64,000 nucleotides of DNA from a virus, in the IMG/VR virus record IMGVR_UViG_3300008516_000085, positions 20,233 to 84,232 of that record, one strand, 5' to 3'. This document shows positions 1-64,000 of this stretch, piece by piece. Numbering within the stretch: the stretch's first letter is position 1; the number at the start of each line of letters is the position of its first letter. The notes beneath the pieces are model-generated. The model saw only the letters and a list, made by a program, of their open reading frames with translations, was not told where the DNA came from and made no database searches. The translations under genes and the position numbers were made by a program.

Positions 1-1281
1 CATAGCTCTTCTTAAGTTTATTGCATGAGGGTCTGATTTATCATATGTTGGAATGTTCTGACAGTTTACACCACAGTATCCATCTACTAAAAGCCCCTTA
101 CCACCTGATCCACTAAATCTCCCTGTATCAGCTTGTACCTGATTAAGCTGAAACTTTACTTCATCATTTTCATCTGCATTTACTAACCAATTATGTAAAT
201 AAGTACTTCTAATTTTAACATAACCCCTATAAGTTAGAATTAAATTAATGATAGGGTTTTTAGTGGATACTAATTCAAGAATTTCACTATTAGTATGATG
301 ATGACCTGTTTTAGTCTTTATAGCTTTTGCAGGGTAAGGGAGCTTAAGTTCTTCAAAAAGAACAACACCAAGCTGTTGCGTAGAGTTAATATCAAATTCA
401 TGCCCAGCAATAGAAAAGATATCCTTAACTAATTTAGCCATTCTCTTTTCTATGTCAGCATTAACACTAATCAAATACTCTTTGTCTATTTTTACTAAAT
501 TTCTTTCCATCTCCATGGTAACAAATTGACAACGTTTCTCTATTCGATAAATAAACCATGGACCCATCTTTTCATTGCCGTTTATTTTATCTAATCTATT
601 TTTAAGATATAAATACAAAGCCAAAGTATTCATACCATCCCCTCCACCGTAATACACTGCTTTTTGAGGAGGGACCATATGAAATGCTACAATATTCTTT
701 TTAGTTCCCTGAATACCAAGATCGTTTATTTCAAGCTGCGGTCTATCAAGAAGTGTCTCAGATAAATATTTTAAACCTTTTATCTTCCTTGAAGCATCCT
801 CTATAGATGCCATTAAGTAAGTATCTTCATACTGATCTATACTATCAATAATTATTCCATTAGCTCTAAGTATCTGTCCATCATATTTAAAGTTGTGAAA
901 TATTAAAACACAATTTGCAACTAATCTTTTTGTCTCTCTTAGTATAAAAGAAAGTGAAACATTAAATTCTTGAGCATCTTCATGAGCTATAGGGATATAA
1001 ATTCCCTCATCAGGGTCATGAGCCAAACAAAGACCTACTATTTTTGCATATGTCCCACCCTCAGGATCTTCCCGGGTATTAAGACCAGTAGTTTCGAGAT
1101 CATATGAACAAATACCTTTTTCTATACATCTATCAAAGTATTCTTCTATTTCATGCTTTTTTGTTAACAATCTGAATAATTTAGTTTTCATCCAAGGTCG
1201 AAGCTCTATAAGCTCCTTTACTTGCACTTCTGTAAATTCATCCAAACTTGCTGATGCTATATCTATACCAGACTCTGCCAT
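1..1281 (-). CDS. polA: Family A DNA polymerase, N-terminal part (cut by window edge)
   Basis: This is the first 427 residues of a replicative DNA polymerase of the Pol I family; the palm and fingers lie beyond the left edge. I translated it from the sequence. The 3'-5' exonuclease domain is intact: motif I DLETTG (D61, E63), motif II HNFKYD (D134) and motif III YGGGD (D215). It is followed by the family signature FDINSTQQLG in the thumb region. Near the edge come TGRFSG and QNIPTYD, matching the TGRLSS and NLQNIP motifs just before polymerase motif A. The start is ATG at 1281 with AAAAAGG upstream, and the gene begins just after the stop of the primase-like gene. It looks active as a proofreading polymerase, although the catalytic aspartates of the polymerase site cannot be seen here. 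The product probably copies the phage genome together with the adjacent helicase genes. Confidence 0.93.
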   Translation of the reverse strand, partial: MAESGIDIASASLDEFTEVQVKELIELRPWMKTKLFRLLTKKHEIEEYFDRCIEKGICSYDLETTGLNTREDPEGGTYAKIVGLCLAHDPDEGIYIPIAHEDAQEFNVSLSFILRETKRLVANCVLIFHNFKYDGQILRANGIIIDSIDQYEDTYLMASIEDASRKIKGLKYLSETLLDRPQLEINDLGIQGTKKNIVAFHMVPPQKAVYYGGGDGMNTLALYLYLKNRLDKINGNEKMGPWFIYRIEKRCQFVTMEMERNLVKIDKEYLISVNADIEKRMAKLVKDIFSIAGHEFDINSTQQLGVVLFEELKLPYPAKAIKTKTGHHHTNSEILELVSTKNPIINLILTYRGYVKIRSTYLHNWLVNADENDEVKFQLNQVQADTGRFSGSGGKGLLVDGYCGVNCQNIPTYDKSDPHAINLRRAM

Positions 1282-1283
1282 AT

Positions 1284-1844
1284 TTATACCTTTTTCTCTT
1301 TTAATCTTTTAAAAACTCTTAGCATACTCGCCTTTAACTTGGCGAATTGTTCTTCAAATTTTTCATCTGATATTGCATATTTTAGCATCATATATGCATA
1401 AACAAATTTAGTATAGATAGATTGTTCCACTTCATCTCGCACAGCAGTAATAGCCATATATATTTTAGCTATAGCTAATTTTCTATTATCTATTTTTGGG
1501 ATAACTTTTTTCGTTAATATCTTTACATGCTCTTCAGTAGCTTCCGGTAAAACCGATATATCAATTCTATATTCTTTTACTATATGATTGATAGCCCCAC
1601 TAAAACTTAATCCCTCCTGTTTTCTTATATATGAAATAAAATCTAACTTTTCTTTACATACCCAACAATAAGATGTATCAGTCTGTCTATAATACCGAGC
1701 ACTCTTTTTTCTATCTACACCATGAAATTTACAGGAAAATTGTTCTTCATCAAGCTCACCCGTAATAAGCCCTTCCCTTTTCATCAAATTTCCTAATGAA
1801 ACATTCTGTAATATTAATTCTTTTAAACTTTCAAGATCTTTCAT
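1284..1844 (-). CDS. Stand-alone DnaG-type (CHC2) primase zinc-finger protein
   Basis: A 186-residue protein whose first half matches the zinc-binding domain of DnaG primases. Four ligands are visible: C38 and H41 (CKFH), then C60 and C63 (CWVC). The segment after them, DFISYIRKQEGLSFSGAI, resembles the DnaG stretch following its zinc ribbon. There is no TOPRIM catalytic domain, and the C-terminal half is a charged helical region of unknown role. In DnaG the zinc finger recognises the template and regulates primer synthesis. Here it may bind template or tether a catalytic primase encoded elsewhere. Its start codon overlaps the helicase stop in an ATGA arrangement, so the two are probably translationally coupled. 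A full primase is unlikely at this length. Confidence 0.8.
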   Translation of the reverse strand: MKDLESLKELILQNVSLGNLMKREGLITGELDEEQFSCKFHGVDRKKSARYYRQTDTSYCWVCKEKLDFISYIRKQEGLSFSGAINHIVKEYRIDISVLPEATEEHVKILTKKVIPKIDNRKLAIAKIYMAITAVRDEVEQSIYTKFVYAYMMLKYAISDEKFEEQFAKLKASMLRVFKRLKEKKV

Positions 1845-3376
1845 ACGATATCACTTATATCTATAATATTATCAGCATTCTCAATAGAATGAGTGTAGTT
1901 CCAAATAAATCCAGTATCAAAATCTATGCATGCATCAAAGGGCTTGAAAAATCTATTTCTTCTATTTTTAAGACAACAAAATTTTAATCGATTATTATCC
2001 CCATCATTATCAAACTTATACTCGGATACAATTAAATCTGCAGATCTCTCTATTTCATGATTATTACTTATTGCTGTAAGATCATATATTCCCTCATTCT
2101 TTTTCGCCTCTTTGTATCCATCACGATTACACTGATGAGGAGACAATATCCTCATTCCCATACCATTATTAAAAGTGATACACAATCTCTTTAGATTCTT
2201 TACAATATTATTGGTAGTCTCGTTGTGATCCCTAGAACGCTCCTCCTCATCAGCTCCCATGAGACTAATATAATCTATCACCCCAAATTCAAGATTTCTA
2301 CCCGTAAGCTGGAGATCTTGCTGATACTGTCGAAACCTCAACTCAATATCAGAAAGAGTTGTTACCGTTTTATCTGGCTGCCAAATGTAAACCCTCCCAT
2401 ATACATTACCATCAGTATTGGTATCAAAGTCATCACAAACTTTGAAATAGTATTCTTTTTCTTCAGCATTTAATCGAGCATATATGACATTGTTATAAGA
2501 AATTTTACCTACGAGATGAGCATACTGGGGCCATAAGACTCTAAAACGAGGATTACAACTATGAAGAACATAAATTTTATCACGAATTTCTCTAAATGAC
2601 ATTTCCAATGTAATAAATGCTGTATTCCATCCCCCATATAATGCTCTATATGCCATATTAAGAGCAAAGGTAGTTTTACAATGTCCTGTAAACGCTGTAA
2701 TAATCATCAACTCACCACTCTTAAGACCTCCTGTAGATTCATCAATATTCTGAAGCCAAGTTTGTATCCCGATAGAACCCCCTGGATTTGCTTCAGCTTT
2801 ATTATAATCCTTTTTTGCTTCTCTTATGTCCTCTTCACTTATAATCTGACTCTCTGTTTTTATCCCATTTTCTTTTTCACTAAAAGGTCTGGTTTCTCTT
2901 GCAATATAGGATATTGAATCTGAGATGCCTTTTAGTTTAACTTTATGCCTCTTCTTCGTAATGACAAGACCACTTGAAGCTATTTTTTGAGCATTATTAA
3001 GAACTTTATCTAATTCTAAAATTTGTTGTTGTTCATTATACTGCTTAACTATCGTACGATAATCCATGCCAACATAGGGTTGCTGCCCTTTTATTTTATC
3101 GAGGATTACCAGAACCGATTCACTCCCCTCAACATTTTTAAAGTGATTTTTTATAAATTCAAAAGAGGGAACTTCCTGTACATCTGCATCACACTTTTTA
3201 ATATATTCAAGAATAAAATAGTAGATATTCTTATATGCTTTTTCTTCCGGAGACTTGGGTATTATCTTCTGAAGAGCTCTAAAATTCTTTATACAATCCA
3301 TTTGAGAAATTGTTTCTCTACCCTCAGCATTTTTTATATAAATAATAGATCTAAATATTTCATCTATTTCTATCAT
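1841..3376 (-). CDS. dnaB: DnaB-type replicative DNA helicase
   Basis: A 511-residue RecA-fold hexameric helicase expected to unwind DNA at the phage fork. The N-terminal ~190 residues are helical and poorly conserved. The ATPase core shows a P-loop region at 227-236 (TAFTGHCKTT, K234), motif H1a TLEMS with the putative catalytic E258, Walker B GVIDY with D368, a loop SPHQCNRDG, and the C-terminal NRRNRFF segment typical of arginine-finger regions. The P-loop is odd: the glycine normally just before the lysine is a cysteine, and the leading glycine is alanine. The remaining DnaB motifs are complete, so I expect an active enzyme. It lies between a loader-like gene and the primase zinc finger, which fits a replisome operon. 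Confidence 0.92.
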   Translation of the reverse strand: MIEIDEIFRSIIYIKNAEGRETISQMDCIKNFRALQKIIPKSPEEKAYKNIYYFILEYIKKCDADVQEVPSFEFIKNHFKNVEGSESVLVILDKIKGQQPYVGMDYRTIVKQYNEQQQILELDKVLNNAQKIASSGLVITKKRHKVKLKGISDSISYIARETRPFSEKENGIKTESQIISEEDIREAKKDYNKAEANPGGSIGIQTWLQNIDESTGGLKSGELMIITAFTGHCKTTFALNMAYRALYGGWNTAFITLEMSFREIRDKIYVLHSCNPRFRVLWPQYAHLVGKISYNNVIYARLNAEEKEYYFKVCDDFDTNTDGNVYGRVYIWQPDKTVTTLSDIELRFRQYQQDLQLTGRNLEFGVIDYISLMGADEEERSRDHNETTNNIVKNLKRLCITFNNGMGMRILSPHQCNRDGYKEAKKNEGIYDLTAISNNHEIERSADLIVSEYKFDNDGDNNRLKFCCLKNRRNRFFKPFDACIDFDTGFIWNYTHSIENADNIIDISDIV

Positions 3377-3384
3377 AATATCCC

Positions 3385-4068
3385 CTATACATTAGAAACA
3401 GCATCATTTAAATTTTTTTCATTCTTAATCAAAGATTCTGCACGAGAAACATACCCTTTAAATTTTTGCAGTGTATCCAAGTTAATGTGCTTATATGTTG
3501 TAAGATAAGACTCTAAATCAACACTATATTCTCGAGCTTCTTTTAGATGTTCTTCACTGTAAACATAAATCCAAGTAGGCTTTGCAATTCTACTACGATT
3601 TTTAATCACCTCTGAAACACAGTCCTTAAGACTAGTATATCGGGCACTGGAGGTAAACATCAATGCCATCATATCATATTGATTAAGATGACTCGTTGTT
3701 AACCAATCTCCTGAAGTACCTCTTGGAACATTGTACTGTTCAACGATAGTCCCTCCTTCAAGAATTATGTAATTTTTATACATAAACCCTTTTAAAAAAT
3801 AACATTTTACAATGTAAAGAAAAATATCTTCTACACCATAAAAAATGTAATTTTTATTATTACCATATTCACTATGAACTAGTACAGAGTCCTCCGGGTG
3901 AGGCATACTTACGGGGGATAGTATTCCAAATTTTTTACCGATACTAATGTTTATTTTACAATAGCATGGCTCGGTATGGGGGTAGAGTGTTCTGTGACCC
4001 CCAACATTTTTTTCCACAAAACCAGTTGAGATAAAACCAGTGTCATGACAATATGGGCATTTTTCCAT
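3385..4068 (-). CDS. Zinc-binding protein resembling a degenerate DnaC/DnaI-type helicase loader
   Basis: A 227-residue protein with an N-terminal Cys cluster: CPYC (C4, C7) with DTGF after it, then CYC (C35, C37). This layout resembles the zinc-binding N-terminus of DnaI-type helicase loaders. Further on, a stretch of the form xxEVIKNRSRIAKPTWIYVY followed by SEEHLKEA resembles the sensor-1 region of loader ATPases (EIINxRxxxGKPTIITxN, then a helix). No Walker A motif is visible, and Walker B is not convincing. It lies directly before the DnaB gene in transcription order, which suits a loader or loader-derived helicase partner. The assignment rests on position and short motifs, so it could instead be an unrelated zinc protein. 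Confidence 0.45.
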   Translation of the reverse strand: MEKCPYCHDTGFISTGFVEKNVGGHRTLYPHTEPCYCKINISIGKKFGILSPVSMPHPEDSVLVHSEYGNNKNYIFYGVEDIFLYIVKCYFLKGFMYKNYIILEGGTIVEQYNVPRGTSGDWLTTSHLNQYDMMALMFTSSARYTSLKDCVSEVIKNRSRIAKPTWIYVYSEEHLKEAREYSVDLESYLTTYKHINLDTLQKFKGYVSRAESLIKNEKNLNDAVSNV

Positions 4069-4074
4069 AAACTT

Positions 4075-7000
4075 TTATGCAACTTTTTTGAAAACTGAAT
4101 TATATAGGGCATCAATTATGCCCTCTTCATCCTTAAACAAAATCTCATCATCTTTAAACTTTATTGCACCCTCAGCTATATCACCAATTACTTCACTTAT
4201 TAAATTTTTCTTACTATCAAGGATATCAAGGACATGTTCATCGATAGTCTTTTGATTAACCATATGAAGAAGCAAAATATGTTCCCTGATACTACCTATC
4301 CTCTGAGCTCTACCAATAGATTGATAAAGATCCCCATAAGACCATGGTGTATCATAATAAAGTATTATTCCTGCAGCTTGCAAATTTATTGCTGCAGATC
4401 CAGCCTGAGTAATAAAAATAATCTTACAATCTTGCTTTAAATCTTGGAAATATTTACGAGAATCATTTCTTTCCTGAATATTGTTATCTCCGGTAATCTG
4501 TGTGTATTTTATACCAAGATCATCAAGTATTACTGATAATCTCTTAATACCCGTTTTAAATCGTGTAAATACAATTGTTTTTTCATCTGAAAGTTCTTGA
4601 TCAAACAATCTTCTAAATTCGGTTTCTTTTGAACTCTCACCTTCTTCACCTAACCATCCAGGACCATTAGATACTAACTGACAATAAGATAAAGCAGCTA
4701 TCTTATTTTTTTCTAAACCTTCTTTAGTAAGAGATTCTTCATATCTTATTCGAAGTAACTCATACATCTTTTCTTCTTTTTCAGTAGGCTGAGCAGTGTT
4801 ATTATAATAAGATTCGAATTTAAAATATTTTTCTCTTATCAACTTACAATAAAGCTCACCGCTTAATGCTTTTCTATAAAGCTGTGTCTGTTCCTCAGAC
4901 ATTTCCAAAATAACCTTTCGAGAGATAAGTCGAGGAAGTTCATCTGCTACTTCTCTGGTTTTTCTTGCTAAAAAGAAAGGATCAATAATCTGCTTAAATT
5001 TTCCAAGATTTTTGTATCCTACTACTTTATTAAAAAATCGCTTTTTACCTTTTCTCCATAAAGACATTTTTTTGCGCACAGCATATTCATTAAGAAAAGC
5101 TATTTTCCCTGGAAAAATACCCGGAGTTATTACCCTATATATAAAATAAGCTTCCTCTAATCTATTTTTTATAATAGTTGCAGACATTCCATAACAATAT
5201 GTTGCCTTATCCGATATCTCGTTAGCACCAAACCATGTTTTAGTTTTCCCGTTTTTAAATTCTTGGCAGTTACTTACGAGAATATTATTAGCGAAATAAC
5301 TGTGATTATCCTCTACTTCAATATTATACTTGTATCTCGAAAAAGTTTTTTTAGAGTATTCGAATGGGGTGCTATATTCAATAACATCCTCACACCTTTC
5401 CCAACCATCATCTTCAACTTGATAAGTCTCCCAAAACCCCCCACACGGAAGCATAGATTTATACAACATGCACGGGGGTATGTAATCAGATATCAAGTGT
5501 AATAACTTTATGCTACTATCTTTATTTGCTCTTAAACTATATAATTTCTTTCCACTTTTTGTTTGAGGGACGATAATAAACTCGATTCCCCAAGTAACTC
5601 TAAAATAATCTATGATTATCTCATTCTCTTTTTTAGAAAAGCCATGCGTACTTAAAGTTACTTTATCCCCATGTCTATTAGAGTATGACCCATCATCACA
5701 ATACCATATTGCTATCCCAATAGGAGTTAGGCTCTCCAACCACTTTTTTGATACAACTTTTTTCCCTGATTTATTAACTATATTTAAGTCACGTATAATA
5801 TCTGTAATTGCAGTGGAGCACTCCGTACCAATGGTGTGCATAGGCTCTTTATTCCAACCGCTTTTCTGAATTGTTTCAAATGTTATGTGGTGAGACATCA
5901 GTTTTTTCTTAAAATCTAAGTAATCTAACCTCTTCCTTGATTGCATCATTTTTACTCCAGTACCAAGACCCTGAAGCAATCTTTTTATATATCGTATACT
6001 CCCATCACCTAACAATGATCCAAGTATAATCTGTTTTTGTATATCTGTTATTTTCTTTATAACCCCATAGACTATATCTCCTGGAATTAGCTCATCTGCT
6101 CTCTTTTTACCTAAAGATGTGTAGAATCCATGGTTAGGGCTACATATTACAGACAGAGTTCTTTTTCTTTTTACCTTGTACCAACGTACAGCCTCATTCC
6201 TAAAAAAACTTACAACTTTTTTAACCTCAATCTTATTAGTCTCAAAGTTAAAAGACAAGACATCTACGCTCATTTCTCTGGATACAATCTTGCCGATAAG
6301 TTCGGTAGTACCATCTGCTAATGTGATCGGGGTATGATAGCTAAAGCATTCGTCAAAGGCTACCTGATATGTAGGTAATCTATTTTCAATAATAAATTTA
6401 TAATCTTCTTTAACGGCATAGTAGTTCACTATAAGGACATCAGCTTTTATAACCTGATATTGTGCCTTACGAGCTGCAAAACCCCTAATGATACAGCATT
6501 TGTGACCTGCTGCCTTTAACTCTTCTATTGTACCATACTGACCAGTACTCTTCATTCTACGTGTTTTTGGGTCCTTACACCGAACCTCACCAAATTCATT
6601 AGTGAGAACATGCACAGTGATACCTACACAGAATGTTTCAAATTCCTCTTTCCATTGCTGCATAGCTGATTTTGGAGTTGCTACTATAAGTTTAAGTTTT
6701 GGTTCCGTCATACGACGATAAACGTATGAGGTTATCATCTGTAAGGTGTTGTGGTTTACAAAGCCATTACCAACAAAGTTATGCTCTTCAGGAACATGAA
6801 AGTCTGCAAATGTATCTCTAACTTCTTCTACCAAAACTATCTTATCAAAATAGTAATTCTTATCTTGAATAAATTTTAAGATAGAATAGTTCGAAACTAC
6901 TTCTTTTAAATTATGTGTCGCTATCGCTTGCATAAATGAATCAAGTAAATCATAAGTCAGTCTTTTCTTCTTATAAATAACTTCTTCAATCATTCTTTTT

Positions 7001-8322
7001 AAGCGATAACCTACCAAACCCTTCCAACCAGATCCTTTTACAGAAAAACCTTTATGTTCAGGAAGACTTTTTAAATGAAGAACGATATCCTTTATTGCTT
7101 GTTTTAATAAGGGTTTACCTATAGGTATTATATCTGTATTACTATTTCTTTTCTTTTTTGCTATCTGATTAAGAAGATCATTTTTTCTATTTGATATAAA
7201 CCCTATCGTTTCTTGAAATTTGACAAGATCTCTACCACAAAAATAAAGAATAAAATAAGGCTTTCTTTCTTCCCTTATTTTTATATTTTTCTTTTTTAAC
7301 CTTGATGTAATTCCAAAACTCAACAACAACAACTGTATTTGTTTTAAAAGTTCCTGAGATTTTGAAGAACAACTGATTATATTGTTTGATAGCTCTACAC
7401 CACCATCCCCTTCAAAATATGCCCTTAAAAAAGCTCGAATAACCGACTTTGGGGACGACAAAATGGAATTAGGAACTGTTTGATCACCTGATCGTGCATC
7501 AGGATTAATCCCTAAAAGTTCAAGTACTCGTACTATTTCCAAACTATTTATGGTTATTTCTTTTTTATAATTTAGAACATCTTCGGATTGACTATATCCA
7601 AAAACTTCTTGTAATAACTCACGTATCCGACTATTAATAGAAGAATCAAATTGTGTAATAACCACGGTATACTTACGGGGACAATGCCCCTCTGATACAT
7701 AGAAACCTAATAACTCTGCCAATGCCTCATCAAGATATCCTGGAATTTTATAATCTATAGAATGACTACTATCTTTTTTATATGTAATATCAACATAAGT
7801 ATCCGAAAATAAACCTTCCCTACAAATACAAACATAGTCTCCCACTTTTAGAGTATCTAATCGTTTGTATTCAAAAGAATCAATATCCGGAGCATATATT
7901 GGATGGTGACCCAAACCTATTAATTCATAACCCTTCTGAGTTACTACCTTAATACCTTCTCTATCACCACAATAATACACAGCATCAGGTCTAACCGCAC
8001 CATTTATAGTAAGCAGCCCACAGTTACCTGAATACGGATAAAGAGTATCCTCTTTTGGGTTTTGTGGAATAAACTCTTCCAGTCTCTTAAAACCTTCAGT
8101 CGTGGGTAGGTAGGTATCTTTCGTTAAGCACTTACCTAAACCTACGCCGTCTCCCAAGACCATACGAGCGAGGGAAAGGAGATGAAGAGCTCCTATTACT
8201 TGATAATCACGAAGTTTTGTTGTGGATTTGAGATATGAGCAAGGTTTTAAAGTTGCTTTTTTTGCCCGTCTGAGTTTTTTTAAAAATTCATAGTTAGACG
8301 GAATGCTAGCAAATGCAGCCAT
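4075..8322 (-). CDS. SNF2/superfamily 2 helicase precursor with two inteins
   Basis: A 1415-residue precursor. Removing residues 65-525 and 659-1018 leaves a 594-residue SF2 helicase of the SNF2-like type. After splicing the Walker A reads GDGVGLGKT and motif II reads FDECQ. Motif III is GMSAT (1045-1049), motif IV surrounds IVFTRF (1250-1255), motif V is ITQAGSAAINLQ and motif VI is QSIGRAQRIGS (1334-1344). Such phage helicases remodel replication or recombination intermediates, as T4 UvsW does; that role is inferred. Both inteins interrupt ATP-binding motifs, so the unspliced protein cannot be an active ATPase. The start at 8322 has AGGAG about ten bases upstream. The gene opens the replication block after a 263-base gap containing promoter-like signals. 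The reading frame is open throughout, so both inteins are translated in frame. Confidence 0.93.
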   Translation of the reverse strand: MAAFASIPSNYEFLKKLRRAKKATLKPCSYLKSTTKLRDYQVIGALHLLSLARMVLGDGVGLGKCLTKDTYLPTTEGFKRLEEFIPQNPKEDTLYPYSGNCGLLTINGAVRPDAVYYCGDREGIKVVTQKGYELIGLGHHPIYAPDIDSFEYKRLDTLKVGDYVCICREGLFSDTYVDITYKKDSSHSIDYKIPGYLDEALAELLGFYVSEGHCPRKYTVVITQFDSSINSRIRELLQEVFGYSQSEDVLNYKKEITINSLEIVRVLELLGINPDARSGDQTVPNSILSSPKSVIRAFLRAYFEGDGGVELSNNIISCSSKSQELLKQIQLLLLSFGITSRLKKKNIKIREERKPYFILYFCGRDLVKFQETIGFISNRKNDLLNQIAKKKRNSNTDIIPIGKPLLKQAIKDIVLHLKSLPEHKGFSVKGSGWKGLVGYRLKRMIEEVIYKKKRLTYDLLDSFMQAIATHNLKEVVSNYSILKFIQDKNYYFDKIVLVEEVRDTFADFHVPEEHNFVGNGFVNHNTLQMITSYVYRRMTEPKLKLIVATPKSAMQQWKEEFETFCVGITVHVLTNEFGEVRCKDPKTRRMKSTGQYGTIEELKAAGHKCCIIRGFAARKAQYQVIKADVLIVNYYAVKEDYKFIIENRLPTYQVAFDECFSYHTPITLADGTTELIGKIVSREMSVDVLSFNFETNKIEVKKVVSFFRNEAVRWYKVKRKRTLSVICSPNHGFYTSLGKKRADELIPGDIVYGVIKKITDIQKQIILGSLLGDGSIRYIKRLLQGLGTGVKMMQSRKRLDYLDFKKKLMSHHITFETIQKSGWNKEPMHTIGTECSTAITDIIRDLNIVNKSGKKVVSKKWLESLTPIGIAIWYCDDGSYSNRHGDKVTLSTHGFSKKENEIIIDYFRVTWGIEFIIVPQTKSGKKLYSLRANKDSSIKLLHLISDYIPPCMLYKSMLPCGGFWETYQVEDDGWERCEDVIEYSTPFEYSKKTFSRYKYNIEVEDNHSYFANNILVSNCQEFKNGKTKTWFGANEISDKATYCYGMSATIIKNRLEEAYFIYRVITPGIFPGKIAFLNEYAVRKKMSLWRKGKKRFFNKVVGYKNLGKFKQIIDPFFLARKTREVADELPRLISRKVILEMSEEQTQLYRKALSGELYCKLIREKYFKFESYYNNTAQPTEKEEKMYELLRIRYEESLTKEGLEKNKIAALSYCQLVSNGPGWLGEEGESSKETEFRRLFDQELSDEKTIVFTRFKTGIKRLSVILDDLGIKYTQITGDNNIQERNDSRKYFQDLKQDCKIIFITQAGSAAINLQAAGIILYYDTPWSYGDLYQSIGRAQRIGSIREHILLLHMVNQKTIDEHVLDILDSKKNLISEVIGDIAEGAIKFKDDEILFKDEEGIIDALYNSVFKKVA
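5269..6348 (-). mobile_element. Intein 2, in the helicase Walker B motif, with LAGLIDADG endonuclease
   Basis: A second in-frame intein of 360 residues, precursor positions 659-1018. It begins with Cys (CFSYHTP) right after FDE and ends with LVSN before Cys (CQEF), so splicing restores DECQ. Block B is CSPNH near residue 728-731. The endonuclease motifs are ILGSLLGDGS (766-775) and AIWYCDDGS (871-879), the type seen in single-domain LAGLIDADG proteins. The penultimate residue is Ser rather than the usual His; such inteins are known and may splice more slowly. It differs in sequence and endonuclease subtype from intein 1, so the two are independent insertions rather than a duplication. Confidence 0.92.
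6748..8130 (-). mobile_element. Intein 1, in the helicase Walker A motif, with LAGLIDADG endonuclease
   Basis: This 461-residue in-frame protein intron covers residues 65-525 of the helicase precursor. It begins with Cys (CLTKDTYLP) directly after GLGK and ends in VNHN before Thr, the first residue of the C-extein (TLQM). The penultimate His and terminal Asn are present, and Thr is a known splicing nucleophile. The splicing block near residue 140 has the HHP pattern. The insert carries a two-motif LAGLIDADG homing endonuclease: LLGFYVSEG (204-212) and LRAYFEGDGG (299-308), both with acidic catalytic positions kept. Splicing restores GLGKT. The element is probably competent for both splicing and homing, judged from motifs only. 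Confidence 0.93.
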
Positions 8323-8360
8323 CAGGTATATCTCCTGCTCAGATTTCCAGAAACGACTCT

Positions 8361-8382
8361 TATAAGACTATTAAATCTTATA
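8361..8382. repeat. Inverted repeat ahead of the helicase gene
   Basis: Two perfect 7-base arms, TATAAGA at 8361-8367 and TCTTATA at 8376-8382, are separated by eight bases. The repeat lies about 40 bases ahead of the helicase start. On the minus strand a TTGACT at 8391-8386 just precedes it, so it could overlap a promoter as an operator. It could also form a hairpin in the mRNA leader. No U-tract follows it, so a terminator is unlikely. Confidence 0.45.
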
Positions 8383-8400
8383 CAAAGTCAAAAACAATTC

Positions 8401-8420
8401 CAAAAAAGACAGTTTGTCTT
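8401..8420 (-). terminator. Rho-independent terminator-like hairpin
   Basis: Read on the minus strand, AAGACA, a three-base loop and TGTCTT form a 6-base-pair stem followed by TTTT. It stands in the 263-base gap between the structural genes and the replication genes, which suits partial termination of late transcription. The stem is short and AU-rich, so termination may be weak. Confidence 0.55.
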
Positions 8421-8548
8421 ATAGGGGCTAATTCAAGCTAAATTCGGACTATCAAACTTGAACCTCAGATTTGTAACCCCTTGTCCACTCTAAAGATATG
8501 TAAGAATGGTTTACTTTTTAAGACTCTGTCGAAGCGATACTATTATTA

Positions 8549-8580
8549 AAACTATATACAAAAAAAATTGGTGTCAACAG
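8549..8580 (-). promoter_or_regulatory. Promoter-like motif before the replication genes
   Basis: On the minus strand CTGTTGACA is followed by TATATAGTTT, with 15 bases between CTGTTGA and TATATAG. It begins just past the stop codon of the 8586-9770 gene. The same paired motif occurs at 14615-14645, also in a gap, which supports a function. TTGACA fits a sigma70-type -35 box. The -10 register is uncertain: TATAGT is 15 bases away and TAGTTT is 17. The terminator at 8401-8420 lies between this motif and the helicase, so the motif would drive replication genes only by read-through. Confidence 0.5.
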
Positions 8581-8585
8581 ATTTA

Positions 8586-9770
8586 TTAAAGTTTTTCTAA
8601 ATCTTGAAATTGCTGCATTACTTGTGCCATTTCATCATACTTTTTTGCTAAAGTTCGATTTTTAGTAGCTTGGGTTCTATACTTATCAACTTCAGATTTA
8701 GGATTAATACCAATACCTTTTACGGTTGTACTGGTTGTAGTTGCTTCCTCTTCCTTAGAAGCTTCTTCTCCCATATATCCTGCAAGTATTCTTCGCGCCA
8801 TCCGCTGGATTTTATAATTCTCAGATGAAAATCGCTTTTTATTTTGTTCCATAGGACTCCCTGTTGGTTTTTCCAATACATCTCCTTTTACACTGTTCTT
8901 ATTCTGCTCATCCACAGATTCAAAAGGAGATTTTTTTTCTATATCAGGACTTTCTTCTGTTTTATTTAATAAAGAGGGTTCATTTGGATTCTCTTGCTCT
9001 TTTTTTTGTATTTTCTGAAGTACAGGTCCCACAACTTTATTAAATACCGCCTGACCTCCCATATAATGACCTCCCGGTACATCATCATTTTTAGGAATAT
9101 CAAAATTAGGAAGAAGAAGCTGATTTAAATTAGTTGCCCAAATACGGTATTCATCAAAAATCTTCGAGAAATCAGAAAAATTAATAAATTTCCCTGCTGG
9201 TCGAGTTCGATTCAATAAAACATTCCCAATATTATTTGGAGGATCCTGATCTGAGAAAAGGGACTCTCCCGAATTATCTATATTAATAACCCCAGAATTA
9301 CCTCGTTTATCAGAATAAAGTATAAGATCTGCTTCAAAATTCTCTATAGTAGCATTCGATTCTTCAGGATAAACTTTTTCACTACCCATTATCTTTGTAC
9401 CCATAGGAGTTAAATCAGCTTCATAAACTGTTAAAGTATTACCATCTTGAGAATACTGGGTAGTAGCTATAATCACCTTTTTCCAGCTAAAATAATCAGC
9501 AAAATATTTACCAGTGTTTCCTCCCTGGAGTTTTTTTATTAAAGCATCTCTTTCCGGAGTATCACTATCCAGGATCTCTGAAAGATAACCAAATTTTATG
9601 CTATTTTCAGGAGGAGCATCAAAAAAATAATAGCGCCATCTCTGTACTGGTTTATCAATATTTTGTTCAGGATGACCTGATATACCCTGCTGCGGATTCA
9701 TAGAAGAGGGTTCATCATCAGCCGCTACAATATTTCTTAAAACATTATTGAGAATTTTCTTACTTATCAT
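8586..9770 (-). CDS. Unrecognised hydrophilic protein, last of the structural block
   Basis: A 394-residue protein that I do not recognise. The first ~230 residues look globular, with aromatic patches such as RWRYYFFDAPP near the start. Residues from about 255 on are low-complexity and charged, rich in Glu, Lys, Pro and Ser, and end in helical segments (KIQRMARRILAGYM, then a Thr-rich TTTSTT stretch and a basic/acidic helix). There is no signal peptide or membrane segment. The start has AGAGG upstream, inside the tail end of the preceding gene's intergenic base. It is the last gene before the 263-base regulatory gap, and its neighbours are structural, so a virion or assembly role is the best guess. 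Confidence 0.6.
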   Translation of the reverse strand: MISKKILNNVLRNIVAADDEPSSMNPQQGISGHPEQNIDKPVQRWRYYFFDAPPENSIKFGYLSEILDSDTPERDALIKKLQGGNTGKYFADYFSWKKVIIATTQYSQDGNTLTVYEADLTPMGTKIMGSEKVYPEESNATIENFEADLILYSDKRGNSGVINIDNSGESLFSDQDPPNNIGNVLLNRTRPAGKFINFSDFSKIFDEYRIWATNLNQLLLPNFDIPKNDDVPGGHYMGGQAVFNKVVGPVLQKIQKKEQENPNEPSLLNKTEESPDIEKKSPFESVDEQNKNSVKGDVLEKPTGSPMEQNKKRFSSENYKIQRMARRILAGYMGEEASKEEEATTTSTTVKGIGINPKSEVDKYRTQATKNRTLAKKYDEMAQVMQQFQDLEKL

Positions 9771-9771
9771 A

Positions 9772-12700
9772 TTAACCTCTAATTATAGGTCTTCCTACTA
9801 TTTCAAAAATATCTACAACATCTTTATCTAAAAATGGGTTCAAAAGATTTTCCGTATCAATAATAGTTTCACCAGCTACTATCATAAGAAATATCTTACC
9901 CATAAGATTTGAATTATTATAATTATTATCAATTGATTTATATCCCTTACCCGATCTCATAAATAAATAGAATTGATAAACTTTCTTATTATGACCTGTA
10001 GATAAAGAAACCGTTTCTGGATATATAACATAAGGTCTACCCTCACCTACCTTAAATAATGAATAACCACTATCAGTTAACTTAAAGTCATTTCTTCCAC
10101 GCTTTGCTCCTGTATTAGATCCAACCGTAAAATCATTTGTCATAGCATTTAAAGGATCTTGGAGTTTTCTTTTTGCAAATGTCATAAGGATATTATCTGG
10201 ATTAGAACCAATCTCTAAAGGATCAGAATAACAAGTATAATCCGTAATGTTTGTCGTGGAAACCATACTCAATGCCGGAAGTCTATCTACTATATTAGAA
10301 ATAATATCATTAGGAATATCCAATCGAACTATTTCATAATTAGCATCTAATACTGTTGCCTCTTTATATTTTTCTGCTAATGTAATAGAAGTATCTGATC
10401 CAACCGTAAGAATCCTATAAAAATAAGAAGAATCTTCTAATCTTATATAATCCCCCGCTTGAGCAAAATCTACCCATGATGTATTTGTGCCAACAACACT
10501 TCGAGAACCCTGTGTAAAATCTGCGATATCTCCAAAAGTAACATCACTACTAAGAACATAGTCAACAATGGCACCTGATCCTGAAGTAGTTATAACTGCT
10601 GAATTATCATCTATGACTTTTCCGTAAATAGAATCAGTTGTAGTATTAAGCATACCCTGATAAGGAATAGTCTTATAGTAAAAATTATAGGGATCTTCAC
10701 CAAGTGTTACATAACTATGTACTAGTACCGGGACTCTCAATTTAACTAAACCTGAGGCTGCTTCTACTTTCATTATTGTAGGTAAAAATTCTGAAGTATA
10801 CGTAGTATCATCTAAAATAGGATAAATAGAATTATCCGAAATATTTGTAATTTCAACTTCATCATTACCATCAAATTCATAAGCAAATGGAGTACCTTCT
10901 ACGAAACCCATAGAGGTTACTGCTTTAGTTGCTATCTTGATAATGGGTTTGTCACCTGTATCAAGAGTATACTCTCCCGCAACTCCCTCTACTGCAATAG
11001 CTTCTATAAGCTCATAAGTATCAATTATACCCTTACCTTGTTTAGACAACTCAAAAAATTTAACAGAATCGGTGATAGAATAAGTGTCTCCAACATCCTC
11101 TATGAACTTACTACCGGTATAAAGTGTAATAATAACATCAGTACTAGGATAGCTCGCCGTGGTGATTATATAATCTGTGATAGCATATGGAGTAGTAGTA
11201 ATCATTCTTTCTGAAGTAAAGTCAATAAGAACATCTCCAGCTTCTACTGATTTTACTCCAAGGATATAATATTCATTATATTTACTATCATCAAGCGTAA
11301 GTGTAACAGTGCCTGTCAATGAAGTAGTTCTATGAATAATAAGTTCATGACCAAAATTTGAAAGTTCAGTATAATTACCCCCACAATAATGAATCTTATC
11401 AAGAACATTAATATCTCCTGGATACCCATACTCACCAGGACTCGCTCCAAAATTAAGTAGTTCTGGTGTACTTTCATTATTATGTTTTAATAATACATCG
11501 TTATCACGAGTAGCAATAGTAACGGTATCATCTTTATTTATTTCAATAAATTCTTTTGGGATATCTTTAAATCCATATGAAGAGGAATCATACTTAAAAG
11601 TAAATTCCATAAATAAGCTGCTACTTGTTCCTACTATAGAATCAGAACCTGTGTCTGCTACAGTGATACTCGTACCATCAGAAGTCACACCACTAACCAA
11701 ACCCTGATCAGGAGAATAAAATCCGTCTACTAATACTATTGTACCTGAAGGGAGTGTCACCTTGGATGCTATAGTAAATGTTCCTGCTGCCCAAACACCC
11801 ACATTATTTATTTGTATAATATTGTGATCATGAGTTATTTCCGCATTACAAAAAGCACGACGTTTAAAAGTACTTCCACTAGTAGCAGAACCATCTCCAA
11901 TACTAGGAATACCACTGATACTATTTACTCGTTCTATCTTTAATACAGTATTACCACCTGAACTTGGAGGAATAATATACCCATCCTCTCCAAAACCTTT
12001 TCTAAATACCGTAGCTAATTCTCCAGCCATTAGTTTACTAATAGTAGAATCAGCAATACTTTTAATACTTTCAGAAATAACAATTTTATGCCTTAAATCT
12101 ACGATATCATCCTTATAAATAATATCAACTGCTTTATCATCAGGACGATCAGATCTATATCCTAATGCCATCATATCTTTAGTAACCATAGTATTATCGA
12201 TCGTAGTAGAGACAAATTCATCAGTCGACAATACTCTTCGATATACAATGAACATTGGGATAGCATAAACATATCCATCAACTGTACTTAAAAATGCTTC
12301 ATCAGTTGATGAGCCATCTCCAGAAATATATAGACCAGGATCAGATGATCCATAAGGTTCAAAAGGCTTGGTTGTTGCTGGAGAAGTTCTTCCTCCCCAT
12401 GGATAAATAGGAATAAGATCAAATATTTCTTTGGTTACATCTGTTATTATTGATGTTATTTTCTTAGATCTTATACGATACTGTATTTGTACCCTTTTAG
12501 TAGTCTCACAACCTATTACAGGCCATTCAATTTCATTATCAGAATAAGGATTTGTAAGAACATTTCCGTAAGGATAAATATCATCATCAGTCCCTACTAA
12601 TTTCCTCCATACTTCAAGATATACAAATTCAGACGATTGATTAGTAGGATCATTCAAGATAATTAGATTATTATTATCAGAACTATTCGTTGATTGAACA

Positions 12701-13023
12701 AGAATAGGCCATCCATTAACTATAGCAATATTATTATTTAATGATGCCAATTTAAAACTATTAGCAGTATACGTACTGGAACATAAAACATTCCCAGTAC
12801 GAGCATCTGCTTCAACAGGATCCTGAAGAATATCATCAATATGCAACCACCCGGATGGTAATGATGCTTTTGCAAGACTTTGTATCTTCTCATTACCAAT
12901 TTGATTTATAAGATTCCACTCTGAAGTTAAAGGAGGATGCCTGTACTGAAATACTACATTATCCAGATTTCTATCTTTAACATCAAGCACACGGGTCTGC
13001 TGATCACCAAAATATTCTGCCAT
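9772..13023 (-). CDS. Tail or baseplate structural protein, paralogue of the propeller protein
   Basis: A 1083-residue beta-rich protein. Its N-terminal region (VVFQYRHPPL, LPSGWL, VNGWPILV, VYLEVWRKLVG) matches the start of the 29163-33566 protein (VVFQKGKPPL, IPSGWL, VNGWPVYV, VFLEVWR). The two also share ETTKRVQIQYRIR / ETTKRIQIQYRIR, YAIPMFIVYRR / WSIPMFFVTRR, DIVDLRHKI / DVIDIRRQI, and a C-terminal end of the form hhxxPhhRx. The long middle region, roughly residues 340-930, differs and is made of strand-rich, Ser/Thr/Asp-rich repeats. The likely role is a fibre-connecting or baseplate-periphery scaffold. No enzymatic motif is visible. It follows the 319-residue protein with a short gap. 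Confidence 0.7.
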   Translation of the reverse strand: MAEYFGDQQTRVLDVKDRNLDNVVFQYRHPPLTSEWNLINQIGNEKIQSLAKASLPSGWLHIDDILQDPVEADARTGNVLCSSTYTANSFKLASLNNNIAIVNGWPILVQSTNSSDNNNLIILNDPTNQSSEFVYLEVWRKLVGTDDDIYPYGNVLTNPYSDNEIEWPVIGCETTKRVQIQYRIRSKKITSIITDVTKEIFDLIPIYPWGGRTSPATTKPFEPYGSSDPGLYISGDGSSTDEAFLSTVDGYVYAIPMFIVYRRVLSTDEFVSTTIDNTMVTKDMMALGYRSDRPDDKAVDIIYKDDIVDLRHKIVISESIKSIADSTISKLMAGELATVFRKGFGEDGYIIPPSSGGNTVLKIERVNSISGIPSIGDGSATSGSTFKRRAFCNAEITHDHNIIQINNVGVWAAGTFTIASKVTLPSGTIVLVDGFYSPDQGLVSGVTSDGTSITVADTGSDSIVGTSSSLFMEFTFKYDSSSYGFKDIPKEFIEINKDDTVTIATRDNDVLLKHNNESTPELLNFGASPGEYGYPGDINVLDKIHYCGGNYTELSNFGHELIIHRTTSLTGTVTLTLDDSKYNEYYILGVKSVEAGDVLIDFTSERMITTTPYAITDYIITTASYPSTDVIITLYTGSKFIEDVGDTYSITDSVKFFELSKQGKGIIDTYELIEAIAVEGVAGEYTLDTGDKPIIKIATKAVTSMGFVEGTPFAYEFDGNDEVEITNISDNSIYPILDDTTYTSEFLPTIMKVEAASGLVKLRVPVLVHSYVTLGEDPYNFYYKTIPYQGMLNTTTDSIYGKVIDDNSAVITTSGSGAIVDYVLSSDVTFGDIADFTQGSRSVVGTNTSWVDFAQAGDYIRLEDSSYFYRILTVGSDTSITLAEKYKEATVLDANYEIVRLDIPNDIISNIVDRLPALSMVSTTNITDYTCYSDPLEIGSNPDNILMTFAKRKLQDPLNAMTNDFTVGSNTGAKRGRNDFKLTDSGYSLFKVGEGRPYVIYPETVSLSTGHNKKVYQFYLFMRSGKGYKSIDNNYNNSNLMGKIFLMIVAGETIIDTENLLNPFLDKDVVDIFEIVGRPIIRG

Positions 13024-13037
13024 ATTTTTTACCTTAT

Positions 13038-13997
13038 TCAGTTTTTACTGATGAAGTTATGCCTCATCATATCCAAAGGATATATTATTTCTTGTTCAAA
13101 TTGAGGAACCTTAAGAGCAAATAAAATAAGATTCTTATAGTCAAGTTTAAGATCTTGGAACATATCCGCATTTATAAACCAATTTGCGGGGTAAGAAGTA
13201 TTCTTTTTAAAAACCTCATCAATGTACACAAAATTTGAAAGCATTAATAGGACATCAGAAACAATAGATTTTATCTTCTCAAAACTATGAATAATATTAG
13301 GTATTAAAACAGTACTTATTACCTTCTTTTCTTCATCATAAACATTAAAAAGAGGTAACTCTAATTTATGTGTAAAACTGTCTATTGATTTTAAGATAAT
13401 GCTTGTATAAAATTCGATTTTCTCCCAATCTTCATTCTCCATTGCAGAATCTCTCATCTTTTCTAAAATCTGCTGAGTGGGTTTAGCTCCCCACATACTA
13501 TCTACAAGTTTACCACAGGTAATAGAGAGTATATCCTCTCGACAAACTTTCAAGGTCTCATTAATGTCATGAATAATCTGTGAAAAATTCCTTATCTTTT
13601 TTAAAAACTTTTCCGGAGCAAAAGCCTCTTCAAAATCTAATTTAACTGGAAAATTATGAGGAATCTCCATAGATTGATTTATTATTTTTATAGAAGAACC
13701 TAAATCTTTTTTTATACCACTAAGAATAGTATCTGATAATTTTGCCCCCTTTAACAAATAAGTTTGAATAGAATTCGGTTTTTGATTATCTAATCCACTA
13801 GTTATTAAATCTTTAATCAAATGAGCTATTTTATCATAATCAGTTCCTGTATCCTTACAATCAATAACATCATAACCATTTATAGAAATATTCGATAATT
13901 TATTCTTAGTATTCAAACCATAACAATTACTTCCCGCTTTAAATTGAGCAATTACCTTAGAGCTAGAGGATTTGATATTTCGTAATAAATGTTTCAT
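13038..13997 (-). CDS. Unrecognised structural-region protein
   Basis: A 319-residue protein with no domain I can name. It starts with a basic segment (MKHLLRNIKSSSSKV), then mixed alpha/beta sequence and a largely helical second half with several hydrophobic helices (VLLMLSNFVYI, LILFALKV). It has three cysteines in the first ~160 residues but no clear zinc motif. It starts three bases past the stop of the conserved 195-residue protein and precedes the propeller-protein paralogue, so it is probably co-transcribed from the promoter-like site at 14615-14645. A structural or assembly role is inferred only from position. Confidence 0.6.
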   Translation of the reverse strand: MKHLLRNIKSSSSKVIAQFKAGSNCYGLNTKNKLSNISINGYDVIDCKDTGTDYDKIAHLIKDLITSGLDNQKPNSIQTYLLKGAKLSDTILSGIKKDLGSSIKIINQSMEIPHNFPVKLDFEEAFAPEKFLKKIRNFSQIIHDINETLKVCREDILSITCGKLVDSMWGAKPTQQILEKMRDSAMENEDWEKIEFYTSIILKSIDSFTHKLELPLFNVYDEEKKVISTVLIPNIIHSFEKIKSIVSDVLLMLSNFVYIDEVFKKNTSYPANWFINADMFQDLKLDYKNLILFALKVPQFEQEIIYPLDMMRHNFISKN

Positions 13998-14000
13998 ACG

Positions 14001-14588
14001 TTATGACGTTATTCTAAAGATAACCGTTATAGACATCGTAGAAGTTTTATTAATAACCGGAAAAGTTCTCCAATTGATCATCGTACCAGTATTCAATTCG
14101 ACTGTAGCATCTCCACCAAATAATGCCATTTCAACAATAGGACCTACCGCTTCACCTTCACCAAATGTCACAGCATAATCAACTATGTTCGTGTAAGCAT
14201 TTGTAGGCTCACCAGTTTCTGGATGAACATATGTAGATACTTCAATAGCCTTACGTGAGAATTCATTCTCAAGCTCGATCTGTGACGTCGTAGGAGCCGG
14301 TGGATCGAACAAATCCCACTCACCACTACCACTACCGACAGCAAGATACGATATTCCATTCTGAGGCTCTGAGTTATCTTTAAGAAGACGAGAAATAAGG
14401 ATTGAAGCTGTATTGACTATAATATTCGTTTTATGATAGTCATATACTAATTTCCCACCAAGATTCCAATCATAGGCTTTAAGGAATAATTCGCCACTCA
14501 TTCCTGATATCACTTCCTTCTCCCGAATAACAGGCTTGATGCTGAACATGTTCAACATTCTTTTAGTTTTTTCCCTGAAAAAGCTCAT
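14001..14588 (-). CDS. Conserved tail/fibre-region structural protein
   Basis: A 195-residue protein of a kind I have seen near tail fibre genes of large phages, though I cannot name the family. Notable stretches are YLAVGSGSGEWDL, an ELENEFSRKAIE helix, a predicted TGEPTNAYTNIVDYAVTF strand region, and GEAVGPIVEMALFGGDAT followed by INWRTFPVINK. It is beta-rich with no membrane segment. The start at 14588 is preceded by AAAGGAA, and a promoter-like motif stands only 26 bases upstream. It may therefore be the first gene of its own transcript, possibly allowing higher expression than the gpI-like gene before it. A collar, fibre-attachment or baseplate accessory role is the likely range. Confidence 0.6.
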   Translation of the reverse strand: MSFFREKTKRMLNMFSIKPVIREKEVISGMSGELFLKAYDWNLGGKLVYDYHKTNIIVNTASILISRLLKDNSEPQNGISYLAVGSGSGEWDLFDPPAPTTSQIELENEFSRKAIEVSTYVHPETGEPTNAYTNIVDYAVTFGEGEAVGPIVEMALFGGDATVELNTGTMINWRTFPVINKTSTMSITVIFRITS

Positions 14589-14614
14589 AAAAATTCCTTT
14601 GGATATTTTATCTT

Positions 14615-14645
14615 AAACTATATAGATAGTATTTAGTATCAACAG
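14615..14645 (-). promoter_or_regulatory. Promoter-like motif before the 195-residue structural gene
   Basis: On the minus strand CTGTTGA and TATATAGTTT are separated by 14 bases. This repeats the arrangement at 8549-8580, where the spacing is 15. It lies in a 68-base gap between two genes, 26 bases before an ATG with a Shine-Dalgarno site. That is a plausible place for a transcript start. Confidence 0.5.
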
Positions 14646-14656
14646 ATTATTACCAA

Positions 14657-17600
14657 TTAGATTGGTATAAGCTGTTGTACCTCTATTATTCTAAATAATT
14701 CATCATGCATTAATTCACGTATTAATAACTTATTAATTTTATAATTAGTATCACTTAATCCCCAATCAGGATAATCTACAACAGGATTTGCTGACCTTCT
14801 TATAGCATCAACTTGATCCATAGTTAATAATATAAGACCCTCAGGATACAGTGTTGCAGGTTGACTATCATATATAGTTTCAGTAGATGTAATAAGAGAT
14901 CCAGAAAAACGTAATTCCCTTAACGTTCCTAAATTAACATTCCAAAATCCCATAAAAATATTATCACCAATATCATCCATCATATTTAAAGGATCTTCTA
15001 TCAATATCCCCGATGGTGTCAAATTTACAATAATCATATCCTGATCAAAATTTCTCCACTGTACCCGATATTCTGCTTCACTATAAGAGATATAAATACC
15101 GGTATCTCCTGATGGTATTGTATAAACATCATAATCATCAAGAGTTCTTGGATTAGCATATTCAACAGGTCCTGTTATACCAAGATTTAATGATCCTGAA
15201 GGACCTGTTACTCCTACTATCCCAGTGCATCCTATTGAATTTCCCTCAGCATCTATAATATTAGAGGTTAAGACTATACCCGTAACTCCCTTTGATCTAT
15301 TAGTGATATAGGTCTTTCCATCTATAAGATAAGATTCAATATCATAATAACTAACTGCAGGATGACTAATCCAAGGATTATCGGGGTTCCTTGGGTATGG
15401 ATCAGGATCTGGATCCGGAAAGCTTAAATAATAATCAAGAGGATAATGAGATACTTGCTCTTCTGTTAAACTATAATTATATCCTGAGAATCCAAGGAAG
15501 AGTTGACGATTTACATTTCCATAAATACAACCGGTCTCCCCATATCCTCCAGCAAGCCCTACATCAACAGCATATGTTTTGCTTCTTGTAAGAACATACG
15601 AATACTCTCCAGAAGTTCCATCATAAGGCTTACTAAAACGTCCTGTTTCAAAATCGATTATTTCTATAAGAGTATATTCCAAATCCTTATAAACAGTCTC
15701 CCAACTCCCATGATCCGGATCAGGAGGACCAATATAACCAAGTTCTTTTACCCATTCTTGAAAAGGGACATTCTTTATACTAAGCACATCCCCTATATTA
15801 AGAGATTTAAAGTTAACTGTTTCACTCTTTACAATATCTGATCCATTAAGTACCATAATATCCCCATACCGGATTTCTGTAGGCACTTGATTAATATAAT
15901 CGAGATAATCGTTTATCCTTATCTCACGATCAGGGAAATATTGATCAATGTAAGTAAATCTAAAAGGTATAGAAGTCTTTGCATCATCGATAGTAGCTAA
16001 AGGAGCATCATAACCACTGTTACTATGCTCTACTATTTTAAGATCAGAGTATAAATTAATTTTCTCTTTTGTCGTAAAATCGCAAATAGCATTATAATCT
16101 ATAATACCCGAATCATCTGGTTCAATAATCGTAAAAGAAGCGGAAAGATCCATACCTCCATCATAATCAGGATCATACGTATCAGTTTCTTCAGGGAGAA
16201 GAAAAGTCTTATGATGACCATCATCTGTATATGTCTTTGCAAAAATAGGAGTACCAGGATTTAAAGTAGTTACTGCAGGTAAATCTTTAGTAAGATACTT
16301 ATCATTAAGTTTTATATTTTTATCTGTATCAGTAAGATACTCTGGACTGAATATAAGACCATACCTACTTATATTACTAGGTCCGTTGTTAAAAGATGCT
16401 CTACCATCTTGTCTCTGATAATCATTTAAAATTAAACTTTCAGAATTAAGTACCGATGAACTAGATAAACTAAAAGCACGATAGCGATAACCTATCTTAA
16501 GTAATGTATCCCACTCCCAGTAAGGTTTATTCCATTCATCCGGATTTTGATCAACAAGCATAGTATGCTTATTTACTGAACTATAAATTGTATCTGGAGT
16601 ATAAGAACTCGATCCATAATATTCACTACCAGTTACAACAGGAGCATCAGGCAACATCAGATAATTGCGTTTTTGGCTAGTGTAATAGTAATCAAATTTT
16701 ATGTACGTATTTACCGGAGGAAGAAAATTTATCCGGACATGACCCAATAATGGTCGGACATCTGTTACTGCTCCAGGCTGATCAACAAAATTTATTATTG
16801 TATATGAATATTCTGCCCCAAGAGTAGGAAGCAAATTAGGCACAATACATGTATTAAGAACAGTGTCGATAGATTCAACATAATAAATATGCGTATTATC
16901 TAAGTAATTAGTTATAGCGATGATAATCATATCACCATTTGTTACACCAGCCCAAGAAAGACCTATACTCTGAAGAGTTGATTCTTCATTATCAGTATCA
17001 AGATTTATAACTCTTAAGGTACCATTAACTATTGGAGATCCTAATGACACTATAATATCTTCTGCAGCAGCAAGTTCCCCCATTTGATTCAACATTGGGA
17101 AATTATTAGTTTGATAGTCAAGACTATCCCCATAAAGAGCATTGTTGGTAACCTCAAAAGGCCATGTTAAACGAGGGACTATCGAATCTGTCCCTATAAC
17201 GGTAAATATTCCCGGGAGATCTCCAGGAATAGGAGTCGGTATTTCAGCTCTTATCTGTCTTAAATAATATACAGGATCTGGATATCTTTTAGCGAAATAA
17301 TAATCTATGCGTAATTTAGTATTAAAAGGGGGTAAAAAATTTAACCCCACAATACCATTCCAAGGATCAAGGTACGTTACAGCATTGCTTATTAACCTAC
17401 CATTTAAATAAACTACAATATCAGAGATTTCTGCAGGTTTCCCATCACTTCCAAGCATAGGAAGCAAAGGCATTGTATATGTATTCGGATCAGAGGAAAG
17501 ATAATACCAAGCTCCTACATCGAAAGCTCCTTCTGGAGGATCGACTACTTCAAATTCATAAGTAGTATTAAAAAATCCAGAAGTAAGTTGAGGATCAGGC

Positions 17601-19324
17601 CATGTATAAAATTTACGAGTATCTTCATATTCATTAATTAAGTTGCAACTAGCTCTCTGTTCACAAAGTTCAGTTTGAGTACCTATAGCTTTTATTATTG
17701 ATTCTGAACCATCAGGGACAAGAACTCCTGTTCTATCTATTGAGATAGAATAGTCAGCCTCTGGAGCCTGAAGACCCGTATAACCCATATTATAGATAAA
17801 AATATTGGTAGCTTCATCAGTAGTTAAAGTTCTTACAGGATCATTAACTTGAAATTGATCTGTATAAATACCACTTATGTAAAGATTATATTTATTAATT
17901 TTTAATTCTTTATAATTTACTTCATTTTCTTTTTTATAAAATTTAGAAGAGATAGTTTTTACCGTAGCCACACCATCAATAATAACAATATGATCACCTT
18001 CTGTATAACCGTCCGGTATTGCCTTATTTTTTAAAACATATTCTTGAAAAGATGGTTTTTCTATTATCTTTGAATCAAATTGTTTAAAGTAGTTGTCAGT
18101 AACCTCTTCTGGAGCTATATAAAATTGAAAACTTCTGGTGTATATATCTGCTTTAAAAGTAATTTCATTACCTACAGCTAAATCCAAAATGTCTATTCTA
18201 AATTCACCTAAATAATCTCGAGTGTATGCCAAAGTATCCGTATTATAAACTATAAGACTACCATCAGATAATTCTATAAGCTCTTCATCAGGATAAATGT
18301 CAACTATCGTTCCGGAATATTCCCATGTAGTATCAATGATATCAGATGATGTTGCAGAATCTTTTGTAGCATAATATCTAATGTCATCTCCTACTTCAAA
18401 TACTGTTGGAAGAACGACCCTGTCACCGTCCACATCCCTGATATATAAAATAGTGCTAGAATTGTAAACAAGGATAGTACCATCAATAAGATAAAATGTA
18501 CCGGCATCATAATCCACTGAAAGAATGACTCCGGATGTCCATGTCTCTTCTGAGTCCTCCTGATCATACTTATAAATCTTAGTCCCAAGAAGGGTGATCC
18601 GATAAATAAAGGATGTTCCATAAACCTCATACTCCATAGTTTGGGTGATATATGAAGGTATACATCTTCCATTTTTATTAATAAATTCATCCGTCCATAT
18701 TAACCTTGTATTATAGATGACATGAGCAGGTTTTATTAAATCAATGAAAAATTTTATATTCTCAAGCATCAATCCTACAGCAGTAGAGGAATTAGCTTCA
18801 TCCATAAGTATATCAAAAAACATTTTATTAGTGTCTTTTAGAGTATATGCAGAATATTCTTGTCGAAGATTTAAATAAACCTCTTTTAAGATAACAGGTA
18901 ATCCTAAAATATCCGATATGGAAGATTCGATATTATCTCTTCGACTACCATTGAAATATGCATTTCGTACTTTTGTTAAAAAATTTCGATAAGATGTATC
19001 ATCAAGACTTTCATTTATTGCTTTTTCACCAAGAAAAAGAGAATCGCCAAGTATCTGAAAAAGATATTCTGCTTTAGTCTCAAAATGAAATTTACTTTCA
19101 TTAACATCAGAGCTGGATATCTGTAATCTGGCAAACTCTTTGGCTACAGATCTAAAAAACTCACCTAAGTTTGTATTTTGATTTTTTGGATAATTGCTAG
19201 ATAAATTATCCAACATTCTTTGTTGAATATTTCGAGTAAGATTCAATAAACTCTTTTGATATTCTATACCAGATTTGAATCTTTGCGCTGAAGGTTTATA
19301 TATAGTTTCAAGAGATGATATCAT
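14657..19324 (-). CDS. Very long gpI-like baseplate protein with beta-rich extension
   Basis: A 1555-residue protein. Residues ~40-225 resemble P2 gpI-type baseplate proteins: a helical start (LGEFFRSVAKEFARL), then a segment with FLTKVRNAYFNGS, ISDILGLPVILKEVY, and the ending LIKPAHVIYNTR, which matches the conserved KPAH pattern. The usual gpI is about 200 residues; this one has a ~1300-residue extension of beta repeats. Two tandem copies of an ~85-residue unit occur at ~250-400 (TILVYNSSTILYIRD and SLIVYNTDTLAYTRD), and a second repeated element (INFLPPVNTYIKFDYYY and LNFLPPFNTKLRIDYYF) lies in the centre. The extension also holds Gly-Thr-Gly rich turns. It probably connects the baseplate wedge to the fibre proteins encoded just upstream, and the split from the gpJ-like gene by the fibre cassette is unusual. 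Confidence 0.7.
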   Translation of the reverse strand: MISSLETIYKPSAQRFKSGIEYQKSLLNLTRNIQQRMLDNLSSNYPKNQNTNLGEFFRSVAKEFARLQISSSDVNESKFHFETKAEYLFQILGDSLFLGEKAINESLDDTSYRNFLTKVRNAYFNGSRRDNIESSISDILGLPVILKEVYLNLRQEYSAYTLKDTNKMFFDILMDEANSSTAVGLMLENIKFFIDLIKPAHVIYNTRLIWTDEFINKNGRCIPSYITQTMEYEVYGTSFIYRITLLGTKIYKYDQEDSEETWTSGVILSVDYDAGTFYLIDGTILVYNSSTILYIRDVDGDRVVLPTVFEVGDDIRYYATKDSATSSDIIDTTWEYSGTIVDIYPDEELIELSDGSLIVYNTDTLAYTRDYLGEFRIDILDLAVGNEITFKADIYTRSFQFYIAPEEVTDNYFKQFDSKIIEKPSFQEYVLKNKAIPDGYTEGDHIVIIDGVATVKTISSKFYKKENEVNYKELKINKYNLYISGIYTDQFQVNDPVRTLTTDEATNIFIYNMGYTGLQAPEADYSISIDRTGVLVPDGSESIIKAIGTQTELCEQRASCNLINEYEDTRKFYTWPDPQLTSGFFNTTYEFEVVDPPEGAFDVGAWYYLSSDPNTYTMPLLPMLGSDGKPAEISDIVVYLNGRLISNAVTYLDPWNGIVGLNFLPPFNTKLRIDYYFAKRYPDPVYYLRQIRAEIPTPIPGDLPGIFTVIGTDSIVPRLTWPFEVTNNALYGDSLDYQTNNFPMLNQMGELAAAEDIIVSLGSPIVNGTLRVINLDTDNEESTLQSIGLSWAGVTNGDMIIIAITNYLDNTHIYYVESIDTVLNTCIVPNLLPTLGAEYSYTIINFVDQPGAVTDVRPLLGHVRINFLPPVNTYIKFDYYYTSQKRNYLMLPDAPVVTGSEYYGSSSYTPDTIYSSVNKHTMLVDQNPDEWNKPYWEWDTLLKIGYRYRAFSLSSSSVLNSESLILNDYQRQDGRASFNNGPSNISRYGLIFSPEYLTDTDKNIKLNDKYLTKDLPAVTTLNPGTPIFAKTYTDDGHHKTFLLPEETDTYDPDYDGGMDLSASFTIIEPDDSGIIDYNAICDFTTKEKINLYSDLKIVEHSNSGYDAPLATIDDAKTSIPFRFTYIDQYFPDREIRINDYLDYINQVPTEIRYGDIMVLNGSDIVKSETVNFKSLNIGDVLSIKNVPFQEWVKELGYIGPPDPDHGSWETVYKDLEYTLIEIIDFETGRFSKPYDGTSGEYSYVLTRSKTYAVDVGLAGGYGETGCIYGNVNRQLFLGFSGYNYSLTEEQVSHYPLDYYLSFPDPDPDPYPRNPDNPWISHPAVSYYDIESYLIDGKTYITNRSKGVTGIVLTSNIIDAEGNSIGCTGIVGVTGPSGSLNLGITGPVEYANPRTLDDYDVYTIPSGDTGIYISYSEAEYRVQWRNFDQDMIIVNLTPSGILIEDPLNMMDDIGDNIFMGFWNVNLGTLRELRFSGSLITSTETIYDSQPATLYPEGLILLTMDQVDAIRRSANPVVDYPDWGLSDTNYKINKLLIRELMHDELFRIIEVQQLIPI
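18150..18550 (-). repeat. Tandem protein-level repeat in the gpI-like gene
   Basis: Two adjacent segments encode related ~60-85-residue beta units, about 18370-18550 and 18150-18335. They share the order W-x-SG-x-I, a short hinge, DGxxxVYN, a Thr/Ser-rich strand, TLxYxRD, and a strand ending in GDxI or GNEI. Boundaries are approximate. This is divergence at the protein level, not a recent DNA duplication. Confidence 0.6.
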
Positions 19325-19329
19325 TTTTA

Positions 19330-19971
19330 TTAACCTCTATCCAGTAAAAACGCAGGAACACTCTGTCCCTCAGCTCCATCCATACCTGTAGTCCCTTTAA
19401 CAACAGAAGAGATCATACCTGTATACCCTATAATCCCAGTGAGACCCTGTAATCCTGTTATACCGACTTTACCGGTTTCACCATATATACCTGTGATGCC
19501 CTTATAACCCTCTTCTCCTTTATCTCCTCGAAGAGTATAGTTACCATATCCTGCATAAACTTCTATATCATTCTTTGTGATAACTTTAAATGATTTGAGA
19601 TCAGTACTACCATCTTGTTGCAATTTTACCAAAACGAGAGGAATTTTACCAGACAGGTTTTCAAAAATTTTTACATCACCAAAACTCTTTTTGTTATAGG
19701 TAATACTTGGAAGTACTTCAAGTTGCTTTGAGGGATTAAGAGCTATAAGTACATATAAGATGTCATTATAATTGTTGAATAATCTTCTCGAAGTACTCAG
19801 GATATATTGAGATATTAATTGCTGAATATCTATTCTCAAGTTATTGAGAACTACCCATTTATTCTCAACAATAACTGAACCACCCTTTATGAACACGACA
19901 TTCTCACCATGTTCACGGGTATCTTTCAATGAAGCTGAAAAATCATTTTTATTCTTTGATTTAAATGCCAT
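19330..19971 (-). CDS. Collagen-like short fibre protein with adapter domain (copy A)
   Basis: A 213-residue protein with two parts. Residues ~25-145 form a beta-rich domain (VFIKGGSVIVENKWVVLNN, then IPLVLVKLQQDGSTDLKSF) shared with the next gene and the 27972-29156 protein. Residues ~148-205 are a collagen-like segment with glycine at nearly every third position (GITGIYGETGKVGITGLQG). Collagen-like triplets form trimeric rods, so this is a likely trimeric fibre shaft with an N-terminal attachment domain. There is no receptor-binding tip after the rod, which ends in AFLLDRG. It lies directly after the gpI-like gene's upstream end, five bases away. A virion surface fibre is inferred. Confidence 0.75.
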   Translation of the reverse strand: MAFKSKNKNDFSASLKDTREHGENVVFIKGGSVIVENKWVVLNNLRIDIQQLISQYILSTSRRLFNNYNDILYVLIALNPSKQLEVLPSITYNKKSFGDVKIFENLSGKIPLVLVKLQQDGSTDLKSFKVITKNDIEVYAGYGNYTLRGDKGEEGYKGITGIYGETGKVGITGLQGLTGIIGYTGMISSVVKGTTGMDGAEGQSVPAFLLDRG

Positions 19972-20013
19972 GCTATGCTAATTTTATTAGTAGATTATCG
20001 TTTAGTTTTTAAT

Positions 20014-20661
20014 TTAGAGCAATATCTCAAACGGTACATAGATATCCCAATTTATACCTGTCATACCCCTAAGACCTGTATCACCCCTTATAAGACCTAT
20101 AGTCGGACCTATATATCCTGTTGGACCCTGACGTCCCGTTGTCCCTTGATATCCATTTATTCCGGTTTCACCTCTCCAGCCAGTTTCACCATGGATGATA
20201 CTATCCTCACCAACTACTCCTTTTAAATCTTTATCTATGATATTACCTGTAGCAGAGAAATAGATAAGATTCTCATTTTTTATAGGCTTAAATCCAAGTA
20301 CCAAATCCCGAGTACCATCCTGGATAAGTATTAACCCTATAAGAGGAAGAGCAGTAAAAGACTCGGGTGTTGGGACAGCTTGAAGGGTAGTAAATAGAAT
20401 ATGCTTTCCTTCAATTACCATAATACCTTCATTAAGATCAAGGCACACCAAAAGATAGACAGCATAATTTCTATCTTTAAAAAATCGAGTTCTATTTCCG
20501 ACTACCACACTCGATATATAGTCTTTTACTTTAAATATTGTCCCTGCAAAACTTACCCAAGTATTATCTATAATAAAAGATCCTGCATTAATTCTTACAG
20601 AATCATTAGATAATATGGGAACTGTTCCAGCGGAAACTTTTTCTGATTTTGGCTTTAACAT
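20014..20661 (-). CDS. Collagen-like short fibre protein with adapter domain (copy B)
   Basis: A 215-residue paralogue of the adjacent 19330-19971 protein. The N-terminal adapter runs to about residue 140 (SVRINAGSFIIDNTWVSFAG, and LPLIGLILIQDGTRDLVLGF). It is followed by a shorter collagen-like run (GETGWRGETGINGYQGTTG) and a short tail. Sequence similarity is clear by pattern but moderate, so the duplication is not recent. The Gly-X-Y run is shorter and less regular than in copy A. Such pairs could build heterotrimeric or alternative fibres. A 42-base gap separates the pair, and this gene is followed downstream by copy A. No signal peptide or catalytic motif is visible. Confidence 0.75.
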   Translation of the reverse strand: MLKPKSEKVSAGTVPILSNDSVRINAGSFIIDNTWVSFAGTIFKVKDYISSVVVGNRTRFFKDRNYAVYLLVCLDLNEGIMVIEGKHILFTTLQAVPTPESFTALPLIGLILIQDGTRDLVLGFKPIKNENLIYFSATGNIIDKDLKGVVGEDSIIHGETGWRGETGINGYQGTTGRQGPTGYIGPTIGLIRGDTGLRGMTGINWDIYVPFEILL

Positions 20662-20700
20662 AATAAACCTTTTAACTACAAAATTTAAAATATAAGATTA

Positions 20701-22548
20701 TTAATCAAAAATCAGAGTAGGGCCCCGAGTTCTCGTGAAGCCCCCTCCAGTATTGATACCTAATAAGGGAGGAAGAGTTACAACAATATATCCAAGTTTA
20801 ATTTCAGTATCACTAAAAGGACCTTTAGTGGCAACTAAAGTTACAGTATAACTTCCTGGACTTGTATAGATATGGGTGGGATTCTGAACAGAACTGTGAG
20901 GAGAACCGTCTCCAAAATCCCAATTCCATGATGTAGGTTCACCCGTAGACAAATCTGTAAAATTTACTATAAGATTCACGATACCAGATAATGGATACCC
21001 TATAAAATCTGCTATCAAGGTAGCACCTTTATCGAGTGCTCCTAAATCAGGCGGATCACCTCTAAGAACACCTATTAAATCATAAGGTGGTGTTTCTGGT
21101 CGAGTAATACCTACACCTATACAGGGACTACCATCCTGTAATTCATAAGGTACTGGAAGTGTTCCTGTATATAAAGGATCAACTGATGTCTCTGTTGCAG
21201 TGGGAGATTCTTCAACAGAGTTTACTTCATAATAATAATCACTGGAATTATTATGATCATGAATAAACTTACCCAAATTTCCTGGGATAGCTAAATATAA
21301 ATAAAATTCTATCCCATCTACGGAATTGTCAACATTATTAAATAGCATTAAATTAGTAATAATAGCTCCACTACTATCATCTATATATCCTGAAAGCATA
21401 TATCTTAAACAATCATAAAAAGTATTATTAACTATAATTATATCAATAGGAGTAGTATCACTATAATCTATGTACATTGCAGCATATCCAGATCTATCTT
21501 TAAATACATTATTAAAAATTCTTACTGGATATGCCGTATCATAAACATATATGGCATAACTTGTTCCCGTATCAAATATATTATTACTTATTTCAGAGGA
21601 AGCCGTTGATGTATCTGTTATATATGCTATAGCTCTAGAATTTGTAAAAGTACAATCAGTAACTAAGGTAGGATTAATAGTTATAAAAGTACCTAATAGT
21701 GAACCAGATATATTTAATGAAATCAAATTTAATTCATCAAAATTATTATTTCCAAGGGTCCATATATTTGTACTTACATAATTAGTTACTGTACTATTAT
21801 TATGACTAATATCACTAGGTATATTATCTGCGCTATTGTATGTAAGAGGTTCAGTTATATCATTTACTAAATAAATTGTATCGTTATTAAATGCTATATC
21901 AGGATTTGCAGGATTTGATACTATCTCCATAGATGTTACTAACATATTATTGATAGAATTAACCTCATTTGTACTAAATCTATAAGGAAAACTTCCTGCA
22001 GTAAATAATTCGTTCCAGCTACTAAATCCATGCGTATCAACATAAATAGATACACCATTGAGTAAAAGTTCCATAGTAGTAGCAGATACTCTAAAGGTAT
22101 AAGTTCTGGAAACACCCGAGGTGAATTTAGTAAATGTTGTAATAGCTATACCATTTTTCTTTATTTCACAAGTATAAGTTACAGTAGGATCAGAAATAAG
22201 CGGATGACTAGATGTAATAACAAAAGCATAGTTTCCTATTATAATATCAGTAGGTCCAAGGTTAGTACCTACTGGTAGTATCCAAAAACCAGGAGCAAGT
22301 TCAATTAGTATAATATCATATTGAGTTATAATAGTATTAAAATCTACATGTTGACTTAATATAGGAAATGGTGGTGTATGAGATTCCAATGTAGATATAA
22401 CATATGAAGAACTGACTAAATGATTTAAGAACCTATAATTATTACCACTAAGATGCTTAGTCAAACGAGTTAAAGATTGAGCACCTTTAGCTTCGGTATC
22501 ATAAGGATAGGTCTCAGTTCCAGAATTATTTATGTAATATGCTGCCAT
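20701..22548 (-). CDS. Parallel beta-helix adhesin with C-terminal PKD domain
   Basis: A 615-residue surface protein. The N-terminus (MAAYYINNSGTETYPYD) matches the start of the 25329-26666 protein. Residues ~290-430 contain NNxF-type repeats (ISNNIFDTG, IFNNVFKDRSG, IIVNNTFYDC) typical of right-handed parallel beta-helices found in phage tailspikes and pectate-lyase-like folds. The segment ending near 510 (DGSPCIGVG to PPDLGALD) is a common end-cap of such proteins. Residues ~515-595 form a PKD domain with SWNWDFGDGS, NPTHIY and GSYTVTLVATKG. The C-terminus GGGFTRTRGPTLIFD is shared with the 22570-22878 protein. No obvious catalytic residues are recognisable, so binding of surface glycans is the likely role. 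Confidence 0.8.
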   Translation of the reverse strand: MAAYYINNSGTETYPYDTEAKGAQSLTRLTKHLSGNNYRFLNHLVSSSYVISTLESHTPPFPILSQHVDFNTIITQYDIILIELAPGFWILPVGTNLGPTDIIIGNYAFVITSSHPLISDPTVTYTCEIKKNGIAITTFTKFTSGVSRTYTFRVSATTMELLLNGVSIYVDTHGFSSWNELFTAGSFPYRFSTNEVNSINNMLVTSMEIVSNPANPDIAFNNDTIYLVNDITEPLTYNSADNIPSDISHNNSTVTNYVSTNIWTLGNNNFDELNLISLNISGSLLGTFITINPTLVTDCTFTNSRAIAYITDTSTASSEISNNIFDTGTSYAIYVYDTAYPVRIFNNVFKDRSGYAAMYIDYSDTTPIDIIIVNNTFYDCLRYMLSGYIDDSSGAIITNLMLFNNVDNSVDGIEFYLYLAIPGNLGKFIHDHNNSSDYYYEVNSVEESPTATETSVDPLYTGTLPVPYELQDGSPCIGVGITRPETPPYDLIGVLRGDPPDLGALDKGATLIADFIGYPLSGIVNLIVNFTDLSTGEPTSWNWDFGDGSPHSSVQNPTHIYTSPGSYTVTLVATKGPFSDTEIKLGYIVVTLPPLLGINTGGGFTRTRGPTLIFD

Positions 22549-22569
22549 CTTATTCTCTTATCCAATTCT

Positions 22570-22878
22570 TCAATCAAAAATTAAGGATGGTCCTTTATCC
22601 CTTACAAAACCAGTACCAGTTTCCTCTAAAAAGATATTTATATAATGATCTTTAGTCATTATACTTTCTATAGAGCCTTCACGAATAATTAAGCTAACAG
22701 TATAAAGACCTTGACTAGTATATGTATGAAGAGGATTTTGAACCGTAGAATTAGGAGATCCATCACCAAAGACCCATTCCCAAGTAAAAGTTCCACCTGT
22801 AGATTGGTCAAAAAATTGAATCAGAGTATTTATATTCCCCGATAATGGATTAGCATAAAAATTAGCAAATAAAGACAA
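22570..22878 (-). CDS. Single PKD-domain protein
   Basis: A 102-residue protein that is almost only a PKD domain: residues ~5-85 with WEWVFGDGSPNST, NPLHTYTSQGLYTVSLII. It then ends in the same kind of tail (GTGFVRDKGPSLIFD) as the beta-helix protein encoded next. The first residues (MSLFANFYANPLSG) enter the PKD fold directly, with no N-terminal head or attachment domain. PKD domains are all-beta modules often involved in adhesion or protein contacts. The ATG is near-adjacent to the end of the preceding gene (42 bases). It looks like a freestanding module of the adhesin cassette, perhaps a decoration protein or a module donor, and it could equally be a decaying gene remnant. Confidence 0.75.
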   Translation of the reverse strand: MSLFANFYANPLSGNINTLIQFFDQSTGGTFTWEWVFGDGSPNSTVQNPLHTYTSQGLYTVSLIIREGSIESIMTKDHYINIFLEETGTGFVRDKGPSLIFD

Positions 22879-22920
22879 AATTAATTCCTATTTTTAATCT
22901 CTTTGTAACAAACATTAAAC

Positions 22921-25302
22921 TTACATTTTTCGTAACTTAATACCTACGATCTCTTTAATAGTAGATACTGCCCCTTGTAAAAACATATTCTTATCTGGTT
23001 CAGGAGCTATATCGTACGTTGCAGGTCCATTTACAATGATATACTCCGTTTTAACTACCGTCAGAATACTATCTGATCCAGAAGCAGTAAGAGTTACTGT
23101 ATAATATCCTGGAGAAGAATAATAATGTACAGGATTTCTTTCTGTTGAATAAGATTCATCAGAATATAATTCATCACCAAAATCCCAAAACCAAGTGTTA
23201 AAGTAGTCACTAGAGATATTCTCAAAAGTTACCGTTAAAAAAGAATTTCCTTCTGTTGGATGACCTATAAAATCTACTAAAAGTAAAATTGCCTGTATAT
23301 AATCAATTCTTATTCTTGTAGCTTCTATAAAATTCCGAGTTTCAATCAAAGTAACCGTATATAAACCATTATCCTCATATATATGAACAGGACTAAAATC
23401 TGAGGAATGTGCAGATCCATCTCCAAAATCCCAATCACGTGTTATTATCTGTGCATTCTCATCAGGCCATCCTGTTGTTTCATTCGTGAAAGTTTCTGTA
23501 AGAGGAACATAATCACTTAAATTGTCAGCAGAAAATTCAGCCAATAGAAATTGAGGATACATACCTTCTCTCATTTTCCAGATAGTCGGAAAGCTCCAAC
23601 CAGTATATGTGGATTGAAGTTGCATTTGTGCTGTAGTTTTACCTGTCCCATGACCTGATGTTGCCTGTTCTGATGTCTCTATATCCCAATAACAACTATT
23701 CACAGTTTCTCCATGATCAACAGCAAATCCATTTACTGCAGTTGGACCTGCATAATTAGTACCTCCAATATCCTGAGTGACTTTACCTATACTATAACAA
23801 TTACTAACAACACTACTGACCCCGCCAAGATCTCCTGCGAAACCCCCAATAAAAGCGTAAGTATCTCCAGGAGAATTAAGCAGTACATCGCCAAGTGCAT
23901 AACAATTTGAAAGACCAAGGCCATAATCTGTAAAGTCTCCAAAAAGTCCACCAAGATTACCTGCTTCTCCTTGAACATTACCAAAAGAAAAGCATTGATA
24001 AGCACTTCCACTATGGTCTGTGATAAACCCCGCTACTCGATAAATTCCTGCTGCATTTCCTATACTATAGCAATGATCAAAATCTATCGCTGAAGTATAC
24101 CCCGCAAAACCTCCTATTAGTTGAGAAAGTATTGATTGAGAAGATAAAGGAGTTTCTACATTTCCTGAAGAAAAACAATAACTCACTTTACCTCCATCAA
24201 AGGATTCTTTACCAATCATATATCCAGCAAAACCACCAACTTCAAAGGAACCTTTTGAAACAGAGACAAATCCAGTAGAATAACAGTAACTAAATTCATA
24301 TTCTGGGAATACACTAGCATACCCTAAAAAACCCCCAATCATTTGACAACTGTCATTCTCGTGGGTGATTACAACATTTCCTGTTGAAAAACATCTTGTC
24401 ATAGTATTACGTAAGAAATACCCAACAAAACCTCCTATTTGATAAAAAATTCCTGAAAGATTTAAATTTCCAGTAGAAGAACAATTATCAAAAGTATCAT
24501 AAAAAGTACGTCCAGCAAAACCACCAAGAACAGCAACCTCAGCAAAGCTAACATCAGGAGCAACAACCGTAATTTCAATAGATGTTGAACAATCTTCATA
24601 AGTATTATTACTAGTTTGTCCAACAAAACCACCTATATTACTGGGTTTTCCATTCAAAATAAGAGTACCCGAAGCATGACAATTAGATATAATTTCTAAA
24701 TCGCTAACATTACCTCCTATTCCTCCTATTCTATTACCATCTTTACCTCTTATTTCTAATGTACTTGTACAATTTTTTATATAACCACCTCTTATTAAAC
24801 CAACAATACCCCCATTATCTTCACTATATATATCAGTACAATAAAATTCTAAGTTAACACTACAATTATCTATATATGAAATTTGAGCCTCAGAAATAAT
24901 CCCAGCTAAATTACTCCAAGATTGTATATACCCTGTAACACTACAATTTGTAAATGTAACTTCCGTATTACTTTTTGCCACTATTCCTGATGCCCATTTA
25001 TTCGAAATAACTGAAATATTTTCCATAGCTAAATCATGTATATAAGCTCCCTCTGCATATTCAAATAATGCTTGATATGTATCAAGAGGTCTATTAATAT
25101 AAAAATTAGAAATAACAAAACCAGCACCATTTAAACTTCCGGTAAACGATGCAATAGGAATAAAACCTGCCCCACCATTCCATCCCATTGTAGCAGAAGC
25201 ATCTATGTCATTAGCTAACTCATAATCACCATCAATAGGCCATGAGGGTCCACTCCCTATAAGTTGTAATTCTGATATAGTACTTATGTATATTGTTGCC
25301 AT
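22921..25302 (-). CDS. GLUG-repeat adhesin with two PKD domains
   Basis: A 793-residue beta-solenoid-type protein. Residues ~60-560 contain repeated GGF(A/V)G...NC(Y/S)S(T/I)GN motifs, the GLUG repeats seen in bacterial surface adhesins. I count roughly a dozen units, each with a Cys in the NC or RCFS position. Then come two PKD domains at ~595-675 (RDWDFGDGSAHSS) and ~675-765 (WFWDFGDE). The C-terminus (NGPATYDIAPEPDKN, then a conserved tail) matches the end of the 25329-26666 protein, even at DNA level. The protein has no visible catalytic motif or signal peptide, as expected for a virion protein rather than a secreted one. It would be an attachment protein recognising host or environmental polymers. 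Confidence 0.82.
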   Translation of the reverse strand: MATIYISTISELQLIGSGPSWPIDGDYELANDIDASATMGWNGGAGFIPIASFTGSLNGAGFVISNFYINRPLDTYQALFEYAEGAYIHDLAMENISVISNKWASGIVAKSNTEVTFTNCSVTGYIQSWSNLAGIISEAQISYIDNCSVNLEFYCTDIYSEDNGGIVGLIRGGYIKNCTSTLEIRGKDGNRIGGIGGNVSDLEIISNCHASGTLILNGKPSNIGGFVGQTSNNTYEDCSTSIEITVVAPDVSFAEVAVLGGFAGRTFYDTFDNCSSTGNLNLSGIFYQIGGFVGYFLRNTMTRCFSTGNVVITHENDSCQMIGGFLGYASVFPEYEFSYCYSTGFVSVSKGSFEVGGFAGYMIGKESFDGGKVSYCFSSGNVETPLSSQSILSQLIGGFAGYTSAIDFDHCYSIGNAAGIYRVAGFITDHSGSAYQCFSFGNVQGEAGNLGGLFGDFTDYGLGLSNCYALGDVLLNSPGDTYAFIGGFAGDLGGVSSVVSNCYSIGKVTQDIGGTNYAGPTAVNGFAVDHGETVNSCYWDIETSEQATSGHGTGKTTAQMQLQSTYTGWSFPTIWKMREGMYPQFLLAEFSADNLSDYVPLTETFTNETTGWPDENAQIITRDWDFGDGSAHSSDFSPVHIYEDNGLYTVTLIETRNFIEATRIRIDYIQAILLLVDFIGHPTEGNSFLTVTFENISSDYFNTWFWDFGDELYSDESYSTERNPVHYYSSPGYYTVTLTASGSDSILTVVKTEYIIVNGPATYDIAPEPDKNMFLQGAVSTIKEIVGIKLRKM
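22960..23290 (-). repeat. Direct repeat copy 1 (PKD plus C-terminal tail)
   Basis: This stretch encodes the last PKD domain and C-terminal tail of the GLUG protein. It is similar at base level to 25370-25690: long blocks such as GGTTCAGGAGCTATATC and CAAAAGTTACCGTTAAAAAA are identical in both. Base-level identity this high among otherwise diverged genes indicates recent duplication or gene conversion. Boundaries are approximate. Confidence 0.7.
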
Positions 25303-25328
25303 TTTCTACTCAATTTTAAATAGTGATG

Positions 25329-26666
25329 TTATATCAAATGTTTTCTTATCTTTATCCCAGTAACCTCTTTACTTAGAATTCCCAATCCTCGTAGATACAT
25401 TGTTTTGTCCGGTTCAGGAGCTATATCATACGTCGCAGGACCATTTACGAATATATAATCTGTCTTAGTCTCAGTAATAGTACCACTTAGTCCAGAAGCC
25501 GTGAGTGATACAGTAAAGTATCCTGGATAAGAATAATAATGTATAGGATCTCTTTCTATAGAATGATATCCATCTCCAAAATTCCAAGACCAGGTATCAA
25601 AAGAACCTATGGAAAGATTCTCAAAAGTTACCGTTAAAAAAGCATTTCCTTGTGTTGGGGAACCTCTAAAATCTACTATTAATTCCGAAATCGCTTCATA
25701 AGCTCCTATACTTGGTGGGTCTGCATAAGGATACCCTAAAATATCATCAGTTAAAATGCCACCAATAAATGATCTACCAGCTATATAACAAGGACTTGAA
25801 GTATCAATGGATAATGGGTTAGGTTCTACATTTAAATAGAGCGGGTCTGCTGCAATTTCAGTTACATCAGGAGCAACTACTGCACCATTTAAAAAATAAC
25901 TAAAATTTTGCGACACGGGACTACTATCAGGTATTTTACAAACGTTATTAGAGTGCACTATAGAAGAGGAAGGATATGCTATAATTACATGTATTCCCCT
26001 ATAAGTAGTTTGCATTACATTATTATATATTTCAAAAATTCCTATATTAGCATATTGTGGATTCATGAGTAAACTTATTGCAGTTCCTATACCCCTTATT
26101 GAATTACCCACAATTCTAACAGTAATTGGGAACGTTGAGAGCTTATCTGGAAAGACCAATATTCCCATATATTTAAATCCAATTAAAACACTACCTATAA
26201 CTTGTACATCACACGGATCATAATTAGTATAACCATTCTGTAAAAGGGTCTCTCTTATACCTTTACCATCGATTCTACACTTTTCTATTAGCTTTGCATT
26301 TAAAAAAAGAGGATAAACAGATTGAGTTTCATTATCTGTATAAAAACCCAAATTTTTATAAATTGAACATTCAGCCCCAGCATATCCCATAAAGGTATTA
26401 TTACTCATATTTATTATATCTACTAATGGATCTGTACCAATAATACTTGCCCCATAAATTTTATAAAAAGTAGTAGGAAAGAAAGGTGAAGCTACAGCTG
26501 GTTCTTCAATAAAACCATTAACATAAACAGTATCACTTTGAGTTAAGTTTGGTATTCCATAACTTTGTAAACTTACAAGTAATGAATAAATTGATGTAGC
26601 AGCAGTTTCTCTACTATTAAATGGGTATGTATTAGATCCAGTAGCTTCTACATAATATGTTGCCAT
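25329..26666 (-). CDS. Beta-helix-like adhesin with PKD domain
   Basis: A 445-residue protein with the same N-terminal start (MATYYVEATGSNTYPF) as the 20701-22548 protein. Residues ~40-300 are beta-helix-like, with NSIRG, YNNVMQ and HSNNV repeats. The end-cap SSPCYIAG to PPSIGAYE resembles that of the paralogue. Residues ~325-410 are a PKD domain (WSWNFGDGYH, DPIHYYSYPGYFTVSLTA). The C-terminal tail NGPATYDIAPEPDKT is shared with the GLUG protein. This gene therefore combines the head of one neighbour with the tail of another, which is direct evidence of module exchange. Its likely role is host recognition. It has a longer 5' leader similar to that of the 20701 gene. Confidence 0.8.
   Translation of the reverse strand: MATYYVEATGSNTYPFNSRETAATSIYSLLVSLQSYGIPNLTQSDTVYVNGFIEEPAVASPFFPTTFYKIYGASIIGTDPLVDIINMSNNTFMGYAGAECSIYKNLGFYTDNETQSVYPLFLNAKLIEKCRIDGKGIRETLLQNGYTNYDPCDVQVIGSVLIGFKYMGILVFPDKLSTFPITVRIVGNSIRGIGTAISLLMNPQYANIGIFEIYNNVMQTTYRGIHVIIAYPSSSIVHSNNVCKIPDSSPVSQNFSYFLNGAVVAPDVTEIAADPLYLNVEPNPLSIDTSSPCYIAGRSFIGGILTDDILGYPYADPPSIGAYEAISELIVDFRGSPTQGNAFLTVTFENLSIGSFDTWSWNFGDGYHSIERDPIHYYSYPGYFTVSLTASGLSGTITETKTDYIFVNGPATYDIAPEPDKTMYLRGLGILSKEVTGIKIRKHLI
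25370..25690 (-). repeat. Direct repeat copy 2 (PKD plus C-terminal tail)
   Basis: This is the partner of the repeat at 22960-23290, in the same orientation about 2.4 kb away. It covers the PKD domain and the tail of the 25329-26666 protein. Pairing of these copies would let recombination delete or swap the head domains that lie between them. Confidence 0.7.
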
Positions 26667-26706
26667 CTTACTATCCTATCCAATTCCTCAATCTAAAATC
26701 TTTATT

Positions 26707-27282
26707 TTATATAAGACCTAAATAGGTCTCTAAATCAACACTATACGATCCATAATCAACATAATTATGCATAGGAGATGATCCAGTGGCTCCAAAAGTA
26801 TCACCAAAATCCCATTGAAGACCTGTAAACTGTAATCCGGTAGGAGTTATATTTTCTTCTTCAAAATTTACAGATAGAGGTTTATCACCGTACACTGGTG
26901 CTGCAGAAAAATCCGCCTTACCTAATATGATATGATTAGCAGTATAGCCACTTACATTGAACCATATAGAAGTATTATCTTTTACTCGCAGAAACACTCT
27001 ATGATATCCATAAGTACTATAGGTATGAGATGGATCAGGATCAGTACTGTTATCTCCATCTCCAAAATCCCAGTTATATGCTATAGGAGGGCTCGATAAT
27101 CCCGTCTCACCAAATAAGGCAGTGTCCCCTAATGATCCAGTCCACCCTATATAAACACCGGTTTCTCCATATGAAAGCCCTGTTACCCCAAAGCAAACAT
27201 CTGCAGGAACTACGTCTATTAATGGAAAGCTCTTTAAAATAAATAGTCCACTGTCCGGATCTCTTTGCTTTATAGATATCAT
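26707..27282 (-). CDS. Double PKD-domain protein
   Basis: A 191-residue protein. The first ~60 residues contain several GETG or GWTG turns (SYGETGVYIGWTG), reminiscent of the collagen-like neighbours but not periodic. Two PKD domains follow, ~62-120 (AYNWDFGDGDNS, THY-type SHTYSTYGYHRVFL) and ~118-188 (LQWDFGDTFG, MHNYVDYGSYSVDL). The protein ends right after the second domain. It lies 27 bases after the upstream gene in the adhesin cassette. No signal peptide or catalytic site is visible. It may be a linker or decoration protein on the fibres. Confidence 0.75.
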   Translation of the reverse strand: MISIKQRDPDSGLFILKSFPLIDVVPADVCFGVTGLSYGETGVYIGWTGSLGDTALFGETGLSSPPIAYNWDFGDGDNSTDPDPSHTYSTYGYHRVFLRVKDNTSIWFNVSGYTANHIILGKADFSAAPVYGDKPLSVNFEEENITPTGLQFTGLQWDFGDTFGATGSSPMHNYVDYGSYSVDLETYLGLI

Positions 27283-27309
27283 AATGGTTTGCCCTGTACT
27301 TTAAACTTT

Positions 27310-27966
27310 TTACAGTGTATTAAGATAACCTGCTTTACCTCTACCTTCGGTATAAAAAGGTATAGGGCTCTTTGTTTTAGACCACACCCTAAATTCATCA
27401 ATCTTCATAGTGCTATCCGGTAAAATATCGGTTTTAGATTCAGTAACTGAAAGAGGATTATTATTATCAAAAACTATTACTCTAAGTTCTTTTATATAAT
27501 AAGAAAAACCACCAGCCCACATTTTATGTGAACTTCTGTCAAAATTAACAAACATCCATTTATTAATCTCTGCGACCTTTTCTCTCGATCTAAATATTTT
27601 AGTATTATCCTCAAACACTAAAAAAAGATCTTGATCAAAATAAAATCTCCAGTATTGACCAGAGTCCCTATCAAATGATTGAGCTATAATAAAATTCGTA
27701 ACCGGTTTATAAATATCAATAGTTATAAAATCTTCTTTCTTTACGGTAAATTGTTCAGAGTCCGTCTGAGCTATTAAAATTACCTTATACTTACCCGGAT
27801 AATAGTATGTATGATGAATAGAAGCAAGACCCTCTCCCTCAACTACAACACCATCTCCAAAAATCCATTTTCTATTTATAACGATCAAATCCGTAGGATC
27901 ATTGAACGTAGTAGTAAGATAACCCAATCCGATTCTCTCCGTTGCTGTTATATCTGGTTGTGCCAT
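27310..27966 (-). CDS. PKD plus LamG-like protein
   Basis: A 218-residue protein with a PKD-like domain in the first ~85 residues (NRKWIFGDG, HHTYYYPGKYKVILIAQ). It is followed by a second beta-sandwich (~90-200) with WMFVNFDRSS, AGGFSYYIKELRVIVF and the ending KIDEFRVWSKTKSP. That ending resembles the IDEVRIY pattern of concanavalin/LamG domains, which bind carbohydrates. It sits six bases downstream of the collagen-type gene. A glycan-binding tip or accessory is the likely role, with the LamG call less certain than the PKD one. Confidence 0.7.
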   Translation of the reverse strand: MAQPDITATERIGLGYLTTTFNDPTDLIVINRKWIFGDGVVVEGEGLASIHHTYYYPGKYKVILIAQTDSEQFTVKKEDFITIDIYKPVTNFIIAQSFDRDSGQYWRFYFDQDLFLVFEDNTKIFRSREKVAEINKWMFVNFDRSSHKMWAGGFSYYIKELRVIVFDNNNPLSVTESKTDILPDSTMKIDEFRVWSKTKSPIPFYTEGRGKAGYLNTL

Positions 27967-27971
27967 AATAT

Positions 27972-29156
27972 TTATACTACCGTTATTTGTTCAGTTCTAG
28001 TACTCGATCCCGCCTGATTAGTCGCTGTCAAACTTATGACATAAACTCCCGTCTCTCCAAAAGGATAAACAAAAATCCCTTTATCAAAAATATTTCCCTC
28101 AATATTCCAAACAGTACTATCGGGATAATATAATGAGGTATTTATGAATCTTACCGGATACGAACCTATTCCAATCTCCTGTTCATAAATGAAATCTGCT
28201 ATAGGAGGTTGATTAACATTAATCCATGACTGTATTGTTCCAGTAAAACCTAAGTAACTATCATTTGTATACCCAGATCTTCCTCCATTATACGTAACAT
28301 TATGACAGTTATCTATAATACCTTCTTCACTTGTATGGTCTGATTGATCAAGATCAATCATATATATAACCATCCCGGTGTACCCTGAAATACCAGTATA
28401 CCCGAAAATACCTGTGTACTCTGGACCTATACCTGTATATGCTGGAACACCCGTATATCCCGGAACTTCATAGACAAGACCTGTTACCCAAGCTCCTGTA
28501 GATCCCCATAAGAAATCTCTTTCATAAGGAGAGTAATCAGTAACTACATCTTCATCACATTTAAATTTCAAATACATAAGAAGATCTAGATCAAGATATA
28601 CCCCAGTCTCTCCTTGAGGTCCTGTATACCCTTGAGGACCAATACCAGTATCACCATGAGCACCCGTAATCCCCATAGTCCCAAACATACCTGTAATACC
28701 TTGAAGACCTGTATACCCTATAAAACCTGTCTCTCCTACTTCCCCTTTAGCTCCTCTATCTCCCTGTGTAAAATTTTTAGTGACTGCAAAGGTCGACATA
28801 TTGGAGTAAAGATTAATATTTTTTACTTCAAAACTTGATAGAGATTGTTGAAGGATAAATTGCCCGATAGGGATAGCATTAGCTATTGCTGTACTATCAT
28901 AAGATGCTAAGTAGTTCTCTGATTTCTTTACAGTATCAAAAAGAAATATACCTTCATCTATTAAGTAATAAACATTTACAACAGCATAATATCTTTTTTC
29001 TGTAGGAAGAGTAAAAAAAGTCTGTTGTCTTAGAGGTATAACAAGATTAGAAAGAGATACTATCTTATTATTATATAAAAGAGTGCCTATATTTACAACA
29101 TAGTCTATTGAACCATCGAGATTTTTACGCTCGAAGATATTATTTGCATTATCCAT
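27972..29156 (-). CDS. Collagen-like fibre protein with adapter, LamG-like segment and PKD
   Basis: A 394-residue mosaic. Residues ~15-135 are the same adapter as in the 19330 and 20014 proteins (YVVNIGTLLYNNKIVSLSN, then GQFILQQSLSSFEVKN). Residues ~138-185 are collagen-like Gly-X-Y (GETGFIGYTGLQGITG). Next comes a segment starting LMYLKFKCDEDVVTDYS, resembling the strand start of LamG-like folds and interrupted by more YTG-rich repeats. The C-terminal ~80 residues resemble a PKD domain (PIADFIYEQ, then GVYVISLTATNQAGS). It lies just after the propeller protein. The combined rod plus binding domains is what a host-binding tail fibre needs. Confidence 0.77.
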   Translation of the reverse strand: MDNANNIFERKNLDGSIDYVVNIGTLLYNNKIVSLSNLVIPLRQQTFFTLPTEKRYYAVVNVYYLIDEGIFLFDTVKKSENYLASYDSTAIANAIPIGQFILQQSLSSFEVKNINLYSNMSTFAVTKNFTQGDRGAKGEVGETGFIGYTGLQGITGMFGTMGITGAHGDTGIGPQGYTGPQGETGVYLDLDLLMYLKFKCDEDVVTDYSPYERDFLWGSTGAWVTGLVYEVPGYTGVPAYTGIGPEYTGIFGYTGISGYTGMVIYMIDLDQSDHTSEEGIIDNCHNVTYNGGRSGYTNDSYLGFTGTIQSWINVNQPPIADFIYEQEIGIGSYPVRFINTSLYYPDSTVWNIEGNIFDKGIFVYPFGETGVYVISLTATNQAGSSTRTEQITVV

Positions 29157-29162
29157 ATGATC

Positions 29163-32100
29163 TTATTTCCGAACAAGAGGCTTATTAATTAATCGATACA
29201 ACGATATCGATGTATCCGCATCTTCTGTATATCTAGGCTGATATTCCGTTCCTGTATCATCATAATATCCCGTTTTATTTTCACTTCTTGCTCTATATGT
29301 CTTACTAAAAATTACCATAATCAGCTCACCTCTTAAAAAAGGATAAATCATATTAGATCGTACTCTAGCAAGAAAAGGTATAAAAACTTTTCTTGGTGTA
29401 GATATAGTAAGATCTTCACAATGAGATATAACATCTAAAGAGCATTTCTGATAAAAAGGCCTACCAAGTTTATCTCCTATGTTATTAGGCATTGAAAGAA
29501 CTAAATCCTCACCTATATATTGAGATACAATAGCTGGTAATTTAACAAAACCAGTGTCTATCCTAAAATTAGCGAAATCAAGATCATCTACATTAGAGAA
29601 GAAGTTATCATTAAAGACCTCTTTTGAATTAACCGGGATATGCTCCGCAGGAATCGCATAAGGTTCTCCAACTATAACATCACTTGATCCCGTACCTAAA
29701 TTAGTTATATAAACAAAATCTGAGTTTTTCAAGATCTCAATCTTCATCTCACTAGGTAAATTAGCCACAGGTTGATAAGGAATATACTTATAAAAAACAG
29801 ATGAAACAGAAGCTTCATCAAGATCAGTTAAATTAGACTGCTTTACTAGTAATGGTACTATAATGGTACCCGAAGTAATAGTTTTTCTTTCATCGAACGT
29901 TATTACAATACTGGAAGTTCCTAAACCCTCAACACTAGCAATAGGTACCATAGTAAAATAATTTGTCTCATTCGACTTATACCAAGCATACTGTTGTAAC
30001 GGATTATCCCTTACATCACAGGAAGCTATCCCTAAAATGATCCCATTACTCAGCCCACTAGTATTAGGTCTATCACTTAAATCAATAGGAATCGTTGTAC
30101 CGAGACCCTCCGTAATCTGATAAAGAACTCCGGTATACATACCCGCTACTGATCTGGAAGCAATATTAAAATTAGAAGTAAATGAGGTCCTAAGAGCATC
30201 CTGATTTTCACCACGAGATTTAACAGTTATTCCTACATCATCCATTGTTTCCGCAACAGCATCAGCAGTAACTACCGCTTCAAGGGTCACCTCTACTATA
30301 GAATTACCCGGGATCGTAAACGCTGGATCGAGATACACAATAATATTACTAAGATCTGAACCTTCACGGTCTCTCATAGTTTCATTATCTTGATAATTGA
30401 TACCTATCTTGTATATAGAACCATTCACATTCTTAACCGATCGAGCTCCATAAATAGCATATCCATTAAGATTTTTAGGTATAAGCAATTGATCAGTAAC
30501 AACCGTAGTCTTTAAAAAATAATGATAAAGTACGAGAGATCCCCGATATTGTTGACCCTTAAATTTATTAAATCCACGCTGATAATCAGGATCATCGTGT
30601 GTTTCATAACCCACTAAGTTATATAAATCTTGATCATCTAAATTATTCTGTACCATTTTAGCAGAATAAATCTCAGTATAATCATGATAACCTGTTACAT
30701 TCTCAGACAATTCTTCTAACATCTTATAAGGTACTCTAGAATTTATACCATTATAGTATGTCGAAGTATTCGGATTATTTGGATTAGATTGATATTTAAC
30801 TGAAATAGGATCTTGAGGAACTTTACTCAAACCAATTTTACTATAGTCCAGATAATTAGCCGTAAAAACATAAGTAATACCTTCAAGATCTCCACCTGCA
30901 GGGGCAAAATCATCTTCAATATGGAAAATAACTTTATTGGTTCCAAAACCTTCCCACGTCCCACTCACAGGTTCATTTGTGATTTCACCATCTCTACTTA
31001 CAAAAGCAGTATAATAAGATGGATCATTATGATAAAGACCTGTATCAATAGGACCAAAAGTTAATTCCGCAGTAGTAATAATAATATTGGGATCAAGTAC
31101 TTTTTGATCTGGTGTTATAACCGCTGCAGAAGAAACACCACCTGTTACTAAATTATTATTATCAGTCTCACCCGTATAAGTATCTACCATCATAAGTGTC
31201 GAACCGTATTGTAAACCCTGCTGATCTTTATCACTTAAATTAGTGTAAAGAGAATTCGACAATAATTTCTCAAGATTTTTTTCCAGAAAATAACTATATG
31301 ATTGAATATTTATCTGTCTTCTGATATCAATCACATCATTAGCTACAATATGATTATACGTTAAACCATCAGGTCTTATAGCTCCAAGACTAAAATCAGT
31401 GGATCCATTGATATTATTATTTACATCAAAAGCAGAAGAATTTCTACGGGTAACAAAAAACATAGGTATAGACCAGCTATAACCATCATAGGTGTTACGG
31501 CACCGAGCTCTCCATAATCCATAATCACCATTTTCCTCACCCATGTTTACAAAAATGTAACTGCCAGAATCCGTAGTACTAAGATTTGGACCAAGGCTAT
31601 AAATAAAGTCATGACCAAGACCTGCCTCAGTATAAACATAAGGGTCAACCCCTTCAGCGATTCTTATTCTGTATTGAATTTGAATACGTTTAGTAGTCTC
31701 AACTCCTACCTGAGGATCAATAATATTATCAGGAAGATATTCCTCAGTCCCTGAAAGAACATTACCCTCGGGATAAATACGACCAACTGATTTTGTAACA
31801 AGATCAGTTTCTTGTACAGAAGGAGTACTTCCACTATAATCTACAATAGTACCATCAGCACCACAGTACCATCCAATAAGGTCATCAACAAAATAAACAT
31901 TTTCCAAATCCACCCCTACACCAAGATCAAGAATTTCCCATTTTGCACCACTATTACTGCTATAAAGTGCTGCACCATAATCACCAACTATCCAAGCTTT
32001 ATCTTCTACTGAAAAAGAAATTTCAGCTGGAGTAACACTTGAAAAGCTACCATAAGAGGGTCTGAAATCAGATGGTCTACTAAAAGGCTCATAATCGATT

Positions 32101-33566
32101 GAAGCCTCAAAAACTCTTACTTTTTCACGATCATCATTTGGGAGAGAAGCATCCGATAACTTATAAGGACTCACAATAAGATTTATAGCATCCTTAAGTT
32201 CTTCTGAATTAGCATACATATCAAGATTAAGAACATTTATATAGTTAATATTATCTTGTACCCCTGTGTATTCTAGTACAAAAGAGTTTGGATAATTCGA
32301 TGGAGAAATCTTATAAATAAGATTTTTAAAGAAATTCTTGGAACTCGGATATACTGCTACTGTAAATTTAATAGGGTATTCTCGTTTAATAAAAACTTTA
32401 TTAAAACTTGTTGTTCTTTCTGGGTATATCTCAGAAATAGATTTATATTCCCCATCATACCAGATACGATCAGACATCTCAGACCAAGAAAATCCACTAT
32501 CTGATGTCCTGAAAATTTTCCCATCATCTGATATCGCTATACCATCATTTAAGTTATAAAAACCCATAGAGGTAATATTTGATGTTATTGTCACTCCCAA
32601 AGCTACATTTGTCATATTATATTTCTGCCAAATGCTTCCCCCATCCTTTGTCATAATAAGGGTACCATCATTACCCGCTGCCCATCCCACTGCCACATCA
32701 TAAAAGTATACGGTATTAAGGTGTTCAGTAACACTCGAAGTCTGAGAAGAAATGAGAAAGTTAGTCCCATCGATAGATAACAAAACAGTTCCATTGTCAC
32801 CAACGATACAGATGTTATTATCACCTATGATATATAAATCATTTAAAGTATCAGTTACAGGACTCTCAAGAGCAAACCAAGTTTCTCCACTATCAATAGT
32901 CTTAAGAATTACTCCATTGATACCAATAGCATACCCAAGATAAAGATTATAAAAAGCGACTTTATTGAATGTAGTATTAATAGGAGTCTCTATCGAAATC
33001 CAATTTATACCACCATCAATAGTTTTAAGTATCGTACCCGTTTCTCCTACACACCAACCAATATTTTCATTATACATCCAAAGACCTTTTAAAGTACTTA
33101 CTTTAGATATAGGCTGTGGTTTTGATATTTCTTCTGTTGAATCAGAAGCATTACCACTTTGAGGAGATACTATAGCTCTCCATACTTCGAGAAAAACACC
33201 ATCTACTCTAGAACCTGATCTTATTGAGTCATTAAATTGAATATCATTCACATGACGCAATGGTGAATTAGTATTTGTTACATAAACAGGCCATCCATTT
33301 ACCATGGCTACTTCCGGTTTAGCGCCCTCTGGATCCTGTGTATAAAAACTATTCTCAAGATCATTAGAGGTATATATCTGTCTATAGCTTAACCAACCAG
33401 AAGGTATATGAGCTGTTGACTTACGAGTATTAATCTCCTGAAATTCTTGAGCGGAATTAAGCTCTGTATCTAATGGAGGTTTACCTTTTTGGAAAACAAC
33501 CTTATCAAAAGCATATCCCAATCCCTCTAATGAGGTAGAAGTATTTTCTTCGTTGTTGGTAGCCAT
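29163..33566 (-). CDS. Tail structural protein with inserted YCF48/BNR beta-propeller
   Basis: A 1467-residue protein. The N-terminus (~1-140) and region ~600-770 match the 9772-13023 protein. Between them lie blades of a beta-propeller: GWCVGETGTILKTIDGG, GYAIGINGVILKTIDSG, ICIVGDNGTVLLSIDG, GWAAGNDGTLIMTKDGG, GIAISDDGKIFRTSDSG, then after a ~110-residue insert AWIVGDYGAALYSSNSG and GWYCGADGTIVDYSG. These match the Ycf48-like/BNR pattern G-x-x-G-x-x-G-T-I-x-x-T-x-D-G-G. Such propellers often bind glycans or proteins. The rest is beta-rich, including many GT-rich strands. Because the shared scaffold is present without a propeller in the paralogue, I read the propeller as an insertion. It precedes the fibre genes, so it may present a receptor-binding domain at the baseplate edge. 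Confidence 0.8.
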   Translation of the reverse strand: MATNNEENTSTSLEGLGYAFDKVVFQKGKPPLDTELNSAQEFQEINTRKSTAHIPSGWLSYRQIYTSNDLENSFYTQDPEGAKPEVAMVNGWPVYVTNTNSPLRHVNDIQFNDSIRSGSRVDGVFLEVWRAIVSPQSGNASDSTEEISKPQPISKVSTLKGLWMYNENIGWCVGETGTILKTIDGGINWISIETPINTTFNKVAFYNLYLGYAIGINGVILKTIDSGETWFALESPVTDTLNDLYIIGDNNICIVGDNGTVLLSIDGTNFLISSQTSSVTEHLNTVYFYDVAVGWAAGNDGTLIMTKDGGSIWQKYNMTNVALGVTITSNITSMGFYNLNDGIAISDDGKIFRTSDSGFSWSEMSDRIWYDGEYKSISEIYPERTTSFNKVFIKREYPIKFTVAVYPSSKNFFKNLIYKISPSNYPNSFVLEYTGVQDNINYINVLNLDMYANSEELKDAINLIVSPYKLSDASLPNDDREKVRVFEASIDYEPFSRPSDFRPSYGSFSSVTPAEISFSVEDKAWIVGDYGAALYSSNSGAKWEILDLGVGVDLENVYFVDDLIGWYCGADGTIVDYSGSTPSVQETDLVTKSVGRIYPEGNVLSGTEEYLPDNIIDPQVGVETTKRIQIQYRIRIAEGVDPYVYTEAGLGHDFIYSLGPNLSTTDSGSYIFVNMGEENGDYGLWRARCRNTYDGYSWSIPMFFVTRRNSSAFDVNNNINGSTDFSLGAIRPDGLTYNHIVANDVIDIRRQINIQSYSYFLEKNLEKLLSNSLYTNLSDKDQQGLQYGSTLMMVDTYTGETDNNNLVTGGVSSAAVITPDQKVLDPNIIITTAELTFGPIDTGLYHNDPSYYTAFVSRDGEITNEPVSGTWEGFGTNKVIFHIEDDFAPAGGDLEGITYVFTANYLDYSKIGLSKVPQDPISVKYQSNPNNPNTSTYYNGINSRVPYKMLEELSENVTGYHDYTEIYSAKMVQNNLDDQDLYNLVGYETHDDPDYQRGFNKFKGQQYRGSLVLYHYFLKTTVVTDQLLIPKNLNGYAIYGARSVKNVNGSIYKIGINYQDNETMRDREGSDLSNIIVYLDPAFTIPGNSIVEVTLEAVVTADAVAETMDDVGITVKSRGENQDALRTSFTSNFNIASRSVAGMYTGVLYQITEGLGTTIPIDLSDRPNTSGLSNGIILGIASCDVRDNPLQQYAWYKSNETNYFTMVPIASVEGLGTSSIVITFDERKTITSGTIIVPLLVKQSNLTDLDEASVSSVFYKYIPYQPVANLPSEMKIEILKNSDFVYITNLGTGSSDVIVGEPYAIPAEHIPVNSKEVFNDNFFSNVDDLDFANFRIDTGFVKLPAIVSQYIGEDLVLSMPNNIGDKLGRPFYQKCSLDVISHCEDLTISTPRKVFIPFLARVRSNMIYPFLRGELIMVIFSKTYRARSENKTGYYDDTGTEYQPRYTEDADTSISLYRLINKPLVRK

Positions 33567-33569
33567 ACT

Positions 33570-36500
33570 TTAATATCCTCGTTTGTTTACTTTCTCATCA
33601 ACTATTTCTATATCTCTCAAACTAATATTATCTATTTCTAAATATTCAATCTCAGACGTATAAATATCATCCACCGGATTTTCATCAGCAGCATAATAAG
33701 TAAAATATGATACTTTATAATATTTAGTCTGCGGTGGGGCTCCATCAGTAGTACTTACAATAATTTTACCATCAGATTGTATATAAGATCTTCCAATACC
33801 CTTCGAAACTTCAATAGGAGTATTAACAAGTTCTAATACTTTATTATCCTCATAAACTCCTCTAAAGTAATTAGAGTCACCACCGTTATCTGAAGTGTTA
33901 TAGGTCAGTACACTATTGATACTTCTATATGAAGTAACCCCCGATGCACTTGTTTTACTATAAACTTCAAATGTAGTATATCCTACATCGTCCAGGGGTA
34001 TAAAAGAACTATTCCTTTTCATCATCCTAGTAAAGGGTATCCGGATATCTTTCACTCCTTCTACAGTACGTACAATACTTGATACATCACTTTGAGTTAA
34101 AGTATCTCCCATTTTTAATCTAGATACCTGATTAGAAACAGCAGTAACTATTCGTGATTTCAAAATGTTTATATCAGTACCTGTTTTTCTTACTACTACA
34201 AAGCTAATATCAGCAAAATTTCTTATAGCCTGTTTCGCTATAGTGTCTGCACAAGCATGCTTCATCTCATCAATTTTTATCTGTACTTGTCTTATGAGAT
34301 CATTTGCTACAAAAGTTACATTAAAATTTTCACTAGCTTGATATGATACTGCTACCCGATCACCATGTCTTATTTTACTATGATAAAGAAGTTCAATATA
34401 TGTATATGTAATATCACTTCCTACATCTATGGAATAATCGACATCCAGTATATATGGATCACCGCCCCCTACAGGAGTAATCACTATAGTTTTAATATTA
34501 ACACCTTTTAATACAAGTCGTGCTGGACTATCATAAAGCATATCATGCTCTTCATCAATTACTGTAACAAATTCCTGAATATTATCTGATTCATTGAAAT
34601 AAAACTTCACAGCATCCTTAGCTATACTCGAATTTCCATTCATTAATGGATCTTCATATTTAACAAGTTCATACTTTGAAGTATCAATAACTGAACCTCC
34701 GGAAGTTGTAACTGAAACAATACTTTCAAGCGGCTGTTGTGATAAAACCAACATATTAGAACTTCTATACAAATACGCTACTTCAACAACATCAAATGTA
34801 GATAAACCAATATTTGTATTCTGTTGATTTTTTTCAAGAAGAATTGTATTACCCTCTCCGATTATCTGAAGATTAGCTAATGAATAATCTTTACCAAGAG
34901 TGATATTCCTAACTTTACTCACAGAAACTATAGGATTATCGACATTTACACTCTGATTTTTACACCTTAATCTAAAATCGGAAGCATCTGAAATATAAAA
35001 AGGTTCTCCTACTTTATTTCCGTAAGTATCCGTAGGATATTCATAACTAAAAGCTACTTGATCAATCATTTGCATCAAGCGAGTACCTCGGATATAAATA
35101 TCTACTTTACCGCCAATATGCTTATTATCAGTAGCATCATAGTCTCTCATCATTAAAGGATCTCCAGCAATCTCTACTCTAGCTTGTATAACGCCGGTAA
35201 CATCCATAGAAACAGAATTATATCCACCCTCAGTACCTGAATCATAATCGAATTTAGCAACTTTTATTCTATCTGAGAATTCTTGATTGCTCTCCCGATT
35301 ATTTCCATATCTTGTAGGAACCTCATTATTTACTCTTACACTTGGAGCTACATTCTGTGCTACCGTAATTGAACCTGCTGGGACATTACCATTTTCTCCA
35401 GCAATTTGAGCTTCTATATCAGCCTGAATTTCATAACGTTTTGTAGTTGGGTTATAATAAATGTCAGGATTATCTGAACTAAGTATCTTCGTACCCTTTA
35501 TCACAAAATTAACAGCCCTTCTATTAAGATCATAATTAGCTAATGTTGAAACAATTGTATTATCGACAATGAGAATATCATTAGTAGGGCGTACTTCAGT
35601 GTAAAAAACCACAGAACCTATAGAATATGTAGTCCCTTTTCTTGTAAGATTATAGTTTGATCCAAATTTATCAAATTGCTCATCAATTAACAATTGAAGA
35701 TTAGAAATATCTCTAAGACCTAATGCTGATGCCAAAGCTCTTTTACGAGTACTTGTTGAAACAGAATCGCTTACTCCATCACCATCTGCGTCATCAAATT
35801 GTAAAAGAGTATCAAGAGATGAGCATGCAAAAATAAAGTCTTGTATCACATACATTTTTTCGAATTCTAAAGCCACAGGATCAGATATATCGCGAATAAC
35901 AGATCCTGGTACAACATTAATTTGATCATTATTAACCATCATCTCTTTAGAAATAGAGAAAAGTACATCACTTCTTGATCTTTTAGGAAGAGTCTGATAA
36001 TCGGTAGAATATTTTAAAAATTGACCTTCAAGCTCTTGAGAATAGGGGCTTTCAATTAATTGATTAAGAGCGTTATCAAATGTTCTTACCGTAGATATCA
36101 AATAATAAATAATGTCATTACTTAATGTCTGACCATCAGAAAGAAAAATATTAGGGATTTTACCTTCTTGTACGAGTCTAGCGATAACTGCTTTATTTAG
36201 TGTATAAGTATAATATTCATTAGTTACCTGTTTAGTTCTTTTTGTAGTGACCGTAAGATCATTAACCGTATCTTCATATGAAGATTCTTCTACTAAAACA
36301 TCTTCACTTTCTCTTTCATCAACATCTGTTATTGGTACATCATTCATAAGTACATAATCAGTACCAGGAGTTAAACTCATGAAAAAGTTACAACCAGAAA
36401 AATCATTATTCTCATTAAGAACTATACCCGATGATGGTATCAATATTTTGATGCTATCATCATATCTTTTAATCTTCATACCCGTAGGAGGATAAGCAGA

Positions 36501-36929
36501 TGCTGTGATATCATTTATTGCAGTAATATATGCTATAATCGTTGAATATTCACTATAATCCAATACTTCACCAATATGCGATAAAGTATTACTTACTTTA
36601 TATGCCTTAAAATCCAAGGTAAGAATATCACCAGCAATAAGTTCAAATATCCCTTCTGAATAAAAAGACCAAGGTATTTCTGTGATAGAAGAATTTGAAG
36701 TACCTACGGTTATATTATTGGTCGATTCTATTGACCAAGTCCCGGAGACACCCGCACGATCAATTTTATAACGAAATTTAACTATAATATTTTCCCCAGT
36801 AGTTATCTCTCCAGATACTACAGGAACTTCTCCAGAAATAGCTTGAAGAAGGTCATTAGAATAATAAACCTGATCTCCTGTAGCAGACCAGTTAGTCTTA
36901 GGGAATAAAATTATAGGTGCAGGTATCAT
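33570..36929 (-). CDS. Baseplate wedge protein, gpJ-like (Baseplate_J)
   Basis: A 1119-residue protein, much longer than the ~300-residue P2 gpJ. The diagnostic region lies around residues 510-580: a GENGNVPAGSITVAQNV loop, then VRVNNEVPTRYGNNRESNQEFSDRI-type sequence (I give only this outline), matching the GNVxAGTIT and ESDxEFRxR patterns of the Baseplate_J family. C-terminal sequences such as TAVSNQVSRLKMGDTL and VSSIVRTVEGVKDIRIPF resemble the wedge-forming end domain. Wedge proteins of this type form the contractile baseplate rim around the hub. The N-terminal ~500 residues are beta-rich and unassigned. It starts four bases from the gp25-like gene's end, so the two are coupled. Confidence 0.82.
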   Translation of the reverse strand: MIPAPIILFPKTNWSATGDQVYYSNDLLQAISGEVPVVSGEITTGENIIVKFRYKIDRAGVSGTWSIESTNNITVGTSNSSITEIPWSFYSEGIFELIAGDILTLDFKAYKVSNTLSHIGEVLDYSEYSTIIAYITAINDITASAYPPTGMKIKRYDDSIKILIPSSGIVLNENNDFSGCNFFMSLTPGTDYVLMNDVPITDVDERESEDVLVEESSYEDTVNDLTVTTKRTKQVTNEYYTYTLNKAVIARLVQEGKIPNIFLSDGQTLSNDIIYYLISTVRTFDNALNQLIESPYSQELEGQFLKYSTDYQTLPKRSRSDVLFSISKEMMVNNDQINVVPGSVIRDISDPVALEFEKMYVIQDFIFACSSLDTLLQFDDADGDGVSDSVSTSTRKRALASALGLRDISNLQLLIDEQFDKFGSNYNLTRKGTTYSIGSVVFYTEVRPTNDILIVDNTIVSTLANYDLNRRAVNFVIKGTKILSSDNPDIYYNPTTKRYEIQADIEAQIAGENGNVPAGSITVAQNVAPSVRVNNEVPTRYGNNRESNQEFSDRIKVAKFDYDSGTEGGYNSVSMDVTGVIQARVEIAGDPLMMRDYDATDNKHIGGKVDIYIRGTRLMQMIDQVAFSYEYPTDTYGNKVGEPFYISDASDFRLRCKNQSVNVDNPIVSVSKVRNITLGKDYSLANLQIIGEGNTILLEKNQQNTNIGLSTFDVVEVAYLYRSSNMLVLSQQPLESIVSVTTSGGSVIDTSKYELVKYEDPLMNGNSSIAKDAVKFYFNESDNIQEFVTVIDEEHDMLYDSPARLVLKGVNIKTIVITPVGGGDPYILDVDYSIDVGSDITYTYIELLYHSKIRHGDRVAVSYQASENFNVTFVANDLIRQVQIKIDEMKHACADTIAKQAIRNFADISFVVVRKTGTDINILKSRIVTAVSNQVSRLKMGDTLTQSDVSSIVRTVEGVKDIRIPFTRMMKRNSSFIPLDDVGYTTFEVYSKTSASGVTSYRSINSVLTYNTSDNGGDSNYFRGVYEDNKVLELVNTPIEVSKGIGRSYIQSDGKIIVSTTDGAPPQTKYYKVSYFTYYAADENPVDDIYTSEIEYLEIDNISLRDIEIVDEKVNKRGY

Positions 36930-36932
36930 ATT

Positions 36933-37679
36933 TTAATTAACCAATCGTAGTCTTGCAGTGTCATTCATACTTATATATTGTGTATACTCAACATTAACAT
37001 TACCCTGAGATGTAAAAGTAACTATCACCTGAATCAAAGAAGGGTCTTCTGTATTCAGAATATCTATTTTAAGTAATTTTCCGAATAATTCTCCAGGAGA
37101 AAAAGTTCTACCAGATGCTATCATTTGTCTTTGTGTATTCCTAAGTTTTTCGATAGCAGAATTTACTTGTTCACGAATTCTATTAAACAAAAGATCTCTA
37201 TCAAAAATTTTTGTTCCTATAAGAGAATGAAGTTCCGTCCCATACCAATCATGAAAAACATTAGAAGAAAGTTTTGTCACAAGAATCTTTTCAACCTGTT
37301 GTAAAAGAAGAAGTTCTCTATCAACTACATCTATATCTCCATTACCATTAATAATCCAATCATCAACCGTTTTTACATTAAGGCATTTTGGACATGTATC
37401 TGCAAAAGTAGTATAAAAAAGTTCTATAATCGGATCGTAATGCTTAATCTTCGTTATAAATTCAAGCCTTGAAATAACTACAAGACTTAATGGCTCACGT
37501 GATGTTTTAACACCATATGTCGAATAAGGTACAACAACACCATTCATACGAACTTTTAAAGAAGACAACGCAGCCAATGGATATTGAAAGTACACCGTTC
37601 GGCTATCAGATTCAAGTTGAGCTCTAGCCCAAAGAATCTTATGATCACAATAATTCTGTAGTCTGATATCATATGACAT
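36933..37679 (-). CDS. Possible gp25-like baseplate wedge protein
   Basis: A 248-residue protein upstream of the gpJ-like gene. It has a lone CPKC pair near residue 95, then a helical segment and NVFHDWYGTELHSLIGTK, followed by IREQVNSAIEKL. The combination of an aromatic segment, GTxLxSLIGxK and a downstream IREQxxxxIEKL helix recalls gp25/W-type baseplate proteins (GSxLxxLLFE, then IRExI). Position just before gpJ supports this. The gene has no strong Shine-Dalgarno site, and the start may be internal or leaderless. I treat the family assignment as tentative. The single CxxC would be unusual for gp25. Confidence 0.45.
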   Translation of the reverse strand: MSYDIRLQNYCDHKILWARAQLESDSRTVYFQYPLAALSSLKVRMNGVVVPYSTYGVKTSREPLSLVVISRLEFITKIKHYDPIIELFYTTFADTCPKCLNVKTVDDWIINGNGDIDVVDRELLLLQQVEKILVTKLSSNVFHDWYGTELHSLIGTKIFDRDLLFNRIREQVNSAIEKLRNTQRQMIASGRTFSPGELFGKLLKIDILNTEDPSLIQVIVTFTSQGNVNVEYTQYISMNDTARLRLVN

Positions 37680-37733
37680 AATAATTAGCCAAACATAATA
37701 GTAGATTATTAAGCTACAGACAGAATGTGCAGG

Positions 37734-39212
37734 TTATGTAGATAGAATATCTGTAGGGGCTTCCGTAAGTTTTTCCAAAGCAAGAGCTCTAATATTGGTC
37801 TTACTTTTGCCCGTTTTAAGATCAGTATTATCTTTTTTTATAAAGATAATATTACCATTTTCATCCATAGATTCTACTTCATCGCAAAAAGGGATATTTC
37901 CGCCATACTTTTGACGAACTTTTTCCCGAAGATGATCCTCAAGGTTAATGGTACGATCATAAAAAAATGTTACAGGGAAACCTATAGTCTTTGCCATCTT
38001 CCTTAAAAAATGAGAACTTGCTCTAACAAATTTTGAATCCAAATTCTCAATTCCTAATTGAAGATGACTTTTAAAGCTATTTATACTCTGATTTACACCC
38101 AACCTCACAGTATAATTATCATTTGTGACATCCTTAAGAGTATCTGGTACTATTGTTTTCTTTGAAACATAAGAATTGGCAATAGCATTCGTAGAGGTTA
38201 TAAGAGAATCTACCACAGAATTACCAACCCCTTTTACTCCTCTTATAGCATCAAGGGTATTTTTTGAATTAAAAATTAATTGATCGATGTCTTTAGCTAA
38301 AAGATCCAATTTTTTAAGAATAGAAGTTTTGTAAGATATAGCATCTATATATTTTTCTGGTAACACTTTAATAAGACCATTGGAAGAGTTATTTGATTCT
38401 TTTATAGAATAACCCTCATCAGAACTAAAGAAATAAGCAATTTCCCTAAATACCAACGTATAAATACCTAATTGCTCTTTATCGAAAACAGTAAGTTTAT
38501 AATTATCCTGCAGGGTAATACCCATTTTCATGAGTGTCTTTTTCTTATTGTAGTATTCAGTACTATATCTATTGAAATAATTATTTTGAAACTTAGTATA
38601 AGATTCAGCAGTAAAAGTATCTGGAATTGCTGTAATTAAATATTTGAAATCAAGAAGATTTTGATAAAGAGAACGAATTTTATCAAGATTACTTACCGCA
38701 TCATTATATTCAGTCTGATACTCCTCTAACCTTTCTTTATACTCAGTAATAGTTTTATCTACTGATTCCAAATCTGCCTCTAATTCAGATTTACGTAACC
38801 TCATTCTCAAAAGACTATAAACATATTCCTCTATTTCATCCTGTAATGTTTCATATTTATTCTGAAGAAGATTAAGAGTACGTAAAAATGTTGGATTAGG
38901 GTTATTTGAAAGCATAGCATTTTCGATAGGTATTTCAGTCAGAGATTGACTTGAAACAGTAAATGGCATCACAGAATCCGCTGTAACAGTACTGAAAATA
39001 GGAAAAGTTGTTTCTACTCCATAGCTATTAAGAAAAGATATAAATTCTTCTCTTGTAATCGATATCATCTTAGCTAAGTCTGCTATTTCCTTCTTTAATA
39101 ATCTCCTTTTATCCTCAACCTTATCTTTATTATTCTCAGCAATAGTATATAGATCCTCTATTTCAGCAATACTATTATTTTTATTATAATTATCTTTAAT
39201 TCTTCTTGACAT
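37734..39212 (-). CDS. Coiled-coil baseplate-region protein
   Basis: A 492-residue protein with long helices rich in Glu and Lys. Residues ~1-60 and ~110-200 are predicted coiled coil (EIADLAKMISITREEFISF, and LRMRLRKSELEADLESVDK). The C-terminal part has a Gly/Val motif (GVKGVGNSVVDSLITSTN) and a conserved-looking stretch, HFLRKMAKTIGFPVTFFYDR. I do not recognise the family. It is encoded between the FN3-like protein and the gp25-like protein, three bases after the former. A baseplate connector or an assembly factor is the likeliest role. No membrane segment or enzyme motif is visible. Confidence 0.6.
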   Translation of the reverse strand: MSRRIKDNYNKNNSIAEIEDLYTIAENNKDKVEDKRRLLKKEIADLAKMISITREEFISFLNSYGVETTFPIFSTVTADSVMPFTVSSQSLTEIPIENAMLSNNPNPTFLRTLNLLQNKYETLQDEIEEYVYSLLRMRLRKSELEADLESVDKTITEYKERLEEYQTEYNDAVSNLDKIRSLYQNLLDFKYLITAIPDTFTAESYTKFQNNYFNRYSTEYYNKKKTLMKMGITLQDNYKLTVFDKEQLGIYTLVFREIAYFFSSDEGYSIKESNNSSNGLIKVLPEKYIDAISYKTSILKKLDLLAKDIDQLIFNSKNTLDAIRGVKGVGNSVVDSLITSTNAIANSYVSKKTIVPDTLKDVTNDNYTVRLGVNQSINSFKSHLQLGIENLDSKFVRASSHFLRKMAKTIGFPVTFFYDRTINLEDHLREKVRQKYGGNIPFCDEVESMDENGNIIFIKKDNTDLKTGKSKTNIRALALEKLTEAPTDILST

Positions 39213-39215
39213 AAT

Positions 39216-40946
39216 CTACTCCAGCCCTAACATTTTCAATAAAGTTTCTATAGCTTTACCTGAACTAGCATATCTTTTTTTAGCATTTTCTATATTAGAT
39301 TCCGGAACAATTAATTTTAATCTCTCAGGATTTGATAAATCAGGAATACCATATAATAAAATTAGACCAAACATTATTCCTTTTTCATTAAATTTTGCTA
39401 TAGGAGAATTTTTAGTTATTTTTGCAGAATTACTAAGAAATTCAGATAATTTTTTTGTACTTTTTGGGACTTCATTTTTCGAATTACCAGAATTACAAGC
39501 CTTATTAAAACGATCAACAAAACCTTTCATACCCCCGGTTTCAAGAGGCATCTTCAATACCATAAAAGTACCACGAGTAGTAAAAGAACTAAGTCTAAAT
39601 ATGATATTTTTAATTTTTTCAAGTATCTCTAACAAATTCTCTATTCTCTCACCATAAAATTTTAAATAATTATTTATAGCAGTACTACTGGTATCGACAA
39701 GCCCTATAAGAGTATCTGCCAGGACATCTAGACTATCATACATATCATCAAGTTGATTACCAAGCATTCTACGTACTGTAACAGATTGCCAATCTCCCTC
39801 CATATCAAACGGAGACATAAGTTCACCACTTATCGATAAATTCATATATTTCTTAAGTTCAGAAAGGGGTATACACTCTCTTGGAACATTAGCGGATATT
39901 GTTGGTGTAGCTATTGGACTACTTATAGATTTCAAATGAGGATTATTGTCCAGATAGTCTTCTCCAAAAACAGAGTATATTTTGTAATAATATAAAGTTT
40001 CTTCAGTAACATCAAAATCTATATAACTATATGTAGGTTTAAAACTACTATAATTAACTTTTACCATAGGTAAATTATCTGAAAAAACTTGTATATTAAT
40101 ATCTAAACCATTAATTTCCCCTTTAATAGGTACCCCTCTAAAAGATAACGATCGATATACATAAAAAGATCCTACGGGAGAATCTGGAGACTCCCAAGTT
40201 AGTTTTACTCCTAAAGTCTTCTTTCCATCTTTTTTATAAAAGCCGGGAATAGCTTTAAATTTACGAGCCGGTGAAGGATATGGTATTTTAAACCCGAATA
40301 AACTTCCCAATTTTCTAAAGTTATCCATAAGATCACTTAAATAATTAGGATCATCTACACCACCAAGCATAGCAATAATAACTCCTCCTACTTTATCTGC
40401 ATCTTCAAATTTAGGTGCATCTGGATCTTTACTACTTAAACATGTAGCGTTTACTCTTGAAATAAACTCTTGATACCCTCCAAAAGTAGGAACCGTGTAA
40501 TTAGGAAATGTTTTATCGAAATTTGGGATAATGAGACTAGAATAAAGACCTGTAGAAGTTAAAGAATCTACAAATTCTTTCAATTCTTTAGCTAGCTGCT
40601 TTATTGCAAATTTCAAAAATGCAGAAGTAGAATTTACATTACTACTAAACAATCGTATAATTTTAAGTAATTGTGTAATAACATCAGTTATTTGATCAAG
40701 TTTCTTAAAAAACTTTTCAGCTCCTACTACTGTAGTATCAATACCCTCTAAAGTAAGTGATATAGTCCAATTATACCAACTATCTCCTCCTTCATCAGTT
40801 TGTATAATAGGAGGATTTGATGCCGCTAGTATATCAAGAGAAGGTTTTAACGTATATTCCTTTAAAGTAATAGTAGGAATATCAAAATCATAAAGTTTTG
40901 GCTTTACAAATTCTGATACTATATCATACTTAATTCTTACTGACAT
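39216..40946 (-). CDS. Baseplate-region protein with FN3-like domain
   Basis: A 576-residue protein. Central residues ~240-350 resemble a fibronectin type III domain: GVKLTWESPDSPVGSFYVYRS, then a strand pattern with YSYIDFDVTEETLYYYKIYSV. The flanks are helical, for example ITDVITQLLKIIRLF and YLKFYGERIENLLEILEKI. The combination of helical flanks and an Ig-like insert suggests a structural linker, perhaps in the baseplate or at the tail tip. The start at 40946 has AAGGA upstream and overlaps the end of the small Cys/His gene by 17 bases. Only the FN3-like part is recognisable, and no enzyme motif is visible. Confidence 0.6.
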   Translation of the reverse strand: MSVRIKYDIVSEFVKPKLYDFDIPTITLKEYTLKPSLDILAASNPPIIQTDEGGDSWYNWTISLTLEGIDTTVVGAEKFFKKLDQITDVITQLLKIIRLFSSNVNSTSAFLKFAIKQLAKELKEFVDSLTSTGLYSSLIIPNFDKTFPNYTVPTFGGYQEFISRVNATCLSSKDPDAPKFEDADKVGGVIIAMLGGVDDPNYLSDLMDNFRKLGSLFGFKIPYPSPARKFKAIPGFYKKDGKKTLGVKLTWESPDSPVGSFYVYRSLSFRGVPIKGEINGLDINIQVFSDNLPMVKVNYSSFKPTYSYIDFDVTEETLYYYKIYSVFGEDYLDNNPHLKSISSPIATPTISANVPRECIPLSELKKYMNLSISGELMSPFDMEGDWQSVTVRRMLGNQLDDMYDSLDVLADTLIGLVDTSSTAINNYLKFYGERIENLLEILEKIKNIIFRLSSFTTRGTFMVLKMPLETGGMKGFVDRFNKACNSGNSKNEVPKSTKKLSEFLSNSAKITKNSPIAKFNEKGIMFGLILLYGIPDLSNPERLKLIVPESNIENAKKRYASSGKAIETLLKMLGLE

Positions 40947-41136
40947 TTTTTATTTCCTTTTCAATAGCTTTACGCAGGCGACAAACATGAGGAGCAAATA
41001 AATTTGCTATGCCACCACTCTTACCTGCTTCTACCATTACCCACTGAGGTTCTTCTACAGGGCAAACTTTAGAGTCTCGATGTCCTGATCCCCTTTTTTT
41101 ATTGCATCTTCCAGCATCTTCGCTCGTTGATCGCAT
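40930..41136 (-). CDS. Small Cys/His protein nested over the 3' end of the giant gene
   Basis: A 68-residue protein. I chose ATG at 41136 because AAGGAG lies five bases ahead of it; an upstream GTG at 41169 has no such site. It carries C11, H19, C25, H50 and C52, a possible zinc-binding set, with the conserved-looking segment PQWVMVEAGKSGGIANLFAP between them. Its first 82 bases overlap the last codons of the 3179-residue gene in another frame, and its end overlaps the next gene start by 17 bases. It is a plausible small regulatory or assembly protein. It could be a spurious frame, but the Shine-Dalgarno site, composition and tight fit argue otherwise. Confidence 0.6.
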   Translation of the reverse strand: MRSTSEDAGRCNKKRGSGHRDSKVCPVEEPQWVMVEAGKSGGIANLFAPHVCRLRKAIEKEIKNVSKN

Positions 41137-44100
41137 CCAAACTCCTTGTGGAATTTCATATAAAGCCACAAATATTTATTATCTATTACTCCCTCGTTAA
41201 TAATCGAACTCTTAATTTGATTATAACGACCGGTACGTAGATATCCCAAAAAATTATCCAAATCAATTGCTGTAGGATTATTTTCATTATAATTTTCTGA
41301 AGTATAATAATCATATTCTAAATTACCCTGAGCATCCTTCCATGGCATACCCAATCTCTCCTTAATGTAATTATACTGTACATGAAGATTATTGTCGGAT
41401 ATCTGAACAAACTTTATATCCCCAAGGATACCAAAATAAACATGTGCAGGAGTATTATTAGAAGTAAGATTATATATACCAGATCTTAATATCCCAACAT
41501 CTACTGATTCTATTTTTATAGGAAGAATATCACAAAATAAAAAACCACTACTATAATCACCCGTTATGCTATCAACAAAAGCATGCATATCTCTATTATC
41601 TGGTAACAACGTATTATAAGTATTAAAGGTTATAGCATGTATACTATTATTGGCTACCTGTACTGTCCCTTCAAGAGCCATATTCAAAACCTTAAATGCA
41701 ACAACATCTTTTAAATCCGCTTTAAGTAAGGTATTACCTACATCTATTGTTTTTGTAGTAGATAATAATCTTATAGCACTATAGTTACCATAACTTACAG
41801 AAAGTGAACTTGAATTAAATAAAGGGGTAAAAGTGGGATTTGATAAAGGATGTATCGAATTGATAAAGGTACTTAATGTTTCAATATATTGTGTGCTTAA
41901 ATCATAACCCGTTAAAGAATATGTACCACTATAAGTGAGTTTACAATTAATAACTAATCTATCTCTTGTCTTTGGAATATTAAATGTAGCCTCATTAACT
42001 ATAAAATTAGGATACCCAGGAATAGGAACTGCTGGACCAGTAGCAGTTCGTAAACTAAGTCCTAAAGCAGGGGTTTTTACATAACCAACATTTACATTAA
42101 CACTAGTACCAGTTGTTTTTAAAACCTTAGGGATATACGTAGGTAAAAGATTCCTACTCAAAGTACTTCCAAGCCCACTTAAAACTTCAGAATCCGCAAG
42201 AGATAAAAGAATTGATGGAGCTAGTGCATTATCTATACTATTAACTAATCCACTTATAGTACTATTAGCAGTTTCGCTGAAGAAAAATGTACGTTCATAA
42301 GTATAATCAAACTTCCAATCACACGATAAATCCATAGTTCTTGCTATGCTATCTATAGCAATATCAGAATCGGTAAAAACATAGCCAGTTCCAGGACTTA
42401 TACTCATAACATCATCATCATTAAGATAGATGTTATCTACTATAGATCGTGGCACATCAGCATATAAATTAGGAAGATAATTATATTCAAAATAACCCGG
42501 ATTAAATTTATCATCTCGAGTAAATTTTAAACTAGCATAAAATAATTTATTTACAACAGTATTCTTATTAATCCTATCCATCAAACTCAAAAGATTTTCA
42601 TTATCAGGAGCCATAGAATGACCTGATCCCGCGAGAGGAATACCATATCCTAAAGTCTTATTAGGTTGACCAAGATCTGCAGCATCAAAATAATCAATAG
42701 AATCACTCTTAAAATAAATCCAATTGTTTCTTATTTCATAATGAGCATTATAATCCCAGCTATAAATATCAAAAGCTAATATATCTCTCCTAAAACCCTG
42801 TGGATTATTATACAGAGTATCAATATAAGCTGTCTCAGGACTCGCCATATTAAATTTATAAGAAGATCCATAGCTATATCTCTTAGAAGACATTTTTATA
42901 TTATATTTCTGAATAACCTTCATATTTATTCGAGTAAGCTCCCAACCTATAAGCTGTAAATTCTTATATTCTGTTGTTCCGTCATCCATAGTAACTGTGA
43001 AAGATTTAATTATTGGAGTATAAGCGCTATACAATTCAGGACTTTTATATAAACCCTGAATCTCAGGATCTCCTATGACAGAGGCAGTAAAAAAAACTCT
43101 ATTACCATTCACATCCGGATCTCCATCATCATTAAATCGAGACAAGGTTATTGCTTGAGCAAGTTCATTAACAGTATTATATTTACGTAAATTAAACCTT
43201 ATCTCATTATCCTCACTACCCCCATTTCTTGTTAAGATAAGTTCTTTTAATACCGCTACTGAAGGTTTATCTTCTGTAATCTTTATTTGATTATACTGTT
43301 CTTCTGTGATAGGACTCCCACTATCAATCAAAGTTATAATTTCCTGTGGAGCCATATAACTTTTAAAATCACCAGAATCATAATCCGAAAAAGAGACCGA
43401 CCAGGTTTCTCCATCAAGGCACCCTACTTCAATCACTTCTTCACCATCAATAATTTCCCAATTGCCTGCTACCGGGATATCCTCAATAGCAGTTTTATTG
43501 ATATTTCCATTTGCAGTATACATAGGAAAACAAAAGACTGCGTTTTTTATACTCGCCACTGTTCTACTATTTGCTTCATTACCACTGATAGCCTCGATAT
43601 AAGTATCTACATATATCGTTGATAACCAATCAAGTCCTATAGGAAGAATAGTGTTATCCTTAATAACAAAAGTGGTTGATAAATCTCCATTAGGAATAGG
43701 TTCATATACTGAAGAAGCTCCTAAAATTTTCTCGCCATGATATTTAAAATTTGAAATTTCAGACGATATCTCTGAAAGAGTTTTAAAAGATAAGTCATCT
43801 TTCTGTAATGAAAAGACAAATTGATCAGAAATAGTAGTATCTTTGACTACTTTATTACCCTCATCTATTAAATTATAAAATAATACGTCAAACTTTTTGA
43901 CGCCTAAATCATCCCTATATACCCTATAGTAGCATTGATTAAGTTCTTTATCCAAATCATTATAAATACTATTTGTAATAATATAGGGTGATACTCTATC
44001 TCCTCCTTCTTCTACATAATCAGATGTTAAATTGAATGCATCACATAACAAACTTCTATTAGCATAAGGTACTGAAGCACTATAAACATTTGTATCTAAT

Positions 44101-47100
44101 TCCAAAGCTAATGCTGCTAAAGTCTTATATTCATACGTATCCCCTACTTTATTATAAAGCTTATAGGACTTAGTAATTATTTCATCTTCACTTGAATCTG
44201 TGTAATATTGAGTATATCTCAATATAAGAGTTTTCTGACCTGCATCATCATAAAAAACACCATAGTTAAGATCTTTAAAATTATCCCCTATTAAATAATT
44301 ATTCAACGTAATAGTCATACCGACAGAACTGTATTTTAAAAGATAGTAACCACCAAAATATGAAAGATTAAAACCTGGCAATTCTCTTATCTCATGTGTA
44401 TAAACTCTATCCTCAACTTTTTTATTAAGAAATAATATTCTTGGATCAGAAGTCCGATGATCAGCTACATTTGTTGTATTAAGAGTTATACCATTTACAG
44501 GATTAATAAGTTGATCTGTTACATAACAAAATCTAGAAACAATATCATTTTCATAATGCTCAAAAATGTTTTCAGCTGAAAATATCGAGACACCCTCATA
44601 TGTATATTGCGAGATTTCAGAAGAAACTTGATCTATTGTTTTATAAACAATTATAGGAATACCATTTAAATTCTGTTTATCATATAAGTAAACTAAACAA
44701 GTAACACTGGGAATAGTTACTCCATTACTTTCAAGGTTAAAAAGAATCTGAATATATTTTCCATCATAGGTTGAGGAAAGAGTAACCTTTGGATTTGAAA
44801 CTACATAAGTTGATTGAGAGGATAATGATATTTTAATAGTAGGTTCTTCTTTTAACCCAATAGTTAAAACACCCGTATTTATATTATACATCTGTTTAGC
44901 ATTTTTTTGATATATAATACCTCTTTCAAGACTCATAACCCATCGAATATATTCTTTCTTCCAAGTATTATTATTATCCTCATTAAGATTATAATAAAAA
45001 AGATATTTACTATAAAAAGCATTATATAAATTCCAGGCAAAAAGAGTCTGATTATAGGTCAAAGCAATATCAGGAGTAGCACTATCTTCAGAATGAACAA
45101 GATCGGGATAAAGTATGCGATAAACCGGTCCATTAGTATCAACCAAAAATCTTAACTGTTTTTCATACGAAGGAATTCTTTGCCTTAAAATATCAGAAAT
45201 ACCTAAAACAGTGCCATTGTCAGGCATTGCAAGATAATTTTGATAAATACTATTTACACGATTTAAATTACCCTGATCAAAAGCTCGAGCAATCTTATCA
45301 CTATAATCATAAAGATCTCTTATGATAAGTTCTTCTGTTTGCCATGCCTGTTTTTCAAGAAGTAAGTTTTTATAGATATTATCAGGATCATAAAAATTCT
45401 CATAAACTTTTTCTGATGAATACCCATAATCACCTACTATTGGTTTACCTGTTTCAGTAACTACTCCATCATCATTAATAGATCCATCATTACTTACTTT
45501 AAACCACCAATTACGATCCTTAGCTTTCAAAGAAATAACATGATAATACCCTAATGAACTATTAGCATCATACATCTTCTCAAGAGTCAAATAAAAATAG
45601 TCCGCAAATCCTTTAGGAAGTTCATTTGTCGTACCATCAGAGATATCATAAACAGTATAAGGAGGAATACTGGGAACTATAAACTTTGTTATAAAATTAT
45701 TTCGAAGAGCATCCATAACATCATCAATATTTCGCTCTTCTTTAAACGAAAGCTTTGATAAATCAATTTCACCTATAGACTCCCAACTACCCTCAGAATC
45801 CTTTTTAACCCAAATCTTAAAATTCTTAGCACTCTGAGCATTAGGAAAAAACAATTTTAAAAAACTACCAAAGAAAGGTTTCTTTATCTTACGAGAATCC
45901 TCAATCAATCCCTCAATAGACTCTCCATAAGATGTAGCACCAAGATTACCCCGATCATCACACATCGGAAAAGATTCTTTCTCCTGACGATATATCCAAA
46001 TTCTATCACCATCTGAGGGAAGATTTTCTATTAAAGTATCAAAAGGTGCATCCTCACCATTAATCAAACCACTAGTTATATCATATAATTTTACACCCGT
46101 ATCAGTAAATTTATTAGTAATCATATACTCATAATCTTTATCATCAGGAGAAATTATCTCTGAAATAGTATAATATTTCTTAAACTTTTCCTGTTTAATC
46201 TTGTCTCCAACTTCAACAACTTTAAGAAAAGAATAATTGTCGGGTGAAAAACTTCTATCATCTGATGGTACATCAACACTATAATATCCTATAAGATTCT
46301 TATCTATGTAATCTTCTTCCCATACCTTAAAAATAAGATCTGATGTTTTATTCCAATAGGGACGATCCGATTTAACAATACCTACCGTAACAATAGTATT
46401 CTTATCATTTTTGTATTTTATATTACAACAGTAAACTTCATTAAACGTTAGATACTCTTTTTTAAACCTGTGATAATAGTCCGGGGCAGCACCCTCATAC
46501 CCTACAGGATAAAATTTTGAAAATCCATTTTGGATCTGATCAATATCCTCATCTTTAGTAAGTGTATAATCTTCTGTTTCTACATATTGATCTTCCAAAC
46601 TATAATATCCATCTACTTCTCCAATAGCATTACTATGAGCAGTCTTAAAACCAAGACCGAGCTGTAACTCTCCACTTAGTCCCCTCAAGCGCTCCTTATA
46701 CCATTTATAAAATCTAAGATAAAGTTGCTTTTTAATATATTCATCACGTAAAAGATAATCAAGATTAAAGGTACCTCCCTCGTAAGTGGGCACAGCATCA
46801 TTCGTAGCACCACTATCATTACCTTGACCTCCTCCAGATCCTTTTTGTTCTATTATCTCTTCAATTTGAGGCACTACAACAATTTCAGAGAAGTTTCTTT
46901 CAGTTAATTTTTGAATGTAAAATTGATCAATATTCTGATACTCAAAATAAACGTCTAACCGATACCCTATAGGAAGAGAAGAAAGATACCTGCATGAACA
47001 TGTAATCGAGTCACCTTCATTTTCATACAAATTATCAAGACCCATATAACTAATAAGATACCTATCCAAAGATTCAACAGGAGTTACCAATTCTATGACA

Positions 47101-50100
47101 CCATCATCTAAAGAATAATCAGTATCAATTTCCAATTTCTTTTCATTAATATTTCCAACAGAGATAAAATCATCGACATTACAGAACTTTATATAACCCG
47201 TATAGGATTGAACAGCCACAGTGTATTCTATTACAGGATTCATGATAAGATCAAAACCACCAGCATATGAGGAAACATTCAATACCTGATAAATCTCACT
47301 CTCTCCAATAATAAGCAATGTACCTATTCTTATGTCCTGGATCAAATAACCCGAAAATATAAACTTTGAATTTTCATAATCGATGCTCAATAGAGTGTTC
47401 GTGAGATCTTCCCAATTCTGAGTTAAAGCAATAGATTGAAATGGAGATACCATATTCTCGATGATGCTACTCGATAATGATACCACGGTATTATCTGAAA
47501 CATACTCAGACCCTATAACTTTACTGAAAAAATATCTCTCACTTATTTGATTAATAAATGAAACTATCTTACCTGGAGTATAAAAAGATGAGACATCAAC
47601 ATCCTTTACCGTAAATTCATTCTTACCTTTAAAAAGCTCCAACAAAGTATATTTATAAAGCTCAGTGATAATTGTAAATGTATAAGGTAAATTTATATAA
47701 GTCTCTTCTTCAAAAGGTACTAAAGCACTTGGGCTCCAAACTCCTGCACCAAGATAATATTCCTCTTCACCAGAATGTTCTATGGTAAATGGTAAATAAT
47801 CCGGAACCCCCAGGTATGGTACATTGTTTTTAAAAGTAGACGGAGTAGCTTGAATAGCTTTAGCAAGAGCATAAATATCTTGGTAATCTGTTGTAAGAAA
47901 CTCATACTTAACAGGATTACTAATACCGGAAACAAATTCTTCTATAAATATTTTATCCTCTAAAAACAATACTTTAGCATTCCCCTCAAAACCTTCAGGA
48001 GCCTGATACCATAATGAAAAAGCTGGCTGAACAGGATCTTGCAGAATAAACTTATCCGCAGGAAGAGTCGTGATTCCCTCTTCATACACCGGTGATCTGG
48101 AGAATACTATATTAGATGTAAGAGTAGATCTTAAATTTGGATAGATACCGATATCCGTAGAGTTCCCATTGACCGTTATGGATGTTATCGTGTAAATTTC
48201 CTGATTACTAATCAGTAAAAGAGCATCTATTTTAAGATTTGTCGAAACAAAAAGAGATCCACCATTAAAGGTTATGTGGTCTGAACTTATTGGAGATGAA
48301 GTATCTATGACCACATCACTTGATAAGGATTCCCAAGTAATACTCGCATCAAAAACAGAAAAAAGAGGATCAACCGCAGTTTCCGGAAATGTTCCATAAA
48401 TATCTACCTGAGTACTTTGATTCTGGTATGTCACATCCTTTAGCATAAAATAGTTTGTAGATTCTGGATCTTTATTATCCATCCTTAATATGATACCAGC
48501 TCTTAAAATATCAGTCTTATCATACCCTTCAATTAAAAAAGAACTATCACCTTCATTTATCACAGTATAAAGGAGTAAAACAGGAGCATAAGGTAAGACA
48601 TCAGATTGTATACTATAAGTTCCTACAACAATATCTCCATCACGAGGAGTATCCCCATTTAAAGAAGAATCAAGAGTTATCATTTTTTTGAGGTCATCAT
48701 ACTTAGCATTCTGAACATTAAAAATACGATCGGTATCTTTTGCCTTAATTTCTAAAATATTTTCAGGAAGGATACTACCAGAAAAGTTATAATTTCCATC
48801 CACTTTATCACTATCAAATAAAATCTTTTTAGGTACAGACACTGTAGGATTATTAACAATAAATATTAATCTCTTACTACCAGATTCATTTTGAGTAAAT
48901 TCAAGTACATCCTCAAGTATGGTATACACATAATCAGTACTATTAGCAATACTCTGAGCTACACAATTTATCTGAGACATAGGAGTATATGATGCTTTTA
49001 CATCTACCGTAATTTCATTAGAGGGAAACAATTGAATATATCCCGTGACATATGACACCATAAAATCTATTCCTTCAATAAGCAATCGGGTCTTAGTAGT
49101 AGGTACCCCTGTATCAGATAAAACATTATATTTTTTTGTAAGATATAATGAATCTGTTATCAAAGGAAAACTCTTAAGTCTCATTTGACCTAAATCAACT
49201 TTTTCATCCTTTATATCAATTCCCTCAACATAGTAAGAAACAAGTACTGCTTCATCCTCTTTCATAGGAGAAGTAAGATTAAATGCTCCCGATTCCGGAT
49301 CAATAATAAAATCAACATCTCGAATCAAATTATTTGTGTCTGTATCTTCAAAGTAAATTGTATAATCTATATCATTTATTCCAGAAACTCCTGGTACTAC
49401 CAGATTATTAGGATCTTCTACCTCATCTTCTCTCACACCTTTTATTACACTTATACCATCCCATACAATTTTTTTAGGATAAGTAAGAGTATCTATTAAA
49501 GACTCCCGATTGGTATGCTCTACGAAAGTAACTATCCCAGCTTCATAATTAGCTACATATTCAGAATTAACACCTTTTTCTAAACCAGCAACTTTTATTG
49601 AAAAATCATCAGTTGATATAATATCCTGGACAGGTCTTGTTACGGTTATTCCACTTTCTTGAACTTTTTCATTAATAACCATATTCCCATCAAAAGAAGA
49701 ATTAATAGGATTAACCTGTACTTCATCAGTCATGCTACCAAGAAATTTTATATATGCTACTTCTCTTTCTTCATAAGGAGGAATAGGATACATAATCTCA
49801 GGGCTATCAGTATAATTAATTACATAATCTACACCTTCGACACCCACTTTAAGTTCTTCTCCATTAGGACCCATCATAATTTGAAGGCTACTATGAGGAT
49901 AAGGGATAGGGCTTAAAGACACATCTGAAACAGGAGACGTATTATTATTCACTAAAGTCTTAGAAGAGCTTAAAACCGTTGATAGATCGGGTTTAGTTCT
50001 TAAGGTACCTTTTTGAAACTGAACATTCAATCCAGTATCAAGATTAAAAACATTTGATGGAGCTATGATAGGATCTGACATATTCATGCCAGTGACTCCC

Positions 50101-50594
50101 CACTCACTCTCATCTTTATAGTAGACTATATTATTGTCAGATTTTTCATATTTTACACTATCTAAAAGAACTTTTTCTATTAAACAAGGACCCGTCTGAA
50201 TATCGGGATCGGTAATATTGTTTTTAGAATATTTTTCTACTGTATAGATATCAGTACCCTGTATCCCTGTAATAGTATAAATAGATCGATCGGTATCAAG
50301 TTTAATTTTATCCCCAGATACTATATTCTGAGCACCAGTATAGCCCTTGATTATATTACTGTTTTGAGTAAAAGTACCATACCCATTAAGATCATTACCA
50401 ATAAGAGAACTCTGAATCAAATAATCTTTATTGACACCAGTCTCACCTGTTTTCACGATAGGAATTTCATCTTCAGCTACAGGATTTACTTCTACTGATC
50501 TCGTTGTAGGAGCATTTTTTGTACTTATACGAGCACCACGTACTACGGTATCTTCAAGATAAAGTGACTTTAAGTTAAAAATATCAGATCCCAT
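41055..50594 (-). CDS. Giant 3179-residue tail/baseplate structural protein
   Basis: The largest gene in the window. The N-terminal ~1250 residues contain many copies of a beta motif of the form (V/I)xxxDYxIxxxxGxIxLxxPxxxxxxVxVSYxxxG (for example DVDFIIDPESGAFNLTSP, DTDYSLDDGVIELVTPV, GIDFMVSYVTGYIQLFPS). A Gly/Asn/Ser linker (GSGGGQGNDSG) lies near residue 1250. The remaining ~1900 residues are mixed, with a long aromatic-rich middle and a C-terminal helix ending in EDAIKKGDQDIETLKFAL. No catalytic motif is recognised. It follows the GRD-repeat protein and precedes gpJ-region genes, so it is likely part of the baseplate or a central tail fibre. Confidence 0.72.
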   Translation of the reverse strand: MGSDIFNLKSLYLEDTVVRGARISTKNAPTTRSVEVNPVAEDEIPIVKTGETGVNKDYLIQSSLIGNDLNGYGTFTQNSNIIKGYTGAQNIVSGDKIKLDTDRSIYTITGIQGTDIYTVEKYSKNNITDPDIQTGPCLIEKVLLDSVKYEKSDNNIVYYKDESEWGVTGMNMSDPIIAPSNVFNLDTGLNVQFQKGTLRTKPDLSTVLSSSKTLVNNNTSPVSDVSLSPIPYPHSSLQIMMGPNGEELKVGVEGVDYVINYTDSPEIMYPIPPYEEREVAYIKFLGSMTDEVQVNPINSSFDGNMVINEKVQESGITVTRPVQDIISTDDFSIKVAGLEKGVNSEYVANYEAGIVTFVEHTNRESLIDTLTYPKKIVWDGISVIKGVREDEVEDPNNLVVPGVSGINDIDYTIYFEDTDTNNLIRDVDFIIDPESGAFNLTSPMKEDEAVLVSYYVEGIDIKDEKVDLGQMRLKSFPLITDSLYLTKKYNVLSDTGVPTTKTRLLIEGIDFMVSYVTGYIQLFPSNEITVDVKASYTPMSQINCVAQSIANSTDYVYTILEDVLEFTQNESGSKRLIFIVNNPTVSVPKKILFDSDKVDGNYNFSGSILPENILEIKAKDTDRIFNVQNAKYDDLKKMITLDSSLNGDTPRDGDIVVGTYSIQSDVLPYAPVLLLYTVINEGDSSFLIEGYDKTDILRAGIILRMDNKDPESTNYFMLKDVTYQNQSTQVDIYGTFPETAVDPLFSVFDASITWESLSSDVVIDTSSPISSDHITFNGGSLFVSTNLKIDALLLISNQEIYTITSITVNGNSTDIGIYPNLRSTLTSNIVFSRSPVYEEGITTLPADKFILQDPVQPAFSLWYQAPEGFEGNAKVLFLEDKIFIEEFVSGISNPVKYEFLTTDYQDIYALAKAIQATPSTFKNNVPYLGVPDYLPFTIEHSGEEEYYLGAGVWSPSALVPFEEETYINLPYTFTIITELYKYTLLELFKGKNEFTVKDVDVSSFYTPGKIVSFINQISERYFFSKVIGSEYVSDNTVVSLSSSIIENMVSPFQSIALTQNWEDLTNTLLSIDYENSKFIFSGYLIQDIRIGTLLIIGESEIYQVLNVSSYAGGFDLIMNPVIEYTVAVQSYTGYIKFCNVDDFISVGNINEKKLEIDTDYSLDDGVIELVTPVESLDRYLISYMGLDNLYENEGDSITCSCRYLSSLPIGYRLDVYFEYQNIDQFYIQKLTERNFSEIVVVPQIEEIIEQKGSGGGQGNDSGATNDAVPTYEGGTFNLDYLLRDEYIKKQLYLRFYKWYKERLRGLSGELQLGLGFKTAHSNAIGEVDGYYSLEDQYVETEDYTLTKDEDIDQIQNGFSKFYPVGYEGAAPDYYHRFKKEYLTFNEVYCCNIKYKNDKNTIVTVGIVKSDRPYWNKTSDLIFKVWEEDYIDKNLIGYYSVDVPSDDRSFSPDNYSFLKVVEVGDKIKQEKFKKYYTISEIISPDDKDYEYMITNKFTDTGVKLYDITSGLINGEDAPFDTLIENLPSDGDRIWIYRQEKESFPMCDDRGNLGATSYGESIEGLIEDSRKIKKPFFGSFLKLFFPNAQSAKNFKIWVKKDSEGSWESIGEIDLSKLSFKEERNIDDVMDALRNNFITKFIVPSIPPYTVYDISDGTTNELPKGFADYFYLTLEKMYDANSSLGYYHVISLKAKDRNWWFKVSNDGSINDDGVVTETGKPIVGDYGYSSEKVYENFYDPDNIYKNLLLEKQAWQTEELIIRDLYDYSDKIARAFDQGNLNRVNSIYQNYLAMPDNGTVLGISDILRQRIPSYEKQLRFLVDTNGPVYRILYPDLVHSEDSATPDIALTYNQTLFAWNLYNAFYSKYLFYYNLNEDNNNTWKKEYIRWVMSLERGIIYQKNAKQMYNINTGVLTIGLKEEPTIKISLSSQSTYVVSNPKVTLSSTYDGKYIQILFNLESNGVTIPSVTCLVYLYDKQNLNGIPIIVYKTIDQVSSEISQYTYEGVSIFSAENIFEHYENDIVSRFCYVTDQLINPVNGITLNTTNVADHRTSDPRILFLNKKVEDRVYTHEIRELPGFNLSYFGGYYLLKYSSVGMTITLNNYLIGDNFKDLNYGVFYDDAGQKTLILRYTQYYTDSSEDEIITKSYKLYNKVGDTYEYKTLAALALELDTNVYSASVPYANRSLLCDAFNLTSDYVEEGGDRVSPYIITNSIYNDLDKELNQCYYRVYRDDLGVKKFDVLFYNLIDEGNKVVKDTTISDQFVFSLQKDDLSFKTLSEISSEISNFKYHGEKILGASSVYEPIPNGDLSTTFVIKDNTILPIGLDWLSTIYVDTYIEAISGNEANSRTVASIKNAVFCFPMYTANGNINKTAIEDIPVAGNWEIIDGEEVIEVGCLDGETWSVSFSDYDSGDFKSYMAPQEIITLIDSGSPITEEQYNQIKITEDKPSVAVLKELILTRNGGSEDNEIRFNLRKYNTVNELAQAITLSRFNDDGDPDVNGNRVFFTASVIGDPEIQGLYKSPELYSAYTPIIKSFTVTMDDGTTEYKNLQLIGWELTRINMKVIQKYNIKMSSKRYSYGSSYKFNMASPETAYIDTLYNNPQGFRRDILAFDIYSWDYNAHYEIRNNWIYFKSDSIDYFDAADLGQPNKTLGYGIPLAGSGHSMAPDNENLLSLMDRINKNTVVNKLFYASLKFTRDDKFNPGYFEYNYLPNLYADVPRSIVDNIYLNDDDVMSISPGTGYVFTDSDIAIDSIARTMDLSCDWKFDYTYERTFFFSETANSTISGLVNSIDNALAPSILLSLADSEVLSGLGSTLSRNLLPTYIPKVLKTTGTSVNVNVGYVKTPALGLSLRTATGPAVPIPGYPNFIVNEATFNIPKTRDRLVINCKLTYSGTYSLTGYDLSTQYIETLSTFINSIHPLSNPTFTPLFNSSSLSVSYGNYSAIRLLSTTKTIDVGNTLLKADLKDVVAFKVLNMALEGTVQVANNSIHAITFNTYNTLLPDNRDMHAFVDSITGDYSSGFLFCDILPIKIESVDVGILRSGIYNLTSNNTPAHVYFGILGDIKFVQISDNNLHVQYNYIKERLGMPWKDAQGNLEYDYYTSENYNENNPTAIDLDNFLGYLRTGRYNQIKSSIINEGVIDNKYLWLYMKFHKEFGCDQRAKMLEDAIKKGDQDIETLKFAL
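41142..41147 (-). promoter_or_regulatory. Shine-Dalgarno site of the small nested gene
   Basis: On the minus strand this is AAGGAG, five bases before the ATG at 41136. It lies inside the coding part of the giant gene and is what decides the choice of the shorter start for the nested gene. Confidence 0.6.
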
Positions 50595-50613
50595 TATTAT
50601 TCCTTTTTATTCT

Positions 50614-51231
50614 TCAACTTATCTTTGTAAAAACTGATGGTATACCAACTACCGGTACTGGCCCTGCTGGAGGAACTGGAGCTATTACTCCAGTAACAAC
50701 TGTTGTAAACTTCACAGAAGTCTTTAAATGATTCACAATACCGAAAGAAATACAATCACATAATTTAATTGCATCTCTACCCTTTAATTGTTTTGAAAGC
50801 ATAGTTGCATACATAATTTTAGAAAGAGCTTGATCACTAAGCGCAGTAAAAGTCCCTACACCCCCTCCTACTGCGATACCTACTGCAGAACCAGAAAGTA
50901 TCATACCCATAAGAATCTGAACTAATCCTAAAGATATGGCATCAAATAATTTTTTTATATCTCTACCCTTTAAATTTTTAGAGGCAGCTTTAGTAAACAT
51001 AAACCCACTCATAGCTGTGGGCACTAACCCAACAACTACGATACTATTTATATTCCCTACCGGACCTGCGGTACCACTTAAACTACATGTTACTAAATTA
51101 GGGAGTACAAGATATTTTGATACCGATGAACCTATTACTCCTGCTAATTTTATAGCATCCCTACCAGTCAATTTTCTTAAAGCAAACTGACCTTGAATAG
51201 CTCCTGATATTGCTTTAGACACTATAGGCAT
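50614..51231 (-). CDS. Hydrophobic protein with three LxGRDxxKL repeats
   Basis: A 205-residue protein, glycine-rich and hydrophobic. The same motif appears three times: LTGRDAIKLAGVIGSSVSKY, LKGRDIKKLFDAISLGLVQI and LKGRDAIKLCDCISFGIVNH, with GRD at residues 23, 89 and 151 (spacing ~64). Each is followed by a Gly-rich segment such as GTAGPVGN, AVGGGVGTF or PVPPAGPVPVVG. It overlaps the spike gene's last base (both use 51231) and precedes the giant gene. I do not recognise the family. A spike-tip, hub-plug or membrane-interacting protein at the tail end would fit its place and hydrophobicity, but this is inference. Confidence 0.6.
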   Translation of the reverse strand: MPIVSKAISGAIQGQFALRKLTGRDAIKLAGVIGSSVSKYLVLPNLVTCSLSGTAGPVGNINSIVVVGLVPTAMSGFMFTKAASKNLKGRDIKKLFDAISLGLVQILMGMILSGSAVGIAVGGGVGTFTALSDQALSKIMYATMLSKQLKGRDAIKLCDCISFGIVNHLKTSVKFTTVVTGVIAPVPPAGPVPVVGIPSVFTKIS

Positions 51232-53249
51232 TACATTGTAGCCTTAACTGTTGTAGACCCTTTTAAGGGGGCTCCGGTTATATAATCAAAATGAGTCTTA
51301 GTAGTTATGACACCACCACTATTACCCATTCTACCTTTTAAATTTATAGACCCGCCCGATATATTCACATTGGCAGCTTTAGTAGTCTTAACATCAATAT
51401 TTTGAGTAGCCTTAATAGTGGCTTTACCACCATCAGTTTTAAAACTTATTTGACCTACTTTAGTAGAAAGAGACACACTACCTGATTTAGTACTTGCAGT
51501 AAAGCTGCCAGTTTTAGTTTTAAACTTCCTACTACCCGCAGTGATATTTTCTTCGATATTACCGGTTTTTATCGTTAATTTTCTACTTCCAACTTTTGTT
51601 ATAGTTTCTATGATATCACCCTTTAAAGAGTTTATCTTTAATTCAGAATTCCCACTATTGATGATAGTCTTTCGATTACCAAAATTCTCATTTTTTTCCT
51701 TAGTAACTTTTTCAGTAAAAGCATCACCTACTATCACATTATATCCCGAACCTACATTGATAGTACATGCTCCACTTATTCTTTCTATCTTAGCCCCTTT
51801 TATAGATAACTTATCGGATCCCCCTATAATACTCTCACGAGTACCCGTTATCTCTTTCCTCTCGTATCCTCCTACTTTTTCAATCTTATAATATTTTCTT
51901 ACATTGTCAATAATCGTATCTTTTTTATCAAAATCAGCTATATCCGGAGAGAGATTCGAACCATACATGAAGAACACTGATTTACTGGTTCTTATGTCCA
52001 TACTCCGATTACTATATGGATTCCCATCTCGTTCATTGTGAGTACCTATATCCCACTTTATTCCGCCCACAGTCTTAAGATCCCATGAATTAGCATACTG
52101 GGAATCTTGACCCCATATCTCTTTCTTACTACCCCGAGCAAGAATAGACATTGATCTGCCTTTACCCAAACCTCCACCAGTAGCAGAAGGAATAAACTGA
52201 TAAAAATGACCTTCTTTATCTATTCCAAAATACGCTCCAGAATCAGGATTCGTTCTATCGGGTTTATATAAGGTAACTGCTGCAGCATAAGTATCTAAAT
52301 CCTCTTGAGATATAGGCTCTAAAGAAAAATCTCCTATATTATCATCAGGATCTGAAAACACTATAGGTCTTAAGACTCTCCCATAATTTCCATCATTAGG
52401 GTTATTACCTATTAAATTACCTAAAGAAAAAATAGCTATCGGTTTACGTATAGTTTTATTAGAACTGAAGTTTACATCATTCATTGGAGAGGTACTAAAA
52501 TCTCTATCCCCTACTTCAAGAAGATACTCAGTTAAATAGGGATCTGAAGAATCATCAGAATTATATGGTCTTATAGCATATGAGTCTTTACCATTTATTC
52601 GAGCACTTTTAAAAACATTGGGGATATCAGCAAAATCTATAGGGCTTATACTATTACGACATACTATTCCAGCATTCCTCCAAACACCCCCACTAAAAAC
52701 ATAATTATTATTGGAGGTATTAATAATAGCATTATCTTCCGGACGCAATACAAAGCTATTTCCCTTACTATGACTTACTTTAAAATGATTACTTAATAAA
52801 ACTTCTATATCGTCTTTAGAGGATAAAGCTATCCATCCTTCTCTTAGCTTCTTTCCTTTAAAGAACACTTCGTTTTTATTTTGAGTTTTTACATTATCAG
52901 CCCATACTTTAACATTTTTACCTTCCAAACCAAATGAATAACTAGGAAGATATGCTATAGGAAAATAGTCTCCATTTCTATTTGCTACAAGAACAATAGA
53001 ATTTACTTGAGGAGTAGCTTGTATAAAACTATTGGTACCGAAAAAAGGTTGAGTAATATCTATAGCTATCCCACTACCATAGTTGTCTCTAAAATCTACT
53101 ATTATCTTTTGACGATCTATATCGACACTTTTTATATCACCTACTAAAAAAGTAATGTCTTGAGGTTTCATAGCACTAAATGAAGGATTCTCATTAGGAG
53201 CTATTTGTCTACCAGGAAGATTTATAGAACTTCTTTTAGGAGCCGCCAT
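51231..53249 (-). CDS. Baseplate central spike, gp5/gpV-like
   Basis: A 672-residue spike. Residues ~30-110 resemble the OB-fold domain of phage spikes (DIKSVDIDRQKIIVDFRDN). The middle is a large insert with no lysozyme motif. The C-terminal ~160 residues are short repeats, nearly every 8-10 residues (TITKVGSRKLTIKTGNIEE, KTKTGSFTASTKSGSVSLS, KVGQISFKTDGGKATIKAT), as in the triple-stranded beta-helix of gp5/VgrG spikes. The end TGAPLKGSTTVKATM is similar to known spike termini. It follows the hub gene by three bases, which is the normal hub-spike arrangement. The T4-type lysozyme domain is absent, so piercing rather than enzymatic lysis is expected from this protein. Confidence 0.8.
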   Translation of the reverse strand: MAAPKRSSINLPGRQIAPNENPSFSAMKPQDITFLVGDIKSVDIDRQKIIVDFRDNYGSGIAIDITQPFFGTNSFIQATPQVNSIVLVANRNGDYFPIAYLPSYSFGLEGKNVKVWADNVKTQNKNEVFFKGKKLREGWIALSSKDDIEVLLSNHFKVSHSKGNSFVLRPEDNAIINTSNNNYVFSGGVWRNAGIVCRNSISPIDFADIPNVFKSARINGKDSYAIRPYNSDDSSDPYLTEYLLEVGDRDFSTSPMNDVNFSSNKTIRKPIAIFSLGNLIGNNPNDGNYGRVLRPIVFSDPDDNIGDFSLEPISQEDLDTYAAAVTLYKPDRTNPDSGAYFGIDKEGHFYQFIPSATGGGLGKGRSMSILARGSKKEIWGQDSQYANSWDLKTVGGIKWDIGTHNERDGNPYSNRSMDIRTSKSVFFMYGSNLSPDIADFDKKDTIIDNVRKYYKIEKVGGYERKEITGTRESIIGGSDKLSIKGAKIERISGACTINVGSGYNVIVGDAFTEKVTKEKNENFGNRKTIINSGNSELKINSLKGDIIETITKVGSRKLTIKTGNIEENITAGSRKFKTKTGSFTASTKSGSVSLSTKVGQISFKTDGGKATIKATQNIDVKTTKAANVNISGGSINLKGRMGNSGGVITTKTHFDYITGAPLKGSTTVKATM

Positions 53250-53252
53250 ATT

Positions 53253-55784
53253 TTACCCACTATATGTAGATTCGTTTTGATTAGTTTCTCTTGTACATGG
53301 ATCAGGATTATTACTTGGAACATCTATCATAGTCCTGGTCGCTAACTCTATATCATTTCTCTGTACTAATCCCTCCGTAGGTCTATCATAATTATACATG
53401 TTAGGATTACTCTGGGGATTCATAGCTTGACGTTTATCATCTACATTTTTATATAGATCATCTATATAATCTTTATGTGCAGATGAAATTACTTCAGAAC
53501 TTTCTTCTACATAAGTATCTACAGATTCAAGTTCTCCATCTAATCCTTGATTAGCTTCACTACTAACCCCACAAGAACAATCTTTATCTCTCAAACCAGA
53601 GGCATTAAGTACTATATCGATTTCCTGGTTAATTCTACCTGTAGAGGTAGTAAGATCTCTCATTTGACCGTTTTTAGTCAAAACTAAATTAGCACCATAA
53701 GGGAAAGTTCCAATGTGACGATATCCAAGTTTATCCGTATATGGAACAGAATCTCCCGTAATCATAACAAGTTCATTTGACGTAAATGTAGCATCGTCTC
53801 CTGCTTGATTAACCTGATCCTGTGTTCTCTGTCTAACTTTAGCTCTTTCTAACCGCCACAACCCAACTATTCCCGGTCCACTATATACTCCTGATTCTTC
53901 GGAGGCTATTTGTTTTTTTAATTCATTGATATAAGCATCTATATCCTTATAATCATACTTAGACTCCGGAAATGTACCCTTTTTAAGCTCTTTACTAATA
54001 ATTTGAAGACCTTGAACCCTTATCTGATCCTCAGTTAAAAACCCCTGCTTTAAATAATTTGCAATCTCAGCATCAGACATTTGAGAATCTTTTATATACT
54101 GTGACATCTCGGTCTCTTTATCCCGTAAAACACAAGAGTATAAAACATCCCCTCTTACTGAACCTGGAATACGACTATTACCATCATCAAATACTCTCTC
54201 TCTTTTAAATTGAAGGGAAAGGTCAGTCGTAGCTGCTGATCCAAAAGTAAAATTATGATTTATACCTGTTACATAATAAAAAGTATCTATATGCTCTAAA
54301 TAAACCGGATACCCTAATCTAATTTCAGGTCTTAATGGTATAGAGACACTACCTGTATATGCTTGACCATTTCTCCGTGCCATCTCTGCTGCAGCTATCA
54401 TTTTTAATTGCTTTGCATTCATGCCATATGGTACACTAACCTGCTCAGATCTTATACCCATCTTAGCAATAGACGCAAAGTCAGCATGAAACCCTACAGC
54501 TTCAAGAGACGACAATGATTGATACCTAGGACCTGTCACTACAAGGTAATTTATAATAGAATTCGAATCAAATGACGCATTGTAATTTATTACATCATTA
54601 GGTCCTACGCGATAATAAGGAACATTTCCAGAAGCTACATCAAGATTATAAAAAGGAGGTTTAAAAACGATCTCTCCATTTGTATCAACAAAAAATTCCA
54701 TAAACGTTTTTTCACATATAGTGGTCGCAATCTCTATTTTAGAAAACACGGTAGCTTCAGCACCATTACCAAATAAATCAAAAAGTCCATAGGGCTGTAC
54801 TCTTGCTAGTAATCCAAAGTCAAGATCAAGTTTAGCACTTGTATCGGTATGATCTTGCTTATCAGTATCTTTTTTATCCAAAAAAGTTAAGAGCTTGTTC
54901 TTAACAGTTTCAAAAGAAATAGGACCTCTTAAACCATACATTTTTAAGGGGATATTCGCAAGTTGATTTTTTACAAGAACAGGGTCCTCTGAATTAGGAA
55001 CATCAAAACCAAATCGTTTATTCCAGTATTCTATAACATTTGCGGTTAAAGGTCCAAAAGTATCTCTTGTAGGTAATATAGAATCAGGAAGTTCAGCACT
55101 CTTAGACCAATTAGGATAAACAAAATTGTAATATGCTGCTGCTCCATTCTCTCTATGTTGTATAAAAAAGTTATCTACAAATAAAGCATAAATAATTTCC
55201 CAAGCAGACATCTTTTCAAAAACAGAGGGAAATCTTAATTGAGTGGCTCCTCCAAAAAAGGAACTTTGAACACTCGGATTAATGGTAATTTTTTGGTACT
55301 TCCACCAACATAAAAAATCTTCACAAGAAATACTTAGAGTAAAATTACCATCAGAATAATTCTCTTGTACACCCGTAATCATACCCCAAAAAACAGGATA
55401 ATATCTTGGAGTATAATTATACTCCGGTTCGAGATATCTACCTTTCATATAAATCTTAACTTCCATCATAGGCATAAAAAAAGGTACTCTCGTCCCATTA
55501 GGCATACTTATATAATAATCTTCGTGTAGTCCCTTATACATTGGAGCTATAATTTCAATACTAGCTCTTGATGCTCCTGGAGGAGATATAGCAGCACTTA
55601 CATTTACTGATACAATACCGCCTCGTATATCGATGTCCTTTGTACCCTTAGCTTCCATAGGAGAAATAACTCTTGATGCCAAAGCCCCGTTTATTACAAC
55701 AAAAACATCAGGAGCTAATTTAAGGACATTCCTACGATAACTAAACTCTTTAAGCGTAAATAATCCGGACCTTACAATTGCCAT
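53253..55784 (-). CDS. Baseplate hub protein, gp27/gpD-like
   Basis: An 843-residue hub. The order of features fits late-control gpD/gp27-type hubs: an N-terminal region ending PVFWGMITGVQENYSDGNF, then DFLCWWKYQ, a middle domain, and RPEIRLGYPVYLEH with YYVTGINHNFTFG. The last is the strand set typical of the second barrel of such hubs. The C-terminal ~280 residues (from ~560) are an acidic, helical extension with a CSCGVSS cluster near residue 735 and no assignment. It sits just ahead of the spike gene, consistent with a trimeric hub holding the spike. The extension may be a linker to the next baseplate layer. Confidence 0.8.
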   Translation of the reverse strand: MAIVRSGLFTLKEFSYRRNVLKLAPDVFVVINGALASRVISPMEAKGTKDIDIRGGIVSVNVSAAISPPGASRASIEIIAPMYKGLHEDYYISMPNGTRVPFFMPMMEVKIYMKGRYLEPEYNYTPRYYPVFWGMITGVQENYSDGNFTLSISCEDFLCWWKYQKITINPSVQSSFFGGATQLRFPSVFEKMSAWEIIYALFVDNFFIQHRENGAAAYYNFVYPNWSKSAELPDSILPTRDTFGPLTANVIEYWNKRFGFDVPNSEDPVLVKNQLANIPLKMYGLRGPISFETVKNKLLTFLDKKDTDKQDHTDTSAKLDLDFGLLARVQPYGLFDLFGNGAEATVFSKIEIATTICEKTFMEFFVDTNGEIVFKPPFYNLDVASGNVPYYRVGPNDVINYNASFDSNSIINYLVVTGPRYQSLSSLEAVGFHADFASIAKMGIRSEQVSVPYGMNAKQLKMIAAAEMARRNGQAYTGSVSIPLRPEIRLGYPVYLEHIDTFYYVTGINHNFTFGSAATTDLSLQFKRERVFDDGNSRIPGSVRGDVLYSCVLRDKETEMSQYIKDSQMSDAEIANYLKQGFLTEDQIRVQGLQIISKELKKGTFPESKYDYKDIDAYINELKKQIASEESGVYSGPGIVGLWRLERAKVRQRTQDQVNQAGDDATFTSNELVMITGDSVPYTDKLGYRHIGTFPYGANLVLTKNGQMRDLTTSTGRINQEIDIVLNASGLRDKDCSCGVSSEANQGLDGELESVDTYVEESSEVISSAHKDYIDDLYKNVDDKRQAMNPQSNPNMYNYDRPTEGLVQRNDIELATRTMIDVPSNNPDPCTRETNQNESTYSG

Positions 55785-55804
55785 TACATTAATCCCTTAA
55801 TTTT

Positions 55805-57250
55805 TTATTTTGGAAATACCTGATGTGGACTATATTGAGCTAAACCATCATGCTTAGCATAAAGCTCTGTAAAATCTAAAGCAAGATCATCATTAATAAC
55901 TTTATTACCATTAACTGCCATACCATGTAAAGTATTCCACATCCTATTAAGATACGGGGTTGCTTCTATCCTAAGTGTATCTCTATAATTATAATTACCC
56001 CCCCTTATTTCACGTACTTCAAAATCACAATGTTGATGATATTTACCACCATCAGTACCTTCTCTACCAACTATAGTACCTATATCAACTTGATCTCCTT
56101 TTACTAAATTTATACTCTGAGGACGAAGATGAAAATATCGAACATAAATAGATTTACCCTCTGGACTTACAGATTTTACCAAAACATAATTAGAACCACC
56201 ATAAGAGTAGCTCTTTTGAACATAAATTACAGAGCCACTTGTAGCAGAATAAATTCTTCCGGTATGCGTCCTAAAGTCACACTTTTTTTCATGCCCTTCA
56301 CCATCTAACCATCCTCGAGTAATCCAAAATCTTCCTTCCGGAATTTTAGATACGGGTTTTTCTCCTCTAGCTACAGAAGAAGATTCTTCTCCTCTCGCTT
56401 CTTCATCAGTATAATCATAATCTGATATATTATACCTCTCTTCCGGATAATATTCATTAAGCTCCTCTTCATCTAAACCTAAAATGCTCTTAAATCCAAT
56501 ATTAGCACCCTGTAAAGCCGTACGAACGTTAATATTAAGATAATTATCCTGCTTTTTGACGTGACCTTCAATACCCTGAAGATCTACACCAAAACTTGAC
56601 ACTATAAAATCAAAGTTATAATCCATACAATAGGGCTTCGTGGGAATATCATTCAAAGTAAAAGTATTAAAAGATCCTATATAAATTGATTCATCATATT
56701 CTATTTTTATGCTATCCATTACATTAATAACTCGACTTGTACCATCTTTAAAATATGAAGGATTTTCAGCACCATCTAAAAAATACCAACCATTATTTTT
56801 GAATATGCCCACTATATCAACAATATTAATAAAACTTGGAGACCTTCGTCTATAAGCATTAGTCAGACCTCCCCCTCCAGAACCTGTATATAAATAGAAT
56901 CCAGCTGATGTACCACTTATTGAAAGTGTAGCTTGTTCATTACCCCAAGCCGTATTTACCCACCCTTTTCGGGTATACGCATTGTTAAATTTCTGCTGCT
57001 GTCCTGTAACCATATCATCAGGATTAATGAATAAAATAAGAGAAATAACGTCTAACTGAGTTTCACTATCAAATATTGATATAATGAAAGGTTTATACTC
57101 TGAAGGAAGATTAACAGAAGTTTTCCAATCCTTAATATCAACAGAGAATTCATCATTTACCAGGGTATTAAAAAATAAACTTCCACCTTGCCTATACAGA
57201 AGTTCCTCTAATGTATCACGAGTATGTGTAAGTATTTTACTAGTTATCAT
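55805..57250 (-). CDS. Baseplate protein with degenerate M23 (LytM-like) peptidase domain
   Basis: A 481-residue protein with two parts. Residues ~60-230 resemble the neighbouring 57247-58098 protein (FINPDDMVTGQQQKFN and W..AWGNEQATLSISG, then RNNGWY-like segments), so both share a baseplate domain. Residues ~300-420 form an M23 peptidase-like fold: THTGRIYSATSGSVIY (~327), YVRYFHLRP (~373) and HQHCDFEVR (~405). The first His and the HxH pair are present, but the Asp expected five positions after the first His is Ile. The zinc site may therefore be incomplete. If active it would cut peptidoglycan cross-links as the tail penetrates; if not, it could bind peptidoglycan. The gene overlaps the next by four bases (ATGA). 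Confidence 0.75.
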   Translation of the reverse strand: MITSKILTHTRDTLEELLYRQGGSLFFNTLVNDEFSVDIKDWKTSVNLPSEYKPFIISIFDSETQLDVISLILFINPDDMVTGQQQKFNNAYTRKGWVNTAWGNEQATLSISGTSAGFYLYTGSGGGGLTNAYRRRSPSFINIVDIVGIFKNNGWYFLDGAENPSYFKDGTSRVINVMDSIKIEYDESIYIGSFNTFTLNDIPTKPYCMDYNFDFIVSSFGVDLQGIEGHVKKQDNYLNINVRTALQGANIGFKSILGLDEEELNEYYPEERYNISDYDYTDEEARGEESSSVARGEKPVSKIPEGRFWITRGWLDGEGHEKKCDFRTHTGRIYSATSGSVIYVQKSYSYGGSNYVLVKSVSPEGKSIYVRYFHLRPQSINLVKGDQVDIGTIVGREGTDGGKYHQHCDFEVREIRGGNYNYRDTLRIEATPYLNRMWNTLHGMAVNGNKVINDDLALDFTELYAKHDGLAQYSPHQVFPK

Positions 57251-58098
57251 TTTCCAACAGTCCAGATAGTTTTTTCAGCTTTAAAAACAGAAGTATAAAT
57301 AAGCCTAAAGGGAGTAGAAGAAGATTCAGTTGTATCAAATGATTCAAAGTATCCTATTAAAGTCACATAATCAAAACTTATTCTATTATATAATCTTTCT
57401 CGAATCATACCATGTCTCGGATGATTACCTGTAGCAGAAGGATTCTGTAATAAATATCTATTTACAACACTATAATCATACATTTCATCTACAGATCCAA
57501 TTGGCATAGGAGAAGAAGCATAACCATTAGGTTCTTGATATAAATAACCATTAGTTCTATAGATATTTACTAAAGATTTGAGTAGTTTATAAGATTCTGA
57601 GTAATTTCTACTCACAGAAGATAATCCTGTGTAATTATCTTGATTCAATCGAGCATTAAAAGAATAAGTAGATCCCGAAAAATTTATAGAATCTATCTCA
57701 TCTCCCCAATGCTCTTCCACCCATCGAGTCATGGTATTATATCTATTTATTTTTTTTGCAGAATTTATAATCATTGATTCAGGATTAGGAGTAAGTTTAA
57801 GGGCTTCTAATCTCGATCCATCCTGATATTCAATAAGAATAGGTTTTATATTAGAATCTACCCAATCAATTATCATAGGAGTTTCATTAGGGACTTTTCT
57901 AACATAAGGAGGTCTTAATTCAACAATAGAAAAATTATTATTTGAACTTTGACATATCTTCCAATTTTCAGTGGGACCTAACACAAGAAGAGTATCAAGG
58001 TCATCTTTTTTATATTCCTCTGGAAGAGTTATAGCATTAATATATTTTTGAAAAGAAGCAGGAGTTATGTTCGCTATTGTTGTATTTTCTTCAGCCAT
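57247..58098 (-). CDS. Baseplate protein, paralogue of the M23-carrying neighbour
   Basis: A 283-residue protein that matches the first ~230 residues of the 55805-57250 protein: NPESMIINSAKKINRYNTMT next to NPDDMVTGQQQKFN, W-x-x-x-HWGDE against W-x-x-AWGNE, a Ser-Gly strand (INFSGSTYSF), and a LVNIYRTNGY segment beside VGIFKNNGWY. It ends before any peptidase domain. The pair suggests duplication of a baseplate or hub-adapter domain followed by capture of the M23 module by one copy. It sits eight bases after the tape measure gene. A role at the tail tip, linking tube and hub, is likely but not proven. Confidence 0.65.
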   Translation of the reverse strand: MAEENTTIANITPASFQKYINAITLPEEYKKDDLDTLLVLGPTENWKICQSSNNNFSIVELRPPYVRKVPNETPMIIDWVDSNIKPILIEYQDGSRLEALKLTPNPESMIINSAKKINRYNTMTRWVEEHWGDEIDSINFSGSTYSFNARLNQDNYTGLSSVSRNYSESYKLLKSLVNIYRTNGYLYQEPNGYASSPMPIGSVDEMYDYSVVNRYLLQNPSATGNHPRHGMIRERLYNRISFDYVTLIGYFESFDTTESSSTPFRLIYTSVFKAEKTIWTVGK

Positions 58099-58106
58099 AT
58101 TTCAAA

Positions 58107-61100
58107 CTACCTTCTTTTCTGTTTATCGAAATACATTCTTTCAAAAGACTGTTCTATCGCAGGCTTTATCTTTTTTAAAATATCCTCTGCATCACCCGTT
58201 ATTGATTCTATGTTAATATTTACAGGGATAACGGGAGCTTGATTCTTATCATTACCTGAAGTGGGACTTTTCATTTTAGATAAAGCACTCTGAGAAAAAG
58301 CACCAAAATCTCCACCTGTACCCATAGACATGCTTCTAGCGTTTACCACAACATCGCCTTTACTAAGAAGAGCATAACCACTTGACATAGCTCTATAATC
58401 TTTATTAGGCTTTACAGATTCAGTTGTGATATCTACACCGTATGCCTTCTCCCTTTTAAACTTATCTCTTTTTTCTTTAAGATACTGAGCAGTTGCCATT
58501 AGTTTATCTCGTTCAACACCTGTAGATTCAGAAGCCTTTTTTTCTACAGATGCTAATTGAGTTAATATTTTTTCTTTTTTATTGTAAATAGCCATAACAT
58601 TTTTAACAGACTGCTGCTGAAGCTCCGCTTCTTGATAGAGATTAGCTCCTGCAATACCTCTTTTTATATCCTCAACACCCTGTATCCTACGTGCTATGTC
58701 ACTGCGTTTTTCTTTATCTTCTAAAGGAGTTTTCTTTAATTCATTTCTAAGTATCATCTCTTTTTCTATAAGTTTTCCAAGAGTTTTATAATCTTCACTC
58801 TTTCTAAATTCTTCTTCAGTTCTAACTCCTTTAGCACCCATTTTATTTGCTATAGCCGTAACGAAACCCAGGATAGCACCAGTACTTCGTGCTGTAGCAA
58901 TAGCAGCTTGAGCAGCACCTTTTTGAATATCATTACCAGCAAGAAAATATTCTGCATTCTCTTTATTAATCCCAATAAAATCTTCAATGGTACGAGTATT
59001 CTTTACAAGATCATCTAATCTGCTAGCCTGCTCCTTGTCACCTTCACCTGTTACTTTTTCTACATTACCAAGGGCACTTAAAGTAATATCTTCAATATTA
59101 TTTATTACTCCTGAATAACCTTTTTCCAAGAATTCCTGGACTGCCTTGGGAAATTTATCAAGATAATCGTAAATTCTACCTACATCCATATCTCCTGCAT
59201 ATGCTGATAAACCATCTTTTATTGCTTTCATATCCATCTGACCTGTTTTCATACCATCAGTAATAATCTCCTGTATCTTATCACCAAATTCAGAACGCTT
59301 ACCCTCTGGAAGAACCTCATCAAGATCCTTAGCCATTCTTTTAATTCCCTCTCTTGAGGTCTTAACTGTACCAATCATCTTCATAGCAAATTCATCAGAT
59401 ACACCTAGAATAACCTTCATATGCTCTACCATAGCACGAGTATCTCCGAATATATCCGGACCACCTTTTGATTTTAATTTCTTAAAATAGTCCCCCAATT
59501 TGTCGCCTACTTTATCAGATATCAACTCAAGATACATAGCCATATCCTGAGCATTAGATTTAGCAGCAGCACTCGCCATAGCATAGGTTTTTTCTGTAGT
59601 AACCAATTGTTTCTCTTCAGCAGAAATTTCATTCTTTATTAAATCTATTGCCTTTTTATTACCACTTTTCTCAGCTTCTGCTAAACCTTTTCTTTTTGCC
59701 GCTAAAGAATCTAAGTGCTTCGCTATAGCAGCTTTTGAGTCGGATTCTAACTTTACAAAATCTTTTCTATAAGCTTCTACTCCACCAGACATATTCATAA
59801 AAGCAACTCTTGTATTATTATCCATATCTTTAAAGAGATTGGTCAACTCCTGGGTTTGCTTCTGGGCATCTTTAAAACCCATACCCCCCTGATCCTGAAA
59901 ATTCTTAAGAGTATTGGATGCTGAAGTAAGAAATTTACCATAATAACTTAAAGCTTCTGCAGCTGCATAAGTAGCTTGATAAAACTTTTGAGACTGTATC
60001 CCCGCTAATGATGCATCATATGCTAAAACCTTAAAACTATCTGAAGCTTCATCCAAAGTGGATCTTAAATCAGTCATTTGCTCACCAAGCATGGCTCCTG
60101 CTTCTTGCATAGAAACCCCAAAATCAAGATGAACTTTAGCAGAATCCTCAATCAACTTATTATATCCTCCAGCTACGTTTTTCATTACTCCCTGAAGACT
60201 CATACCCGCTTCCGCTATACCCTGAAACATTCCCATTATATCTTCAGATTTCAAGCCATACTTAAGATTTCTCTGTAAATTAAATATTGAATCTGTAAAC
60301 TTATCCATAGCTTTATCTATATTACCCATCATTACCGTAGGACCATGAAGCTTAGCAAACGTTTGATTAAATTGTTTTAAAAATTTATCTAATCTATTTA
60401 CCAAACTAGCTACAGCTTTAATAGCTGATACTACTAAACCTATCCATCCTATAGCTCCTAATGCCTTAAATGCTACACCCAATGTCCTCACAATACCTGT
60501 AAAACCAGCAGCAGTCTTACCTGTAGCTCCCATAATCTCATTTAATTTACTGAGATCTTTACCTGAACCTCTATAAGATTTAGCACTTTCAATCTTTTGA
60601 GATAAACTTGTTTTACTACTGAACATTGTTTTCAAATTTCCAAGCTGACTCTCACGTAATTGTCTGGCTTTTCCGTATTGAGTATCCCTTAAATTGCCGC
60701 CTTGTTTTATAGTCTCATCTATTATTCCATGAGCTCCTTTTGAAACCTTACGTTTTAATAAATCACCCTGTACACTGGCGATACCCTCCATAGTATCAAG
60801 CTGCTCTTTTAGATCTTTACTCTCTTCCTCAGTCATCTGTTCGTTTGCTACTAAAAGATCATACTGCTCTTTCATTATTTCAATACGTCGCTTAGTAAGA
60901 TCATTAAGATTATTCATAGACCCAATATCTGAACTATCTACCAGGGCAAGTTTATCAAAAGTCCCTTGCATTGTTTTAGCATTACCATTTAACTTGTTAA
61001 TAGAATCTTTAGCTTTATTTAAATCCTTTACATACCCCTCCATGGATCTTTGAGTATTAATTATAGCTTCTCTATTTTCCTTTAAAATCTTATTAGCCTT

Positions 61101-61445
61101 TTTATACTCATCACTTCCTTTTCCACTATTTTTTCGTACTTTCTTTGCAGTAAGTACGAGTTTTTCCTGATCTTCTTTTAATGATTTATATTTATCTGAA
61201 GATTTTTCTAACTCTTTATGCGTATTTTTTAAAGAAGAAGATAAACTTTCCTCTTTATCTAAAAGATCTCTTTGAGCAGTAGCTGATGCTGACATTGCAT
61301 CTGTATATCTTTTACGTACATTAGTACCTTGTAACATAAGGGTATTTAAATTTTTCTCAATTCTAAGAATATTCTCTTGAGTAGATTTCAATCTATTAAG
61401 CTCTTTTATTTGATCTTGTATCTCTTTAATATTCATTTCCGGCAC
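58107..61445 (-). CDS. Tape measure protein
   Basis: A 1112-residue protein with the usual tape measure profile. The first ~250 residues are long charged coiled coil (QIKELNRLKSTQENILRIEK and following). Residues ~315-350 are hydrophobic and glycine-rich (GVAFKALGAIGWIGLVVSAI), the typical central membrane-active segment. A long helical region follows, with a basic tail. Length scales with tail length at roughly 0.15 nm per residue in known phages, giving about 165 nm if that rule holds here. It overlaps the preceding chaperone-like gene by 20 bases and precedes the baseplate genes, as expected. No peptidase or lysozyme motif is visible inside it. Confidence 0.9.
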   Translation of the reverse strand: MPEMNIKEIQDQIKELNRLKSTQENILRIEKNLNTLMLQGTNVRKRYTDAMSASATAQRDLLDKEESLSSSLKNTHKELEKSSDKYKSLKEDQEKLVLTAKKVRKNSGKGSDEYKKANKILKENREAIINTQRSMEGYVKDLNKAKDSINKLNGNAKTMQGTFDKLALVDSSDIGSMNNLNDLTKRRIEIMKEQYDLLVANEQMTEEESKDLKEQLDTMEGIASVQGDLLKRKVSKGAHGIIDETIKQGGNLRDTQYGKARQLRESQLGNLKTMFSSKTSLSQKIESAKSYRGSGKDLSKLNEIMGATGKTAAGFTGIVRTLGVAFKALGAIGWIGLVVSAIKAVASLVNRLDKFLKQFNQTFAKLHGPTVMMGNIDKAMDKFTDSIFNLQRNLKYGLKSEDIMGMFQGIAEAGMSLQGVMKNVAGGYNKLIEDSAKVHLDFGVSMQEAGAMLGEQMTDLRSTLDEASDSFKVLAYDASLAGIQSQKFYQATYAAAEALSYYGKFLTSASNTLKNFQDQGGMGFKDAQKQTQELTNLFKDMDNNTRVAFMNMSGGVEAYRKDFVKLESDSKAAIAKHLDSLAAKRKGLAEAEKSGNKKAIDLIKNEISAEEKQLVTTEKTYAMASAAAKSNAQDMAMYLELISDKVGDKLGDYFKKLKSKGGPDIFGDTRAMVEHMKVILGVSDEFAMKMIGTVKTSREGIKRMAKDLDEVLPEGKRSEFGDKIQEIITDGMKTGQMDMKAIKDGLSAYAGDMDVGRIYDYLDKFPKAVQEFLEKGYSGVINNIEDITLSALGNVEKVTGEGDKEQASRLDDLVKNTRTIEDFIGINKENAEYFLAGNDIQKGAAQAAIATARSTGAILGFVTAIANKMGAKGVRTEEEFRKSEDYKTLGKLIEKEMILRNELKKTPLEDKEKRSDIARRIQGVEDIKRGIAGANLYQEAELQQQSVKNVMAIYNKKEKILTQLASVEKKASESTGVERDKLMATAQYLKEKRDKFKREKAYGVDITTESVKPNKDYRAMSSGYALLSKGDVVVNARSMSMGTGGDFGAFSQSALSKMKSPTSGNDKNQAPVIPVNINIESITGDAEDILKKIKPAIEQSFERMYFDKQKRR

Positions 61446-62499
61446 CCTTCATATCAGGACGTATAATCTTGGTACTTATTTTTCTTAATACACGCTCTTT
61501 CATTTCATCTTTCTCTTTACCTGCCATATATGTCTTATCTGGGTCTACATTCTTTTTTTTATTTAATATTTTATTTAGTTCAATAGTTGATATGGGTTTT
61601 GAAGGTTCTAATAAATCAAGATCTGCAATCTCGATATTTTTCCTAAACGCTTTTTGTCTTTCTTCAACATTCTTTTTAGCTGCTTCTGCTCTCTTTTTCT
61701 GATTTTCCATCCATTGATCTATATATAAATCATGTTTATCTTTTTTCCCTGTCATCTGACGGGAAAGCTCTCTTACTAAATCTTCCCGAGAAACTAATGG
61801 AGCAGTCCATTCTTCCCTTTTTTTATTATTCTCCTCTATTCTTTTTCTATCGAACCCGTATTTACAAATTTCATCCCTTAACTCTTTAAGCTCATTAGTA
61901 TGTGTTTCAAAATTCTTTGATAATGTCTTAGCACTTTTATAATTTGAAGCCCCTACTATAAGAAGTGTCAAATTAAAATCTTTTCCATATTCCTGCTCTT
62001 CATCTAATCTTTTATTTATATTTATCCAGTTCTCCGTGACACTATTAATCCCTATAATATCAAGACCTCTCATACCAACAAACGCTGATCGATTATACGG
62101 ATCCAAAACAGACCATAAATATCTTGATTTAGTGGAATAACTAAATCCTTCAAGATAATCCAATGATTCTATATAGGCCTGGTTTAATTCATAGATCGCT
62201 TCAACAATCTTAAGAACAAACAGCCCCGGTAATTGACTATAAAATTTAAGTATATCAGAAAAGCACTCATTTCGATTCTCTAATAAATTTATTCCATCTA
62301 TCGAAACCGTACTATATGCTATGCTAAAAAGATTAATCTTAAATTTATCCTTATTAGAACAAAACATATTCATCTGATAGTATTCTTTATCTGATATATT
62401 TTTTATTAATAGATCATGACCATTTACAAAAATTCTAACGGATAAAAACCCATAGGTAATTATCCGTTCAATATTTTCATATGCCTCTAATACTTCCAT
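61426..62499 (-). CDS. Tail assembly chaperone-like protein (second of two)
   Basis: A 357-residue protein between the tube and the tape measure genes, in the usual slot of tail assembly chaperones. The first ~200 residues are globular and alpha/beta. The rest is strongly charged and helical (KKREEWTAPLVSREDLVREL, then RQKAFRKNIEIADL). It starts four bases after the stop of the first gene, so no frameshift product is needed to express it. It overlaps the tape measure gene by 20 bases. No catalytic motif is visible. Position is the main support for the role. Confidence 0.6.
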   Translation of the reverse strand: MEVLEAYENIERIITYGFLSVRIFVNGHDLLIKNISDKEYYQMNMFCSNKDKFKINLFSIAYSTVSIDGINLLENRNECFSDILKFYSQLPGLFVLKIVEAIYELNQAYIESLDYLEGFSYSTKSRYLWSVLDPYNRSAFVGMRGLDIIGINSVTENWININKRLDEEQEYGKDFNLTLLIVGASNYKSAKTLSKNFETHTNELKELRDEICKYGFDRKRIEENNKKREEWTAPLVSREDLVRELSRQMTGKKDKHDLYIDQWMENQKKRAEAAKKNVEERQKAFRKNIEIADLDLLEPSKPISTIELNKILNKKKNVDPDKTYMAGKEKDEMKERVLRKISTKIIRPDMKGAGNEY

Positions 62500-62503
62500 T
62501 TAA

Positions 62504-63097
62504 TTAAACCTGATCTACTTTATTATCTTCATCCTCTTTTATATCAATTTTAGTAAAAACTATAGGTTTATCTTCTGAATTTTCTTCAAGTTTATCCTTT
62601 GGAGTTTCTGTAGAAGCTTCATCATCTTCTTCTTGTCTTTTTTTATATTCCTTTTCCTTCTTTTTTCTTTCCGCCTCTCTTACTTTTGGAGTCTTATACC
62701 AACTATATTCAATACCTTTATCAAGAGTATTTTCCACTTCTTCTTTAAAATCTATATATACCTCAAAAAGTTGTTCCAATATTTTAGGAGGAAGCTTTTT
62801 TAAAAACTCACGAAGATAAATAGCTTTTTCCTTTGTTTCGACTTTATCTTCTGTTTTTATCTCAACAATTTTAGGTATAATCTCACCACCAATACTTATG
62901 ATAGCATAAGACAAAATCTGCATTCTAGTCTTCTCATAAAAAGCTAAGGGATCCTCAGAACTCTCAGGAAGAGCACTTACTAATTGATCTTGCTCATAAT
63001 TAAGAAGAGTAAGCTCAAATTTAATTTCATTAACAATAGCTTCCTTTTTGTAAGAAAATTTTTCTTCCAATGATTTAATGACGTCAAATAAAGACAT
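62504..63097 (-). CDS. Tail assembly chaperone-like protein (first of two)
   Basis: A 197-residue protein. Residues 1-~125 are helical and include LREFLKKLPPKILEQLFEVY, a pattern like the helical cores of phage tail assembly chaperones. The C-terminal ~70 residues are highly charged (KKKEKEYKKRQEEDDEAS), probably disordered. It is preceded by a clear AAGGAGA site and is the first gene after the 176-base hairpin region. I see no in-frame slippery site near its end, and the next gene has its own start. The two genes together probably coat the tape measure protein before the tube polymerises. Confidence 0.65.
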   Translation of the reverse strand: MSLFDVIKSLEEKFSYKKEAIVNEIKFELTLLNYEQDQLVSALPESSEDPLAFYEKTRMQILSYAIISIGGEIIPKIVEIKTEDKVETKEKAIYLREFLKKLPPKILEQLFEVYIDFKEEVENTLDKGIEYSWYKTPKVREAERKKKEKEYKKRQEEDDEASTETPKDKLEENSEDKPIVFTKIDIKEDEDNKVDQV

Positions 63098-63148
63098 GAC
63101 AGTCTCCTTATATGAGATATGTTTTTATATGTAGAAATAAAGAAATAC

Positions 63149-63167
63149 TATACAGAGGGTCTGTATA
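63149..63167 (-). terminator. Hairpin TATACAGA-CCC-TCTGTATA
   Basis: On the minus strand the perfect 8-base-pair stem TATACAGA/TCTGTATA has a three-base loop and is followed by a U-rich run (GTATTTCTTTATTTC). It stands in AT-rich DNA between the tail tube and chaperone genes and would lower transcription of the chaperones relative to the tube. Confidence 0.55.
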
Positions 63168-63248
63168 AAAGAGGGGGATGTAGATATGAATATTTTATTT
63201 TATATAGTAAAAAATGTAATATATGTTATATTATTTGAATATTAGTAA

Positions 63249-63265
63249 GTCTCCCTCTTGGAGAC
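63249..63265 (-). terminator. Hairpin just behind the tail tube gene
   Basis: GTCTCC and GGAGAC form a 6-base-pair GC-containing stem with a five-base loop, eight bases past the stop codon of the tube gene on the minus strand. The trailing sequence (TTACTAATATT) is only partly U-rich, so it may be a weak terminator or an mRNA-stabilising hairpin. Confidence 0.5.
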
Positions 63266-63273
63266 AAAACCCT

Positions 63274-63978
63274 TTAAACTGTTAATCCTCCACTAGGTTG
63301 TCCTGTAGAAGTAGCACTAGTAATTATGTTAGATTCTGGATCAGCAATTCTTGAAATTGCGTTCAAGTTAAAATAATCACCAAGTTCAATATAGTCTTCA
63401 CTTGTGCTAGCTATAATATCAGTTACATTAACTGTAACATTTTCCTGAACAAGCGCTGCATCTGCAGCATAAGAAATTCCATAATCCGAAATCCAACAAC
63501 CTTCATAATAAGTAAGCATTGCATCAAGCTCACCATTGATACCGTTAGGAGTAAGCCCTGCCGCATCCAATTTACCATCAACAACTGAAGGTAAACGACT
63601 TATAACCACTTCCTGAACAATATCAAAAGGCCACTTGTGATGACGGAGTGATCTCACGATACCATCAATACCACCCTTATATCCAAAGACCTGAAAGATC
63701 ATGGATAAATATTGAGCAGTACGTGTGACACCTAGAGTCATAGGATCCGTAGCACCAGGGACCAACTCAGCTACATGATCGCCAAAACCAATACCACGAA
63801 CAGGTTCGATAGTACGCGACTCAGAAGGGTCAAAAGTCGCAACTACTCCAATCTGAAATGCGGTGGTTAGGTCTCCATCAGCTGGGATAGCATAAATTTT
63901 GTTCTTTGAACTTATGACCGAAGCGGTTTCGGGAGTAACCCCTAACCGATGGACATATGTATCCCTATCTCTTCCCAT
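63274..63978 (-). CDS. Tail tube protein
   Basis: A 234-residue protein with the properties of a myovirus tail tube subunit. Patterns include TRTAQYLSMIFQVFGY, an IVRSLRHHKWPFDIVQEVVI helix-strand element, and TYYEGCWISDYGISYAADAA followed by a VTVNVTD strand, as in tube proteins that stack into the inner channel. The start has AAGGAG upstream at the window's right edge, so an upstream gene (probably the sheath) runs beyond it. Two hairpins follow the gene, which would allow higher tube expression than the downstream genes. A role as an internal baseplate-tube initiator is a less likely alternative. Confidence 0.82.
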   Translation of the reverse strand: MGRDRDTYVHRLGVTPETASVISSKNKIYAIPADGDLTTAFQIGVVATFDPSESRTIEPVRGIGFGDHVAELVPGATDPMTLGVTRTAQYLSMIFQVFGYKGGIDGIVRSLRHHKWPFDIVQEVVISRLPSVVDGKLDAAGLTPNGINGELDAMLTYYEGCWISDYGISYAADAALVQENVTVNVTDIIASTSEDYIELGDYFNLNAISRIADPESNIITSATSTGQPSGGLTV

Positions 63979-64000
63979 AATCTATTTCTCCTTATCGTTG

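Follow-up and report, generated by a model that had tools for sequence, protein, structure and literature searches.

A lineage-wide mosaic island of putative adhesin genes with a conserved C-terminal module in uncultured phages

Mosaic host-recognition loci are already well known in phages. Smug et al. 2023 (PMC10684548) report that unrelated tail proteins have fragments in common, with marked recent shuffling among host-recognition proteins, and describe receptor-binding proteins as having a conserved, tail-binding N-terminus and a variable C-terminus. According to PMC7029224, the host recognition cluster of pelagimyophages is a non-syntenic island within structural genes that holds tail fibres and glycosyltransferases. 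Cryoconite phages (PMC7468147) combine near-identical cores with alternative, highly diverged host-recognition genes, a pattern ascribed to recombination. A further source (PMC13370021), which deals with T4 Hoc and with the modular PKD/BACON adhesins found in gut phages, describes PKD/Ig-like proteins in varied domain combinations, and Hoc is said there to have a C-terminal capsid-binding domain.

Here, we describe a gene cassette in a window of 64,000 nucleotides, which covers positions 20,233-84,232 of the 84 kb virus record IMGVR_UViG_3300008516_000085. Like the pelagimyophage cluster, this island shows non-synteny between relatives while its flanks are kept, and glycosyltransferases also lie between the bounding genes A and B in two relatives (G009 and G011). 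Unlike that cluster, it is flanked by A, c9, k8 and k7 on one side and by c2, c1 and B on the other (gene names are our own labels), and it is built with PKD and collagen modules. Fragments common to otherwise unrelated proteins were found both in the cassette and in its relatives. The cryoconite evidence came from read recruitment across sites, whereas ours comes from few contigs; in contrast to the gut phage adhesins, the genes studied here adjoin baseplate-type genes. A Pfam scan of 30 proteins gave no BACON match. The island is ordinary in kind and unusual in its C-terminal module. As read from sequence, the departure from the usual description is one of polarity, with a constant C-terminus behind a changing N-terminal body, and in the PKD-tail genes this would reverse the arrangement described for receptor-binding proteins. 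What the locus adds is a lineage with a short constant C-terminal module and N-terminal change, in which exchange can be seen between phages that are otherwise near-identical; should the module prove to be a docking tag, it would be a small transferable plug whose partner could be searched for by ordinary pull-down. We consider the lineage-wide mosaic of adhesin-like genes to be real, with a putative host-range role, virion location and docking. Taken as a whole, it is probably a mosaic island of adhesin or tail-fibre genes for host recognition, carried by very large tailed phages of an uncultured lineage.

Gene layout and reused modules

The ten open reading frames named in an earlier note on this DNA were confirmed at their positions. 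All lie on the minus strand, where the gene order is A, c9, k8, k7, x6, g5, p4, r3, c2 and c1, followed by B. The features are listed below.

33570..36929, minus strand: gene J, tail protein upstream of A, with a weak match to the phrog_1608 tail protein (3.6e-4); adjoins A in relatives
29163..33566, minus strand: gene A, 1467 aa with YCF48-like BNR repeats (Pfam PSII_BNR, 1.7e-18); constant edge, as seen in relatives
27972..29156, minus strand: c9, N-terminal domain, collagen-like rod and PKD-like end; constant edge gene
27310..27966, minus strand: k8, PKD domain protein (Pfam); constant edge gene
26707..27282, minus strand: k7, with two PKD domains; belongs to the edge in most relatives, missing from G002 and unmatched in G013
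25329..26666, minus strand: x6, variable interior; body related to the r3 body, then PKD and D-type tail
25332..25457, minus strand: D-type tail of x6, NGPATYDIAP...GIKIRKHLI, by alignment the counterpart of the opening half of the D+G tail in G008 and others
22921..25302, minus strand: g5, GLUG-repeat body (Pfam Glug, 4.6e-18), two PKD domains and D-type tail
22924..23043, minus strand: D-type tail of g5, by alignment
22570..22878, minus strand: p4, one PKD and the T1 version of the GPxLIFD tail, with no body
22573..22617, minus strand: G-type tail (T1) of p4, GTGFVRDKGPSLIFD
20701..22548, minus strand: r3, beta-helix-like body, PKD and the T2 version of the GPxLIFD tail
20704..20748, minus strand: G-type tail (T2) of r3, GGGFTRTRGPTLIFD
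20014..20661, minus strand: c2, collagen-like rod behind an N-terminal adapter; constant edge gene that directly follows the G-tail gene r3
20227..20661, minus strand: N-terminal adapter domain of c2, from an AlphaFold model and structure alignment
19330..19971, minus strand: c1, same adapter type as c2 and collagen-like rod; constant edge
14657..19324, minus strand: gene B, baseplate-type protein bounding the cassette (phrog_1160 baseplate protein, 6.2e-10)

Virion structural genes surround the cassette, with baseplate-type and tail-type genes on both sides, some of them identified by weak matches. In r3, Pfam gave PKD_4 at 2.6e-15 and Beta_helix at 0.0025, the latter below cut-off, and the structure model of this protein was unusably poor (pLDDT 37.9).

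The earlier note had proposed that neighbouring genes reuse a few parts, and both of the shared tails that it described stood up to alignment. PKD and tail are common to x6 and g5 (61% amino acid identity over 119 columns, E 3e-42; 74% nucleotide identity over 307 bases), the similarity beginning at the PKD boundary (residue 329 in x6, residue 674 in g5), and PKD and tail are likewise common to r3 and p4 (48% over 106 columns, E 5e-27). At 74% nucleotide identity, the module copies inside the window are old. The proposed MA(T/A)YY head of x6 and r3 is less direct. The two heads in the window do not match each other at E 1e-3, and they look homologous by way of a relative and of the body ends: the x6 head matches the G005 relative of r3 (E 1e-5, 40% over 47 aa), and the x6 and r3 bodies match each other at their ends (30% over 90 aa, E 5e-6). 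The description of x6 as the head of one neighbour on the tail of another is apt in that x6 combines both types, but only g5 is its direct neighbour; r3 is not. PKD domains, claimed for at least seven genes, were above the Pfam cut-off in six of the ten and below it in a seventh; in the whole record there were nine PKD_4 matches (eight above cut-off), all of them within the cassette. Finally, of the three collagen genes said to share an N-terminal adapter, c1 and c2 clearly do (27% over 120 aa, E 3e-11), and c9 is marginal, with E 0.002 to one adapter and 0.13 to the other. A profile-profile probability of 6.6% gave no confident joining of the c9 adapter to the c1/c2 family. Of these three, c1 passed the Pfam cut-off for collagen; c2 and c9 scored below it, c9 with 26.6 bits against a cut-off of 27.2.

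Constant edges and changing interior among relatives

Relatives were collected from IMG/VR by searches with A, B and c2, and each module of the window was compared by tblastn (E 1e-5) with 14 records or record pairs (G002, G004, G005, G003+G006, G008 to G013, G015, L045, L051 and L052). Left out of these counts were near-copies (G001 of G000, G007 of G008 and L046 of L045); G014, which has A and B and, as read on the plus strand, only short open reading frames in the 28 kb interval; G016, which ends ~0.9 kb after A; G017-G019, with A- and B-like genes on opposite strands; the short loci L017, L022 and L024; and L054, which is unlike the rest.

Edge genes were matched along nearly their whole length in most relatives. 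For c9, at least 94% of the length was matched in 12 of the 14, falling to 42-46% in L045 and L052, two loci centred on c2 that perhaps do not extend as far as c9. The k8 gene was matched over at least 94% in 11 of the 14 (83% in G015, 48% in G011, none in L045). Matches covered at least 98% of c2 and at least 96% of c1 in 12 records, the remaining two (G002 and G004) being contigs that end earlier. The interior, by contrast, changes. No relative matched the g5 body (0/14), three matched the r3 body (G002, G005 and G003+G006), and in the same three the x6 body was matched over only 44-60% of its length at 28-30% identity. Some match to the PKD-plus-tail parts was present in 14/14, as expected because PKD is a repeated domain. 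The sister record G001, with 4 mismatches to the window's record in 21,835 bases, has the same cassette and no rearrangement. Among the relatives as a whole, we did not find the same gene order and module combinations throughout, the outcome that the earlier note had set against its own reading; bodies, order and head-tail combinations vary.

More distant relatives show rearrangement as well. Three genes (of 445, 1104 and 732 aa in G005) form a block whose order is kept in G010 at 29-36%; in G005 this block separates the tail genes from c2, but in G010 it sits between k7 and the tail genes. Past c1 in G012, a single head family is found with C-terminal ends of three kinds, and two heads between which blastp found no match at E 1e-5 bear the same short end, PPNxIWFGADF, seen by eye. 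G009 has one head family in three genes, of which two carry the full tail and the third lacks it. The r3 body bears the T2 tail in the window and T1 in G002, G005 and G006, where a bodyless gene has T2. In a tree of the last PKD and tail, the T1 grouping had support of 79/94 and the T2 branch 8/0; a tree with no swap was not rejected (AU p 0.117), and the T1/T2 head swap is not significant. Motifs and this weak tree make the r3 head on the other tail a weak candidate for exchange.

The edge genes (A, c9, k8 and mostly k7; c2, c1 and B) would form a baseplate-proximal frame, as suggested by their neighbours and by the c2 adapter fold, with the B edge often following a second variable stretch after c2 and c1. 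The interior between k7 and c2 is variable, and many of its proteins combine an exchangeable N-terminal body with PKD domains in varying number and with a conserved module at the C-terminus. The bodies are beta-helix-like, GLUG, LamG/DUF2341, BNR, PARCEL or bactofilin-like, or are missing altogether, and they may bind cell-surface or matrix sugars.

An annotated phage collection gave no near match to the cassette or to the B, r3 or c2 proteins, and A was matched there only at about residues 593-807, in four records (Tunturi_5, two records of Bacillus phage G and one uncultured phage). The available part of the Tunturi paper (PMC11924767) has nothing on the cassette. In a GTDB genome scan for relatives of A, 135 stretches fitted a pattern and none was confirmed; therefore, no host is suggested.

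Divergence between near-identical phages and the origin of variation

G003 (L005) and G005 (L007) are 98.1% identical over 16,752 bp, and their homology ends at the start of the gene after k7. In G005 this gene encodes a 117-aa PKD protein with a D tail, and in G003 it encodes PKD domains and a body with a bactofilin match just under the Pfam cut-off. G006 comes from the IMG sample that also yielded G003, and this contig starts inside PKD repeats similar to those of G003 (74% over 135 aa). At the end of this post-k7 gene, G006 and G005 share 62.9% of nucleotides, and G005 and the more distant G002 share 78.6%. The alignment of G006 with G005 that starts inside the end of the gene runs for 11.9 kb at 94.7%, and further on in the same two phages L008 and L026 align over 24.6 kb at 96.7%. 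We infer that G003 and G006 belong to one genome, although they are separate contigs that both end inside PKD repeats, with mis-assembly possible at each contig end. The reading frame is interrupted at the G006 joint, and therefore the gene may be decaying or misassembled. In the best-documented exchange, for which one phage is read from two contigs in this way, almost an entire gene was replaced and not just a head.

Divergence between these phages is uneven. Over seven consecutive genes up to c1, dS was 0.165, 0.149, 0.153, 0.283, 0.018 (MSIP gene), 0 (c2) and 0 (c1), and it was 0.156 in B. Differences per 500 alignment columns ranged from 25 to 69 in eight bins and then from 0 to 7 in the next eight, and two abutting 4 kb blocks held 361 and 21 differences (~9% versus 0.5%). 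This pattern resembles homologous recombination tracts. Every gene with dS above zero had dN/dS < 0.25; therefore, positive selection at codons was not seen.

The earlier note had read the array as a diversification system driven by recombination. Exchange and recombination-like tracts agree with the recombination in that reading, but no sign of a dedicated system emerged: RVT_1 (reverse transcriptase), Phage_integrase and Resolvase were each found in 0/14 searched records (a set that includes the window's own and G001 and leaves out L045, L051 and L052), many of which are fragments, so that this absence is not proof. Exchange between phages looks real, and given these counts we therefore read it as ordinary recombination, not a dedicated system. 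A retroelement, an invertase or an integrase-driven shufflon acting on the cassette would fit the reuse of few modules in one array and the uneven divergence, yet we hold it to be very improbable; beside the searches just given, inverted repeats in the window's cassette are only short and imperfect (the longest 33 nt at 73%), and the cassette of the sister record is unchanged. A diversity-generating retroelement was rejected on the reverse transcriptase count in these 14 records, and an invertase or shufflon on the recombinases (serine and tyrosine, 0/14 each) and the inverted repeats. A history confined to each phage line, in which genes are duplicated, diverge and are lost and nothing passes from phage to phage, may explain part of the array, since the copies in the window are old and the T1/T2 and D/G tails look like duplicated, partly lost copies. 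As an account of the whole it is improbable, because it leaves unexplained both a diverged gene version in a 98%-identical background and a 0.5% difference beside one of 9%. In the mosaic host-recognition island that we favour, ordinary homologous or illegitimate recombination between co-infecting relatives would act at gene borders and PKD repeats.

RecA was discarded as a shared engine, being present in one of the 14 records, only G012. Promoters and terminators gave no result as joints (69 promoter-like sites versus 72.5 expected; 12 terminator-like sites versus 5.7 expected), and positions 14600-37000 of the window held no known RNA family at gathering scores.

The C-terminal module and the neighbouring c2 adapter

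The two tails that the earlier note had treated separately look like halves of one C-terminal module of ~60 residues, with the full pattern T-x-DIAP ... GI-x-I-P ... GFxRxxGPxLIFD. In G008, L045, L052, L051, G009, G010 and G012, the D half (T-x-D-x-A ... G-I/V) precedes GFxRxxGPxLIFD or a close variant of it; the full D+G tail is carried by two genes each in G009 and G010, and looser forms of the tail occur in G011, G013 and G015. Within the window, x6 and g5 have the D half only, and p4 and r3 the G half only. When 2.9 million IMG/VR contigs were scanned with a tight DNA pattern for the G half, we found 12 stretches on 11 contigs, all already known members of the clade, and six of these contigs carry two copies. 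Because the pattern derives from these very sequences and passes over looser forms, the restriction is shown for the tight form only.

The position of the tail gene is nearly fixed. The G-tail gene stops 8-39 bases short of c2 in 11 of the 13 distinct records that show c2 (G000, G008, G009, G010, G012, L051 and L052, together with, as read from open reading frame tables, the looser-form G011, G013, G015 and L045). In the two exceptions, G005 and G006, the three-gene block intervenes. Ahead of the tail that adjoins c2, the bodies form five groups with no mutual similarity at E 1e-5 (the types of r3, G008/L045/L052, G009, G010 and L051), with one weak link between a second G009 gene and the G010 type (33% over 85 aa, E 5e-4). 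In G011, G012 and G015, the tail gene has no clear body.

We tentatively suggest that the module could be a virion docking tag private to the clade and recognised by c2 or by a neighbouring baseplate protein. Adhesin bodies of almost any bacterial type could then be mounted by their C-terminus, the reverse of ordinary tail fibres, and in the window's lineage the tag would have come apart into halves, one D-only and the other G-only (T1, T2), with separate sockets for several adhesins at a time. Conservation and gene order are what point to C-terminal anchoring on the virion, and gene adjacency is what points to docking at or near c2. Tail spikes can have conserved C-terminal chaperone ends, and by that analogy the module might instead be a folding or trimerisation element, which we judge somewhat unlikely. 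The conserved end is short, and it keeps a fixed position beside one partner gene in 11/13 records, although its shortness and its place by c2 are compatible with this reading as well as with docking. It has also to be considered that PKD domains are common in secreted bacterial proteins. A phage with proteins bearing type IX C-terminal sorting domains is described in PMC7468147, and the module could be a sorting or secretion signal of this kind, with the proteins secreted by the host rather than built into the virion. We regard this as quite unlikely, as no type IX sorting family was found for nine cassette proteins in NCBIfam (E up to 1) or for 30 proteins in Pfam (E up to 0.01), and the genes sit among baseplate-type genes.

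The partner proposed for the docking tag carries a modelled adapter. The AlphaFold model of the c2 adapter (pLDDT 83.2, pTM 0.78) aligned with a phi812 baseplate chain at a VIA-align Z of 9.2 (rmsd 3.4, 110 residues). Alignments with a cyanophage A-1(L) tail fibre (Z 6.5), SPP1 gp22 (Z 5.4) and TssK (Z 3.7) fall below Z 8, where a match may reflect simply a common arrangement, and identity in all four alignments was 8-16%. Foldseek gave no match to the adapter at E 0.001, the best values being 0.09 in the PDB and 1.3e-3 in BFVD (phage G gp255). We take SPP1 gp22 to be a member of the receptor-binding-protein shoulder-domain group; the c2 adapter would resemble this group (TssK, SPP1 gp22) in that its model aligns, and differs from it in the low identity and in being a predicted model. 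The shoulder domain of TssK binds the baseplate, and TssK resembles phage receptor-binding proteins, according to PMC6300606. Together with the structural matches of the c2 model, this suggests that c1 and c2 are probably baseplate-attached fibres.

Enzyme genes in the cassettes of relatives

Related IMG/VR records G009 and G011 carry glycosyltransferase genes between A, the constant edge gene with YCF48-like BNR repeats, and B, the baseplate-type gene that bounds the adhesin cassette on the opposite side.

L031:5892-7472 (G009), glycosyltransferase, families 8 and 9 in a single protein
L034:7233-7904 (G011), glycosyltransferase, family 2
L034:7901-8896 (G011), glycosyltransferase, group 1

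The variable interval of a further relative, G015, holds a cysteine peptidase gene of the papain family (L023:16306-17208).

Repeat proteins and a paralogue of A

We found 16 RCC1 repeat stretches in a 1532-aa protein encoded in the G009 interval (L031:7477-12075), and in Tunturiibacter phage Tunturi_5 an A-like gene is adjoined by two genes likewise annotated RCC1. Within the window, the gene at 9772-13023 is a distant paralogue of A, with two stretches at 31-36%.

C-terminal tail genes

At L051:8456-9991, the GPxLIFD tail is preceded by a PARCEL-repeat body of the surface-lipoprotein type, and a separate ORF upstream in the same frame contains related repeats (77% over 52 aa). The G006 version of the exchanged gene, which differs between near-identical phages, has a break in its reading frame that separates the PKD repeats from the D-tail end.

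L013, about 457-505 (coordinates on the reverse complement of L013), frame interruption in the G006 exchanged gene
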